Shown here piece after piece: positions 1-42,635 of a DNA stretch of 42,635 bases. Every line of letters starts with the position of its first letter. The first letter of the stretch is position 1. The notes under the pieces are model-generated. The model saw nothing but the letters and a program-made list of their open reading frames with translations. It was not told the DNA's origin and searched no databases. Source of the stretch: a virus; the IMG/VR virus record IMGVR_UViG_3300032668_000728, positions 1 to 42,635 of that record. One strand, 5' to 3'. Made by a program: the position numbers and the translations under genes.

Positions 1-281
1 GGATCCTGCATAAGTTTGATTAAATGTTCTTCACTCTTAACCTGTTTGTAGACATGAACGTTTAACAGGTCTAGTTTCATGTAGCCGCGTTCTTCAGCAG
101 TTTCATAATCTAAACTAGCTAGTCCTGAAAATGGATCTACAGGTATTTCAGTAGCGTATACACCTGTGTTGTGTTTTACTAACTTACCGTCACGCAGAAT
201 ACTAGCCGGAGTAACATCCAGCAAAGCCAATGCCTGCTCACGATCTGCAAAGTCTATGTCAATGTCTGATTTGAATTTCAT
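1..281 (-). CDS. DnaE-palm-like protein, cut by the window edge
   Basis: The reading frame starts at ATG (279-281) and runs off the left edge, so only about 93 residues are visible. They resemble the catalytic palm of bacterial DNA polymerase III alpha (DnaE). An early SDIDIDF-ADR block holds the first catalytic aspartates (D6, D8, D10). An HNTGVYA block follows, then GYMKLDLLN with D71, matching the DnaE pattern xDIDIDF / HaxGV / GxxKxDxLG. The spacing between the aspartates is much shorter than in a full DnaE, and no PHP domain precedes them. The start overlaps the stop of the upstream gene (TAATG). It may be a minimal polymerase-like domain or a degenerate copy. Motif resemblance is clear; function is inferred. 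Confidence 0.6.
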   Translation of the reverse strand, partial: MKFKSDIDIDFADREQALALLDVTPASILRDGKLVKHNTGVYATEIPVDPFSGLASLDYETAEERGYMKLDLLNVHVYKQVKSEEHLIKLMQD

Positions 282-1516
282 TAAAATATATCCGGGCGTG
301 GTGTATTTGGGATAATGCCGATAGGTTCTTCTGATGCTGTCTGCATATCTTTTATGTCTTTTCGTAGCTGTTGCATTTCATATTGAACCTGAACCATGTC
401 TAATCGAATATTCATAACTTCATTGTAGATTTTTTCTAATAATTCATGGTCCATGGTAAATCCCTTAAAGTCATTGAAGTCATTGAAGTCATTGACAATC
501 GTTTCTATTTGAGTTTTCATAATAGAATTTGCATTTAACAATTGGCTTTTATTATAATATGCTATTTCTTTAAGTTTGTCAACCAATTGTTCATCCCATT
601 TTAAAAATGGTAGTTGGTTTAACAAATCAACTATGGCCGATAATCTATCGTCAACATTGCTAATATTGTCATATTCCTCAGACCAAATTTCGTTATAGGT
701 TTTAAACCCCAACCGGTGTAGGTGCTTTATAAAATTATAAGACCCTATTAAGATAAATGGTATCCCTGTTATCAGAGCCTTGATTGTTTTTTCTGTCAAA
801 TGAAATTCATCAATATCAAAGCAATCAGTTTCAACAACTAATAATACCTGAGTTTTATTATATATCTTAATAGGTATTGACGAACTAATTGAATAATGAT
901 CATCTATTTCACTATGACTATCCCATTTTTCAAAATTATAATTGATATCTAAATGGTGATTAGGTTGCCCAAGTTCTTGCCCTTGGTAATTTAAAATATA
1001 ATTATTGAATTGAACGGTTGATTTAATTAGATTAACCAACTTATCTCTTGTTATGTGTTGTTTGCCTATTAGGGCAGAAAATACAAAATCTTTATCTTGT
1101 GTATAATCGTACTGTAGATCTTGAAAATAATCTAAAATATTTGGGCAGGTTAATCTTTTAATATAATCAAAAAGAAAATACGTCCAATAGATCAGCACAT
1201 AGTCAATGCCAATATCAATTGTACTATCCCACCAACCATTGGAAAATAAAATATATTTTTTATTCTTTGGGTAATCAGCAAAGTATCGATTGATATGATA
1301 CCCCTCAGTTATCATATCAATTATGACAATATTAGAATCTGATGATTTTATAGCATCAATATCATAATAGGGTATAATAGGAATTCCAGATGGGTCTGAA
1401 ATAATAACTTGATTTGTAAACGAAGTACCAGGAGTTAATTTAGAATATCGCTCATATGCCGACATTGCTGCTAGTAAATCATTGAATATTGTATCACGTA
1501 CATTAACACGAATCAT
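281..1516 (-). CDS. Glycosyltransferase-like protein with C-terminal coiled coil
   Basis: This 411-residue protein has no textbook active-site signature that I can name with certainty. Residues about 240-300 contain FHLTEKTIKALITGIPFILIG and then GFKTYNEIWSEEYD, a pattern I associate with fucosyltransferase-like phage glycosyltransferases (a conserved TEKT/K block plus a GFKTF-type block). The last 75 residues look like a coiled coil and are preceded by a triple NDF repeat encoded by a 9-bp tandem repeat near 470-497. The start codon overlaps the upstream stop (ATGA), so the two are probably translationally coupled. Lower-complexity AT-rich codon use hints that it is a newer acquisition than its neighbours. 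The assignment is tentative. Confidence 0.5.
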   Translation of the reverse strand: MIRVNVRDTIFNDLLAAMSAYERYSKLTPGTSFTNQVIISDPSGIPIIPYYDIDAIKSSDSNIVIIDMITEGYHINRYFADYPKNKKYILFSNGWWDSTIDIGIDYVLIYWTYFLFDYIKRLTCPNILDYFQDLQYDYTQDKDFVFSALIGKQHITRDKLVNLIKSTVQFNNYILNYQGQELGQPNHHLDINYNFEKWDSHSEIDDHYSISSSIPIKIYNKTQVLLVVETDCFDIDEFHLTEKTIKALITGIPFILIGSYNFIKHLHRLGFKTYNEIWSEEYDNISNVDDRLSAIVDLLNQLPFLKWDEQLVDKLKEIAYYNKSQLLNANSIMKTQIETIVNDFNDFNDFKGFTMDHELLEKIYNEVMNIRLDMVQVQYEMQQLRKDIKDMQTASEEPIGIIPNTPRPDIF

Positions 1517-2217
1517 AAACCAGCCTCACCCAGTATCATTTTAACCCATTCAGTATCCGCTACATAGTCTTTAAATTTTCTTTGCCAATATTCTGGATCT
1601 ATCCACGGCAACACGATGCCAATTTGATCTTCGTTAAGTTTTTCAAGAAACTCAACACCCGAGCTACAATTAAACACAATCCAAGGGCTAATCCTACCAT
1701 TACTAATATGATAGCAAATACGGTTGCTATTACCATATCTAAAATAGTCACTAAATCCGCCTTTAAGTTCTGGATGTTCATCTGCATAGTCTTGCATTTC
1801 CTTTAGTGCTCGTTCAAGTGCGTCTTGTACTGCTTCTTTACGCATATATCCGTTGAGGTATTCTAAGTATACTTTTTCATGTGTCCAATGGTCGAGTTTC
1901 TTGTTTTCTTTAATAACCCAATCAATAAACATCTTAGGATTAACTGCACGTATACTAACCATGTGGCGACCAAATTTCACAAAGGCCTTGTAGTAAGGGC
2001 TAGCAACAAAGTCACTATAACTTTTCATCTTAGCTGAACCCTGTGTCATTTCATAAAAGCGTAGATATGCCTGAAGTCCAAACTGTACGCCAGTTTCTTT
2101 TTCTTCCTGCCAACGACGTTTTTGTTCGCAGAGATGCACCGCAAGACTTGACTCTTTGCGGAATTCTTTTTCACAATACTTACACTTAAAGGTCGGACTT
2201 GATTGACTTGTCATCAT
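1513..2217 (-). CDS. C2H2-type zinc-finger protein of unknown role
   Basis: With the ATG at 2217 the product is about 234 residues. Near the N-terminus it has CKYCEKEF...SSLAVHLCEQ, a classic Cys2-His zinc-finger start. The rest is mainly charged, helical sequence with many aromatic residues (for example YFRYGNS, PWIDPEYWQRKF). I recognise no enzyme motif. The gene overlaps the end of the upstream gene by 32 bases. An alternative ATG at 2259 would add 14 residues and lengthen the overlap; the start is not decided by a strong ribosome-binding site. It lies among replication genes, so a DNA- or transcription-associated role is plausible but inferred. Confidence 0.7.
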   Translation of the reverse strand: MMTSQSSPTFKCKYCEKEFRKESSLAVHLCEQKRRWQEEKETGVQFGLQAYLRFYEMTQGSAKMKSYSDFVASPYYKAFVKFGRHMVSIRAVNPKMFIDWVIKENKKLDHWTHEKVYLEYLNGYMRKEAVQDALERALKEMQDYADEHPELKGGFSDYFRYGNSNRICYHISNGRISPWIVFNCSSGVEFLEKLNEDQIGIVLPWIDPEYWQRKFKDYVADTEWVKMILGEAGL

Positions 2218-2653
2218 ATCCGAGTGTTCGTGCCAGGTCTGCAAGATCTCGTTTATCATTGATAGCTGCCATTAATTCTATTTCATCAGATTTCATATCT
2301 GGGAAATGTTTGGTTAAAAATTTAACTGCTTTGCTGTTGCTTTCTTTCTTTTTGCCTTTGAGCCAATAGTGATATTGGATACCCATCTGTGGGCTTACAG
2401 TGGTACAGGCTAACCATTGTAGTTTAGTGTGCTTGTTTAATTCAAAGAAATGTTTGTTTACACGTTCATTGGTGGCCATGAGATAGTAGGCCTGTAGGTC
2501 AGCTGAGCCGCCAACATTAGCACCATATTTCAACATTAGATATGTTGAGAACTGTTTCTTCTGTTCATCTGTAAATTTGTCATAGTAGGCACGATCCTTA
2601 CGATCATACGCAGCCATTTCATTGCCAATATATAAGGGATCTGTATTACTCAT
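2186..2653 (-). CDS. Possible clamp-loader small subunit (gp62-like)
   Basis: This is a 155-residue acidic, helical protein. The middle reads KKQFSTYLMLKYGANVGG...YYLMATNERVNKHFF and is followed by KLQWLACTTVSPQMG. In T4-like marine phages a protein with this type of layout, with a conserved tryptophan after a helical N-terminus, is often the small subunit of the sliding-clamp loader. The identification rests on overall resemblance, not on a decisive motif, and the gp44 and gp45 partners are not in the window. Its start overlaps the previous stop (ATGA), so it belongs to the same operon as the two genes upstream. It could equally be an unrelated conserved replication protein. Confidence 0.5.
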   Translation of the reverse strand: MSNTDPLYIGNEMAAYDRKDRAYYDKFTDEQKKQFSTYLMLKYGANVGGSADLQAYYLMATNERVNKHFFELNKHTKLQWLACTTVSPQMGIQYHYWLKGKKKESNSKAVKFLTKHFPDMKSDEIELMAAINDKRDLADLARTLGYDDKSIKSDL

Positions 2654-2889
2654 CGTTTATTTCTAACATAGTTAATTAACTGTGTGATGCTCTGTTGCAT
2701 GTCACGGTATTTGTGTTTCATTGATTCTAGTTCTGCAGACAATACTCTGACCTGATCAACTAACTGACCAAACGCTTCCTGTGTTTCACGTAGTTTTTTA
2801 TCTTGACTTAATAGGTTAGGGCGTGGAGGCGCATTAGGATCTACTGCACGTTTCTTTTTCTGTTTAAATTGTTTTGGGTTAAATGCCAT
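2650..2889 (-). CDS. Small coiled-coil protein
   Basis: This 79-residue protein has a basic, proline-containing N-terminus (KQKKKRAVDPNAPPRPN) followed by a heptad-patterned helix to the C-terminus (LRETQEAFGQLVDQVRVLSAEL...). It resembles small oligomerising accessory proteins but I recognise no family. The ATG lies inside the last codons of the upstream gene (GATGGC), an 11-base overlap, and its stop overlaps the next start, so translational coupling within a replication operon is likely. Confidence 0.75.
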   Translation of the reverse strand: MAFNPKQFKQKKKRAVDPNAPPRPNLLSQDKKLRETQEAFGQLVDQVRVLSAELESMKHKYRDMQQSITQLINYVRNKR

Positions 2890-3136
2890 CTGGGTTTTCC
2901 TTAGAGAGCTTATATATAATTATACATTGTTCTACCGCTGATTGTAAAGCAGTATTTTGGTTACGCTTTTCATATATATCCGCCCACATACGCCGTTCTA
3001 CTTGTTCTTTGGCCATCCAATTTTGCCCAATCATAAACTTTTCGCTGTCTGGTGCACCTACTTCGCGAGCATAGGTAGTTAGTCCACCATCTGGACTTTC
3101 GTATATGTAAGTTGCTCCTGGTTTATATAAGCCCAT
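2879..3136 (-). CDS. Conserved small hypothetical protein
   Basis: This 85-residue protein begins MGLYKPGATYIYESPDGG, followed by a helical C-terminal half with an aromatic-rich centre (NWMAKEQVERRMWADIYEKR). No signal peptide, membrane segment or catalytic motif is visible. The start codon follows directly on the TAG stop of the upstream gene (TAG-ATG), and the 3' end overlaps the coiled-coil gene. It sits in the same tight replication operon. No function can be assigned. Confidence 0.7.
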   Translation of the reverse strand: MGLYKPGATYIYESPDGGLTTYAREVGAPDSEKFMIGQNWMAKEQVERRMWADIYEKRNQNTALQSAVEQCIIIYKLSKENPDGI

Positions 3137-3637
3137 CTACCATATTTTTCCGTAGTCTACCACTTCACTTTGGCGGCTGATATCTTTAACAAAGTAAGCA
3201 CACATTGGGTGTTCGCCATCGTTGATTGGCACTGCCAGCATTTGCCCAGGACGTAGTTTAGGGAAATACCATTTGACGTCTTGATAGATGTCCACAATCT
3301 CAATTGGTTCAAATACTGGTTTGAAACTGTCCAAGGGATTAAAGGTAAACACATTAAAGCCACGATCGTTAATTGAAGTAAGTGGGATAACTTCTAGGTC
3401 GCCAAAGTCTGGTTCACCGATAAGTATCTGCCAATCCACAGGCATCTTAACTAGATTACCACCAATGTTCAAGACTAGTGCCGGACTGTTAAAACTTTCT
3501 AAAAAGATCAAGGGAATAAAGAAGTAGTCTGGATTCTTTGGATCACTATTATCTAATATAGCAAAACGCAGATCCTCAACTTCATCAGGGATCTCATTCA
3601 TTTCATATGCGGTGTTTTCAAGTGTTAGTATATACAT
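3137..3637 (-). CDS. Conserved hypothetical protein in the replication operon
   Basis: This 166-residue acidic protein is rich in beta-forming sequence. A well-defined core spans about residues 80-165: LEVIPLTSINDRGFNVFTFNPL, then VKWYFPKLRPGQMLAVPI and CAYFVKDISRQSEVVDY. It looks like a soluble beta domain that binds a partner rather than an enzyme. The gene ends with TAG and overlaps the upstream oxygenase-like gene by 13 bases. I do not recognise the family, though the dense conserved-looking core suggests a core phage function. Confidence 0.75.
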   Translation of the reverse strand: MYILTLENTAYEMNEIPDEVEDLRFAILDNSDPKNPDYFFIPLIFLESFNSPALVLNIGGNLVKMPVDWQILIGEPDFGDLEVIPLTSINDRGFNVFTFNPLDSFKPVFEPIEIVDIYQDVKWYFPKLRPGQMLAVPINDGEHPMCAYFVKDISRQSEVVDYGKIW

Positions 3638-4266
3638 AAGGGCTCCAAAATAAGATTTTGATATTTTTGTTTGAATGTATCAAAATCTGGGTTACTTTCA
3701 AGTACTATAGAAAATATTAAACGTTGAGTGTAGATATTTTCTACGCTGTGATAATATTGTACATTATAAGAATGCCAATGTTCAGCGGGGATAGTTATTT
3801 TAAAATCTAATTCTAAATTTTCATACAAATCATTTTCTGCTTGATCTAAATTATAGGTGTGTCTGGGATTTTTAAAAAAACAAGTTCGCACATCATCCCC
3901 GCCTGTGGCCAACAGATAGTTTATAGACATTTGTCTTTGACGATCACAATGTGGAGGACTTTCAGCAGGTAGTCCATCTGTATAGGTGTTTTCTAATTTA
4001 CCAACTGTGGCAAATAGTTTTTCATCGAAGTAGGGACTGTATACTGCATTGACTTCTTCAAGCATGTCGTTGGTTAATATAGTAGCACCGCGGCCATAAA
4101 CATGACTTACTGCTCTAATAGAGTTCTTATGAAAGTTTTCTGTCCAGATTCTAGCAGATTCATCTAAGTCAATATCTTTTGCCAGCTTAATTATCTTGGT
4201 TTCTAATTCAGTGGGTAATTTAGGCAAACTAAGATATACTACTTTTGCCTGTGCTAGTTTTGCCAT
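3625..4266 (-). CDS. 2OG-Fe(II) oxygenase-like protein
   Basis: This 213-residue protein carries the pattern of a 2-oxoglutarate/Fe(II) dioxygenase. PPHCDRQ gives the H-x-D iron ligands (H106, D108), the distal histidine is in QYYHSVEN (H173), and an arginine for 2-oxoglutarate follows in TQRLIFSI (R182). Length and motif order fit the small prolyl-hydroxylase-like class. The substrate cannot be read from the sequence; protein or nucleotide hydroxylation are both possible. It overlaps UvsW by 13 bases, so it is expressed with recombination genes. It is one of three such oxygenase-like genes in the window. The iron-site reading is my inference from spacing. Confidence 0.6.
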   Translation of the reverse strand: MAKLAQAKVVYLSLPKLPTELETKIIKLAKDIDLDESARIWTENFHKNSIRAVSHVYGRGATILTNDMLEEVNAVYSPYFDEKLFATVGKLENTYTDGLPAESPPHCDRQRQMSINYLLATGGDDVRTCFFKNPRHTYNLDQAENDLYENLELDFKITIPAEHWHSYNVQYYHSVENIYTQRLIFSIVLESNPDFDTFKQKYQNLILEPLCIY

Positions 4267-5714
4267 TCTGTTTTTTCCACCACAAAAGGATAATTAGCTT
4301 CTTTGTAAAATTGCTTTCTTTTTGTTAGGTGTCGTTTAGCAAACTTACAGGTTGATGTTACGTCCCAGATCTGTACAAAGTCTTTGTCTTCTGCTTTGCG
4401 AATACCGCGCCCTATCGATTGAATAACTCGTACAAAGCTCTTCCCAGGCTCGACCAGAACCAAATTAAATATACGAGGGATGTTAATACCAACAGCCGCC
4501 ACACCATAAGTGGCGACAATAACTTTGTCATCACTCGTTGCCACATCATCATACTGTTCTTTTCTGTCATCTGCTTTAGTTCCTCCACTTACAAATACTG
4601 AATCCGCAATGCGCTCTACTAGAGCTTTACCTGGTGCTAGACGATCCACTAGTACCAAGGTATTACCTGTCTTGCGAATTGACTCTACTAGTTTAGCAAT
4701 GTAATCTAAACGTGATTCTGTTTCTAATAGATAGCGTAGTTCACTTTGATAATCTTTATATTCTACGTGATCAACTAACTGTAGGACATTTACATGACAG
4801 TTTGCTAGTACGCCCTGCTCTTGTAGTTCACTGGCACTTAAGCGGCCAATAACGTCACCTATTGAGCATTTTAGGCTGACAAATTCGTAGTCTTCTTTAG
4901 GTATTGTGCCAGTTAAGCCCCAGCGAATAGGTATGTGACTCATTACCCCAGTCAATAGTGTTTTAAGCGCATCTGCTTTGGCCATGTGTACTTCGTCAAC
5001 CATAACACAAACAACATCTTGTATAAACTCACCAATGGTAATGTCTACTTCGTAGTTGCGACTGCCTTTCATCAAGATATTCAAACTCTGCCAAGTGCAG
5101 ATAGTATGTGTACGACCATACTCTTTACGGTCACCAAAGTATACCCCAACATCCAGGCCCATGTTCTTGTAGTCTGCTTCTGTTTGAGTGACTAGACTTT
5201 TGTTTGGAACGATGACAATAGTACGTCCATGTGGTTCACAGCTATAACTCAGTGCGGCTGTGATCAGTGTTTTACCTGCACCTGTGGCCACTTCTTGTAG
5301 GCACTGTGGATTCTTTAGGAACTTATTGATGATGTCAATTTGATAGTCACGTAAGACTATTGGCTGGCCTGCCATGGGATGCCGTTCCGGCCATGTGATG
5401 TGACTGAATGTTGATTCTGTTACTTCATCAAATTTAAACTGTGTTTGATATTCACGAGTATCTTCTATCTCTATAGCATAACCTTGCTGTTCTAAATAGG
5501 GTAAGATCTCTGGTAGTAAGTTAATATAAGTACTGCCGCCTAGTTGGAAGAAAGCTACTTTACCATCCCAGCGTCCTAGACGCACTGCGGGTGTATAACG
5601 TGCTCCAGGTATTTCATACTTGAACATGTTAGACAGTTCTTTACGTTCATGTAGGTCTAGGCCTTCTATCTTTAGATTACACTCGTCTTTAATAATTAAT
5701 CTGGCTAGGGCCAT
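4254..5714 (-). CDS. uvsW: UvsW-like DNA/RNA helicase
   Basis: This 486-residue superfamily 2 helicase has Walker A ATGAGKT (143-149), a DEVH box (240-243), the LTGT motif III (about 267-270) and motif VI QSIGRGIR (432-439). The N-terminal part with LGRWDGKVAFF is typical of T4 UvsW, which unwinds D-loops, R-loops and stalled forks and supports the switch from origin- to recombination-dependent replication. Length is close to that of T4 UvsW. It overlaps the upstream HARP-like gene at ATG/TAA and ends with a TAG stop. UvsX and UvsY are found at 33-36 kb, so the recombination set is complete in this window. Confidence 0.93.
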   Translation of the reverse strand: MALARLIIKDECNLKIEGLDLHERKELSNMFKYEIPGARYTPAVRLGRWDGKVAFFQLGGSTYINLLPEILPYLEQQGYAIEIEDTREYQTQFKFDEVTESTFSHITWPERHPMAGQPIVLRDYQIDIINKFLKNPQCLQEVATGAGKTLITAALSYSCEPHGRTIVIVPNKSLVTQTEADYKNMGLDVGVYFGDRKEYGRTHTICTWQSLNILMKGSRNYEVDITIGEFIQDVVCVMVDEVHMAKADALKTLLTGVMSHIPIRWGLTGTIPKEDYEFVSLKCSIGDVIGRLSASELQEQGVLANCHVNVLQLVDHVEYKDYQSELRYLLETESRLDYIAKLVESIRKTGNTLVLVDRLAPGKALVERIADSVFVSGGTKADDRKEQYDDVATSDDKVIVATYGVAAVGINIPRIFNLVLVEPGKSFVRVIQSIGRGIRKAEDKDFVQIWDVTSTCKFAKRHLTKRKQFYKEANYPFVVEKTEWQN

Positions 5715-6817
5715 TAGTTGTCTCTCAATTGGCTTGCGCCATAGTAAATGATTTTTTCTGCTCTGCGTGTCCAGTCCATTTTCTTACCACCAAACATCAT
5801 TTCAAATGTAGTGATCATCAATGGTACAGGCCAATCCCAAGTCTTTGGAATCTTCTGAGCATATACTACTTTAACACCATATGGGTCATACTCGCTAGTG
5901 CTAGTCTTACCATTTCTATCAAACCTAACTATGTCAGATTCATCAAAGCGACTTAGATCTATGTCAAACAGTGTAGGATTGAATATGCAGATAGGATACC
6001 TATTGGTCTGTTCAGCATAGTCAAAGATCATATTTAAATTATCTGTGCTTGGTTGTATATGCACAGTATGTTTGGTACTGATATAATGCATAGGTTGAGG
6101 ACAAGCGGCTAATATGCTGTCATCAACAGTGTAACCACCTAGACCTGAATAGTCTACCAAACGGATTGTATTATCTAGTCCAAACCCGCCCAAATGGTTT
6201 TCTATATAGTCTAATAGGCTATTTGCTGCATTTGTAATAGTATATTTACTATTATCCTGTACAAGTTTAATCTCGTATGGTTGCTGTTCTGATTCAAGTA
6301 TCCGATCAAATAATTCTTTGACTTCTGGGGCTATGTCAAATCCAATCATATCGCCCCAGGTATAGATCCAATTGACATTAGCTTCAGTTATGGCCACATG
6401 CCATCGTTTACTGTCGCGATCAAATCTAACAGAGCCTTGACTTTCTTCTCTGTAGTGATGTAGTTCTTTGATCAACATGTCGTTGTAGGGGAACTTGACT
6501 ATGATACCATCGTCTTCTATCCAAATGGCCTTGGTAGTGTCTAGTTTGCGTACAGGTATACGGAATTGAGGATTCTCAACTGGAGTAACATCAATGTTTA
6601 TTTTGGCAAATTGTCTACGATACTTTAACACAAGTTTACAAGCAAGTATAGCTTGCTTTTCTGTTAAGGCTATGCCACCTAATGTTGATGATGCCATACT
6701 GTCTACGATCTGAATATCATAGCGTGCCAAGCTAATAGGTTTGATGCCTAGAATAAGATCAAAGCCAGCTAAGAATTCTAAGTAGTCTTCTACGTAGTTA
6801 TAAGTTACCATACTCAT
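5714..6817 (-). CDS. HARP-like protein, possible UvsW partner
   Basis: This 367-residue protein has at about 83-150 the pattern FRIPVRKLDTTK...IIVKFPYNDMLIKEL...FDRDSKRWHVAITE, which resembles the HARP domain fused to annealing helicases (SMARCAL1-type), here as a separate protein just upstream of UvsW. A role in substrate recognition for UvsW is inferred. A consensus sigma70 promoter ends only 6 bases before the first ATG, so the mRNA would be leaderless from that codon; a second ATG two codons later is an alternative start. It is the first gene of the 1-6817 operon. Confidence 0.65.
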   Translation of the reverse strand: MSMVTYNYVEDYLEFLAGFDLILGIKPISLARYDIQIVDSMASSTLGGIALTEKQAILACKLVLKYRRQFAKINIDVTPVENPQFRIPVRKLDTTKAIWIEDDGIIVKFPYNDMLIKELHHYREESQGSVRFDRDSKRWHVAITEANVNWIYTWGDMIGFDIAPEVKELFDRILESEQQPYEIKLVQDNSKYTITNAANSLLDYIENHLGGFGLDNTIRLVDYSGLGGYTVDDSILAACPQPMHYISTKHTVHIQPSTDNLNMIFDYAEQTNRYPICIFNPTLFDIDLSRFDESDIVRFDRNGKTSTSEYDPYGVKVVYAQKIPKTWDWPVPLMITTFEMMFGGKKMDWTRRAEKIIYYGASQLRDN

Positions 6818-6823
6818 AGTATT

Positions 6824-6852
6824 ATTATACCTTAGTTAACAGTGAATGTCAA
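6824..6852 (-). promoter_or_regulatory. Early sigma70 promoter, perfect consensus
   Basis: On the minus strand TTGACA (6847-6852), a 17-base spacer and TATAAT (6824-6829) match the consensus exactly. The -10 box lies 6 bases from the ATG of the HARP-like gene, so the start point should fall at or inside the first codon. Confidence 0.85.
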
Positions 6853-6861
6853 CAGAAAAAG

Positions 6862-6887
6862 AAGCCCATGTATTGCTACACGGGCTT
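6862..6887 (-). terminator. Rho-independent terminator after the fhs unit
   Basis: Minus-strand stem AAGCCCGTGT / ACATGGGCTT (one G-T wobble) with a 6-base loop, followed by CTTTTT. It lies directly before the promoter at 6824-6852 and separates the formate-THF ligase unit from the helicase operon. Confidence 0.75.
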
Positions 6888-6892
6888 TAAGG

Positions 6893-6930
6893 CTATCACA
6901 CTAGGAGCTAGACAATAGGAAGTGTGATAG
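6893..6930 (-). other. Perfect 10-bp hairpin with an 18-base loop
   Basis: CTATCACACT (6893-6902) pairs fully with AGTGTGATAG (6921-6930). It starts 4 bases past the stop codon of the 66-residue membrane gene and has no U-tract of its own. It could stabilise the mRNA 3' end or bind a protein. Confidence 0.6.
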
Positions 6931-6934
6931 AAAA

Positions 6935-7135
6935 CTATTTAAGTTGATCTTTTTGATCTAACAGTTGATTAATATTTTCAATGCCCTCGTCAAACTTACT
7001 GCTACGTTCAGAAACAGCAGATTCAATTTGTGTCAAAGATTTGTTAATAGCACGTATGGCCAAGGCGGCAATAATAATTATTGGTAATAATCCAACTACT
7101 ACAACTGCAGCCATTACAATTAATGTTTCCGTCAT
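6935..7135 (-). CDS. Small single-span membrane protein
   Basis: This is a 66-residue protein. Residues about 4-30 form one strongly hydrophobic span (ETLIVMAAVVVVGLLPIIIIAALAI), followed by a charged helical tail that looks coiled-coil (LTQIESAVSERSSKFDEGIENINQLL). The layout fits a small inner-membrane protein with a cytoplasmic or periplasmic coiled tail. Its ATG overlaps the TAA of formate-THF ligase, and it ends with TAG just before a hairpin and a terminator. No family is recognised; a holin-like or membrane-anchoring role is possible but unproven. Confidence 0.75.
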   Translation of the reverse strand: MTETLIVMAAVVVVGLLPIIIIAALAIRAINKSLTQIESAVSERSSKFDEGIENINQLLDQKDQLK

Positions 7136-8754
7136 TAGTCTAATCCTTCTATACGTCCTTGTTTGTCAATGCCAATACGTTCAGCGTTTGGGGTCTCTGG
7201 TAGGCCTGGCATGGTCATGATGTTGCCACATACTGCTACAATAAACTCAGCACCTGTACATAATCTTAATTCACGCACTGTTAGCACATGACGTTCTGTT
7301 GCGGCTAGTTTGTTAGCAGGATCATCACTGAAACTACTCTGTGTTTTAGCAATACAAATTGGATAATCACCGTAGTCTTGTTGTAGTTTAGCCAACTGTG
7401 CTGATACTTTAGCATCCATGTCAACTCCACTGGCATTGTAGATTCTAGTAGCTACTTTGTTTAACTTAGACAATAATGTGTCGTCGTTGGTGTAGGTAAA
7501 TTCCATTGTCTTATTACTCTGATCAATGGCCATGACAACTTCGTGTGCTAGTTCAGTGGCACCTGCGCCACCTTCAGCAAAGTGTGTACACTCAACTGCT
7601 TCAATGTCAAATGTTTCTCTAACATGTGTAATTAGGTCAATAATATCTTCATCTGCGTCATCTTTGAATATGTTAATAGCAACTACACAAGGCAAGTTAT
7701 ACCATGTCTTAATGTTAGCAATATGCTTGTCCAAGTTATCGTAGTTGCCCCAATGTTTGATGGCACGCACTGTGGCTACTAATACAACCACATCAGGTTT
7801 AAGACCGCTTTTACGACACTTAATGTTAATAAACTTCTCGGCACCTAGGTCAGCACCAAAGCCTGCTTCTGTTACTACATAGTCAGCAAGTTTTATGCCT
7901 AGCTTAGTAGCAATAACACTGTTACATCCGTGTGCTATGTTGGCAAAAGGCCCGCCATGTATTAGTGCAGGAGTACCTTCTAGGGTCTGCACTAGGTTAG
8001 GCTTAACAGCATCTTTTAGTAATGCAGCCATAGCACCATGTGCCTTTAATTGTTTGGCTGTAACAGGCTTACCGTCTCGTGCATAGCCTACTGTGATCTT
8101 ACCTAGGCGTTTCTTTAGGTCCTTAAAGTCATCAGCTAGACATAGAATGGCCATTACTTCTGATGCCACTACAATGTCAAATCCTGTTTGACGGGTAACA
8201 CTATTATGTGCGCCTAGACCTACACAAACGTCGCGTAACGCACGATCGTTCATGTCACTGACCCTACGCCATGTGATGTTATTAGTGTCTAAATTCAGCT
8301 TGTTGCCCCAGTGTAGGTGATTATCAATTAGGGTGGCTAACAAGTTGTGTGCTGAAGCAACTGCGTGGAAGTCACCTGTGAAGTGTAGGTTAATATCTTC
8401 CATGGGATATACCTGAGCATACCCGCCCCCAGTGGCGCCACCTTTCATACCAAATACAGGACCTAATGCGGGTTCACGTAGGCATACAATGGCATTGTAG
8501 TCTAGTTTACGTAGTCCGTCTGCAAGTCCAATGGTTGTTGTGGTCTTACCTTCACCTGAGGGCGTTGGGGTTATCGCTGTTACTAAGATCAACTTGCTAT
8601 CACGTTTTGGGCGGTCAGCAAGTTGATCTATATTTACTTTAGCTTTGTTGCGACCGTATAGGTCAATTTGATCATCAAATAGATTAATACTACCAGCAAC
8701 TACACTGATAGGTAATACTTCTGCTGATTGATTTATTTTGATGTCTGATTTCAT
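7135..8754 (-). CDS. fhs: Formate-tetrahydrofolate ligase
   Basis: This enzyme (10-formyl-THF synthetase) joins formate to tetrahydrofolate using ATP, feeding purine synthesis and formyl-Met. At 539 residues it is slightly shorter than most bacterial copies (about 555). The P-loop TPSGEGKTT (64-72) and the family block FGMKGGATGGGYAQVYPMEDINLHFTGD are intact, as is the C-terminal MPGLPETPNAERI. It looks like a full active gene. It is a metabolic gene unusual in a phage and fits a one-carbon-using host, where formate is a central intermediate. It lies between a cluster of small membrane genes and the 66-residue membrane gene. Confidence 0.96.
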   Translation of the reverse strand: MKSDIKINQSAEVLPISVVAGSINLFDDQIDLYGRNKAKVNIDQLADRPKRDSKLILVTAITPTPSGEGKTTTTIGLADGLRKLDYNAIVCLREPALGPVFGMKGGATGGGYAQVYPMEDINLHFTGDFHAVASAHNLLATLIDNHLHWGNKLNLDTNNITWRRVSDMNDRALRDVCVGLGAHNSVTRQTGFDIVVASEVMAILCLADDFKDLKKRLGKITVGYARDGKPVTAKQLKAHGAMAALLKDAVKPNLVQTLEGTPALIHGGPFANIAHGCNSVIATKLGIKLADYVVTEAGFGADLGAEKFINIKCRKSGLKPDVVVLVATVRAIKHWGNYDNLDKHIANIKTWYNLPCVVAINIFKDDADEDIIDLITHVRETFDIEAVECTHFAEGGAGATELAHEVVMAIDQSNKTMEFTYTNDDTLLSKLNKVATRIYNASGVDMDAKVSAQLAKLQQDYGDYPICIAKTQSSFSDDPANKLAATERHVLTVRELRLCTGAEFIVAVCGNIMTMPGLPETPNAERIGIDKQGRIEGLD

Positions 8755-8760
8755 ATACAG

Positions 8761-8913
8761 TTATTTACAGATTGCAGCAATGTCAGTAGAATTTTTACCT
8801 GCTTGTAATGCGGCAATACGGCACTGTGATTTCTCGTGTTGCTCAAATGCCATACCCGCATACATTCCTGACATCAGCACCATTGCCATAATAGCAATCC
8901 ATTTCATTTCCAT
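8761..8913 (-). CDS. Tiny membrane protein
   Basis: This 50-residue protein starts at ATG 8911-8913, preceded by GGGGCATAAC, which I prefer to an upstream ATG at 8952. Residues 3-22 are hydrophobic (one membrane span or an uncleaved signal anchor). The polar remainder carries two cysteines (KSQCRIAAL and AAICK) that could form a disulfide in the periplasm. It is the last of a string of tiny membrane proteins and lies 6 bases upstream of fhs. No family is recognised. Confidence 0.6.
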   Translation of the reverse strand: MEMKWIAIMAMVLMSGMYAGMAFEQHEKSQCRIAALQAGKNSTDIAAICK

Positions 8914-8914
8914 G

Positions 8915-9061
8915 TTATGCCCCGTGATCAATTTTGTTAAGTGTGTCGCCAATTGACTTAGATAAGTTTCTTACACGAATCCATGCAGCATGCGCACGAC
9001 CAAAACAGTAACCACCAACAAATATCAAAGCAGTACCAAACAAAAATATTAGATCTTTCAT
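8915..9061 (-). CDS. Tiny membrane protein
   Basis: This 48-residue protein starts at 9059-9061, preceded by AAGGAGTAGGCC, a good ribosome-binding site. The N-terminal half is a single hydrophobic span (LIFLFGTALIFVGGYCFG) and the C-terminal half is polar and basic. Its stop falls just before the next ATG. It belongs to the tandem array of small membrane genes and has no recognisable family. Confidence 0.6.
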   Translation of the reverse strand: MKDLIFLFGTALIFVGGYCFGRAHAAWIRVRNLSKSIGDTLNKIDHGA

Positions 9062-9064
9062 GGC

Positions 9065-9220
9065 CTACTCCTTGATAAAATTATCAGCGATTTGAGACAA
9101 ACACCAACCAATGGCAAACATGCCTAGACATTCTCTAACCATTGGCGGTAGTACAAATACCAACAGCACAATACTAATAATTGTAAATGCCAAACGTTTT
9201 AAATACAAAGTATTACCCAT
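9065..9220 (-). CDS. Tiny membrane protein with an amber stop
   Basis: This 51-residue protein starts at ATG 9218-9220, with AGGAGTAATGT upstream. One long hydrophobic stretch (AFTIISIVLLVFVLPPM) is followed by a second weaker one (CLGMFAIGWCLSQIA), so it may span the membrane twice. It ends with TAG inside the ribosome-binding site of the next gene. No family is recognised. Confidence 0.6.
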   Translation of the reverse strand: MGNTLYLKRLAFTIISIVLLVFVLPPMVRECLGMFAIGWCLSQIADNFIKE

Positions 9221-9230
9221 ACATTACTCC

Positions 9231-9362
9231 TTAATCTCGACCGCTTGCTAAAAAGAACACAGTGAATAGAAACCACCATGCACTCCAACCTTGCCATCCT
9301 ACTAGCCAAGCAGTACCACCTAGTAGAATTAAATTATAAATCATTGCCAATAGTAATTTCAT
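9231..9362 (-). CDS. Tiny tryptophan-rich membrane protein
   Basis: This 43-residue protein is almost wholly hydrophobic, with five tryptophans (TAWLVGWQGWSAWWFLF) and probably two membrane segments. Its ATG overlaps the TGA of the upstream gene (ATGA), which supports translational coupling. No family is recognised. Confidence 0.55.
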   Translation of the reverse strand: MKLLLAMIYNLILLGGTAWLVGWQGWSAWWFLFTVFFLASGRD

Positions 9363-9619
9363 CTTAGAATCTCACTTGGTGTTGATAGTGTAGACCACAT
9401 ATAGTCTTTTTCTTCTTGAATAACTCGACGCCACTGGCGATATTGTTGCACAGCACACACAGCATTTATACTGCCAAAGAATACGCTTAATGCCAAGCCC
9501 CACCACTCATGTTTGAGAAAATGTCCATATGCAAATCCAATTTGTAGTATAACAACTACTACGTTGGCAATGGTAAGAGCTAAAAATATCTTGCGATACT
9601 TACGATAAAATGCACCCAT
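9359..9619 (-). CDS. Small two-span membrane protein
   Basis: This 86-residue protein starts at ATG 9617-9619 behind TTTGGAGCATAAC, which I prefer to the in-frame ATG at 9631. A basic N-terminus (RKYRK) precedes two hydrophobic segments (IFLALTIANVVVVILQIGFAY and WWGLALSVFFGSINAVCAV) and a polar tail, so both ends are probably cytoplasmic. It overlaps the next gene by 4 bases. The function is unknown. Confidence 0.7.
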   Translation of the reverse strand: MGAFYRKYRKIFLALTIANVVVVILQIGFAYGHFLKHEWWGLALSVFFGSINAVCAVQQYRQWRRVIQEEKDYMWSTLSTPSEILR

Positions 9620-9620
9620 G

Positions 9621-9887
9621 TTATGCTCCAAACTTTAGTATGGCCATGGTCAGCAATGTCTCTGCTGTTTCACGATTTGAGTACTTCCACTTGGTACCAT
9701 ATCTGAGTCCACGATTACCTGCTGGGTCAAAGTGCTGACGCATATCTTCTAGGGTATAGTTGGTCATGCCACTTAGTCTATGAGCATTTACACTAATTTC
9801 ATAATGCTTACGACCTGTGGTAGGGCTGGTTACGCTGTTTAAGTTAAACCAGCGACCCTCTAATACTCTACGCTTGCGATGTCGCAT
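9621..9887 (-). CDS. Small basic soluble protein
   Basis: This 88-residue protein starts MRHRKRRVLEGRWF and has no membrane span. It is basic with a mixed alpha/beta look (HYEISVNAHRLSGMTNYTLEDMRQHF). The start lies inside the end of the upstream gene, at a 15-base sequence that recurs at the next junction (about 10030-10044). A GAGGTAATAGTAT ribosome-binding site precedes it. It is the only clearly soluble protein in this part of the cluster besides the next gene. A nucleic-acid-binding role is possible from charge alone. Confidence 0.65.
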   Translation of the reverse strand: MRHRKRRVLEGRWFNLNSVTSPTTGRKHYEISVNAHRLSGMTNYTLEDMRQHFDPAGNRGLRYGTKWKYSNRETAETLLTMAILKFGA

Positions 9888-10044
9888 ATACTATTACCTC
9901 AACTTCCTCTTGACCCCAAGGGTATACAACTATAGTTTTATCCTTACTTTTTGATCCAACGATAACTCCTTTAACAAAAGCCTGTGCTTCGCCTGCTGAA
10001 GGTAAAGTGTACACATTTGGTGTGTTAATCTTGCGATGTCGCAT
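9868..10044 (-). CDS. Small soluble protein
   Basis: This 58-residue protein (ATG at 10042-10044) starts MRHRKINTPNVY and continues with a beta-rich core (AFVKGVIVGSKSKDKTIVVYPWG). It ends with TAG. The ribosome-binding site is weak; a TTG at 10051-10053 would add three residues. Its first five residues match those of the next gene because the overlap sequence is duplicated. The family is not recognised. Confidence 0.55.
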   Translation of the reverse strand: MRHRKINTPNVYTLPSAGEAQAFVKGVIVGSKSKDKTIVVYPWGQEEVEVIVYATSQA

Positions 10045-10267
10045 CTCGAGCAATCGCTTCTTTGGCTTTGTTCAAGTTAATTTCTAACTCACGATCTAAG
10101 GCATTATAGCCTAGCAAGTACAAGGTCCAGATTAAACCAACGCCCCATAGATTACTCCAATCATACTGCCCATGTTCCCAACCAAGAGCTATTTGAGAAA
10201 ATACCAGTGCGTAAAAGATTACATTCCATTGGTTTACATATTTGAAATACTGTTTAATTGCGTTCAT
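10025..10267 (-). CDS. Small membrane protein
   Basis: This 80-residue protein has two hydrophobic segments (VIFYALVFSQIALGW and LWGVGLIWTLYLLGY) and a charged C-terminal helix. The last codons are encoded by the duplicated overlap sequence. It is co-directional with and overlaps both neighbours. No family is recognised. Confidence 0.65.
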   Translation of the reverse strand: MNAIKQYFKYVNQWNVIFYALVFSQIALGWEHGQYDWSNLWGVGLIWTLYLLGYNALDRELEINLNKAKEAIARDATSQD

Positions 10268-10448
10268 TTGCTTGCTCCTTAGTTCGTGCTATAAAGTAGT
10301 TGCTGTGCCGTTCGATGCGTTGCTGTGTTAATTGTTCATTAAGATGTTCTAAGTCGTTATTCAACTTTTTATTAAGTTGGTAGATTAGCAACCCTGGGGC
10401 TGCTAATGCTACCGCTAACAATACAACTAAGCCAATCAGAATAAACAT
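10254..10448 (-). CDS. Small single-span membrane protein with coiled-coil tail
   Basis: This 64-residue protein has one N-terminal hydrophobic span (FILIGLVVLLAVALAAPGLLI) followed by a charged heptad-like helix (LNKKLNNDLEHLNEQLTQQRIE). The design repeats that of the 66-residue protein at 6935-7135, so they may be functional analogues. The ATG overlaps the AAA ATPase stop. No family is recognised. Confidence 0.7.
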   Translation of the reverse strand: MFILIGLVVLLAVALAAPGLLIYQLNKKLNNDLEHLNEQLTQQRIERHSNYFIARTKEQANERN

Positions 10449-11476
10449 TACGCACCTGTCTTAAAGCAAGTAGTTGATGCCATAGCTTCCCAGTTGTTTG
10501 GAAAACTCTTGTATAGCTGTGCTACTTTAATTGCCATACGCAGGCTCATTTCACGTACTTTGTTTTTGTTAGCATCAAGGAAATCAATAATAAGTTCTTG
10601 CCCAATTTCACCAATGCCCATTTCATCAAACAATGCACCACTTTTAGCAATTTGACGAATACGCAATACTTTGTCACGCATAGTGTCTAATGTCAAATCT
10701 AAATAGTGACAACGACTGTGTAATGCTTCTAAGTGATCTTTAAGACGTTGTGACTTAACACTGTCAAATTTTAAGTTAGTGATAAAAATCACAGCACCCT
10801 TAAAACTAAAACTATTTGGAATACCTTCATCTTTCAAAATACGTGACTCTAGCAACCAGTTAATTTTACGTGACTTACCGCTGTCAAGCGCACCTTTAAG
10901 CAAGTTCAGCGACACATCATCAAACAGCACCGCATCACAGTCATCTAAAACTAGTACACTGTTTTCATCGCTGTATTCATACAATTTCTTGTATAAGCCA
11001 ATAGCACTAGCACTACCTTTAATTACTTCATGTTTGGGTTTTTTGCTAGCTACCTGTTGAAATAAGTTAGCCTTTTCAATTTGTTCTTCAACAATAAAAC
11101 TCTTACCCACCCCTGGAGGACCTGAAACAATCAGTGCTCTAATGTCACCGTTTAAACAGGCTTTGGTCATGCTTTCTAATATCTCAAAACGTTTGCCAAT
11201 TTCAGCAATACGTTCTTCATCTGACTGTTCAGCGTGTGTGTCTACGCCCACAGTTGGCACTGTGCCTGTGTACTCTGTTGCGTCTACAAATTCATACTCT
11301 TGAGGTGTTGTAACAGTAACACGTATTTTATCTTTGCCAAAACGACCAGTGCCGTCTACTGTGATAAAACCACCCTTGCTGCCTAATTGAAATTGTTTTA
11401 CTAGAGGAAATACTTCATCTGTAATCGTTTGATTACGATAAGTACCATTTTTGATTTTTACAAAACTTTTTGTCAT
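10448..11476 (-). CDS. AAA-family ATPase
   Basis: This 342-residue protein has Walker A GPPGVGKS (119-126) and Walker B LVLDDCD (about 175-181). It also has a sensor-1-like IFITNLKFD and a C-terminal helical lid (VREMSLRMAIKVAQL). The N-terminal 80 residues form a beta-rich domain ending in a low-complexity linker. It is an AAA ATPase of the kind found in many marine myoviruses; the target is unknown. I do not call it gp44, as the usual clamp-loader motifs are not obvious. It has its own early promoter at 11539-11567 and heads the small membrane gene cluster and fhs. Confidence 0.85.
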   Translation of the reverse strand: MTKSFVKIKNGTYRNQTITDEVFPLVKQFQLGSKGGFITVDGTGRFGKDKIRVTVTTPQEYEFVDATEYTGTVPTVGVDTHAEQSDEERIAEIGKRFEILESMTKACLNGDIRALIVSGPPGVGKSFIVEEQIEKANLFQQVASKKPKHEVIKGSASAIGLYKKLYEYSDENSVLVLDDCDAVLFDDVSLNLLKGALDSGKSRKINWLLESRILKDEGIPNSFSFKGAVIFITNLKFDSVKSQRLKDHLEALHSRCHYLDLTLDTMRDKVLRIRQIAKSGALFDEMGIGEIGQELIIDFLDANKNKVREMSLRMAIKVAQLYKSFPNNWEAMASTTCFKTGA

Positions 11477-11538
11477 TTAATGCTCCTTTAAATGTTATAT
11501 TATGAAGCAATTATCTGCTTTCTTATTTTTATAGTATA

Positions 11539-11567
11539 ACTATAGCACATTTTGAGTGCTTTGTCAA
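11539..11567 (-). promoter_or_regulatory. Early sigma70 promoter of the AAA/fhs unit
   Basis: TTGACA (11562-11567), 17-base spacer, TATAGT (11539-11544). The spacer contains AGCAC-TCAAAAT-GTGCT, an inverted repeat overlapping the -10 edge. Confidence 0.8.
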
Positions 11568-11574
11568 GTACTTT

Positions 11575-11781
11575 TTAAACAAAATCGTAAGCGTATTCGC
11601 CAGTATCGCCAATTGCGTTCATCTCTACAGCGCCTACTTTTTCAATTAGAACGTGTAATACTGCGTTGGCTTCTTGCTCTGTAATAGTACGAACAAACAG
11701 GGTACCTGAGAAGAATTCTGTTTTAACTTTGATGCTGTTTAATGTAATTAAAACATACTGTTTTACGCAAGTTTCAAACAT
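11575..11781 (-). CDS. Small hypothetical protein
   Basis: This 68-residue protein has beta-rich sequence (YVLITLNSIKVKTEFFSGTLFVRTI) followed by a helix (EQEANAVLHVLIEKVG). It starts at 11781 with a GGAGCAATAA ribosome-binding site. It is alone between two early promoters, so it is probably an early host-takeover protein. No family is recognised. Confidence 0.65.
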   Translation of the reverse strand: MFETCVKQYVLITLNSIKVKTEFFSGTLFVRTITEQEANAVLHVLIEKVGAVEMNAIGDTGEYAYDFV

Positions 11782-11814
11782 TTATTGCTCCTGTGTTGTT
11801 AGTTTATGTGTAGC

Positions 11815-11843
11815 ATTATACACTCATTTTGATAAAATGTCAA
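11815..11843 (-). promoter_or_regulatory. Early sigma70 promoter with palindromic spacer
   Basis: TTGACA (11838-11843), 17-base spacer, TATAAT (11815-11820). The spacer holds CATTTT-ATC-AAAATG, a perfect 6+6 inverted repeat that overlaps the last two bases of the -35 box. A nearly identical element is at 12171-12199. Confidence 0.85.
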
Positions 11844-12145
11844 TGACTAAACGGGTTAGTTGATCCATAACACCACCAAGCATCAACTTGGTATTTCTCT
11901 GCTAATTTATCGCAGGCAGCTACTACACCCATGTCATGGTACAAACAAACTACGTTTGTGTAATGTGCTTGTGCTTGGATAGGATCAGCAAAAGCATCTC
12001 GCATTGTGTCATGAAGTTTTGCTAATTCTGCTAATAGATTCAGATCTTTTCTACGTTCTGAGATCTTAGCAAATTCTGTAGGATCTTCTATTAGCCTGCT
12101 TAGTGCTTTAGATTCTTTATTAGTTTGTGGTGCCCAGAAACTCAT
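11840..12145 (-). CDS. Small hypothetical early protein
   Basis: This 101-residue, largely helical protein starts MSFWAPQTNKE and contains a central amphipathic section (LLAELAKLHDTMRDAF). The C-terminal part is aromatic and has three cysteines (NVVCLYHDMG, VVAACDKLAEK, DAWWCYGS). It has its own consensus promoter at 12171-12199 and a GGAGCAATT ribosome-binding site. Its stop overlaps the next promoter, so the unit is monocistronic or weakly linked. No family is recognised. Confidence 0.65.
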   Translation of the reverse strand: MSFWAPQTNKESKALSRLIEDPTEFAKISERRKDLNLLAELAKLHDTMRDAFADPIQAQAHYTNVVCLYHDMGVVAACDKLAEKYQVDAWWCYGSTNPFSH

Positions 12146-12170
12146 AATTGCTCCTTAATTGTTAAACGCT

Positions 12171-12199
12171 AGTATACAGTCATTTTACCAAAATGTCAA
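12171..12199 (-). promoter_or_regulatory. Early sigma70 promoter with palindromic spacer
   Basis: TTGACA (12194-12199), 17-base spacer, TATACT (12171-12176). The spacer contains CATTTT-GGT-AAAATG, almost the same inverted repeat as at 11815-11843. Confidence 0.85.
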
Positions 12200-12204
12200 C
12201 CAAA

Positions 12205-12211
12205 ATAAATA
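12205..12211 (+). promoter_or_regulatory. T4-type late promoter box
   Basis: ATAAATA on the plus strand, 22 bases before the ATG of the oxygenase gene, and back to back with the early promoter of the minus-strand gene. Confidence 0.5.
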
Positions 12212-12233
12212 GTATTTTACACTGGATTTTTCA

Positions 12234-13037
12234 ATGAACACCGTTGCTCCGCAGGCCATTTTTGATGGTGCTATACAGACGTTACCTTTGACTCAAGCAA
12301 GCCTAGATCTACTAGATTATGTCAATCAAATAGTCAAACAAAATTTTGGTTGTGATATCAGCGAGGTTAGATTAGATACTAGTGAGCAAGTACCCAACTT
12401 TGTTCGCTGTGCTAGTGCAACTAAAACAGCATTCACTGATGGGGCCAGCACCCGTCCTTTATTAAAGAAACTAATACAAGCTCGCTACAGTCCAGAACTA
12501 CTAGCAGGCATGCTGGTAGATCCGCCCAGATTGCGCATTATTCCAAACAGTGCAATCTTAAACTCAGGAATAAGTTATAACTATCGCACACATCGTGACA
12601 CTTGGTATGGTGGCGTACAACAACAGATCAATCATTGGATGGCTGTGGCCAATGTCACTGCTAATTCAACTATGTATATGGCACCAGCTTACTACAATTT
12701 GCCTGTGGATAATAACAGTGAAATTTTTGACCTAGACACTTGGGATCAAAAATATCGCAAACAGGCTGTTAATAATGTTAAAGTTGAAGCTCGCCCACAT
12801 CCAGGTGCAGTGATCGTACTAGCTGATGCAGAACGAGAACCAGTGGTATTGGCCAACGGTAATGAAATAGCTTTTTCTGGGCATCACCTACACGGTAGTG
12901 CAACCAACACCACTGACCTTGTGCGTTTTAGTCTTGACTATCGTGTGGTGTTGGCAGTAGGCGATTGGCAATATCCTAAAAACATTGATAATCGCGCCAC
13001 AGGTGATCTACGTAACTACATGTACTTACTTGAGTAG
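12234..13037 (+). CDS. 2OG-Fe(II) dioxygenase-like protein
   Basis: This 267-residue protein has THRDTWYGG (H120, D122) as a likely iron-binding H-x-D, and GHHLHGS...LVRFSLDYR (H220, R231) as the distal histidine and 2-oxoglutarate arginine. This order fits phytanoyl-CoA dioxygenase-like enzymes. The substrate is unknown; the position beside surface-sugar genes suggests a small molecule or glycan. It is one of only two plus-strand genes and has its own late promoter box. It ends with TAG, 12 bases inside the convergent glycosyltransferase-like gene. Its ribosome-binding site is weak. Confidence 0.7.
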   Translation: MNTVAPQAIFDGAIQTLPLTQASLDLLDYVNQIVKQNFGCDISEVRLDTSEQVPNFVRCASATKTAFTDGASTRPLLKKLIQARYSPELLAGMLVDPPRLRIIPNSAILNSGISYNYRTHRDTWYGGVQQQINHWMAVANVTANSTMYMAPAYYNLPVDNNSEIFDLDTWDQKYRKQAVNNVKVEARPHPGAVIVLADAEREPVVLANGNEIAFSGHHLHGSATNTTDLVRFSLDYRVVLAVGDWQYPKNIDNRATGDLRNYMYLLE

Positions 13038-14117
13038 TTGTTTTTCAAACCACTCTGCAGGGTGATGATTTTCGTGTGTGAATGTATATCCAAAACAGCC
13101 CATTGGTACACGTGTGCTGGCTATCAGCGCACTGTTGCGTGCTTGATGTAGTTGCCCTACGTTTTGATCTAGATTAACATCCAACTCTGAAATATAAGGT
13201 TTCCAAAACAGAGGAATATCTTCTACGCACCAACGATGTTCTACACCGTTAGGGTTAGCATTATATAACCATTCAGCCGCGGCATACAAGTTTTGCCAAC
13301 CTTCTCGACGATCAGCATAGCCCACACGTACTTTTAAATCCCGCTCAAAGAATCCATGTGGAACATATAGTGGTGTGCTGATATTAGCCAAAGTCTGTTC
13401 CATGTTTTGATTAACATGACTGTAGCCTTCATAGTGTCGTACCATTTCACGAGTTGGCACATAAATGTTACTAGGACATTTATAGTTAAATACCCAACCC
13501 ATATAGTCTGGTTTGAATACCAATTGGTCACCGTGATCAATTTCCCAATACTTGGTAAACCTACCAGCTTTGAGTATCATAATACCATCAAAGTTTTCCC
13601 ATTGATAGCGAATAAGATTACCGTCTGCTGTTAGTTCACCATTGAAGTGGCGACTCATACGCATCTGTTCTGGCCAGTGACTGTAGATCAACATAGCATC
13701 AGGATCAGGATCAGCATTAAGGTTATCAATGGCCGCTTTGAACATGTTAAGATTGTAGTCTATGAATATGTGATCATCGTTAGCAGCCATCCAAACTAGT
13801 TCGTTGGGATCTGTTAATATTTCTTCACAGGTCTTGCGCCAATGACGAGTAAAGTCATTACGAGCCCATACTATATGAAGTTTATTTTCAGGGAACAAAC
13901 TCTGCATATATTCTTCTAAATCTGCTTGTTGATGCTGGTATTCTGGCGCTAATGTGATATAAAAGTGAAATTTATCTACCAGAGGTTCTAATACCGCTGT
14001 ACTGGCCAAGCAGTATTTAAATACATCCATGCGTTGTGGATTAGGCATCCAGCCGCCGCGTGTATAAGGATATCCCATACGGACATCAGTGATCTTTACG
14101 TTGAATAAGACTTTCAT
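13026..14117 (-). CDS. Glycosyltransferase-like protein
   Basis: This 363-residue protein has a GT-A-like layout. Near residues 110-120 the sequence VWMAANDDHIFIDYN contains an acidic NDDH site in the place of a DxD nucleotide-sugar motif. The remainder is aromatic and has no signal peptide. It is the last gene of the sugar operon that starts at 17582 and follows the GatZ-like aldolase gene with an ATG/TAA overlap. Transfer of a rare sugar onto a surface glycan or virion protein is inferred from context. It could also be a glycan-modifying enzyme of another fold. Confidence 0.6.
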   Translation of the reverse strand: MKVLFNVKITDVRMGYPYTRGGWMPNPQRMDVFKYCLASTAVLEPLVDKFHFYITLAPEYQHQQADLEEYMQSLFPENKLHIVWARNDFTRHWRKTCEEILTDPNELVWMAANDDHIFIDYNLNMFKAAIDNLNADPDPDAMLIYSHWPEQMRMSRHFNGELTADGNLIRYQWENFDGIMILKAGRFTKYWEIDHGDQLVFKPDYMGWVFNYKCPSNIYVPTREMVRHYEGYSHVNQNMEQTLANISTPLYVPHGFFERDLKVRVGYADRREGWQNLYAAAEWLYNANPNGVEHRWCVEDIPLFWKPYISELDVNLDQNVGQLHQARNSALIASTRVPMGCFGYTFTHENHHPAEWFEKQLLK

Positions 14118-15097
14118 TATAGGTTCGTTGTGTAAGTGTCAAAAATTTGATATAAGGCTTGATTGATCTCTGAAGTCCAATCAGCGTGTTGGCTAAGTTG
14201 ATTGATAATGGCCTGATACTCAGCACTGGCAAAACAGTAGTGTCCTGCTACAATGACCTTTTGATCTGCGCTGACACTGTCTGTCCATTTCTTCCAACGA
14301 CCACTATTTAATACCAACTCAGCAAATGCCGTCCATTCATACACACCTATACGGCTTAGGCAAAGTTCTTTTAATAGTTTAGTCTGTACTACCCCTAGCT
14401 GTGGTGCAATGTTCATTGCGTGTACACCTGCCGCACGACGTAGTTTGATTTCTTCTGCTGACAAATAATCAGCATTGTGTTCTTTGAGTTTAACTCCATT
14501 TTCATTGGCCACACGTACTAGGTCTCTGACTGTGTCAATTTCAAATGTGCCAGCTTGATGATCTTCATGACATAGGCTGCCTGTTTGTGCTACTACAAAT
14601 TCAATATTAGGAATGTTTTTAGCAAAGGCCACATCAGCTTTGTATTTGATAGCACCTGCGGCTACACCTACGTTTTCTTCTGTGCCAAACTCAAAACGTA
14701 TGTTAGGATTTAGATCTAAACAGAATTTAAATAGTTCTTCAGCAACACCATAGGTATCTTCTACACGACTAGTGTCAATGTGTATTAGGTCAAAGCCCTG
14801 TTCAATGTCATAGGCTATGGTTTTCTTGGTCGCTTCTACTGCTTTCTTTAGACTAAGACCTTTTTCACTATCTAAAAAATATGGACCGCAATGGTCACGG
14901 CACATCCAAACATTTTCAGTTGGCAAGGTGCTTAGTAGTTGACGCAGTTCAGGTGTGGTCATTACATAGCCACTGTCTGCATCTACTTGATTACGACTTG
15001 CAATAATCATTAAAGGTCTATTTGTATCATGTGTGTAATTACAAATAGCTGTAATTACCTCACGGCTCATTGGCCCAAATCCTAGTCTAAAATCCAT
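14117..15097 (-). CDS. Class II aldolase-like protein (GatZ/KbaZ type)
   Basis: With ATG at 15095-15097 the product is 326 residues. PLMIIASRNQVDADSGYVMTTPE, CRDHCGPYF and FDLIHIDTS match the order of the GatZ/KbaZ family (tagatose-bisphosphate aldolase subunit; its catalytic partner GatY/KbaY is not in the window). The upstream frame opens with a hydrophobic run that is only a shadow of the phosphatase gene, so I reject that start; the chosen ATG has GGGGATTGAAC in front and overlaps the phosphatase TAG. In this operon it may make or break a rare phosphosugar (inferred). Confidence 0.8.
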   Translation of the reverse strand: MDFRLGFGPMSREVITAICNYTHDTNRPLMIIASRNQVDADSGYVMTTPELRQLLSTLPTENVWMCRDHCGPYFLDSEKGLSLKKAVEATKKTIAYDIEQGFDLIHIDTSRVEDTYGVAEELFKFCLDLNPNIRFEFGTEENVGVAAGAIKYKADVAFAKNIPNIEFVVAQTGSLCHEDHQAGTFEIDTVRDLVRVANENGVKLKEHNADYLSAEEIKLRRAAGVHAMNIAPQLGVVQTKLLKELCLSRIGVYEWTAFAELVLNSGRWKKWTDSVSADQKVIVAGHYCFASAEYQAIINQLSQHADWTSEINQALYQIFDTYTTNL

Positions 15098-15557
15098 GTT
15101 CAATCCCCATCCTATCCATAATAATAATGCAAGCATCCATAACAGCACCTTTGCCACCTTCACGACGTGTTACATACGTGGCAGCATTGATAGCAGTTCT
15201 CCAGGCCTGTGCTGGAGCAAAACTTAATCCTACATGTGGCATGATCTTAGCATCATACGGACCGTCGCCCATGAATATAGTTTCCTTTGGATCACCTTTC
15301 TTTAACACAAAATCCAAGCGATCCTTTTCTTTAACCATGGTCAATGGAAACTTCATATGTTCAACTATACGATTATATGTAATACCAAATCCATTTTCAT
15401 CAGCACTAACAAACTCAATGTCTAAGTGACTACGCAATAACTTTAGGCCATCGTGATCATAGTTACCAAAGGCCTTAAAGGGTTTACCAGTTGGTCCCCA
15501 GTAGAGCATACCATCATTTAGTACGCCGTCTACATCTAGAATAAATCTTTTATACAT
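15087..15557 (-). CDS. HAD phosphatase, KdsC-like
   Basis: This 156-residue protein has DVDGVLNDG (nucleophile D8, D10), a serine in VSADE and FMGDGPYDA (D98), the motifs of a haloacid-dehalogenase phosphatase of the small cap-less C0 class typified by KDO-8-phosphate phosphatase (KdsC). It probably removes phosphate from a sugar phosphate before nucleotide activation. It overlaps the aldolase gene downstream and the nucleotidyltransferase-kinase gene upstream. Substrate assignment is inferred from neighbours. It ends in TAG. Confidence 0.85.
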   Translation of the reverse strand: MYKRFILDVDGVLNDGMLYWGPTGKPFKAFGNYDHDGLKLLRSHLDIEFVSADENGFGITYNRIVEHMKFPLTMVKEKDRLDFVLKKGDPKETIFMGDGPYDAKIMPHVGLSFAPAQAWRTAINAATYVTRREGGKGAVMDACIIIMDRMGIEHGF

Positions 15558-17119
15558 TATAATACCTTGCTAAAGTGTAACTGTGCTAGTGCTACTAGGA
15601 ACTTGTCAAACGGTGCTTCATGCAGTGGACTCATGTTCAAGTAGATAATTGGCACAAGTAGTTTAACTTTGCGCCATTCAAGTCCATTAGCATTGACCCA
15701 AGATTCTAAAATGCTTTCATATAGTTTAACATCATTGACACTGGGTACGTCAAGTGTTGCATAGTCATTTAATTCACTATACCCGTACTTCTCATGTTTA
15801 ATGTCTTTGTAGCTTAAGTGAAGTCCGCCTAACATCTTAGCCAAATCATAATACTGGTCACCGTATAGTTCGCCACCAAAGTCAGTGCGCCAATCAATGG
15901 CAGTAAAGCGTCCGCTAACTGGATCATAAATGGTATTATCAAAGTGTAGGTCACCGTGTACAAACTTCCATACAGTTTCTGTAGATAGATATGCCCAATC
16001 AATCTTGCTCAAGTAAGTGTCAATAGTATCTACTTCAACACCGTTGACCACGCATGGTTCTGACCAAGTTGGATATTTGGCACGGAACATTTCAACCCGT
16101 TCCATGGTCTTGTCATAGTAGAACTTATTACAAATGTTAAGCTGGTTTATATCAGCACCGGCATTTAGGTCACCGCTGGTATCTACTGCGTTGATCCATA
16201 GGTTTGTCTTACACCATGCCAACATGTTTTCGTAGAGTGCAGGTGTATATTGATTGTAGACAATGTCGCCATCAGCAAAATCATGTATTAAAAAGTTGCC
16301 GCTCTTACGCACACGATTTGGCATACAGCCCGGGTTGGCCTGAGCACGCTTAACTCTTAGGTCAGCATGTTTAGGATTGGTCCAGAATTTAATGATCTGA
16401 CGGTTGTCGTTATAGAACAATTCGTCTGGCTTAGGGAAACTTACATCAAACAGCTCACTTGATAGTTCTTCCCACTTTTCATAAGTACCAAAGTCTTTCC
16501 ACCCACGTACTGTGTGTGCCTTAAGATCTAAGCCCGCAAAACCTTCTGGAGTTTCTTTAGCACCACGACTAATTAGGTTATCTAAATACTCGTCATCTAC
16601 AGCATACATTAGGCCAATGAAAGCATCAACAGCCGTTTTACTAGCCACTTTGTTCTGTACTTCTGTAATAGTTTCGCCATCACGTTCAATCCAACAGTAG
16701 TCTTGACTGATGTTTGAATCTACAGGATGTACTCCAATCCAGTTGTGATCTAGTTTGTCTTTGTAGTCAAAGTCAAATAGTGTATCACAGGCCAACCACA
16801 TAAATCCACCACGGATATGTTCTTGACACATTTGAATTGTAGTAGCAGGACCTGTATCACCTTCTGCATAGTTGTCAATGTCAACAAACACTACGTTCTT
16901 GTCCTTGTGTACTTCGCTAACATAATCTTTGGTTAGCTGTCCCATGTGTCCGCAGGCAATAACAAATTTAGTGTCACTATCAAACTTACTCATGATGTGA
17001 CTGATCAAAGGTTTATTATCATATGGCACTAGTGCTTTAGGAACCATACGACTAAACTGTCCCATACGGCGACCGTAGCCTGCCGCTAGAATTAATACTG
17101 TTAATGGTTTATTAGACAT
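15557..17119 (-). CDS. Nucleotidyltransferase-kinase fusion
   Basis: This 520-residue protein has two domains. The N-terminal part has LILAAGYGRRMG...PKALVPYDNKPL, the NTP-transferase signature. The C-terminal part has HGDLHFDN (about 388-395) and AIDWRTD, the Brenner motif of aminoglycoside/choline-type kinases. A LicC-LicA-like or sugar-kinase/nucleotidyltransferase arrangement would make a nucleotide-activated sugar or choline in one chain. ATG 17117-17119 is chosen because AAGGA lies about 10 bases upstream, and it overlaps the cupin stop; a TTG at 17131 is the alternative. Confidence 0.85.
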   Translation of the reverse strand: MSNKPLTVLILAAGYGRRMGQFSRMVPKALVPYDNKPLISHIMSKFDSDTKFVIACGHMGQLTKDYVSEVHKDKNVVFVDIDNYAEGDTGPATTIQMCQEHIRGGFMWLACDTLFDFDYKDKLDHNWIGVHPVDSNISQDYCWIERDGETITEVQNKVASKTAVDAFIGLMYAVDDEYLDNLISRGAKETPEGFAGLDLKAHTVRGWKDFGTYEKWEELSSELFDVSFPKPDELFYNDNRQIIKFWTNPKHADLRVKRAQANPGCMPNRVRKSGNFLIHDFADGDIVYNQYTPALYENMLAWCKTNLWINAVDTSGDLNAGADINQLNICNKFYYDKTMERVEMFRAKYPTWSEPCVVNGVEVDTIDTYLSKIDWAYLSTETVWKFVHGDLHFDNTIYDPVSGRFTAIDWRTDFGGELYGDQYYDLAKMLGGLHLSYKDIKHEKYGYSELNDYATLDVPSVNDVKLYESILESWVNANGLEWRKVKLLVPIIYLNMSPLHEAPFDKFLVALAQLHFSKVL

Positions 17120-17582
17120 GCTCTGAATCAATCCTTCCGTGTCCTCTGTTAGCTGAATCTTCTAAGCGGATAACGTCATCTAATTGTGTAGTGCTGGCTT
17201 CTGTGTAGTGTAGATCATCGTAGGCAATCATGCGATGAATAGTACAAGGCGGAGTATGAAATACTGCACCTGGGTCCAATGGTTGTACTATCAGTTCACT
17301 TTTAATCTGTGCAATTTCTTCAGGTGTGTAACCACCAGCTAGATATCGTTCACAGTCAAAAGGTCTAGGATGATATGCTAAGGCGCCTTTGCCAATGTGT
17401 AGGTGAATTGATTCTGATTTGAATTGGTGTACTTGTAAGCTAGTAACAAAACCAGCTTTGAGGATTAGTTCTTTTAGTGCAAATGGGTAAACATCGCTAC
17501 CCCCTTGAAGCCAGGTTTCAGTGCCCCAAGGTTTATGAACAACATGACATTGTTCAAGTGTTTGAAAATCTACAGTCATCAT
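17112..17582 (-). CDS. Cupin protein, sugar-isomerase-like
   Basis: This 156-residue protein has a PWGTETWL start and a cupin core with LQVHQFKSESIHLHIGKGALAYH and PCTIHRMIAYDD, giving the histidines of a metal site. It resembles the cupin half of mannose-6-phosphate isomerases. As first gene of the operon it is likely to act on the hexose phosphate that later steps dephosphorylate or activate. A late box and a sigma70-like promoter overlap 20-50 bases upstream. The catalytic role is inferred. Confidence 0.75.
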   Translation of the reverse strand: MMTVDFQTLEQCHVVHKPWGTETWLQGGSDVYPFALKELILKAGFVTSLQVHQFKSESIHLHIGKGALAYHPRPFDCERYLAGGYTPEEIAQIKSELIVQPLDPGAVFHTPPCTIHRMIAYDDLHYTEASTTQLDDVIRLEDSANRGHGRIDSEHV

Positions 17583-17602
17583 TGACCCCTAGTTGATAAT
17601 AC

Positions 17603-17631
17603 ATTCTACAGTATTTATCGACCAAGGTCAA
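17603..17631 (-). promoter_or_regulatory. Overlapping early and late promoters
   Basis: Sigma70-like TTGACC (17626-17631), 17-base spacer and TAGAAT (17603-17608). A late-type ATAAATA box (17612-17618) lies inside the spacer. Both would drive the sugar operon starting at 17582. Confidence 0.6.
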
Positions 17632-17649
17632 CAGTATTTTTAAATTAGA

Positions 17650-17790
17650 TTAATCACAATCGCTGTATGCTTGGACTAATCTAGCCAAACATTCTCGATC
17701 GCCTGGAGGGCATACATTTGGAATTTCTGGAACTGTTTGTTCTTGTAACGGTTGTAACGGCAGTGTATCTGGTGTTGTAGTGTTTGACAT
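17650..17790 (-). CDS. Small cysteine-containing peptide
   Basis: This 46-residue protein starts at 17788-17790 after AAAGGACATACC. It is proline/threonine-rich at the N-terminus (MSNTTTPDTLPLQPL) and carries three cysteines in the C-terminal half (CPPGDRECLARLVQAYSDCD), suggesting a disulfide or metal site. It follows a leader with both early and late promoters and a strong hairpin. It lies just downstream of the exported lysin gene, so a link to lysis is possible but only by position. Confidence 0.6.
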   Translation of the reverse strand: MSNTTTPDTLPLQPLQEQTVPEIPNVCPPGDRECLARLVQAYSDCD

Positions 17791-17807
17791 GGTATGTCCT
17801 TTAAATT

Positions 17808-17834
17808 AGCAACGGCACTTTTGGCACCGTTGCT
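17808..17834 (-). other. Leader hairpin of the 46-residue gene
   Basis: AGCAACGG pairs perfectly with CCGTTGCT (8 bp, 11-base loop) just upstream of AAAGGA. Late RNA starting downstream of the ATAAATA box would begin inside the 5' arm. Confidence 0.6.
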
Positions 17835-17835
17835 G

Positions 17836-17842
17836 TATTTAT
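17836..17842 (-). promoter_or_regulatory. T4-type late promoter box
   Basis: ATAAATA on the minus strand between the early promoter (17853-17881) and the leader hairpin of the 46-residue gene. Confidence 0.5.
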
Positions 17843-17852
17843 TAAAACACTT

Positions 17853-17881
17853 AGTATACACTACTTTTGAGCAGTTGTCAA
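17853..17881 (-). promoter_or_regulatory. Early sigma70 promoter
   Basis: TTGACA (17876-17881), 17-base spacer, TATACT (17853-17858). The promoter overlaps the last codons of the lysin gene. Its spacer (ACTGCTCAAAAGTAGTG) contains the same CTCAAAA block seen in other early promoters. Confidence 0.75.
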
Positions 17882-18397
17882 TTGTTTTTTTGGAGCAGGA
17901 TCGCTACTGTAAAAGACGTGACTACCTATACGTGCAATACGCATTAATCCCCAATTTGGGTGCGTTTGTGTATTGTGAAAGTACAGTGCTTCAGCCATGA
18001 CTTCATTGTCTAAGCGTAGACCTTGATACATAACTTCTTCTGCCACTGCTAGACTAGCCTGCCAGCGGTCGCTGACAAACTTAACTGGTGCAGGTGGGTT
18101 GCATACCCACGAAAATTGACATACAGTTTTAACCGTAGGTTTATTTTCTTTGACCACTGCTACTTGAGTTTTTTGATTAACTACTCCGCAGACAGTTTTA
18201 GGAAACTTTTCGTCTTCAGCACGATTAAGAGTAACCTGCGCTACTGCTATCATACCTTCACGGGTTTCTAGGCCTGCTTCGTAATAGATATTTTTAGCCA
18301 AACATAATAGTTGACTGTCTTGTTTAGGTGTTGCCAGTGCAGTACTGCACTGTAGAACTGCCAAGGACATTATTGCCCAGGTAACTAGTATTCGCAT
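17861..18397 (-). CDS. Exported SleB/CwlJ-type cell-wall hydrolase (endolysin)
   Basis: This 178-residue protein has an N-terminal signal peptide (about 1-22, cleavage likely after ALA). The hydrolase core follows: LCLAKNIYYEAGLETREGM (likely catalytic E40), VAQVTLNRA, PKTVCGVV, CQFSWVC. These are marks of the SleB hydrolase family that cuts peptidoglycan glycan strands. Sec export would place it in the periplasm without a holin. A very strong AGGAGGAAAAG ribosome-binding site precedes it. It ends with TAG; amber read-through would add about 20 mostly hydrophobic residues. Confidence 0.9.
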   Translation of the reverse strand: MRILVTWAIMSLAVLQCSTALATPKQDSQLLCLAKNIYYEAGLETREGMIAVAQVTLNRAEDEKFPKTVCGVVNQKTQVAVVKENKPTVKTVCQFSWVCNPPAPVKFVSDRWQASLAVAEEVMYQGLRLDNEVMAEALYFHNTQTHPNWGLMRIARIGSHVFYSSDPAPKKQLTTAQK

Positions 18398-18433
18398 ACT
18401 TTTCCTCCTGTTAGTGTTGTCTTGCTGGTTGAA

Positions 18434-18634
18434 CTAGTTTGGTGCCAGACCTGTTGCTTGATTACGGTCTATATAAAATTGACAGGGCTTTGGTAATTCT
18501 CTAACCATTACTAAATCATAATCGTTAAAGTCTGCGTTATTCACTGACATGCTACTGGTGTGTCTATGGCACGTATCGCGTTTATCGCAAGCTCGCCCCG
18601 CACAGTAATACTTCTCCTGTGTAGTTTGTGTCAT
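18434..18634 (-). CDS. Small cysteine-rich protein
   Basis: This 66-residue protein has YYCAGRACDKRDTCHRH and a later PCQFYID, four cysteines and two histidines that could bind zinc or form disulfides. No signal peptide is visible. The start at 18632-18634 follows CGGAGGATTC at a slightly long distance; another ATG nearer the ribosome-binding site leads to a very short frame. It is upstream of the lysin gene and probably shares its transcript. The family is not recognised. Confidence 0.65.
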   Translation of the reverse strand: MTQTTQEKYYCAGRACDKRDTCHRHTSSMSVNNADFNDYDLVMVRELPKPCQFYIDRNQATGLAPN

Positions 18635-18717
18635 TCATGAATCCTCCGAATGTTTAATATATAGTACTAGTGGATCCGCCTTTTACTACATACTTTATTA
18701 ATTTGTTTATGGGATAA

Positions 18718-19551
18718 CTACTCTATTCCTAAAATGTTAGGGTGTTGTTGAAGGAACTTGTGTCTGTAGAAGTTCCAAATGTCGTATAATTCGTCACTAT
18801 TGTGGCGATTTATCAGCACTTTTAGGTCTGAAAGTGCCATAATTTCGTCAATAATTTGGCCATATTTAATTGATACAGTATCAGGTGTATGTTTGTATCC
18901 TATGCTGTCAATATGCTCTAATTCAAGGTAAGTTGGAATCAATCGCTCAATTAAGAATGTAAAGTTTGGTAATGACTTATCGTGTGCATAGTTGCTTAGG
19001 CCAGCACCAAATACCTGATGTTTGAATTCTGGATCTGCATCTGCTTCAGTGAACAGCTTACGAGTAAACTCCATGAACTTAATCCAAAAACTACGACTAC
19101 CAACTATGTAGTTGGCAAACACAGTTGAGTTACGATCTAGTAGCATACCTTTGACTTCGACATCATCATAGCCAACTTTCTTTAAAAACGTGTCGCCAAT
19201 TGTTGAAATGTTTGGGTGATGGAAATCACCTTGTTCCCAACTGTTGGCAAACACTGCTTCATTTAGAATACAGGGATTAAACAGATAAACTTCATGTCCA
19301 GGATTAGCTGTGATAAAATCCAATGCCTGCTGTCCAGAAAGGTTAGTCTTTTCTTTAAACTTCCAACTGACGTAACCCCAATAGTCTAGATCCTGTGCTA
19401 GAATATTGTCGTGTTCACGATCCCATACGTCCCACTCACGTAGTTCTGGGCGTGGATTGGCTGTGTTGTCTAAAGGTTCAAATGCAGGATCGCAGTGTAC
19501 TTTTAATTCTGGCTTAAAGTAAATTTGAAAGATTTTTGTGTTTGTTGACAT
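18718..19551 (-). CDS. Probable sugar-transfer protein
   Basis: This 277-residue soluble protein has the blocks FQIYFKPEL, LDNTANPRPELREWDVWDRE and LDYWGYVSWKF followed by HEVYLFNPC. I do not recognise a standard glycosyltransferase signature, but in composition and position (last of the operon from 25085) it fits a glycosyltransferase-like protein. Its start overlaps the upstream glycosyltransferase gene by 38 bases and it ends in TAG. The role is inferred. Confidence 0.55.
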   Translation of the reverse strand: MSTNTKIFQIYFKPELKVHCDPAFEPLDNTANPRPELREWDVWDREHDNILAQDLDYWGYVSWKFKEKTNLSGQQALDFITANPGHEVYLFNPCILNEAVFANSWEQGDFHHPNISTIGDTFLKKVGYDDVEVKGMLLDRNSTVFANYIVGSRSFWIKFMEFTRKLFTEADADPEFKHQVFGAGLSNYAHDKSLPNFTFLIERLIPTYLELEHIDSIGYKHTPDTVSIKYGQIIDEIMALSDLKVLINRHNSDELYDIWNFYRHKFLQQHPNILGIE

Positions 19552-20296
19552 AATACTCTATATCCTTGGTTAAGTCTCTAGCTCTAGGAATAAATTCATT
19601 CTCTAGTCTATAGGTCAGTGTTTCTCGATTGGTTATATGATGGAACCCGCGATTCTGTATACGATCACTCCACGGTATCTGTGTTTGAATCTGTAGCTTA
19701 CGTGCTAGCTGTCCCTCATCAAACGGGCACCAACCATAGTAAAATACTACCAAATCTTCTGTGTTGTGGTAGTTGTAGTGTCTACCTGGTGCCATACATT
19801 CTTGTGTAGAATTCAATGGATACTGTACAGGTACGTTGTGTATACTGCGACTGCGACGTTCTAGAAAATCTCGTTGACTGTCTTTAAAACTAAATCCCCA
19901 ATGCTTTTGTTCATACAATGGCCTATCATAGGTCACAGTCTGTTCTCTGTTGGTGTCAACAAAAAAGATTGTAGGCAATAGTAACTGTTTAGGGGTATCA
20001 TCTAAGATTGAATAGTCACCAATTATCATCTCTGGCATACACAAACAGATCTTCCAGCCGTCTATTTGTCGTTCAATGTCATTGACTTCTGCATCGCAGT
20101 TGTCTGCTTGAAAGTCTGGGTTACGGCTGGTAATAATATCCCAAGTTGGACATAACTCTTTGATGATTTCCACTGAGCGATCCGTACTGTGATAGTCAAT
20201 CATAACACCATGATCAAAAATCTCACGATGGTGTTTTAACCACCACGGCATCAGATATTCTTCATTGTAAAAATGGCAAAGTATGGTCTTTTTCAT
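19514..20296 (-). CDS. Glycosyltransferase, paralogue of the next gene
   Basis: This 260-residue protein begins CHFYNEEYLMPWWLKHHREIFDHG, followed by STDRSVEIIKELCPTWDI, the start of a GT-A/GT2-like or GT92-like glycosyltransferase where the nucleotide-sugar site would be formed. The upstream gene encodes a clearly related protein with the same opening, so the two arose by tandem duplication and may add successive or different sugars. The ATG overlaps the neighbour's TGA. Confidence 0.75.
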   Translation of the reverse strand: MKKTILCHFYNEEYLMPWWLKHHREIFDHGVMIDYHSTDRSVEIIKELCPTWDIITSRNPDFQADNCDAEVNDIERQIDGWKICLCMPEMIIGDYSILDDTPKQLLLPTIFFVDTNREQTVTYDRPLYEQKHWGFSFKDSQRDFLERRSRSIHNVPVQYPLNSTQECMAPGRHYNYHNTEDLVVFYYGWCPFDEGQLARKLQIQTQIPWSDRIQNRGFHHITNRETLTYRLENEFIPRARDLTKDIEYYVNKHKNLSNLL

Positions 20297-21177
20297 TTGG
20301 GCCTATTCAAGTTTAGAGCATTTTGTAGTGCATCTATAGCTGATTGTATGTGTAAATTTGTTTCAGTGTGTAGCTGTGTTTGTGCTATCTTTTTTTTGGC
20401 TAGATACAATTCGTGTGCTTCTATAATATGTTTGATCTCAGGACGTAGGTCACGACTCATTGGCTGATGTTCTAGTTTAAATCTATCCATCAGCTGTTCT
20501 AATGTAAAGTTATGACTTGATCCACCACCAGGCACTTGTGTTTGTATCTGCATTCTACGTTTAATGCTCTTTTCTTCTAGGCTGGCGCTGGCATAATAGA
20601 ATATAACCAAATCGTTATATGTGCCTTCTTGGCCCCAAAAGTGACGTCCTGTGGTATCATAAGCTATAGGATGGTTGTGTATACTGCGTGGACTGCGTGT
20701 AGGACTGCCAATACTTCTGGCCTTGAACTTTTCCCACTCTGCTTCTGTGCCACCAAATCCCCACCAACGTTGTTCATACAGGGGTCTGTTGTGATCTAAG
20801 AAGTAGGGTTCTTCACGACGTTCCATGTCTACAAAGCTATATTGTGCAGTTAGGATCTGTCTAGGAGTTGGATCATCATCCATGTAACTGTAGTTACCAA
20901 TGATGAACTCAGGAATGTTTAATGCCACACACCACCCTTGCACATCACGTTCAACGTCTACAATTTCACTGTCTACTGGGCCAGCATTGAAATCAGGATT
21001 ACGTGTGTCACGTATTTCCCAAGTTGGACATAACTCTTTAATAATGTCAACGCTACGATCAGTACTGCGATAATTGATCATAATACCATGATCAAAAATC
21101 TCACGGTGATGTTTGAGCCAGAAAGGCAATAGCCATTCTTCGTTATAGAAAATTCCAATTACTGTTTTCTTAGCCAT
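20293..21177 (-). CDS. Glycosyltransferase, paralogue of the previous gene
   Basis: This 294-residue protein starts GIFYNEEWLLPFWLKHHREIFDHG, then RSTDRSVDIIKELCPTWEI, sharing most of its first 60 residues with the 19514-20296 product. It has an extra C-terminal helix of about 35 residues. Probable GT-A fold glycosyltransferase in the surface-sugar operon. The substrate is unknown. It is tightly coupled to the C-methyltransferase gene (ATG/TAA overlap). Confidence 0.75.
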   Translation of the reverse strand: MAKKTVIGIFYNEEWLLPFWLKHHREIFDHGIMINYRSTDRSVDIIKELCPTWEIRDTRNPDFNAGPVDSEIVDVERDVQGWCVALNIPEFIIGNYSYMDDDPTPRQILTAQYSFVDMERREEPYFLDHNRPLYEQRWWGFGGTEAEWEKFKARSIGSPTRSPRSIHNHPIAYDTTGRHFWGQEGTYNDLVIFYYASASLEEKSIKRRMQIQTQVPGGGSSHNFTLEQLMDRFKLEHQPMSRDLRPEIKHIIEAHELYLAKKKIAQTQLHTETNLHIQSAIDALQNALNLNRPK

Positions 21178-22394
21178 TAGTTTACTGTGATAGTTGGAAA
21201 GTACTTAATGAACACATCACCTTCACGGTCACGTTTCTTTTTAATGTTAGCACTGATCTCTTTAAAGAAATTCCAAGCTAAAGGCACAAATGCCACCTTA
21301 ACGTCAGAGTATTGATCTAGTATATCAATGGCAACCACAGGAGTACTCATACCTGGACTGTATAAGCCTTGTTTTAGTGGATTATCATCAATGATATAAT
21401 CTAAATGTATTTCACCAAAGTTAAGTAAGGTATTGCCTTTGGCTGCCGCACCATAGCCCACAATCAAATAGTCTAAGGTACGATAGTGCATGATAGTCTG
21501 TTTAAGATCTTCTACAATAGTAGCGGCACGATCAGCATAGGCAAGATATGTGTTCATGTCCTGTAGCCCTTCAGTGCGTTCAAAATCTAACTGTGCCTGC
21601 ACACTTAATCTGGCACCAGGAACCTTACTCATAACAAACAGGTAACTGTTACCATGGATAGGTGTTTTACGTATGTCTACAATAGTTAGCCCGGCACGAC
21701 GAGCTAGTTCGTTCATGCTGTTAGCATTGAAGAAACTCAAGTGTTCATGATAGATAGTGTCAAACTCATTATTTTTAATCATGTCAGCTTGACTGGTTTG
21801 AATAAACAAACGACTGTCATCATGCATGATTTCTTTACACTGTAACAAAAAGTCCAACGGATAGTCATTATGAGCAAATACGTTTTGTGCTGTGATGATG
21901 TCTAGTTTTTTATTCTTGTAGTGGTAGACATATTTTTCTTTAAAGTAATCACATACTACTTCATGTTCTTTTGAACTTAGTACATGTAGGTTTTCAGCAG
22001 GATCAATACCATAGGTCTTTAGGCCCAGAGCTTTGAAACTATTAAGCTGACTACCATCATTACAAGCAATGTCTAAGACTGTTGTTGGGGTCTCAGCAAA
22101 GTATTCTTGTGTTAGTTTAGCGAACCAATCAAAGTAGTCACGTAAGGTCTGACTTGTACCTGACACATACAGGTAGTTTTTAAATAGCAAATCTGGGTCA
22201 ACAGCATGGCTCAACTGTAGATGAGTACACTCTTCACAGATATTTAAACGAAGTGGAAAATATGGTTCCTCTTCTTCTGCTGTTTTTTTAAAACTATTAG
22301 CCAATGGTTGCTCATTTAAGTCTAAAACTAGTTTTAATCGCTCACTGCCACAGCATAGGCATTCGTTGAGTTCTTTAGCGTTGTTGATAGGCAT
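21177..22394 (-). CDS. Sugar C-methyltransferase (SAM-dependent)
   Basis: This 405-residue protein has an N-terminal zinc site (CLCCGS at 12-17, CEEC at 53-56), a SAM-binding loop (VLDIACNDGS, about 106-115) and a C-terminal half with GYGAAAKGNTLLN and YIIDDNPLKQG. This architecture matches TylC3/NovU-type C-methyltransferases that methylate dTDP-keto-sugars. It would use the keto-sugar made by the dehydratase gene at 24054. It would also release S-adenosylhomocysteine, the substrate of SahH found at 28631 (connection inferred). Confidence 0.85.
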   Translation of the reverse strand: MPINNAKELNECLCCGSERLKLVLDLNEQPLANSFKKTAEEEEPYFPLRLNICEECTHLQLSHAVDPDLLFKNYLYVSGTSQTLRDYFDWFAKLTQEYFAETPTTVLDIACNDGSQLNSFKALGLKTYGIDPAENLHVLSSKEHEVVCDYFKEKYVYHYKNKKLDIITAQNVFAHNDYPLDFLLQCKEIMHDDSRLFIQTSQADMIKNNEFDTIYHEHLSFFNANSMNELARRAGLTIVDIRKTPIHGNSYLFVMSKVPGARLSVQAQLDFERTEGLQDMNTYLAYADRAATIVEDLKQTIMHYRTLDYLIVGYGAAAKGNTLLNFGEIHLDYIIDDNPLKQGLYSPGMSTPVVAIDILDQYSDVKVAFVPLAWNFFKEISANIKKKRDREGDVFIKYFPTITVN

Positions 22395-23304
22395 TTTCTG
22401 GTTCCCAATTATAAATTATATATTTGTCTCTCCATTGCGGAGTTGCTTGTTCGTAATTTTCTATTAGACTGTCTACTATTGTAGCAGGTGTTTCAGTGAA
22501 TGTAAAGTCAAATGTCTGTTCAAACAGTGTGGTATCTAATGCAAAGTCATAGGCATTGGCAGTTATGCCTCGGTCGATGATTTCAGCATTAAGTTTTTGA
22601 CTGACTGCTTGAGCTATAGCGCCTACAGTGCTGTTGAAACTGGCTAGATTGTAAATACCTGCTACTGGTTGTTCAATGCAACGAACTACTGCACGGCATA
22701 GGTCTTCTATGCCCAACATAGCACGGCTAATATGGCGGTTCGTTACCTGTATACCTGTTCCATTCTGCACACTGTGATACATACTGTTGATCATAACATC
22801 AACACGTAGATTAGGACTATAACCGTTCACTGTGCCAAAGCGTAGGCCAATTACCCGACGACCTTTAAGATTAGCAATAGTAGCCTGTTGATCTAATGCG
22901 TATTTTGTTACATCATAGTTGTTAACAGGTGTAAAGTGTGTGTTGGCTTCACTGTGTTGCTCGCCAGGTTTACTATTACCGTAGACACTGGCTGAACTAG
23001 CATAGATAATCAGTTGATTGTCTGTTTTATCTAACAGGTCAGTGAAGTTAGTTACATTGTTTAGCCAAGGACCAGACAGTGCGCCGAGACAGCTAGGCAC
23101 ACTTGGGTGCCCAGCCAAGACCACAATTACTTCAAACTCTGCTAGTTCTTCTCTGGTGTATTTGTGATAGTCACGACGGTTGCTAGTTTCGTCGTGAGCA
23201 AACCAACAGATATCATTGGTTTTAACAAAATGATGTTCACGTAGAACTTGTCGTAGTCTAGATCCAATGTAGCCATTGCCACCTAAGATTAAGATCTTCT
23301 TCAT
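22375..23304 (-). CDS. NAD-dependent sugar epimerase/reductase
   Basis: This 309-residue short-chain dehydrogenase of the extended type has GGNGYIG (8-14), SSASVYG with the catalytic serine, and YDVTKYALD with the Y-x-x-x-K pair. It probably epimerises or reduces an NDP-keto-sugar. The ATG/TGA overlap with the next gene and the 20-base overlap with the methyltransferase gene support one operon. The exact reaction is unknown. Confidence 0.85.
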   Translation of the reverse strand: MKKILILGGNGYIGSRLRQVLREHHFVKTNDICWFAHDETSNRRDYHKYTREELAEFEVIVVLAGHPSVPSCLGALSGPWLNNVTNFTDLLDKTDNQLIIYASSASVYGNSKPGEQHSEANTHFTPVNNYDVTKYALDQQATIANLKGRRVIGLRFGTVNGYSPNLRVDVMINSMYHSVQNGTGIQVTNRHISRAMLGIEDLCRAVVRCIEQPVAGIYNLASFNSTVGAIAQAVSQKLNAEIIDRGITANAYDFALDTTLFEQTFDFTFTETPATIVDSLIENYEQATPQWRDKYIIYNWEPENAYQQR

Positions 23305-24044
23305 CAGTCAATGATCATCATGCCATTAGGTGCAATGTTACCCTGTAGTCCCACAGTTTCAAGTTCAACTAACTTGTCCTTGGGAATAAACTTGGCCATA
23401 GCATGTTCATTGTCAATGTATTTGCCACTGTTGAACAATGGGATCATTGTGCCAATAATATTTTGATATAGTTTTACAGTATCTTCAAATAGATCAGGTG
23501 TAAATGACCATAAGCGAGTTTGTAGTAGTGTGTTTACTCCAGTGTCTGCTGGATTAATCCAACTTGGCTGAGATTTTTTAAACACATATTTGCCTTTGGT
23601 ATCTGCATTGTCAAACTTAGTAATATCAAATTTATCTGTGACTTGATAGCGACCACTTAGTTTGAAAATGCGTGCTGATGCTGAGACTTCATTCATAATG
23701 TCACTGTCGCTGGCAATGTAGTTCAGAGCCTTGAGCATACCCAATGCTTCCATGGCGTTCTTACCAATGTCATAGTTGCTGACATTGTTATGAAAGTATT
23801 TGATATCGTCGTCATCACTGTTGTCAATGTAGTAGTCAACTAGATCAATTAGTTCATTGAACTCATCGCTGTCGTCATTTTGTACATCAACTTTACTGTT
23901 GTCTACTAGAATAACTACAGCGCCAGGAATGTATTGTTTAGCACTTTTAGCAGTTTCTAATGTCTGTGCAATACGTTCTGCTGGCTTATAGATACCATAG
24001 TTGCTGTAAACCGCTGATGTTAGTAATACAATATTTTTACTCAT
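23304..24044 (-). CDS. Putative glycosyltransferase-like protein
   Basis: This 246-residue protein has a mixed alpha/beta start (NIVLLTSAVYSNYGIYKPAERI) and a central SARIFKLSGRYQVTD block, a pattern seen in phage- and LPS-related glycosyltransferases. It is acidic in the middle (DNSDDDDIKYF). It lies between the epimerase and the dehydratase genes. The activity is inferred from location and that short block, so confidence is modest. Confidence 0.55.
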   Translation of the reverse strand: MSKNIVLLTSAVYSNYGIYKPAERIAQTLETAKSAKQYIPGAVVILVDNSKVDVQNDDSDEFNELIDLVDYYIDNSDDDDIKYFHNNVSNYDIGKNAMEALGMLKALNYIASDSDIMNEVSASARIFKLSGRYQVTDKFDITKFDNADTKGKYVFKKSQPSWINPADTGVNTLLQTRLWSFTPDLFEDTVKLYQNIIGTMIPLFNSGKYIDNEHAMAKFIPKDKLVELETVGLQGNIAPNGMMIID

Positions 24045-24053
24045 AATTTTTCC

Positions 24054-25085
24054 TTATTCGCAACGTAACCAGCGTTCATTAGCCAGTGTCCATTGTACTA
24101 CTTCACCAATACGATCTGTTAGACTAACCTTAGGTTCCCAACCTAAACTGCGCATGTAGTCACCGCTGAGAGCATAACGTAGGTCATGTCCTGGGCGTGA
24201 GCTATGGAAGTCAACCATTTCGTACTTCAATTCTTTTCCTTGCGCATCAGCAATGATCTGAGCTAGTTGCAGATTGTTAATTTCTTGTTTGCCTACTAGG
24301 TTAAACTTAGGACATTTAGCATCACCGTAGTCTGGTTCTAGTTTCGTGTCATCTAAGCCCAGCAAGAACAACATAGCATCAGCTACATCTGCCGCATGGA
24401 TATAGTAACGACTACCTGGAATAGTACGACTAGCATCACTGTGAATAGTAATAGTATCTCCATCGTTTACCTTACGAATACACATAGGAATAAACTTCTC
24501 TGGGTGTTGGCGTTGACCAAACACGTTCATTGTATGTGTGATGTAGATAGGCATCTTGTAGGTGTTTTCAAATGCTACTGCTAGTTCTTCACCACCAGCT
24601 TTAGTTGCTGAGTATGGATTTGAACTGTTATAACGATCACGCTCACCATAGTTAACGCCAACTGGTGCTGGACCAAACACTTCATCTGTTGAGAAGTAAA
24701 TGAAACGTTCCAAGTTAGGTAGTTTACGTGCGAACTCTAAGATGTGGCCTGTACCAACAACGTTGTCCCAAACAAATTCCATCGGAAACTCAATACTACG
24801 GTCAACATGTGATCCTGCCGCTAGATGTAACACATAGTTTACATCGCCCACATCACGAGCAACCATTGGGTTAAGTTCTGCACGTAGATCGTGGAATACT
24901 ACTTTGACACGCTTACGAATTTCAGGATCTAATTCCTGTGCCATATCATTTAGGCGATTAAGATTACCTGAGAAGTCCAAACGGTCTAGGCTGACCACAT
25001 TCCAATCTGTTTCTCTTAGGATTTTTTCAATAACGTGGTGTGCAATAAATCCTGCACCGCCAGTCACTAGAACGGTTTTTGACAT
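24054..25085 (-). CDS. dTDP-glucose 4,6-dehydratase-like enzyme
   Basis: With ATG at 25083-25085 (GGAGATATCA upstream) the product is 343 residues; an in-frame ATG at 25097 lies within that ribosome-binding site. The sequence has TGGAGFIAHH (NAD site), FSTDEVFGP (catalytic T, D and E), PYSATKAG (Y-x-x-x-K) and HVDRSIEFP, the RfbB family motifs. It converts an NDP-glucose-like sugar to the 4-keto-6-deoxy form. It is the first gene of the operon that ends at 18718. A late box in a hairpin lies 35-57 bases upstream. Confidence 0.88.
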   Translation of the reverse strand: MSKTVLVTGGAGFIAHHVIEKILRETDWNVVSLDRLDFSGNLNRLNDMAQELDPEIRKRVKVVFHDLRAELNPMVARDVGDVNYVLHLAAGSHVDRSIEFPMEFVWDNVVGTGHILEFARKLPNLERFIYFSTDEVFGPAPVGVNYGERDRYNSSNPYSATKAGGEELAVAFENTYKMPIYITHTMNVFGQRQHPEKFIPMCIRKVNDGDTITIHSDASRTIPGSRYYIHAADVADAMLFLLGLDDTKLEPDYGDAKCPKFNLVGKQEINNLQLAQIIADAQGKELKYEMVDFHSSRPGHDLRYALSGDYMRSLGWEPKVSLTDRIGEVVQWTLANERWLRCE

Positions 25086-25117
25086 TGATATCTCCAAATA
25101 TTGTTGAATTTTGCTGC

Positions 25118-25142
25118 TTTTTAGTATTTATTTTACTAAAAA
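25118..25142 (-). promoter_or_regulatory. Late promoter box inside a perfect hairpin
   Basis: TTTTTAGTA / TACTAAAAA (9 bp, 7-base loop) brackets an ATAAATA box (25125-25131) upstream of the dehydratase gene. Confidence 0.6.
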
Positions 25143-25159
25143 CTGGCAGAAAAATATTG

Positions 25160-25321
25160 TTATGCTACAGTATTAGCTACTTTAGCTTCAACGTATTCTT
25201 TGATAAAGCGCACAGCTTTACGGCTGCTGTCAAATACATACTCTAGGGTTTCTTCTTCAGGTGTTGTTAAGATTACAACAAACCCGTTTGTTACTTTACG
25301 AATTTCAATTGAATTAAACAT
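25160..25321 (-). CDS. Small early protein
   Basis: This 53-residue protein has a beta-like N-terminus (MFNSIEIRKVTNGFVVILTT) and a helical C-terminus (SSRKAVRFIKEYVEAKVA). It is below the usual size cut-off for annotation. It has its own near-consensus early promoter and follows a terminator. No family is recognised; it may be a host-takeover protein. Confidence 0.6.
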   Translation of the reverse strand: MFNSIEIRKVTNGFVVILTTPEEETLEYVFDSSRKAVRFIKEYVEAKVANTVA

Positions 25322-25356
25322 TTTATTACTCCATAATTATAGATTGTTACTGTATA

Positions 25357-25386
25357 ACTATAACATAGAATAATAGGTGTTGTCAA
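25357..25386 (-). promoter_or_regulatory. Early sigma70 promoter
   Basis: TTGACA (25381-25386), 18-base spacer, TATAGT (25357-25362), immediately after the terminator of the peroxiredoxin unit. Confidence 0.75.
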
Positions 25387-25388
25387 CA

Positions 25389-25414
25389 AAAAAGCCCACT
25401 TACGTGAGCTTTTT
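25389..25414 (-). terminator. Rho-independent terminator after peroxiredoxin
   Basis: Minus-strand stem of 11 bp (one T-G wobble), 4-base loop, then a run of T. It separates the peroxiredoxin unit from the next early promoter, which it nearly touches. Confidence 0.8.
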
Positions 25415-25426
25415 GGTTAAATTAGA

Positions 25427-25501
25427 CTATCTGCAAGGGCAATTATCAAAGCCACGGCTTCTACAATAATCAGCATAGTCTTCAAACTCCCTGTTGGTCA
25501 T
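25427..25501 (-). CDS. Possible 24-residue cysteine-containing peptide
   Basis: A short frame begins one base after the peroxiredoxin stop (TAA-C-ATG) and encodes a polar peptide with three cysteines in its last half (YCRSRGFDNCPCR), ending in TAG. There is no strong ribosome-binding site, so it depends on coupling. It could be chance. Confidence 0.35.
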   Translation of the reverse strand: MTNREFEDYADYCRSRGFDNCPCR

Positions 25502-25502
25502 G

Positions 25503-26069
25503 TTATAGTTTACCTACTAGATCCAAACTTGGTGCTAGTGTAGCCGCACCTTCTTGCCATTTAGCTGGGCATACTTCACCTGGATGCTCACGTGTATACT
25601 TTGCCGCTTTAACTTTACGTAGCAACTCTTTTGCGTCACGGCCAACACCGCCTGGATTGATTTCAATGATTTGTACACGACCGTCTGGGTCAATAACAAA
25701 TGTACCACGGTCAGCAAGACCTTCACCTTCAATTAGTACACCAAACTGTGTAGCCAATTGATGATTAGGGTCGCCAATCATTGTGTATGTGATGCCGCGG
25801 ATTGTGTCTGTAGCATCTGCCCATGCTTTGTGTACAAAGTGTGTGTCTGTGCTTACGCTGTATACTTCTACCCCCATAGCTTTAAAATCACTTGCATAAA
25901 CGTCTTGTAGGTCTGCTAGTTCTGTTGGGCAGACAAATGTAAAGTCTGCTGGGTAAAAGAACACAATGCTCCATTTACCTTGTAGATCTTGCTCTGTAAC
26001 TTCTACAAACTTGCCTTGACTGTATGCTTGCGCTTTAAACGGTTGTACCTCTTTGCCAATTAAACTCAT
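25503..26069 (-). CDS. ahpC: 2-Cys peroxiredoxin (AhpC type)
   Basis: This 188-residue protein has the peroxidatic centre FTFVCPTEL (C47) and the resolving cysteine in GEVCPAKW (C167), both as in bacterial AhpC. It reduces peroxides; the reductase partner (AhpF) must come from the host. Length is normal. It has its own promoter and terminator. In a phage it is a metabolic helper gene, plausibly protecting infected cells where methanol oxidation or light produces peroxide (inferred). Confidence 0.95.
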
Positions 26070-26092
26070 ATTACTCTCCTAATTAAAAATAT

Positions 26093-26122
26093 ATTATAAC
26101 ACTTATTAAACTTCATTGTCTA
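26093..26122 (-). promoter_or_regulatory. Early promoter of peroxiredoxin
   Basis: TAGACA (26117-26122), 18-base spacer, TATAAT (26093-26098); the gene start is 24 bases farther on, with a TTAGGAGAG ribosome-binding site. Confidence 0.75.
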
Positions 26123-26174
26123 ATTAAATTTTCTTATACCTACCATTAAAAAAATTTATAACCCTTATTCGTGA

Positions 26175-26198
26175 CAAAAGCACCCTGAGGTGCTTTTG
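26175..26198 (-). terminator. Terminator after pqqA
   Basis: Perfect 10-bp stem CAAAAGCACC / GGTGCTTTTG with a CTGA loop, 21 bases past the pqqA stop codon. It isolates pqqA from the peroxiredoxin gene. It lacks a long U-tract beyond the stem (the TTTT is in the stem), so it may be moderate in strength. Confidence 0.75.
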
Positions 26199-26219
26199 CT
26201 TGTGTAGTACGAACAATAA

Positions 26220-26291
26220 TTACTTGTTCATTACATACATTGTTACTTCAAACCCAAAACGCATTTCAGTAGCTGCTGGTTTAGTCCACAT
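26220..26291 (-). CDS. pqqA: PqqA, pyrroloquinoline quinone precursor peptide
   Basis: This is a 23-residue frame. It opens MWTKP, continues with the arginine/phenylalanine core (EMRFGF) and ends EVTMYVMNK. The glutamate at 15 and tyrosine at 19 are exactly where PqqA has the two residues that PqqE cross-links to make PQQ. The order matches known 23-residue PqqA peptides (MW-K-P start, GFEVT-Y). AGGAGATATACT is a good ribosome-binding site. PQQ is the cofactor of methanol dehydrogenases, so the phage may raise the supply of precursor; the modifying genes pqqBCDE are not here and must be host-encoded. A terminator follows and a hairpin lies in the leader. It is far too short for ordinary gene finders. 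Confidence 0.93.
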
Positions 26292-26318
26292 AGTATATCT
26301 CCTAAGTAAGTTATTAAA

Positions 26319-26346
26319 AGTACCACAACATTGTTCTGTTGTTACT
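26319..26346 (-). other. Leader hairpin of pqqA
   Basis: On the minus strand AGTA-ACAACA pairs with TGTTGT-GG-TACT (10 bp with a 2-base bulge, loop GAACAA), about 28 bases upstream of the start codon. A clear consensus promoter is not visible in 26292-26414; TATATG/TATAAG near 26354-26364 are weak candidates. A 12-base palindrome lies at 26397-26408. Confidence 0.5.
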
Positions 26347-26414
26347 AGTACTTATACATATAGTAACACCAAAAACGCCTAAAAAACATACTGAAAATCA
26401 TTAATGATAGATAG

Positions 26415-26591
26415 TCAATTTACGATGTCAGCATATTTTAACCTAAAGTAAGTTTCTGTTGGGCCAGGTTCTATAATATCTATAGTATAGCCACGAGAAC
26501 TTTTATGAAACGGACCGTGTTTAATGTTATTATCTTTGATGATCTGTTGAAACTCACGTAGCTCGTTGTGCTTAATAGTTATCGTCATCAT
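26415..26591 (-). CDS. Small hypothetical protein
   Basis: This 58-residue protein (MMTITIKHNELREFQQIIKD...) is below usual annotation size. Its ATG lies inside the acidic 3' end of the upstream gene (20-base overlap) and GAGGA occurs 9-13 bases before it, so coupling is likely. Sequence is mixed helix then beta (YTIDIIEPGPTETYFRLKYA). No family is recognised. It is followed by the pqqA leader. Confidence 0.55.
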   Translation of the reverse strand: MMTITIKHNELREFQQIIKDNNIKHGPFHKSSRGYTIDIIEPGPTETYFRLKYADIVN

Positions 26592-27060
26592 CGTCTAGAT
26601 CCTCGTCTTCATACTCCCAAATTTCTTCACCGCTGGCATAGTCAAAGTAGTATTTCTCGTTAGGTACTAACAAGCGGAATTGACCAGCATACTTAAGAGC
26701 CGCTATGAGTGCTTCATTTTTATCTGTTAGGTCACAGATAATAAAGCTACTACCACAGCCACCATGGACATGTTTGATTTCGCTGTGTTGAAATTCATCT
26801 GCTAATAAAGCATTATGAAAATTTCCACGATTGCCGGCAATGATACGATTGGCAATGAATGGATGTGGTAAACGTCTATCTAATAGGCCTAACTTACTAA
26901 GTGTGGCATTATTATCACGGTCAATACTTAACTTACAATGCTTAAATTTTAGGGAACCCTTGGTATGCGGATTGTCACTCGTTTCCTTTGTGCTCCAAGG
27001 AATTTCTGCTGATACATGATTTACATAAAATGTAACACCATGACTTTTGATACACCACAT
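26572..27060 (-). CDS. Hypothetical protein with acidic tail
   Basis: This 162-residue protein is basic/histidine-rich in the first two thirds and ends in a strongly acidic tail (EYEDEDLDDDDDNY). The central HVHGGCGSSFIICDLTDKNEALIAALKYAG looks like a compact alpha/beta domain. No catalytic motif is certain. The acidic tail is encoded by the region that also contains the ribosome-binding site and start of the next gene. AGAGGA lies about 15 bases upstream of the ATG at 27060. Confidence 0.6.
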   Translation of the reverse strand: MWCIKSHGVTFYVNHVSAEIPWSTKETSDNPHTKGSLKFKHCKLSIDRDNNATLSKLGLLDRRLPHPFIANRIIAGNRGNFHNALLADEFQHSEIKHVHGGCGSSFIICDLTDKNEALIAALKYAGQFRLLVPNEKYYFDYASGEEIWEYEDEDLDDDDDNY

Positions 27061-27142
27061 TGGAACCGTTGGATCCTCTAGGTGTTTTTTGTTAAAATGA
27101 AAAACTACGTCTTTACAACTATACTCAATCTATAACATTTTA

Positions 27143-27334
27143 TTACTCTCCTTGTTTATCAAGATACTTTCTTGTATCTGCTCTGGTATTTATACCGTAC
27201 ATTTCTGCTGTTACTAAACTAGACAAATCCTGTGGAGAACAAACTTCTGCAAATCCTACTCCTAACTTCTTAGCACGTGGTACTACTTCGTTAAGTAAAA
27301 TCTTTGCTGTAAGTTGAGCGTATTGTTTGTCCAT
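27143..27334 (-). CDS. Small hypothetical protein downstream of the tRNA
   Basis: This 63-residue helical protein (MDKQYAQLTAKILLNEVVPRAKKLG...) has a ribosome-binding site AAAGGATTAT just beyond the CCA end of the tRNA, so the tRNA and this gene share one early transcript. The C-terminal GINTRADTRKYLDKQGE is polar. No family is recognised. Confidence 0.65.
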   Translation of the reverse strand: MDKQYAQLTAKILLNEVVPRAKKLGVGFAEVCSPQDLSSLVTAEMYGINTRADTRKYLDKQGE

Positions 27335-27344
27335 ATAATCCTTT

Positions 27345-27418
27345 TGGTGCAGTTGACGGGAGTCAAACCCGTTACCAGGAGTTTTAGAGGCTCTTGCTAT
27401 TCGATCAGCTTCAACTGC
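27345..27418 (-). tRNA. tRNA or tRNA-like RNA with anticodon CUA
   Basis: A 74-base cloverleaf with encoded CCA. Acceptor stem GCAGTTG/CAACTGC is perfect and the discriminator is A. The T arm ACGGG-TTTGACT-CCCGT is perfect and the D arm GCTG-ATCGAA-TAGC is short. By standard numbering the anticodon loop is CTCTAAA, giving CUA, which reads the amber codon UAG. The anticodon stem is weak (A-C mismatches at 27-43 and 31-39), position 8 is A instead of U, and 19/56 is A/U instead of G/C. It is transcribed from a consensus promoter whose start point falls 2-3 bases before the 5' end. Some identity details are inferred. Confidence 0.75.
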
Positions 27419-27427
27419 AATACATAT

Positions 27428-27456
27428 ATTATATAATTAAATTATTTCATTGTCAA
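27428..27456 (-). promoter_or_regulatory. Early sigma70 promoter of the tRNA
   Basis: TTGACA (27451-27456), 17-base spacer, TATAAT (27428-27433), a perfect consensus 9 bases from the mature tRNA 5' end. Confidence 0.85.
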
Positions 27457-27485
27457 GAAAAATTTTACCAAGGTCTGTCTCAGCC

Positions 27486-27492
27486 GTAAATA
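27486..27492 (+). promoter_or_regulatory. Possible late promoter box
   Basis: GTAAATA on the plus strand followed by CTATTAC, 20 bases before the ATG of the gene at 27513. It differs by one base from the ATAAATA form used elsewhere. Confidence 0.4.
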
Positions 27493-27512
27493 CTATTACA
27501 AAGGAGATTTAC

Positions 27513-27878
27513 ATGATTAAATTTATCAAGAAACTTTTATTTGGTACACCAACTGCACCAGCAAAAGTTGAAGCACCTTATAAAGTTGAACCAGTATCAA
27601 CAGCCGCTGACTTTGTAGTAGCCTCTGCTACAAGTAATGTACCTAATGTTACTGCATCAGCACCAACAGCTACGTACATTCCGCCAGCTAAACCAGCTAA
27701 CCGCAAGGTTCGTGCTGTTACTGAACCAGTTAAGGAAGGTAACACCAAAGGTGGCAATGGTATTGTTAAAAAACAAACACCAACTGCAAAACCACCAGCA
27801 CCACCAGCACCAAGTGCTACAAAGCCTGCAGGTAAATCACGCAAACCATACCGTGGTAAACCTAAAGCTAAGAAGTAA
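27513..27878 (+). CDS. Ala/Pro/Lys-rich protein
   Basis: This 121-residue protein starts MIKFIKKLLFGTPTAPAKVEAPYK and is dominated by alanine, proline, threonine and lysine, ending in a very basic tail (KSRKPYRGKPKAKK). It looks like an intrinsically disordered DNA- or RNA-binding or structural protein. AAGGAGATTTAC is a strong ribosome-binding site for the ATG at 27513; an earlier in-frame ATG is less well placed. It is one of two plus-strand genes, faces the tRNA unit divergently and ends at a strong terminator. No family is recognised. Confidence 0.7.
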   Translation: MIKFIKKLLFGTPTAPAKVEAPYKVEPVSTAADFVVASATSNVPNVTASAPTATYIPPAKPANRKVRAVTEPVKEGNTKGGNGIVKKQTPTAKPPAPPAPSATKPAGKSRKPYRGKPKAKK

Positions 27879-27880
27879 AG

Positions 27881-27904
27881 AAAAAGCCCCGGAAGGGGCT
27901 TTTT
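27881..27904. terminator. Bidirectional terminator
   Basis: Perfect 10-bp stem AAAAAGCCCC / GGGGCTTTTT with a GGAA loop between the convergent genes ending at 27878 (+) and 27933 (-). Runs of T follow on both strands. Confidence 0.9.
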
Positions 27905-27932
27905 TGTGACTACGGGTTGTGTTACTAGTCTA

Positions 27933-28523
27933 TTACTTGAATGAGTATGTGTAGTTAACACCAACTGTATCGTATGTGCTATCACCACGTTCCATAGCAT
28001 ACTTAATACCTACAGCATGTTCTGGAGTAATTGCGTATTTTGCACCAATTGAAGTTTCCCAAGTTTTGTAACCATAACCTGTATGGCCATCTAGGTTTTC
28101 ATTGAATGGTGTACGTAGACGTTCTTGAACAAACGCAGTTAGGCCAGGCATAACTGTGTATTTTGCGCCTACATCAGCACGGTAGTAGATAAAGTTTGTA
28201 GTTGATTTATCTTTCTCACCAACTGCTAGCCCTGCGTATGGAGTAACACCATACCATGTGCCAATATCCTTAACTGCACCAATCTGTACTAGACCTTCGT
28301 GTGCGCCACCGTTAACAGTTTCATCTTCCATACGACCTTCAACTTTCCAGCCGTTGCCATAGTCATGGCCTAGTGTAATACCATAAACTGTATGGTTGTT
28401 TGTTGAATTAACTTTGTCTTTAAAGTCAATTGATGGACTAGCATAGTTATATGCTCCGTCAGCAAATGCTGATACTGATACAAACAATCCTGCTAATAGT
28501 GTTGCTAATAAAGTTTTTTTCAT
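27933..28523 (-). CDS. Outer-membrane beta-barrel protein
   Basis: This 196-residue protein starts at ATG 28521-28523 after AAGAGGAAAGAGTA. It has a signal peptide (MKKTLLATLLAGLFVSVSAFA, residues 1-21), then alternating beta-strands rich in glycine, tyrosine and threonine, ending in YTYSFK, a barrel-like aromatic C-terminus. This resembles small porin-like OMPs. Such proteins are unusual in phages. It may alter host surface permeability, block superinfection by masking receptors, or be a borrowed host gene. An upstream in-frame start would add 13 residues before the signal and is rejected. Confidence 0.8.
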   Translation of the reverse strand: MKKTLLATLLAGLFVSVSAFADGAYNYASPSIDFKDKVNSTNNHTVYGITLGHDYGNGWKVEGRMEDETVNGGAHEGLVQIGAVKDIGTWYGVTPYAGLAVGEKDKSTTNFIYYRADVGAKYTVMPGLTAFVQERLRTPFNENLDGHTGYGYKTWETSIGAKYAITPEHAVGIKYAMERGDSTYDTVGVNYTYSFK

Positions 28524-28553
28524 TACTCTTTCCTCTTGGTTAATTTGTTGCAT

Positions 28554-28585
28554 AAAAGCCACAAAATAAAATTTTGTTGCCTTTT
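28554..28585 (-). terminator. Probable terminator after sahH
   Basis: Minus-strand hairpin with an inner ACAAAAT/ATTTTGT stem, an A-G mismatch, a GC-containing base and a following TTTT, between sahH and the outer-membrane protein gene. It could also be in the leader of the OMP gene, because a TAAATAAA box lies just upstream. Confidence 0.5.
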
Positions 28586-28630
28586 AGCCACGTTTTTATT
28601 TAGTCTTTTTAGTGTTGCAGATATATTACA

Positions 28631-29917
28631 TTAGTACCTGTATGTTTCTGGTTTGTAAGGACCATCAATACCAACACTGATATAATCAGCCTGCTCATCT
28701 GTTAAAGTAGTTAGTTTAGCACCAATCTTATCTAAATGCAACCTTGCTACCTTTTCATCTAGATGTTTTGGTAAAAGATATAACTGACCAATTTCATAAT
28801 TGGTATAGTTAGTGTACATTTCAACTTGTGCTAATACTTGATTAGTAAAGCTGTTTGACATAACATAACTAGGATGTCCTGTAGCACAGCCCAAGTTTAC
28901 TAGTCGACCTTTAGCTAAAATAATCAACTTGTGTCCACCTGGCATTGTAACGTGATCAACCTGTGGTTTGATTTCATCCCACTCACAGTCTTTAAGACTA
29001 GCAATGTCAATCTCGCTGTCAAAATGTCCAATGTTACAGATAATAGCATTGTTCTTCATACGTTCCATGTGTTCGTATGTAATAACATCAATATTACCTG
29101 TGGCTGTTACAAAGATATCTGCTTCACTGGCCGCTTCATCCATGGTAACCACACGATAGCCTTCCATAGCCGCTTGTAGGGCACAGATTGGATCAATCTC
29201 AGTTACCCAAACCTGTGCTGATAATGCACGAAGTGCGGCTGCTGATCCTTTGCCCACATCGCCAAAGCCCGCTACTACTGCGATCTTACCTGCAATCATC
29301 ACATCGGTAGCACGTTTGATACCATCTACTAATGACTCACGGCAACCATATAAGTTATCAAACTTACTTTTAGTTACGCTGTCGTTAACGTTGATAGCAC
29401 GTAGTTTAAAACTACCGTTGGCAATAGCTTCGTTGATCTTGTGAATACCTGTGGTTGTTTCTTCAGTAACACCATAGATACCATCCAGTAGTTCAGGATA
29501 GTTAGTGTGAATATACCAAGTTAGGTCATGGCCATCATCTAAGATCATGTTAGGTACCCAACCCTCTTTGCCACTAATAGTCTGCTCAATACACCACCAG
29601 TATTCGTCTTCTGTTTCACCTTTCCAAGCGTAGACAGGAATACCCTGTTCAGCTAAGGCTGCTGCCGCATGGTCTTGTGTGCTAAAGATGTTACAACTTG
29701 ACCAACGCACTTCTGCGCCTAAGGCCACTAGTGTTTGTACTAAGACTGCTGTCTGTATAGTCATATGTAATGACCCAACAATACGTGCGCCCTTTAGTGG
29801 TTGCTGATAGTACAGCTCATCTTTGATTGCCATTAGACCTGGCATTTCTGTTTCAGCAATAGCTATTTCTTTGTGGCCCCACGCGGCCAAACTAATATCT
29901 TTTACTTTATAATCCAT
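28631..29917 (-). CDS. ahcY: S-adenosylhomocysteine hydrolase
   Basis: This 428-residue enzyme splits S-adenosylhomocysteine to adenosine and homocysteine. Family marks are present: [28 protein letters not shown], the NAD-binding [16 protein letters not shown] and the C-terminal PYKPETYRY. The length is normal for the short bacterial type. It supports SAM-dependent methylation, and the window holds a sugar C-methyltransferase and a second methyltransferase that make its substrate. The start overlaps the stop of a small gene (TAATG). It looks intact and probably acquired from a bacterium; it fits the one-carbon theme. Confidence 0.97.
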
Positions 29918-30126
29918 TATTCACCTGTCGTTGGTTGTTGTGGACGATTGCCACCTTTTTGTGCTGTTGCTGGGTCGCTGAACTTGCGATTTTTACTTGC
30001 TACAAACGTAGCCTGTGCATCAATCATTGCCCGTTTAAAAACATTACGTGCTATTGGGTCTAAAATGTTGCCAAGTTTGATCTTGTTCATTTTACCAAAT
30101 TTAAATGTTGAGTTAGTCTTTGCCAT
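29917..30126 (-). CDS. Small basic hypothetical protein
   Basis: This 69-residue protein ([24 protein letters not shown]...) is lysine/asparagine-rich with a central helix ([18 protein letters not shown]) and a disordered polar tail. It has a good AAGGAGAATCAACT site and is coupled to sahH. No family is recognised. Confidence 0.65.
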
Positions 30127-30142
30127 AGTTGATTCTCCTTGA

Positions 30143-30940
30143 TTAAGTTAGTAGATCTTTTGCGCCGTGCTCTTTTAGCCATTTACCTGTTTGTTTACGA
30201 AAATGGTCTTGAAACAGTTTACTTTGTGGGGTTGATTTAATTTTTTCTTTTAATTTTTCAATTTCTGATTTATAATTTTTTTCAAAATATTCATACGATC
30301 CAAAATCAGCACTACCGTTCCAAAGTTCCAATACCATTTGTTTAGTATTGTATTTTTCTTCCATAGAAGCCAGTTTTAAACACCCCAACTTAGTATTAAT
30401 TTCATTAAGATATTTTACGTGACGGGTGTCATCACCTAGCATTTTTTTAAATAATTTTTGTTTATCAGTGTTGGTAGTAAACTTATACCAACTGTTTATC
30501 GATGATGTAGCAACAATTTCTAATATGTACATGTGAGCTGGAATAAATTTAGCTTCATGGGTTAATTTAGTTATATACTCTATTTTTGGTTCTTCTCCAA
30601 ATGCTTTTTTATAAAAATAATAAGCTATTGATGTATGAGCACATTCTTCGTCCATCATCTCTGCTATGTATTTTTGAGATAGATCATCTGCAAATATTGG
30701 ATTTTTTTGTAAAAGAGCATATATCTGAAATACCATGTATTCAGCATTTACCCATTTGGTTATCAACCATTTATAATAGTCGATACTAATTTTTTTAAAT
30801 GTTACTTCTGTGACTCTTGTTTTTAATTCTGCGATTGCTGTAACATCGCCCAATTGAAAAGGATCTACGGGATCTATCTCTAGGTCTAGTTTAACTAGAT
30901 TTTTAATTGAATCAAAATAAGCTGGTGTGGAAACATTCAT
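30143..30940 (-). CDS. Diiron ferritin-like protein, possible oxygenase
   Basis: This 265-residue all-helical protein has the ligand pattern of a four-helix diiron site: E67 in WVNAEYMVF, E99-x-x-H102 in DEECAHTSI, E141 in YILEIVA and D171-x-x-H174 in GDDTRHVKYL. The E-x-x-H and D/E-x-R-H pairs are typical of ferritin-like oxygenases/oxidases (AurF, MiaE and related groups). The substrate is unknown. The promoter ends only 5 bases before the ATG, so the mRNA should be leaderless. Located between sahH and the possible nuclease gene. The ligand assignment is by spacing. Confidence 0.7.
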   Translation of the reverse strand: MNVSTPAYFDSIKNLVKLDLEIDPVDPFQLGDVTAIAELKTRVTEVTFKKISIDYYKWLITKWVNAEYMVFQIYALLQKNPIFADDLSQKYIAEMMDEECAHTSIAYYFYKKAFGEEPKIEYITKLTHEAKFIPAHMYILEIVATSSINSWYKFTTNTDKQKLFKKMLGDDTRHVKYLNEINTKLGCLKLASMEEKYNTKQMVLELWNGSADFGSYEYFEKNYKSEIEKLKEKIKSTPQSKLFQDHFRKQTGKWLKEHGAKDLLT

Positions 30941-30945
30941 AGTTA

Positions 30946-30974
30946 ATTATAACAGGAAGTTATCTAAAGGTCAA
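30946..30974 (-). promoter_or_regulatory. Early promoter of the diiron gene
   Basis: TTGACC (30969-30974), 17-base spacer, TATAAT (30946-30951), 5 bases from the ATG at 30940. Confidence 0.75.
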
Positions 30975-31922
30975 CTATTTAATAAGGACTTGCGGAGCCA
31001 ACTCACGACTTTGTTTTGCACCAGCTCTACATAAAGAACCTTGGTTAGCTTTGCCCATATACATAGCAAATTCTTCCCCTGTTCTAACGTATTGATAGGT
31101 TCTTACACCTAGTGCTAGCATGCCGTCCCATTGGCCATGTGCTTTGTACACATCAAATACCTGAGCTTGCCATACTTTTGCAAATTCAGGTGTGCCAAAT
31201 GATGCTATTATTGCAGGTATTGGTTTACCAAACCAAGCTCTACAGGCAGCAGAGATAAAGTTCTTAGATAATTCTGGAACTGGAAATGGTTTATTACCAT
31301 CTAATACAGAAAAACTACCTGCGCCAGGTACAGCTTTTGCAAGTATATCTAGCATTGGTTTCTGATGTATTGGTAAATCCCAAATTCTACCAGACTTACC
31401 TGCGGCACCTTTAGCACCTTTGACTTCTACTTTGACACTACCGCCTACTACAATGTCACCTGGTTTACCATAGGTAATATTTGGGCTTAACACAGACAGT
31501 GCGCCTTCACCAGGACCTGCGTCATTTTTACCAGCAAAATTAATATATAAGTTTGCAAATAATTTTGCCGCAAATGGATCAGTTATTAAATTACCAATTG
31601 ATTCAGGTTGAGGCATACTTTGTTTTGGTACTAGTGCATTTAAATTAACAAAATCTTCGCCGTTATTTAATTTAGTTAAAAATGCTTTAATTTCGTCAAC
31701 ATTTCCCAATTTTGGGATAACTGCATTTAAGTAGTCTTTGGCCTGCACTGCATCAGGGTCACCACGGTGTTGCAGATATTTTTCTAATCTAGTAGCAAGT
31801 GGACTACCTACAAGTAGTTTGTAGATATTAGCAAAAATAGGGTTTTGGTCATCAGTCTTAGACAGTGCTCTGATAACTTTACTTTTGACCTGTTGGTCTT
31901 CAAAGAGTTCGCGTATTTTCAT
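30975..31922 (-). CDS. Possible PD-(D/E)XK-like nuclease under late control
   Basis: This 315-residue protein starts MKIRELFED. Near residues 130-185 it contains DAGPGEGALSVL, KPGDIVVGG and VKVEVKGAKG. The D-(spacer)-ExK order (GDIVV...VEVK) suggests a PD-(D/E)XK nuclease core, but this is a weak signature. The C-terminal part (ACRAWFGKPIPAI, FAKVWQAQVF) is helical. The start codon lies in the 3' arm of a perfect hairpin whose loop holds the late promoter, so expression is probably strictly late. It ends with TAG. It might be a packaging or DNA-processing enzyme. Confidence 0.55.
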   Translation of the reverse strand: MKIRELFEDQQVKSKVIRALSKTDDQNPIFANIYKLLVGSPLATRLEKYLQHRGDPDAVQAKDYLNAVIPKLGNVDEIKAFLTKLNNGEDFVNLNALVPKQSMPQPESIGNLITDPFAAKLFANLYINFAGKNDAGPGEGALSVLSPNITYGKPGDIVVGGSVKVEVKGAKGAAGKSGRIWDLPIHQKPMLDILAKAVPGAGSFSVLDGNKPFPVPELSKNFISAACRAWFGKPIPAIIASFGTPEFAKVWQAQVFDVYKAHGQWDGMLALGVRTYQYVRTGEEFAMYMGKANQGSLCRAGAKQSRELAPQVLIK

Positions 31923-31952
31923 GATATAGTATTTATCTATGTTCTATATCAT
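31921..31952 (-). promoter_or_regulatory. Late promoter inside a start-codon-hiding hairpin
   Basis: ATGATATAG (31944-31952) pairs perfectly with CTATATCAT (31921-31929); the 14-base loop holds ATAAATA (31930-31936). The 3' arm includes the first two bases of the ATG of the 30975-31922 gene. Confidence 0.75.
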
Positions 31953-32673
31953 CTTCGCCGCAATAATCTCCGTACTGTATTTCTACTATCTTACAAGGTT
32001 GAGTGAATGGATTGTATAGCCTATGCCATTGTTCTGGTTCAACATGATAGTGATCATGATGCTGTAGGGTAAACGTACGATCATCTAGTTCTACGTGGCA
32101 CATACCGTAACTAACGTGCCAATGCTCAGCACGATTATAGTGTCGTTGCATGGTCAGGGTCTGTCCAGGTTCTATGGTAAGTTCTTTTACTTTGGTACCG
32201 GGTACTTCATGTAGCACACGATAGTAACCCCAAGGACGTTCTGTTTTAGGTGCTTTATAATCTTCTAAAATCCAACTGCTTGAATTCTTTTTAGTTTTAC
32301 CGCCTACCCCAAATACAAAGTCTACACCAGTAACTGACATTTCAGGAATATTTTTAGCAGTACGATCACCGCCGTTGGCAAAGATGATCTTGCTGTTAGG
32401 ATATGTTTGTTTGGTTTCTTCAATGATATCACAGGCAGTGTCGTCTGTATCATCAAAGGCAATAGCATAATCCACAAACTTTAAGTTACTGACCACAGAC
32501 TGACGTTCTTTAAACGGCATAAATGCGCGGCCTTTTTTACGTTCAAGCCAGCTGTCACTGTTGATACCAACGATAAGAATATTGCCCAAGGCCTTGGCAG
32601 CTTTAAGATATTCTATGTGTCCTGAGTGTAGGGGATCAAATCCACCTGTGCATATTACTACACTGTTAATCAT
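31933..32673 (-). CDS. Cytidylyltransferase-cupin fusion
   Basis: This 246-residue protein has GGFDPLHSGH (about 10-19) and GINSDSWLERKKGR, the signature of the RfaE/glycerol-3-phosphate cytidylyltransferase group. From about residue 145 a cupin domain follows with ERPWGYYRVL and RHYNRAEHWHV. The fold pair joins a nucleotidyltransferase with a mannose-6-phosphate-isomerase-type cupin in one chain. It probably supplies an activated sugar for surface glycan. It overlaps the methyltransferase gene; its stop lies in the loop of the following late promoter hairpin. Confidence 0.88.
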   Translation of the reverse strand: MINSVVICTGGFDPLHSGHIEYLKAAKALGNILIVGINSDSWLERKKGRAFMPFKERQSVVSNLKFVDYAIAFDDTDDTACDIIEETKQTYPNSKIIFANGGDRTAKNIPEMSVTGVDFVFGVGGKTKKNSSSWILEDYKAPKTERPWGYYRVLHEVPGTKVKELTIEPGQTLTMQRHYNRAEHWHVSYGMCHVELDDRTFTLQHHDHYHVEPEQWHRLYNPFTQPCKIVEIQYGDYCGEDDIEHR

Positions 32674-33571
32674 TTTTATAACTTTTCCTAGTTGGAGCCA
32701 TTGGTTTAAGTACCTTTGTTTTTTTAGTCTTAGGTTTAGCTTGTTCTACGGTAGTTTCAGTAGATCTAGTAGTTTCGTTAAATACGCCAGTGACTGTTGG
32801 GGGTTCTGTAGGAGTCCACTCCATTTTTTGACTTACATAGTCAATAAAATATAATTCTTTATCTAACCATGGCATACAAATTTCTTCTTGTTTAACATAC
32901 CCATTGCTGTTTATTGAACTTTCAACAGTTGGATGCAATAGTTTTTTATCTACTAGATCAAACCAACTAGTAGTTGCTGGATCCATTGGAGCAACCGTTG
33001 ATTTGTACACTGCTATGTTAATCCATGGATCTTGATGGCGTTTAAGTAGGTAAGCATCGCGGCAGTCAAACCCGTCGACGGCCAGCATATAGATTAAACT
33101 AACAGGATTATAATGGTAATAACAGCCATTGTAACTTCTGCTGTAGTATCTATCATATTCTATACCTGTGTGTGTCGGCACAGTTAACAGTAACATGCCA
33201 TTAACCGTCATAGCATCATTCCAGCGGCGCAATGTCTCTAGAGGATTTGTACTGTATTGCAGGCTGTCGTGTGCCCACATTAAATCAATACTAACAGGAA
33301 ATACATATTCTTCAGTGAAGTCTTGTTGTATTTTATTGATGTTTGGAAGATCAGGAACCTGGGCTAGTTTACCAGGATCGCGATCGACTGCAAAACAATT
33401 AAAATTGTAAGGCTCAGGAGGGTCGTCATAGTTTTCTAAGGTAGCCCACCAGGCGATATCTTCACCTGTGCCACAGCCCATGTCAGCAACATTCTTAAGA
33501 CTTTCTAAAAATGTATCATACTGACGTATGGTTTCTAGTATAGATAAACTGTGTCTATCCAATTGACGCAT
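32666..33571 (-). CDS. SAM-dependent methyltransferase
   Basis: This 301-residue protein has VADMGCGTGEDIAWWA (motif I) and LMWAHDSLQY with MLLLTVPTHTG, the class I methyltransferase core. The last 60 residues are a Thr/Lys-rich disordered tail. The substrate is unknown; it lies between the cytidylyltransferase-cupin gene and uvsY. Its 3' end overlaps the sugar gene. It would yield S-adenosylhomocysteine, which the phage SahH could remove. Confidence 0.85.
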   Translation of the reverse strand: MRQLDRHSLSILETIRQYDTFLESLKNVADMGCGTGEDIAWWATLENYDDPPEPYNFNCFAVDRDPGKLAQVPDLPNINKIQQDFTEEYVFPVSIDLMWAHDSLQYSTNPLETLRRWNDAMTVNGMLLLTVPTHTGIEYDRYYSRSYNGCYYHYNPVSLIYMLAVDGFDCRDAYLLKRHQDPWINIAVYKSTVAPMDPATTSWFDLVDKKLLHPTVESSINSNGYVKQEEICMPWLDKELYFIDYVSQKMEWTPTEPPTVTGVFNETTRSTETTVEQAKPKTKKTKVLKPMAPTRKSYKND

Positions 33572-34010
33572 CCTCCATGCCTGCTGTGCGCAAGCGGGTT
33601 ACGTGGCCTAACATGAAGTTTTTACTTTCTAGGCCTTTCATAATACCTAACCACTTGTTACGTAACAATGCCACTTCATTGATAATAGTTTCAAAGTCAA
33701 TAACTTCATCTTCACCATCTACGTATTTTTCTGCGTCACGAGCAGTTAAAGCACGTGCATAGCCTTCAAGGTATTTCTTAAAGTGAGTGGTGCGTATCTT
33801 ACGTAGCTGTATATTGAGGTAGTTAAGCACCGCTTCAATCTCTTGTAGTTGATTAAAGCGATGTTCTGTTACTCCAGGTAAGCCAGCCAGATTCTTTTCT
33901 ATGTTGCCATAGACTGCGACTTCGCGCCTAGCCTGTTCTAACTCTACTTCATAATGTTGTATAAAGTCAGGTATTGCGCCCAAACTGGCTACTACTTTAC
34001 TGTACCACAT
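33555..34010 (-). CDS. uvsY: UvsY-like recombination mediator
   Basis: This 151-residue helical protein ends with IMKGLESKNFMLGHVTRLRTAGMED, close to the C-terminal pattern of T4 UvsY, and has ALTARDAEKYVDGEDEV in the middle. UvsY loads the UvsX recombinase onto gp32-coated DNA. The gene is near uvsX and gp32 as in T4-like phages. It ends with TAG and overlaps the methyltransferase gene by 17 bases. Confidence 0.78.
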   Translation of the reverse strand: MWYSKVVASLGAIPDFIQHYEVELEQARREVAVYGNIEKNLAGLPGVTEHRFNQLQEIEAVLNYLNIQLRKIRTTHFKKYLEGYARALTARDAEKYVDGEDEVIDFETIINEVALLRNKWLGIMKGLESKNFMLGHVTRLRTAGMEDASIG

Positions 34011-34587
34011 TTTTATCTTTATAAGTGCAAAACTGTATTGCTTGTTTTGACTTAAATCCTTTACTAAAAAAATTATCAGTATCGTGTAGTTGCAAACAAG
34101 GCCAACAAATCACACTACCAAATTTCCAATTATGTATCTTATATACTGCTAATTGATCTTGTATATTTCTATACTCTGTCCCATACTCTGTAACAAATTT
34201 ATCATATATTATAGTGTTGGCATTTTCAACTAACTTATCGTCATTGTCGACACTGACCGGAATTAGCATTGTCATATATGGTGCTTGCGGATCTTCATAC
34301 TCATTCTTAAAGTCAGGGTCTGAATGTATTCCGTATGAAGTTCCTATTTCTAAAAAACTGCAAGACCCTAAAATTAAGTCTTCATCACCAACTAATTTTT
34401 TAAACTTTAAAAATAATAAATCGTGTAATACATCAAATTGATCACTGCCTTTTATTATTTTTTGAGCATAATTTCTTGGTTGTGTGTGTATTTTGCGTAC
34501 TGTTTTAAGAATAGACAATGCCTGGTCTATTTCTGATTTAGAAAAGACGTCTAAAAACTGGTTAGTTTCTACTAACTTAGTAGTCAT
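33997..34587 (-). CDS. 2OG-Fe(II) oxygenase-like protein
   Basis: With ATG 34585-34587 (GAGGACG just upstream) the product is 196 residues; the longer frame opens with a repeat from the overlapping acidic tail and is rejected. It has YGIHSDPDF (H88, D90) and a distal QLHDTDNFF (H168) followed by KSKQAIQF (a basic residue in place of arginine). This suggests an oxygenase of the prolyl-hydroxylase type. It lies among recombination genes. The assignment is modest. Confidence 0.55.
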   Translation of the reverse strand: MTTKLVETNQFLDVFSKSEIDQALSILKTVRKIHTQPRNYAQKIIKGSDQFDVLHDLLFLKFKKLVGDEDLILGSCSFLEIGTSYGIHSDPDFKNEYEDPQAPYMTMLIPVSVDNDDKLVENANTIIYDKFVTEYGTEYRNIQDQLAVYKIHNWKFGSVICWPCLQLHDTDNFFSKGFKSKQAIQFCTYKDKNVVQ

Positions 34588-34822
34588 CGTCCTCATCTTC
34601 ATCGTAGTCTGGTTCATCGTCCTCATCTTCACCTAGATATTCTTGTAGGCTGCGTTTGAGATAGCTGTCAGTCGCACCAAATGCTTTTAAATCGCGCTCT
34701 ACGATGTTGTGATCTGCGACAACAGCCAATACGTGATCAGCTGCTGCTTGTCGATCTTTGGGAGCGATATATTCTTTGGTAGTTAACCAAATCTCACTTA
34801 ATACATCTAGTTCTACACTCAT
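34577..34822 (-). CDS. Small acidic-tailed protein
   Basis: This 81-residue protein starts MSVELDVLSEIWLTTKEYIAPKDRQAAADHV and ends in an acidic tail (EDEDDEPDYDEDEDDDY). The N-terminal half is helical. The acidic codons at the 3' end overlap the start and ribosome-binding site of the next gene. It is conserved-looking and stands between uvsX and uvsY; a role as a recombination or transcription accessory is inferred from location. Confidence 0.7.
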   Translation of the reverse strand: MSVELDVLSEIWLTTKEYIAPKDRQAAADHVLAVVADHNIVERDLKAFGATDSYLKRSLQEYLGEDEDDEPDYDEDEDDDY

Positions 34823-34831
34823 AATAAATCC

Positions 34832-35086
34832 TTATAGATCTGCCACTAGAACCATTTTGGATTTTGGATATTCAGCTAATGGTTCTGGCAATATATAAAA
34901 TTCATAGTTAGATGGATATACAATAACAGCATTGTCTGGAAACTTTTCAGTCATTTGTTCGTGAATATCATTCATATATTCACCGGCTGCTTCTTTAGTC
35001 ATCTCACTAGTGTCAACTTTGATTAGAACCTTGTCACCTTTATTAAGTGTAGGAAAAATCGTTGGGGTTACTTCTGTAATATTCAT
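34832..35086 (-). CDS. Small hypothetical protein next to uvsX
   Basis: This 84-residue protein starts MNITEVTPTIFPTLNKGDKVLIKVD and ends YILPEPLAEYPKSKMVLVADL. It is a compact alpha/beta sequence with no catalytic motif. Its ATG overlaps the uvsX stop (ATGA), so it is coupled to the recombinase. No family is recognised. Confidence 0.65.
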   Translation of the reverse strand: MNITEVTPTIFPTLNKGDKVLIKVDTSEMTKEAAGEYMNDIHEQMTEKFPDNAVIVYPSNYEFYILPEPLAEYPKSKMVLVADL

Positions 35087-36198
35087 TCTTCGTCTCCTTG
35101 TAATACTGGTTCGTTGACTGATGCAATCTCAAGATCACTATCATCAACGTCAGTAGTTTCAGTACTTAGCAATAGATTAGCATTACCTGAAATTTCTGCC
35201 ATAACTCGGTCCAGGCATCCATCTTCGTTCTTTTCCCATGCTTTACGGAATTTCTTAATGATAGAACCATCAGCAAACTTATAAACCAGACTATTACCTT
35301 CTTTAGTTAATAGACCCTTGCCTTCTAACATATCTACCATACCACTGTAAGGACTCATACCAGTTTCATACGGAATCTCTACTTGTACACTTTCAAAAGG
35401 TTTAGCATAACGTGTTTTCATAATCTTACAAGCAGCACGAATACCGTGTACTTCGCTGGTCTTATTACCATCAGCGTCTGTTTTAAGTTTAAGTTTACGC
35501 ATAGCTACAACAATACTTGAAGCATAGATAAAGCCTTGACCACCTGAAATCTTATCATCTGGGTCAAACATATCCTGACTTGCGTATGTGTGATTAGTTG
35601 CTACTAGGCCTAGGTTTAATGTACCAAACATGTTTACACAGTTGCGAACAAGTGCTGTAAGTGCTTTAGGTTTACGACCCATATCACCTTTCATTTCACC
35701 TGCTTCAAACTGATTAACGTCTGTTGGAGTTAACATCATACCTAGCGAATCAAGTACAAACAGGACCTTAGGACGATCTGCTTCGTCAAGTGTGCGATAC
35801 TCTTTAACAAAGTCGCTAATAACCTTGGCTACATCGTCAATCATAGCCATGTTCAGTTTTAGCAATTTTTCCTCTGAAGTGTCTACTCCTAACGCATGTA
35901 ACCAAGCCTCATCAAGTGCGTTTTCTGTATCAATTAAGATTACATAAATGCCTTGCTCTTGTGCGTGACGGATAATGTTACCTGAACAGATAAATGATTT
36001 ACCTGCGCCAGATTCACCAGCAAACACAGTTACCTTACCTAAGGGAATACCTTTGTTAAAGTCACCGCTTAATAGATAATTTAATGTGTAGTTGCCTGTT
36101 GAGATCCAATCCGTTGGATCATTAAAGCCAATGCCCATACCTGGGATAGCTTTGGTAATACTCTTTCTGAATTTACTAATGTCGTATGGTTTTGCCAT
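35083..36198 (-). CDS. uvsX: UvsX RecA-like recombinase
   Basis: This 371-residue strand-exchange protein has Walker A GESGAGKS (61-68), VLFVLDSLGMML (Walker B), DDKISGGQGF and ATNHTYAS, the T4 UvsX/RecA core. It forms filaments on ssDNA with help from UvsY and gp32, all encoded within 4 kb. The acidic C-terminal tail is short. AAAGGATAACTCAAC is the ribosome-binding site. A hairpin separates it from gp32, which is upstream in the same direction. Confidence 0.95.
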   Translation of the reverse strand: MAKPYDISKFRKSITKAIPGMGIGFNDPTDWISTGNYTLNYLLSGDFNKGIPLGKVTVFAGESGAGKSFICSGNIIRHAQEQGIYVILIDTENALDEAWLHALGVDTSEEKLLKLNMAMIDDVAKVISDFVKEYRTLDEADRPKVLFVLDSLGMMLTPTDVNQFEAGEMKGDMGRKPKALTALVRNCVNMFGTLNLGLVATNHTYASQDMFDPDDKISGGQGFIYASSIVVAMRKLKLKTDADGNKTSEVHGIRAACKIMKTRYAKPFESVQVEIPYETGMSPYSGMVDMLEGKGLLTKEGNSLVYKFADGSIIKKFRKAWEKNEDGCLDRVMAEISGNANLLLSTETTDVDDSDLEIASVNEPVLQGDEE

Positions 36199-36223
36199 GT
36201 TGAGTTATCCTTTAATTGAAATA

Positions 36224-36241
36224 GGGGGCATCGCTGCCCCC
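36224..36241 (-). terminator. GC-rich hairpin between gp32 and uvsX
   Basis: GGGGGC-ATCGCT-GCCCCC, a perfect 6-bp GC stem. There is no U-tract after it, so it is more likely a partial terminator or RNA-stability element that keeps gp32 levels above UvsX. Confidence 0.5.
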
Positions 36242-36251
36242 ATGCGCTATC

Positions 36252-37268
36252 TTAGTTTGTCTTTTGACGATTGCGAATCATTGCAAGGATGTCTTCAGCA
36301 CGTTGAGCGCCACCTGCTGGAGGTGTTGCTACTGGTGCTGTAGGAGCCGCTGGTGCAGCTTCTGCAACTGGTGCTGGAGTTGATACTGGTGTATCTAATG
36401 CGCCGTCATCTTCATGAACTGCAGGTTCAGCTGGTGCTGAAGTAACTGCTGGAGCACTGTTAGCAGTGTCAATTTGAACACCTCTTGGTTTGTAGTAGTT
36501 ACCCCAACGATCTGCGTCATATGCTTGACCATCTACTGATGCTTCAAACATTTCTTTCATAACTTTAAGTTCTACATCACTTGGTTTCTTAGGTAAGAAA
36601 TCTTTCAAGTTGTATAAGCCATGAGTTTCAATAGCTGCCGCTTCATCTGCTGTTAATGCAGATTCTTTGCGTGACCATTTTGAAGTTGAGTAGTCAGCAT
36701 AACCACCTTTTGATGTTTTAGTTACTGTAAAGTCTAAACCACCTTGGTAGTCTGTTGGTAGGTTTTCTAGTTCTGGATCTAACAATGCAGCTTTCACTAG
36801 ATTGAAAATCTGTGGGCTGATGATAAACCTACGAATTGGGTTTTCTGGTGTTTTGTCATCGCTTAGAGGATTCTCACGCACAAAACCTTGGAACAAGTAA
36901 CTGCGTTTTTTCCAGTACTTACGACCCATTTCTTCTAGACTTTGGTCTTTGAACCAAGTACGTACTTCTGCTAAGATTGGACATGCTTCGCCCCACATCT
37001 CAACGCATGGTACTTGAACAGTAACTGGTTTACTATCTGGTTGGCCTTTAACGCCAGCAAATGGTAAATTGATCATTGCTCGTTCTACCCAGAAGAATGT
37101 GTTTTTTGTGTCTGCGTCTGGAAGGAAACGGATACGAGCATTTTGCCCTTCTGCAATGTTCCAGTGTGCGTAGATGGCGTTGTCGCCGCCTTGTTGTGAG
37201 TTGTTACCTGAACTGCGTGACTCTTGCGCTTGTAGTTTTGCGCGAATTTCTGCTAATGATGTTGCCAT
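36252..37268 (-). CDS. 32: Single-stranded DNA-binding protein gp32
   Basis: This 338-residue protein has HWNIAEGQNARIRFLPDAD, NTFFWVERAMINLPF, VPCVEMWGEACPILAEVRTW and GRKYWKKRSYLFQGFV, the conserved core of marine T4-like gp32. A Pro/Ala-rich acidic linker precedes the C-terminus. It covers replication and recombination intermediates and binds UvsX and UvsY. The leader carries a late-type box at 37345-37351 and a strong AAAGGAAAAAC ribosome-binding site. A terminator follows the upstream 788-residue gene. Confidence 0.95.
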   Translation of the reverse strand: MATSLAEIRAKLQAQESRSSGNNSQQGGDNAIYAHWNIAEGQNARIRFLPDADTKNTFFWVERAMINLPFAGVKGQPDSKPVTVQVPCVEMWGEACPILAEVRTWFKDQSLEEMGRKYWKKRSYLFQGFVRENPLSDDKTPENPIRRFIISPQIFNLVKAALLDPELENLPTDYQGGLDFTVTKTSKGGYADYSTSKWSRKESALTADEAAAIETHGLYNLKDFLPKKPSDVELKVMKEMFEASVDGQAYDADRWGNYYKPRGVQIDTANSAPAVTSAPAEPAVHEDDGALDTPVSTPAPVAEAAPAAPTAPVATPPAGGAQRAEDILAMIRNRQKTN

Positions 37269-37344
37269 AATGTTTTTCCTTTAATTTAAGTTGGTCTTTA
37301 ATATGCCTAAACGTATAGTGCATTTATACATAATACGCTAATAT

Positions 37345-37351
37345 TATTTAT
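37345..37351 (-). promoter_or_regulatory. Late promoter box of gp32
   Basis: ATAAATA on the minus strand, 76 bases before the gp32 start. A second TATAAAT lies closer, at about 37324-37331. Confidence 0.5.
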
Positions 37352-37387
37352 CTCACAAGACTAATTATAAGATATTTTAACCAAAAC

Positions 37388-37412
37388 AAAAGGCACCCTT
37401 GAGTGCCTTTTT
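37388..37412 (-). terminator. Terminator after the 788-residue gene
   Basis: Stem AAAAGGCAC / GTGCCTTTT with a 6-base loop; on the minus strand it ends in TTTTGTTTT. It stands before the gp32 promoter region. Confidence 0.8.
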
Positions 37413-37433
37413 AATTGATATATTATTGTTGTT

Positions 37434-39800
37434 TTACTTGAGACCTGCTATTCTAAGCATTTGATCAATATCTTCTTTGAATTGTTTGTTATAATGTAAT
37501 AGATCATCTTCTGAATCACCTTTGCGCATTGCTTTTGCTTGACTTGGCATAATCTTAAGTTTGTCTAATAGGCCCAATGGTTTTGCGCCCATACGTTTCA
37601 TTTTTACATCTTTGTTTACATGATCATCACCAGCAACACTTTCATTTTTTCTACTGCGTAAGTGTGCAATAAAGTCTGCTAGTTTAGCATCTGGATGTTT
37701 TGATTTATACTCTTGATAGTTTTTAACAAAGTCTGGGTGTTTAGGATCGTCTAATTCATATGCATCACGTGTGTCATATCCTTCGCCTAATGCACGATCA
37801 AATGCTTCTTCTAATTCATGATGACCGAGACCAGCATCACGTTCTAGTTGTGCTACCCAACCACTAACATCGCTTGAGCCAATTTCATGTACAGGGCCAG
37901 CAAATTCAGCAATGTCTACTGCGGCATTTACAATACCTTCTGGGCCTAGTTTTCTTAATAATTCCAACATTCTTTCATCGCCTTGGCTACAACCAGTAAG
38001 AATTCTGCGAATAATAGCTGTTGCAATAGCATCTATGCTATTATCATCTTCGTCTTCATCTTCGCAAATACATTTATCTGCTGTGCGATCGCATGCATCA
38101 CAGTAATCATGTTCTTCATATACTGTGCCGTCCATGCCGCCGTCACCAGATCCGTATGTTTTACTAAACTGTCCTGGTTCAGCACACTCATCTGCTGCAT
38201 CTGATGCTACGCTTTCAGCTAGGTTTGGAAATTGTTTCATAATAGACTCAGCATCTAATTTGCCTGCGCTTGCTGGGTAGATAGTTTTAAACAATGGTTT
38301 TGTAAATTTATCTTTAGCACGAGCACCTGCAATGATTTCTTCTGCACGTTCTTTGCTAACTGGTTTACTGCGTAATACTTTTGCTTGACCACTACGATCA
38401 TAATCAACAATACAAGCTACATATAATTCTTCGTCTGATTCATCTAGATCACCACCTTCACTGCCGGTTTCGCTAGGTTCTGGTGTATCTTGGTCGCCAA
38501 TTTCATCCACAACTTCTTGGAATACTGCTGGAACATTATCTTGTAACCAATCCATAATAGTATCACGTGCGTCTGCTGTTGGGTCCGCGTTGGCTAATTC
38601 TACTAGTTTGGCTTTTAGTTCATCATTTTGAATGATATCACCAATAGCATTGATAGCATTAACAGCATCAACTCCTACTGGAATTTCATCGCTAAGTGCC
38701 TCAATTAGATCGTCAGCGTTAATAGGCTCTATACCCCATTGTTTAACGCCCTCTTCATCTTCATCCCAGCCTTCAGCTACAGTGTTAGCCCAGCTTTCAA
38801 ATTGTTGTGCAAATTTATTTTCTTTTTTCATTTTATAAGCCTTATGCACCAATGGTAGTGCGTCTGTCATTTTATCATTAAATACACGCTTGATGAAGCG
38901 TTCTTTCATTTCATCCAAATTGGCTTCATCTTCTGGCAAGTAGCTAGAGTTTGATGATTCAAATTGTTCTTTGCAATGAGTGTAGCCTTTCTTACCACTC
39001 ATGCGTTTAAGAGTGTTATTAAGTAGTCCGTGGTATTCAAATGCTGATTCAACCATGGCTTGAGTTTCTTGATCTTCAAATGTACGGCGGCGCACACTGT
39101 TCATAAACGGTTTAAGTTTACTGCATTCTACAGCCATTTCACAGATGTGACTACCTAGGTCATCGTGTGGTGTGCCACCTGCTGACACATGGCGTGCCAT
39201 AGCACGTGCACCTGTTAGGCTCTTGAATGGCATCTTAAAACGTTCGCCTTCTGCGTTTTCAACATAGATGCTGTTGATATGACGACTACGAGCTCCTGTC
39301 ATTTCATCAACTACTGGTGCATTGTGGCGTACAATAATACGAGCAGGACCAAACTTTTGATAGCTTGACTTGCTAGTACCATATAGCTTGCTTTCACCAA
39401 TAACTTCATCTTTGTTGTAGGTGCTGTCTGCTTTACTTTGTTGAGCAATGTCGCGATGTTTTAGTGTCGAACGTGTGATATCTCTAGGTTCAAAACTTAA
39501 CAGATTGCGTTTGGCAAATTCACGCAGTTCACGTAGGAATTGATACCAATGTTTCTTTTCGTGTTCTGTTAGGCCATCTGTGATATTCTTACTAAAGTAA
39601 ACTTTTAATGATGTTTCATCAATTAAACTCATGGTAATATTACCATGGTTTTCGCCATCTACTAGGTAATCAAAATTGAAAAAACGTGCTTTTTCAGGGT
39701 CATTTGTAGCTTTAGCGTTTTCGTCGCCTAAGCTAACATCTTCGTACCTGTCACGAATTTTTTCAAATAGACTTTCTGCAATTTTATTAACTTCTCTCAT
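37434..39800 (-). CDS. Large hypothetical phage protein (788 residues)
   Basis: The largest gene of the window. The N-terminal third is alpha/beta (KVYFSKNITDGLTEHEKKHWYQFLREL...). The middle has an acidic helical region. Around residues 570-590 a Cys cluster (CDACDRTADKCIC) followed by a long acidic stretch could bind zinc. The C-terminal part is charged and helical. No enzyme motif is recognised. It sits between terminase and gp32. Its start follows a late promoter box by only 5 bases, so the mRNA should be leaderless and the protein late, possibly a structural or packaging-associated protein. Confidence 0.85.
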   Translation of the reverse strand: MREVNKIAESLFEKIRDRYEDVSLGDENAKATNDPEKARFFNFDYLVDGENHGNITMSLIDETSLKVYFSKNITDGLTEHEKKHWYQFLRELREFAKRNLLSFEPRDITRSTLKHRDIAQQSKADSTYNKDEVIGESKLYGTSKSSYQKFGPARIIVRHNAPVVDEMTGARSRHINSIYVENAEGERFKMPFKSLTGARAMARHVSAGGTPHDDLGSHICEMAVECSKLKPFMNSVRRRTFEDQETQAMVESAFEYHGLLNNTLKRMSGKKGYTHCKEQFESSNSSYLPEDEANLDEMKERFIKRVFNDKMTDALPLVHKAYKMKKENKFAQQFESWANTVAEGWDEDEEGVKQWGIEPINADDLIEALSDEIPVGVDAVNAINAIGDIIQNDELKAKLVELANADPTADARDTIMDWLQDNVPAVFQEVVDEIGDQDTPEPSETGSEGGDLDESDEELYVACIVDYDRSGQAKVLRSKPVSKERAEEIIAGARAKDKFTKPLFKTIYPASAGKLDAESIMKQFPNLAESVASDAADECAEPGQFSKTYGSGDGGMDGTVYEEHDYCDACDRTADKCICEDEDEDDNSIDAIATAIIRRILTGCSQGDERMLELLRKLGPEGIVNAAVDIAEFAGPVHEIGSSDVSGWVAQLERDAGLGHHELEEAFDRALGEGYDTRDAYELDDPKHPDFVKNYQEYKSKHPDAKLADFIAHLRSRKNESVAGDDHVNKDVKMKRMGAKPLGLLDKLKIMPSQAKAMRKGDSEDDLLHYNKQFKEDIDQMLRIAGLK

Positions 39801-39805
39801 GTAAG

Positions 39806-39812
39806 TATTTAT
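39806..39812 (-). promoter_or_regulatory. Late promoter box
   Basis: ATAAATA on the minus strand, ending 5 bases before the ATG of the 788-residue gene; predicts a transcript starting at the A of ATG. Confidence 0.6.
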
Positions 39813-39814
39813 CT

Positions 39815-41377
39815 TTAAGTGATAAAGAATGGCATTGGCTCTACAATGTCTTCTAGACTGTCTTTCATTTTAAGATCTAATTGACTGTCAAAGCTCTGTA
39901 GCATTTGTGCCATGCGTACTATGAGTATTAGACTCATAACTAGGTCATCTGTTTCACCTGGTTTAGCCGCATAGCTAGCACCTGATGCTACAAAAGTTTT
40001 TAATTCGCTGATCAGCGGGCGGCTAACAACTGTCATGCGACGGCTTTCTATTAGATTTTTAAGTTTAGCACAGGCTGATATTTTAGTTTTATTTGTGGTA
40101 TTAAAGCCCTTGCGATATCTACGGCCACTGCCGCCCATATGACGAGGTTCACTGAGGAATATGCCGCGGATATTTTCTTCGCCAATTTCACTGATACTTA
40201 ACAAGGCTGCTTCACCTACAGTGTTGTTTTCAACGCTATAGTAAACACTGGTCTGTGCTACTGTTTCTGCTAGGTATTTGGTAATTTCTGTTAGGATACC
40301 AACTTGTTGTTGTATAGGAGTGCGGTTATGCTGCCATTCTGCTACTTGTTTAAATGTAGGTAACTCAAACACCTGTATACCTGCAGGGTCACCACCTGTG
40401 CCTAGGCTAGGATCTAAGGCCACTACATAGGTATATTGTGGTTCAGGCCTTTTGTACCAGCGTACTTGTCCCTGACGTTCTATAGGATCCAGGCCAGCCA
40501 TTTCAACTAAAAATCCTGGATTGATTAAGGTCTCGTCCCAGATAATAAACTCACAATCCATTTCACGACGGAAACGTTCATCACCTAGTTGTGCTCGCTG
40601 TTGTGAGGCCCACGTTTCGTCACGGTCTGGATGTTCGTTCCAATAGCTACGGAATGCTTTAAATCCGTTAACACCAATTTCAGTTGGGTTGCCAAATTCA
40701 TCAAAGCACTTGTTAGCACCTTTCCATAGGGTAGCAAATTGGTCTTCATCGCTGTTAGGCGTTGAAGTAATAATACACTTACCACCAGTTGCTAGTGTGG
40801 GACTAATTGAAGTCCAGAATTCTCGTCCTATGGTAGGGCGAACGAATGCGAACTCATCTGCATATAATAATGATATTGACAGACCACGACCTGTGTTTTC
40901 TGTAGTTGTAGCTGAGATAATACGACTACCATTATCAAAATCAATACTACCTTTGTTGTAGCTCACAGCACCTGCACGTATAAAGTCTGGTACGCTTTCA
41001 TAAGCATAGCGTATACGTTGCATGATTTCTTGTGAGCCTGTGTATTTGTGTGCGGCAATTAGGATAGTACTATCTGGCACGAACATAGCGTACCATAACA
41101 AGTAACCTGCAGCACTTGTTGACTTACCTGTTTGACGAGGCATTAGCGAAATGCTAAAGCGATAATTATGATATGTATTGATCAGGCGTTTCTGATAGTC
41201 AAATGGTTCGTATAACATACGCCCTTTAACAGGGTGTTGTATATAGAAGTAGTTGCTCATAAAGTATTCAGGACCCGTAATAGGGTCTGCACACTTTGCG
41301 AACTCGCGGATCTGCTCTTCAGTGAATGCTTCTTTCTGATGAGCTTTTTTAACTATTACTAGATCAGGTTTTGCCAT
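39815..41377 (-). CDS. 17: Terminase large subunit (gp17-like)
   Basis: With ATG at 41375-41377 the protein has 520 residues. It has Walker A RQTGKST (81-87), Walker B LLYADEFAF and a nuclease domain with VALDPSLGTGGD, as in T4 gp17, the packaging motor and headful nuclease. A longer frame reaching 41443 runs into the end of the HNH gene and is rejected. A TTAAATA late-like box lies 5 bases upstream of ATG, overlapping the HNH stop. No introns or interruptions are seen. Confidence 0.96.
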   Translation of the reverse strand: MAKPDLVIVKKAHQKEAFTEEQIREFAKCADPITGPEYFMSNYFYIQHPVKGRMLYEPFDYQKRLINTYHNYRFSISLMPRQTGKSTSAAGYLLWYAMFVPDSTILIAAHKYTGSQEIMQRIRYAYESVPDFIRAGAVSYNKGSIDFDNGSRIISATTTENTGRGLSISLLYADEFAFVRPTIGREFWTSISPTLATGGKCIITSTPNSDEDQFATLWKGANKCFDEFGNPTEIGVNGFKAFRSYWNEHPDRDETWASQQRAQLGDERFRREMDCEFIIWDETLINPGFLVEMAGLDPIERQGQVRWYKRPEPQYTYVVALDPSLGTGGDPAGIQVFELPTFKQVAEWQHNRTPIQQQVGILTEITKYLAETVAQTSVYYSVENNTVGEAALLSISEIGEENIRGIFLSEPRHMGGSGRRYRKGFNTTNKTKISACAKLKNLIESRRMTVVSRPLISELKTFVASGASYAAKPGETDDLVMSLILIVRMAQMLQSFDSQLDLKMKDSLEDIVEPMPFFIT

Positions 41378-41381
41378 ACTG

Positions 41382-42110
41382 TTATTTAACCATCTGTTTT
41401 TTATTTTCGTAGTATCTGAGCAATGATTGACGTTGTTTTTCAACCTGTTCTTTAGATTTTGGTTTTCCTTTATGTGCTAAAGAAATTGCTTTTTTATGTT
41501 CATCTGAACGAGGAGGAATTATTTGATTAGCTCTTGCAAGTTTAATTTTAATTTTAGTTTCTTCAGATAATGGATTTCTTTTTCTGCCAGACAATCGTAT
41601 AGATATTTGTTGTTTTTGTTCTTCTGTGCGTTTCTTCCCAACATTTTTGCCCTTCATTGATTCTGATAGCTTTCTTTTAGATTCTTCACTCATTGGTTTT
41701 CTTTTTTTGCCAACGTGTGTCAGAGATAATTTCTTTTTAGTTTCTTCTGAATGTTTTCTGCCAGGTTTACCTTTTAAAGTTTCTGATTTTAGATTAGCAT
41801 ATTTAATACGCAATGATTCGTATATTTTAGATGTTATTTTATATCTTTGTTGAGAATTATTTTCTAATGTTGCCATAGCCCAAGCGGCATGTACCATTTT
41901 ATTTTTCGCATCACCTTCATACATTTTAGTAAGTAGAAGATGGCAAACAAAATGTTCTCTGGCTGTGAGTTTTACAAGATTTTCTTTAAGATTGCTACCA
42001 CCTAGCGATTTAGGGATAATATGATGTGTTTCGTAATAACCATCTATTAGACGATTTTTAGCATTATTGATGATACTGGTATAATAAGAAGTATATTTGT
42101 TTTCTAACAT
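41382..42110 (-). CDS. HNH homing endonuclease with NUMOD3-like repeats
   Basis: This 242-residue protein opens with an HNH core: YYETHHIIPKSLGG (H29, H30), ENLVKLTAREHFVCHLLL. The rest holds repeated basic blocks (KGKPGRKHSEETKKKLS, GKKRKPMSEESKRKLS, GRKRNPLSEETKIKIK), typical NUMOD3 DNA-binding repeats. It is a free-standing mobile element next to terminase. Late promoter control by a hairpin (42101-42132) and a partial direct repeat at both ends are described in the findings. It is more AT-rich than its neighbours. Confidence 0.93.
   Translation of the reverse strand: MLENKYTSYYTSIINNAKNRLIDGYYETHHIIPKSLGGSNLKENLVKLTAREHFVCHLLLTKMYEGDAKNKMVHAAWAMATLENNSQQRYKITSKIYESLRIKYANLKSETLKGKPGRKHSEETKKKLSLTHVGKKRKPMSEESKRKLSESMKGKNVGKKRTEEQKQQISIRLSGRKRNPLSEETKIKIKLARANQIIPPRSDEHKKAISLAHKGKPKSKEQVEKQRQSLLRYYENKKQMVK
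41383..41389 (-). promoter_or_regulatory. Late-like box of terminase
   Basis: TTAAATA on the minus strand, 5 bases before the terminase ATG; one mismatch to the ATAAATA form. Confidence 0.45.
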
Positions 42111-42132
42111 ATAGTTATTTATCTGTTAGAAA
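42101..42132 (-). promoter_or_regulatory. Late promoter inside a start-codon-hiding hairpin
   Basis: TTTCTAACA (42124-42132) pairs perfectly with TGTTAGAAA (42101-42109). The 14-base loop holds ATAAATA (42116-42122), and the HNH ATG lies at the loop/3' arm edge. Read-through RNA would hide the start; late RNA would not. Confidence 0.8.
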
Positions 42133-42151
42133 CGGTTTAATGAAGTTTAGT

Positions 42152-42385
42152 TTAGAATGGTTTTTCGTTCGTCATCAGCGGCAGCGCGAACCACAATCTA
42201 AACCATTCTGGCGTACCAGGTTGTACATTGTGTTCATTTTGGTAGTTGATTTTTTCCATGGCAGTGATACTAGGGTTGCTACCACCTGTGCGTGTTGGGG
42301 TTTCTGGACCTTTGTATTCCACTAGCTTGCCTTGATTGTTGCCGCTCAAGCCTGCCATGTATTTGAGTTGTTCTAATTCATCCAT
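42152..42385 (-). CDS. Small hypothetical protein near terminase
   Basis: This 77-residue protein starts MDELEQLKYMAGLSGNNQGKLVEYKG and ends PGTPEWFRLWFALPLMTNEKPF, an aromatic, conserved-looking C-terminus. AAAGGAAGAAAAAATA is its ribosome-binding site. It may be a small terminase-associated or virion protein by position. Its start overlaps the TAA of the next frame. Confidence 0.65.
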   Translation of the reverse strand: MDELEQLKYMAGLSGNNQGKLVEYKGPETPTRTGGSNPSITAMEKINYQNEHNVQPGTPEWFRLWFALPLMTNEKPF

Positions 42386-42635
42386 TATTTTTTCTTCCTT
42401 TTAGCACCTGAATTATGTGGCACTGGGCTGGCTCTATGTACATCATCTGCTTCTCTGCTTCTAGTGTCACTCATCTTATTAACTGGTCCTGCATCTGTCA
42501 TTTCTGCGGCATCTTTGATCATATCATATTCTTCATCAGTGTAGGTAAGCAACAGTGGGTCACCAGCGAATGGACCTGCAACTGGCATTTTGCCACCTTT
42601 CTTACCATCAGCGACTCCTAACGCTAACCCAAAAC
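42385..42635 (-). CDS. Hypothetical protein, cut by the window edge
   Basis: The minus-strand frame is open to the right edge (about 83 residues visible) with glycine-rich sequence (LALGVADGKKGGKMPVAG), followed by LLLTYTDEEYDMIKDAAEM and a basic tail ending KRKKK. An internal ATG at 42588 could be a start, but the frame continues upstream without a stop, so I read it as the C-terminal part of a larger protein. No family is recognised. Confidence 0.55.
   Translation of the reverse strand, partial: FGLALGVADGKKGGKMPVAGPFAGDPLLLTYTDEEYDMIKDAAEMTDAGPVNKMSDTRSREADDVHRASPVPHNSGAKRKKK

Follow-up and report, generated by a model that had tools for sequence, protein, structure and literature searches.

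A standalone pqqA gene in a T4-like phage record and its recurrence in phages of methylotrophs

Phage-borne PqqA, the precursor peptide of pyrroloquinoline quinone (PQQ), was published in 2020 for VP_266, a population of T4-like Methylophilaceae phages in Lake Baikal that also carries methanol dehydrogenase (Coutinho et al. 2020, PMC7678222). A 2026 study of reservoir sediment counted viral pqqA among phosphate-solubilisation genes (PMC13188868). On the host side, pqqA is present in multiple copies in Methylophilaceae (3-12), whereas the remaining pqq genes are single (PMC4109929). A text search of the OM43-phage papers PMC9004378, PMC10580990, and PMC8024684 returned no pqqA, and PQQ appears there only as a medium component, at 1 nM in PMC9004378; a search of PMC8163748 likewise did not return 'pqqA'.

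The stretch of DNA analyzed here, referred to as the window, comprises the 42,635 bases of an IMG/VR virus record. It is a further case of phage-borne pqqA, already published once in a methylotroph phage. The recurrence of the gene across unrelated methylophages, its tracking of the host, and its match to the multiplication of pqqA in host genomes were not found in the literature searched.

The pqqA gene and its control signals

A first-pass annotation had placed a 23-codon PQQ precursor frame at 26220-26291 and had left its strand unstated. The coordinates hold, and the gene lies on the minus strand; the plus-strand reading of the same bases was discarded, as it has no family match. The gene and the signals around it are as follows.

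26220-26291, minus strand: pqqA, a 23-codon gene for the PQQ precursor peptide with Glu15 and Tyr19, matching PF08042 and TIGR02107
26299-26303, minus strand: Shine-Dalgarno sequence AGGAG, 8 nt before the ATG of pqqA
26174-26199, minus strand: terminator-like hairpin (11-bp stem) that starts about 20 nt downstream of the pqqA stop
26341-26367, minus strand: upstream element GTTACTA-TATGTATAAGTAC-TAGTAAC, an inverted repeat around TATAAGTA at 26349-26356

The minus-strand translation reads E15-V-T-M-Y19, with the Glu and Tyr at the positions that the annotation had named. These are the residues that become PQQ, and the ExxxY arrangement that they form in PqqA is invariant in 175 viral sequences. 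A profile search, which the annotation had proposed as a check, placed the peptide above the curated cut-offs of both families. Pfam PF08042 gives 42.4 bits (cut-off 21.1, E = 6.4e-11, model positions 1-19 of 19), and TIGR02107, the NCBI equivalog, gives 40.4 bits (cut-off 20, model positions 1-21 of 21). A six-frame search of the whole record detected PqqA at this one place only, and a six-frame search of 14 control genomes gave no match. The match at 26220-26291 is not due to chance, and its identity as a genuine phage-borne pqqA is close to certain.

The good ribosome-binding site that had been claimed is the AGGAG listed above. A 4-base Shine-Dalgarno match precedes 215 of 228 viral copies of pqqA and 125 of 127 bacterial copies. 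The terminator reported 21 bases past the stop corresponds to the hairpin at 26174-26199, which together with its flanks has a folding energy of -21.3 kcal/mol (z = -5.0) that was matched by no shuffle. That part of the claim stands, although a strict scan for simple terminators misses the hairpin because the U run lies inside the stem. The inverted repeat at 26341-26367 is a candidate promoter, operator, or leader hairpin and may constitute pqqA's own control region. Approximately 115 nt upstream of the window pqqA is conserved at 80-86% with the pqqA loci of four viral contigs (L308, L342, L362, and L363), whereas conservation of the same stretch with pqqA of record G088 (L539) is weak, at 68%. 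The inverted repeat falls within this stretch. The TATAAGTA box was considered as a general late promoter of the phage but found no support: it matches the window only twice, upstream of pqqA and at one place on the plus strand. TATAAT boxes are enriched upstream of viral pqqA (76 of 194, versus about 42 in shuffled sequence) and depleted upstream of bacterial pqqA (4 of 125, versus about 20), a pattern that is suggestive, the shuffles having kept base composition only. About 1 kb upstream of pqqA lies a tRNA gene (27348-27418, minus strand; 45.8 bits with Rfam, missed by ARAGORN), and a tRNA gene also adjoins pqqA in Melnitz.

The coding sequence itself appears constrained. Among 175 distinct viral pqqA DNA sequences, synonymous sites are near saturation and pN/pS amounts to 0.21; no variation is seen at W, P, R, G, F, E, V, T, and Y. 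By these measures, viral pqqA is under purifying selection. Exactly the window peptide is encoded by 26 bacterial copies, almost all from genomes named as Methylophilaceae or betaproteobacteria; one of the 26, in a Methylotenera contig (L139), lies directly beside pqqBCDE. Because the peptide is identical to these host copies, the PqqE and PqqD of Methylophilaceae should accept it. At the DNA level, the nearest copies match at 69 of 72 bases and comprise three bacterial copies and two viral contigs.

The phage around pqqA

The following genes define the setting of pqqA in the window.

39815-41443, minus strand: terminase large subunit (TerL, T4-type), 55.8% identical to PA5oct-type jumbo phages, the closest group
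35083-36198, minus strand: UvsX-like recombinase, a hallmark of T4-like phages
28631-29917, minus strand: full-length S-adenosylhomocysteine (SAH) hydrolase of the SAM cycle, 80-86% identical in several large relatives
25503-26069, minus strand: peroxiredoxin, the next gene after pqqA on the same strand; a sigma70-like promoter of its own lies at 26122-26093
7135-8754, minus strand: full-length formate-tetrahydrofolate ligase (FTHFS) of one-carbon metabolism, belonging to a viral clade with 78-92% identity

The record is that of a phage, because it encodes a terminase large subunit and UvsX; a UvsW-like helicase and a homing endonuclease are also present. With related records reaching 201-354 kb and a terminase nearest to those of the PA5oct jumbo phages, the window probably represents only part of a far longer T4-like phage genome. 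As far as can be judged from these genes and the substitution pattern, pqqA has the properties of an auxiliary metabolic gene, in that it lies in a genuine phage genome and is a host homologue under function-keeping selection. The region at 13026-25097 on the minus strand is a nucleotide-sugar and surface-sugar block that is unusually long for a phage and includes an NTP transferase, epimerases, glycosyltransferases, and a C-methyltransferase.

FTHFS and SAH hydrolase possibly cooperate with pqqA and, if the host is a methylotroph, would act downstream of methanol oxidation; neither is specific to pqqA carriers. The roughly 30 viral relatives of the window FTHFS, which come from large T4-like records, group as a clade of phage enzymes. 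The Methylophilaceae enzymes, to which the window FTHFS is 55-60% identical, are distinct from this viral group. Both enzymes were rejected as proof of a methylotroph host, as both are common in relatives without pqqA. For FTHFS, this follows from the absence of pqqA in all 29 FTHFS-bearing relatives of the window. Naming the host by ortholog identity was also abandoned, as identity to the Methylophilaceae proteins is only 54-62% for the peroxiredoxin and FTHFS. We infer that the window phage probably infects a methylotroph, perhaps one of the Methylophilaceae; that its closest relatives are mostly without pqqA counts against this.

Recurrence of pqqA in phages of methylotrophs

A collection of 50,697 phage records was searched by tblastn with PqqA. 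Twelve records match: nine from Methylophilales phages (Venkman, P19250A, MEP301, MEP401, MEP402, and four Melnitz isolates), one from ctXG6705, a metagenomic podovirus related to Venkman, and two that are mislabelled bacterial contigs. The latter are Acinetobacter chromosomal contigs with pqqABCDE that were filed as phage; L008 (CAKLQF020000010), named Acinetobacter phage MD-2021a, was rejected on these grounds. All nine Methylophilales-phage records recovered, which represent five lineages, carry pqqA; the figure refers to those recovered, and the taxonomy also contains methylophages unseen in the collection (MEP431-434, phiMB624-A, and others). The first-pass annotation had predicted that gene callers would overlook so small a gene, and it is indeed unannotated in Venkman, P19250A, MEP301, and MEP401/402. 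In Melnitz and ctXG6705, pqqA is overlaid by antisense 'hypothetical protein' ORFs; these ORFs (L002/L007; ctXG6705, Melnitz-1) are probably spurious and hide the gene.

The cultured lineages that carry pqqA have only 0-5 proteins in common in pairwise comparisons. The window has no proteins in common with four of them and four, at about 30% identity, with Melnitz. The cultured phages most closely related to Melnitz, Venkman, and MEP301 have SAR11 as their host, and these SAR11 phages are absent from the pqqA matches in the 50,697 records. The gene therefore follows the host and not the phage lineage. Because single-linkage clustering on stop-to-stop ORFs lumped almost all contigs together, it was left out of the lineage count.

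Carriers in IMG/VR were located using degenerate DNA patterns for the PqqA peptide. The GFEVTMY pattern matched at least 120 stretches, and all 80 that were inspected are PqqA. The pattern for peptides ending in VTLY matched 115, of which 111 were PqqA at first pass, one (L355) is a longer variant, and three are not PqqA. A pattern for alphaproteobacterial-type PqqA gave three matches only. The final extraction comprises 228 viral pqqA copies, with more than 200 IMG/VR contigs represented. About half of the viral peptides (for example, L252-L366) end in VTLYVMNR/K and not in VTMYVMNK; the pattern used for the bacterial scan required M. Records with an enterobacterial-type PqqA (MWKKPAFIDMRLGLEVTLYISNR; L266, L269, L288, L290, L294, L301, L331, and others) were set aside as probable prophage flanks, the match lying near the record end in most, typically within a few hundred bases of the end of a prophage record. 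In L290, this pqqA adjoins the start of a TonB receptor. Such copies are probably host flank, and an integration site possibly lies near pqqA.

The breadth of this distribution bears on whether the gene was captured passively, as a chance host fragment, or represents host DNA in the assembly. Homology to host copies reaches slightly past the gene, for example in L206 and L147, which points to a host origin, and two of the matches in the phage collection are truly bacterial contigs. However, more than 200 contigs carry pqqA, as do complete genomes of cultured phages, the DNA upstream of it is conserved between related phages, the gene is under purifying selection, and its surroundings in the window are those of a phage. 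Capture without function, or contamination, is therefore very improbable.

The peroxiredoxin gene raises a different alternative, namely that the peptide does serve PQQ but helps the phage through antioxidant or redox protection instead of methanol oxidation. A peroxiredoxin gene comes after pqqA on the same strand not only in the window but also in five further viral contigs (L308, L342, L362, L363, and L037). Most other carriers, among them Venkman, P19250A, and MEP301, are nevertheless without an annotated peroxiredoxin neighbour, and the distribution tracks methylotrophs, not PQQ producers generally, as the scarcity of alphaproteobacterial-type matches in IMG/VR illustrates. We regard a purely protective benefit as unlikely.

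The annotation had also suggested looking for pqqA in related phage genomes, and the outcome is divided. The gene recurs in methylophages, including five of six Venkman-type records of at least 20 kb, and it is rare among the closest relatives of the window. Only one of 31 long T4-like records with a window-related terminase, G088 (201 kb), carries it, and in the window's own clade pqqA is, for this reason, a sporadic accessory gain. The pqqA of G088 (L539) encodes a variant peptide, and a terminator-like sequence lies between it and a radical SAM gene about 100 bp downstream (L539:4798-5853). This arrangement would fit a peptide that is the core of another modified product made by a radical SAM enzyme. 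The enzyme, however, is also encoded by relatives that yielded no pqqA match, the terminator-like sequence separates the two genes in G088 itself, and no match to the G088 enzyme was found in the window. A product other than PQQ thus has very little probability.

A precursor carried without its pathway

As the first-pass annotation had noted, no pqqBCDE gene was recognised among the ORFs scanned in the window; the same scan recognised no methanol dehydrogenase. PqqE is above cut-off in none of 50 long pqqA-bearing viral records, and pqqBCDE lies beside pqqA at one of 238 viral loci, a contig-edge fragment, versus 29 of 120 bacterial loci. The arrangement of pqqA with pqqBCDE, though usual for the gene, was thus not recognised in the window, and it is not required: nearly all viral copies, like most Methylophilaceae copies, are orphans. 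A PQQ-dependent methanol dehydrogenase occurs in one of the same 50 long records. This record, L050 (IMG/VR, 72 kb, G010), encodes an enzyme of the methanol/ethanol type and resembles the published Baikal case.

A peptide carried alone, never with PqqE, could in principle act as a decoy or brake, a substrate look-alike being sufficient to occupy PqqD/PqqE or flood the pathway; less functional PQQ and slower methanol and formaldehyde flux would result. Against this, neither the two reacting residues nor any part of the recognition core varies among 175 distinct viral genes, and many of the peptides equal host PqqA. Such a host-like peptide would be processed rather than stalled, and the single record that pairs pqqA with methanol dehydrogenase fits a boost. 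Inhibition by the peptide is accordingly improbable.

Host genomes show a corresponding bias in gene dosage. Of 150 Methylophilaceae genomes, 149 have pqqA, in 1-12 copies; of 18 such genomes, 16 have one pqqE and one has two, with none found in the remaining genome. A PQQ-producing methylotroph has likewise been described with five pqqA copies, unequally expressed (PMC9851590). One PqqA peptide is consumed for each PQQ made, whereas PqqBCDE are reusable catalysts. We consider it likely that a standalone phage pqqA restocks this stoichiometrically consumed precursor for the PqqE/D/B/C of the host and sustains methanol oxidation. In the proposed mechanism, the phage peptide would be a substrate of the host's single-copy PqqE/PqqD, which would crosslink Glu15 to Tyr19. 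Host PqqB/C and proteases would then complete PQQ, the cofactor of the XoxF/MxaF methanol dehydrogenases. As host transcription falls during infection, the peptide would be the part that runs out, because it is consumed with each PQQ while the enzymes can be reused. Expression of the phage gene in infected cells may thereby raise precursor supply to the benefit of the phage. To keep PQQ synthesis and methanol oxidation running for phage production, 72 bp would be enough, the gene having an upstream element, a ribosome-binding site, and a terminator of its own.

Published results temper this picture. Overexpressing pqq genes has often brought only a modest increase in PQQ, so that PqqA need not be limiting in every setting, and in the PQQ-producing methylotroph with five copies pqqE rose together with pqqA (PMC9851590).

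Nonetheless, the family assignment, the host-identical peptide, the phage record, and the methylotroph-tracking distribution support the earlier reading of pqqA as a helper gene of methylotroph phages. A stronger proposal is that pqqA alone is a convergent, near-obligatory adaptation to Methylophilaceae, with at least five to six unrelated lineages each having gained the consumed component as they became phages of methylotrophs; we give it even chances. If it is correct, a ribosomal peptide that serves as cofactor precursor would be a metabolic bottleneck of the infected methylotroph. If the restocking role is correct, phages of abundant methanol consumers (OM43 and its freshwater relatives) would replenish a cofactor precursor and link infection to methanol turnover in the sea and in lakes. 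The proposal is unusually testable, as cultured pairs already carry the unannotated gene (Venkman and Melnitz on H5P1, the MEP phages, and P19250A). The gene also exposes a systematic blind spot, in that annotation pipelines miss metabolic genes under about 30 codons, and pqqA, if near-universal, could be used as a short marker for Methylophilaceae phages.

Comparison with known systems

The closest described case is that of the Baikal populations VP_266 and VP_139 (PMC7678222). As in the window, the phage is T4-like, SAM-cycle genes are present, and PqqA was read as support for methanol oxidation. The Baikal populations encode methanol dehydrogenase, whereas the window instead encodes a peroxiredoxin, FTHFS, and SAH hydrolase. 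PqqA was described there in one population, and recurrence across phage lineages was not reported. Venkman, P19250A, MEP301, MEP401/402, and Melnitz resemble the window in carrying pqqA; they have little or no other homology to it, and the gene is not annotated as pqqA in them. The orphan pqqA genes of Methylophilaceae (PMC4109929; Methylovorus) are like the phage copy in standing alone, far from pqqBCDE, and in encoding identical peptides. They differ in being chromosomal and in having promoter regions without the TATAAT-type box for which viral copies are enriched. A broader parallel is offered by cyanophage genes of the psbA type, which let a phage resupply a host component that is lost by turnover and would be exhausted during infection. 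In cyanophages, that component is a photodamaged protein, whereas phage pqqA encodes the consumed peptide substrate of a cofactor pathway.
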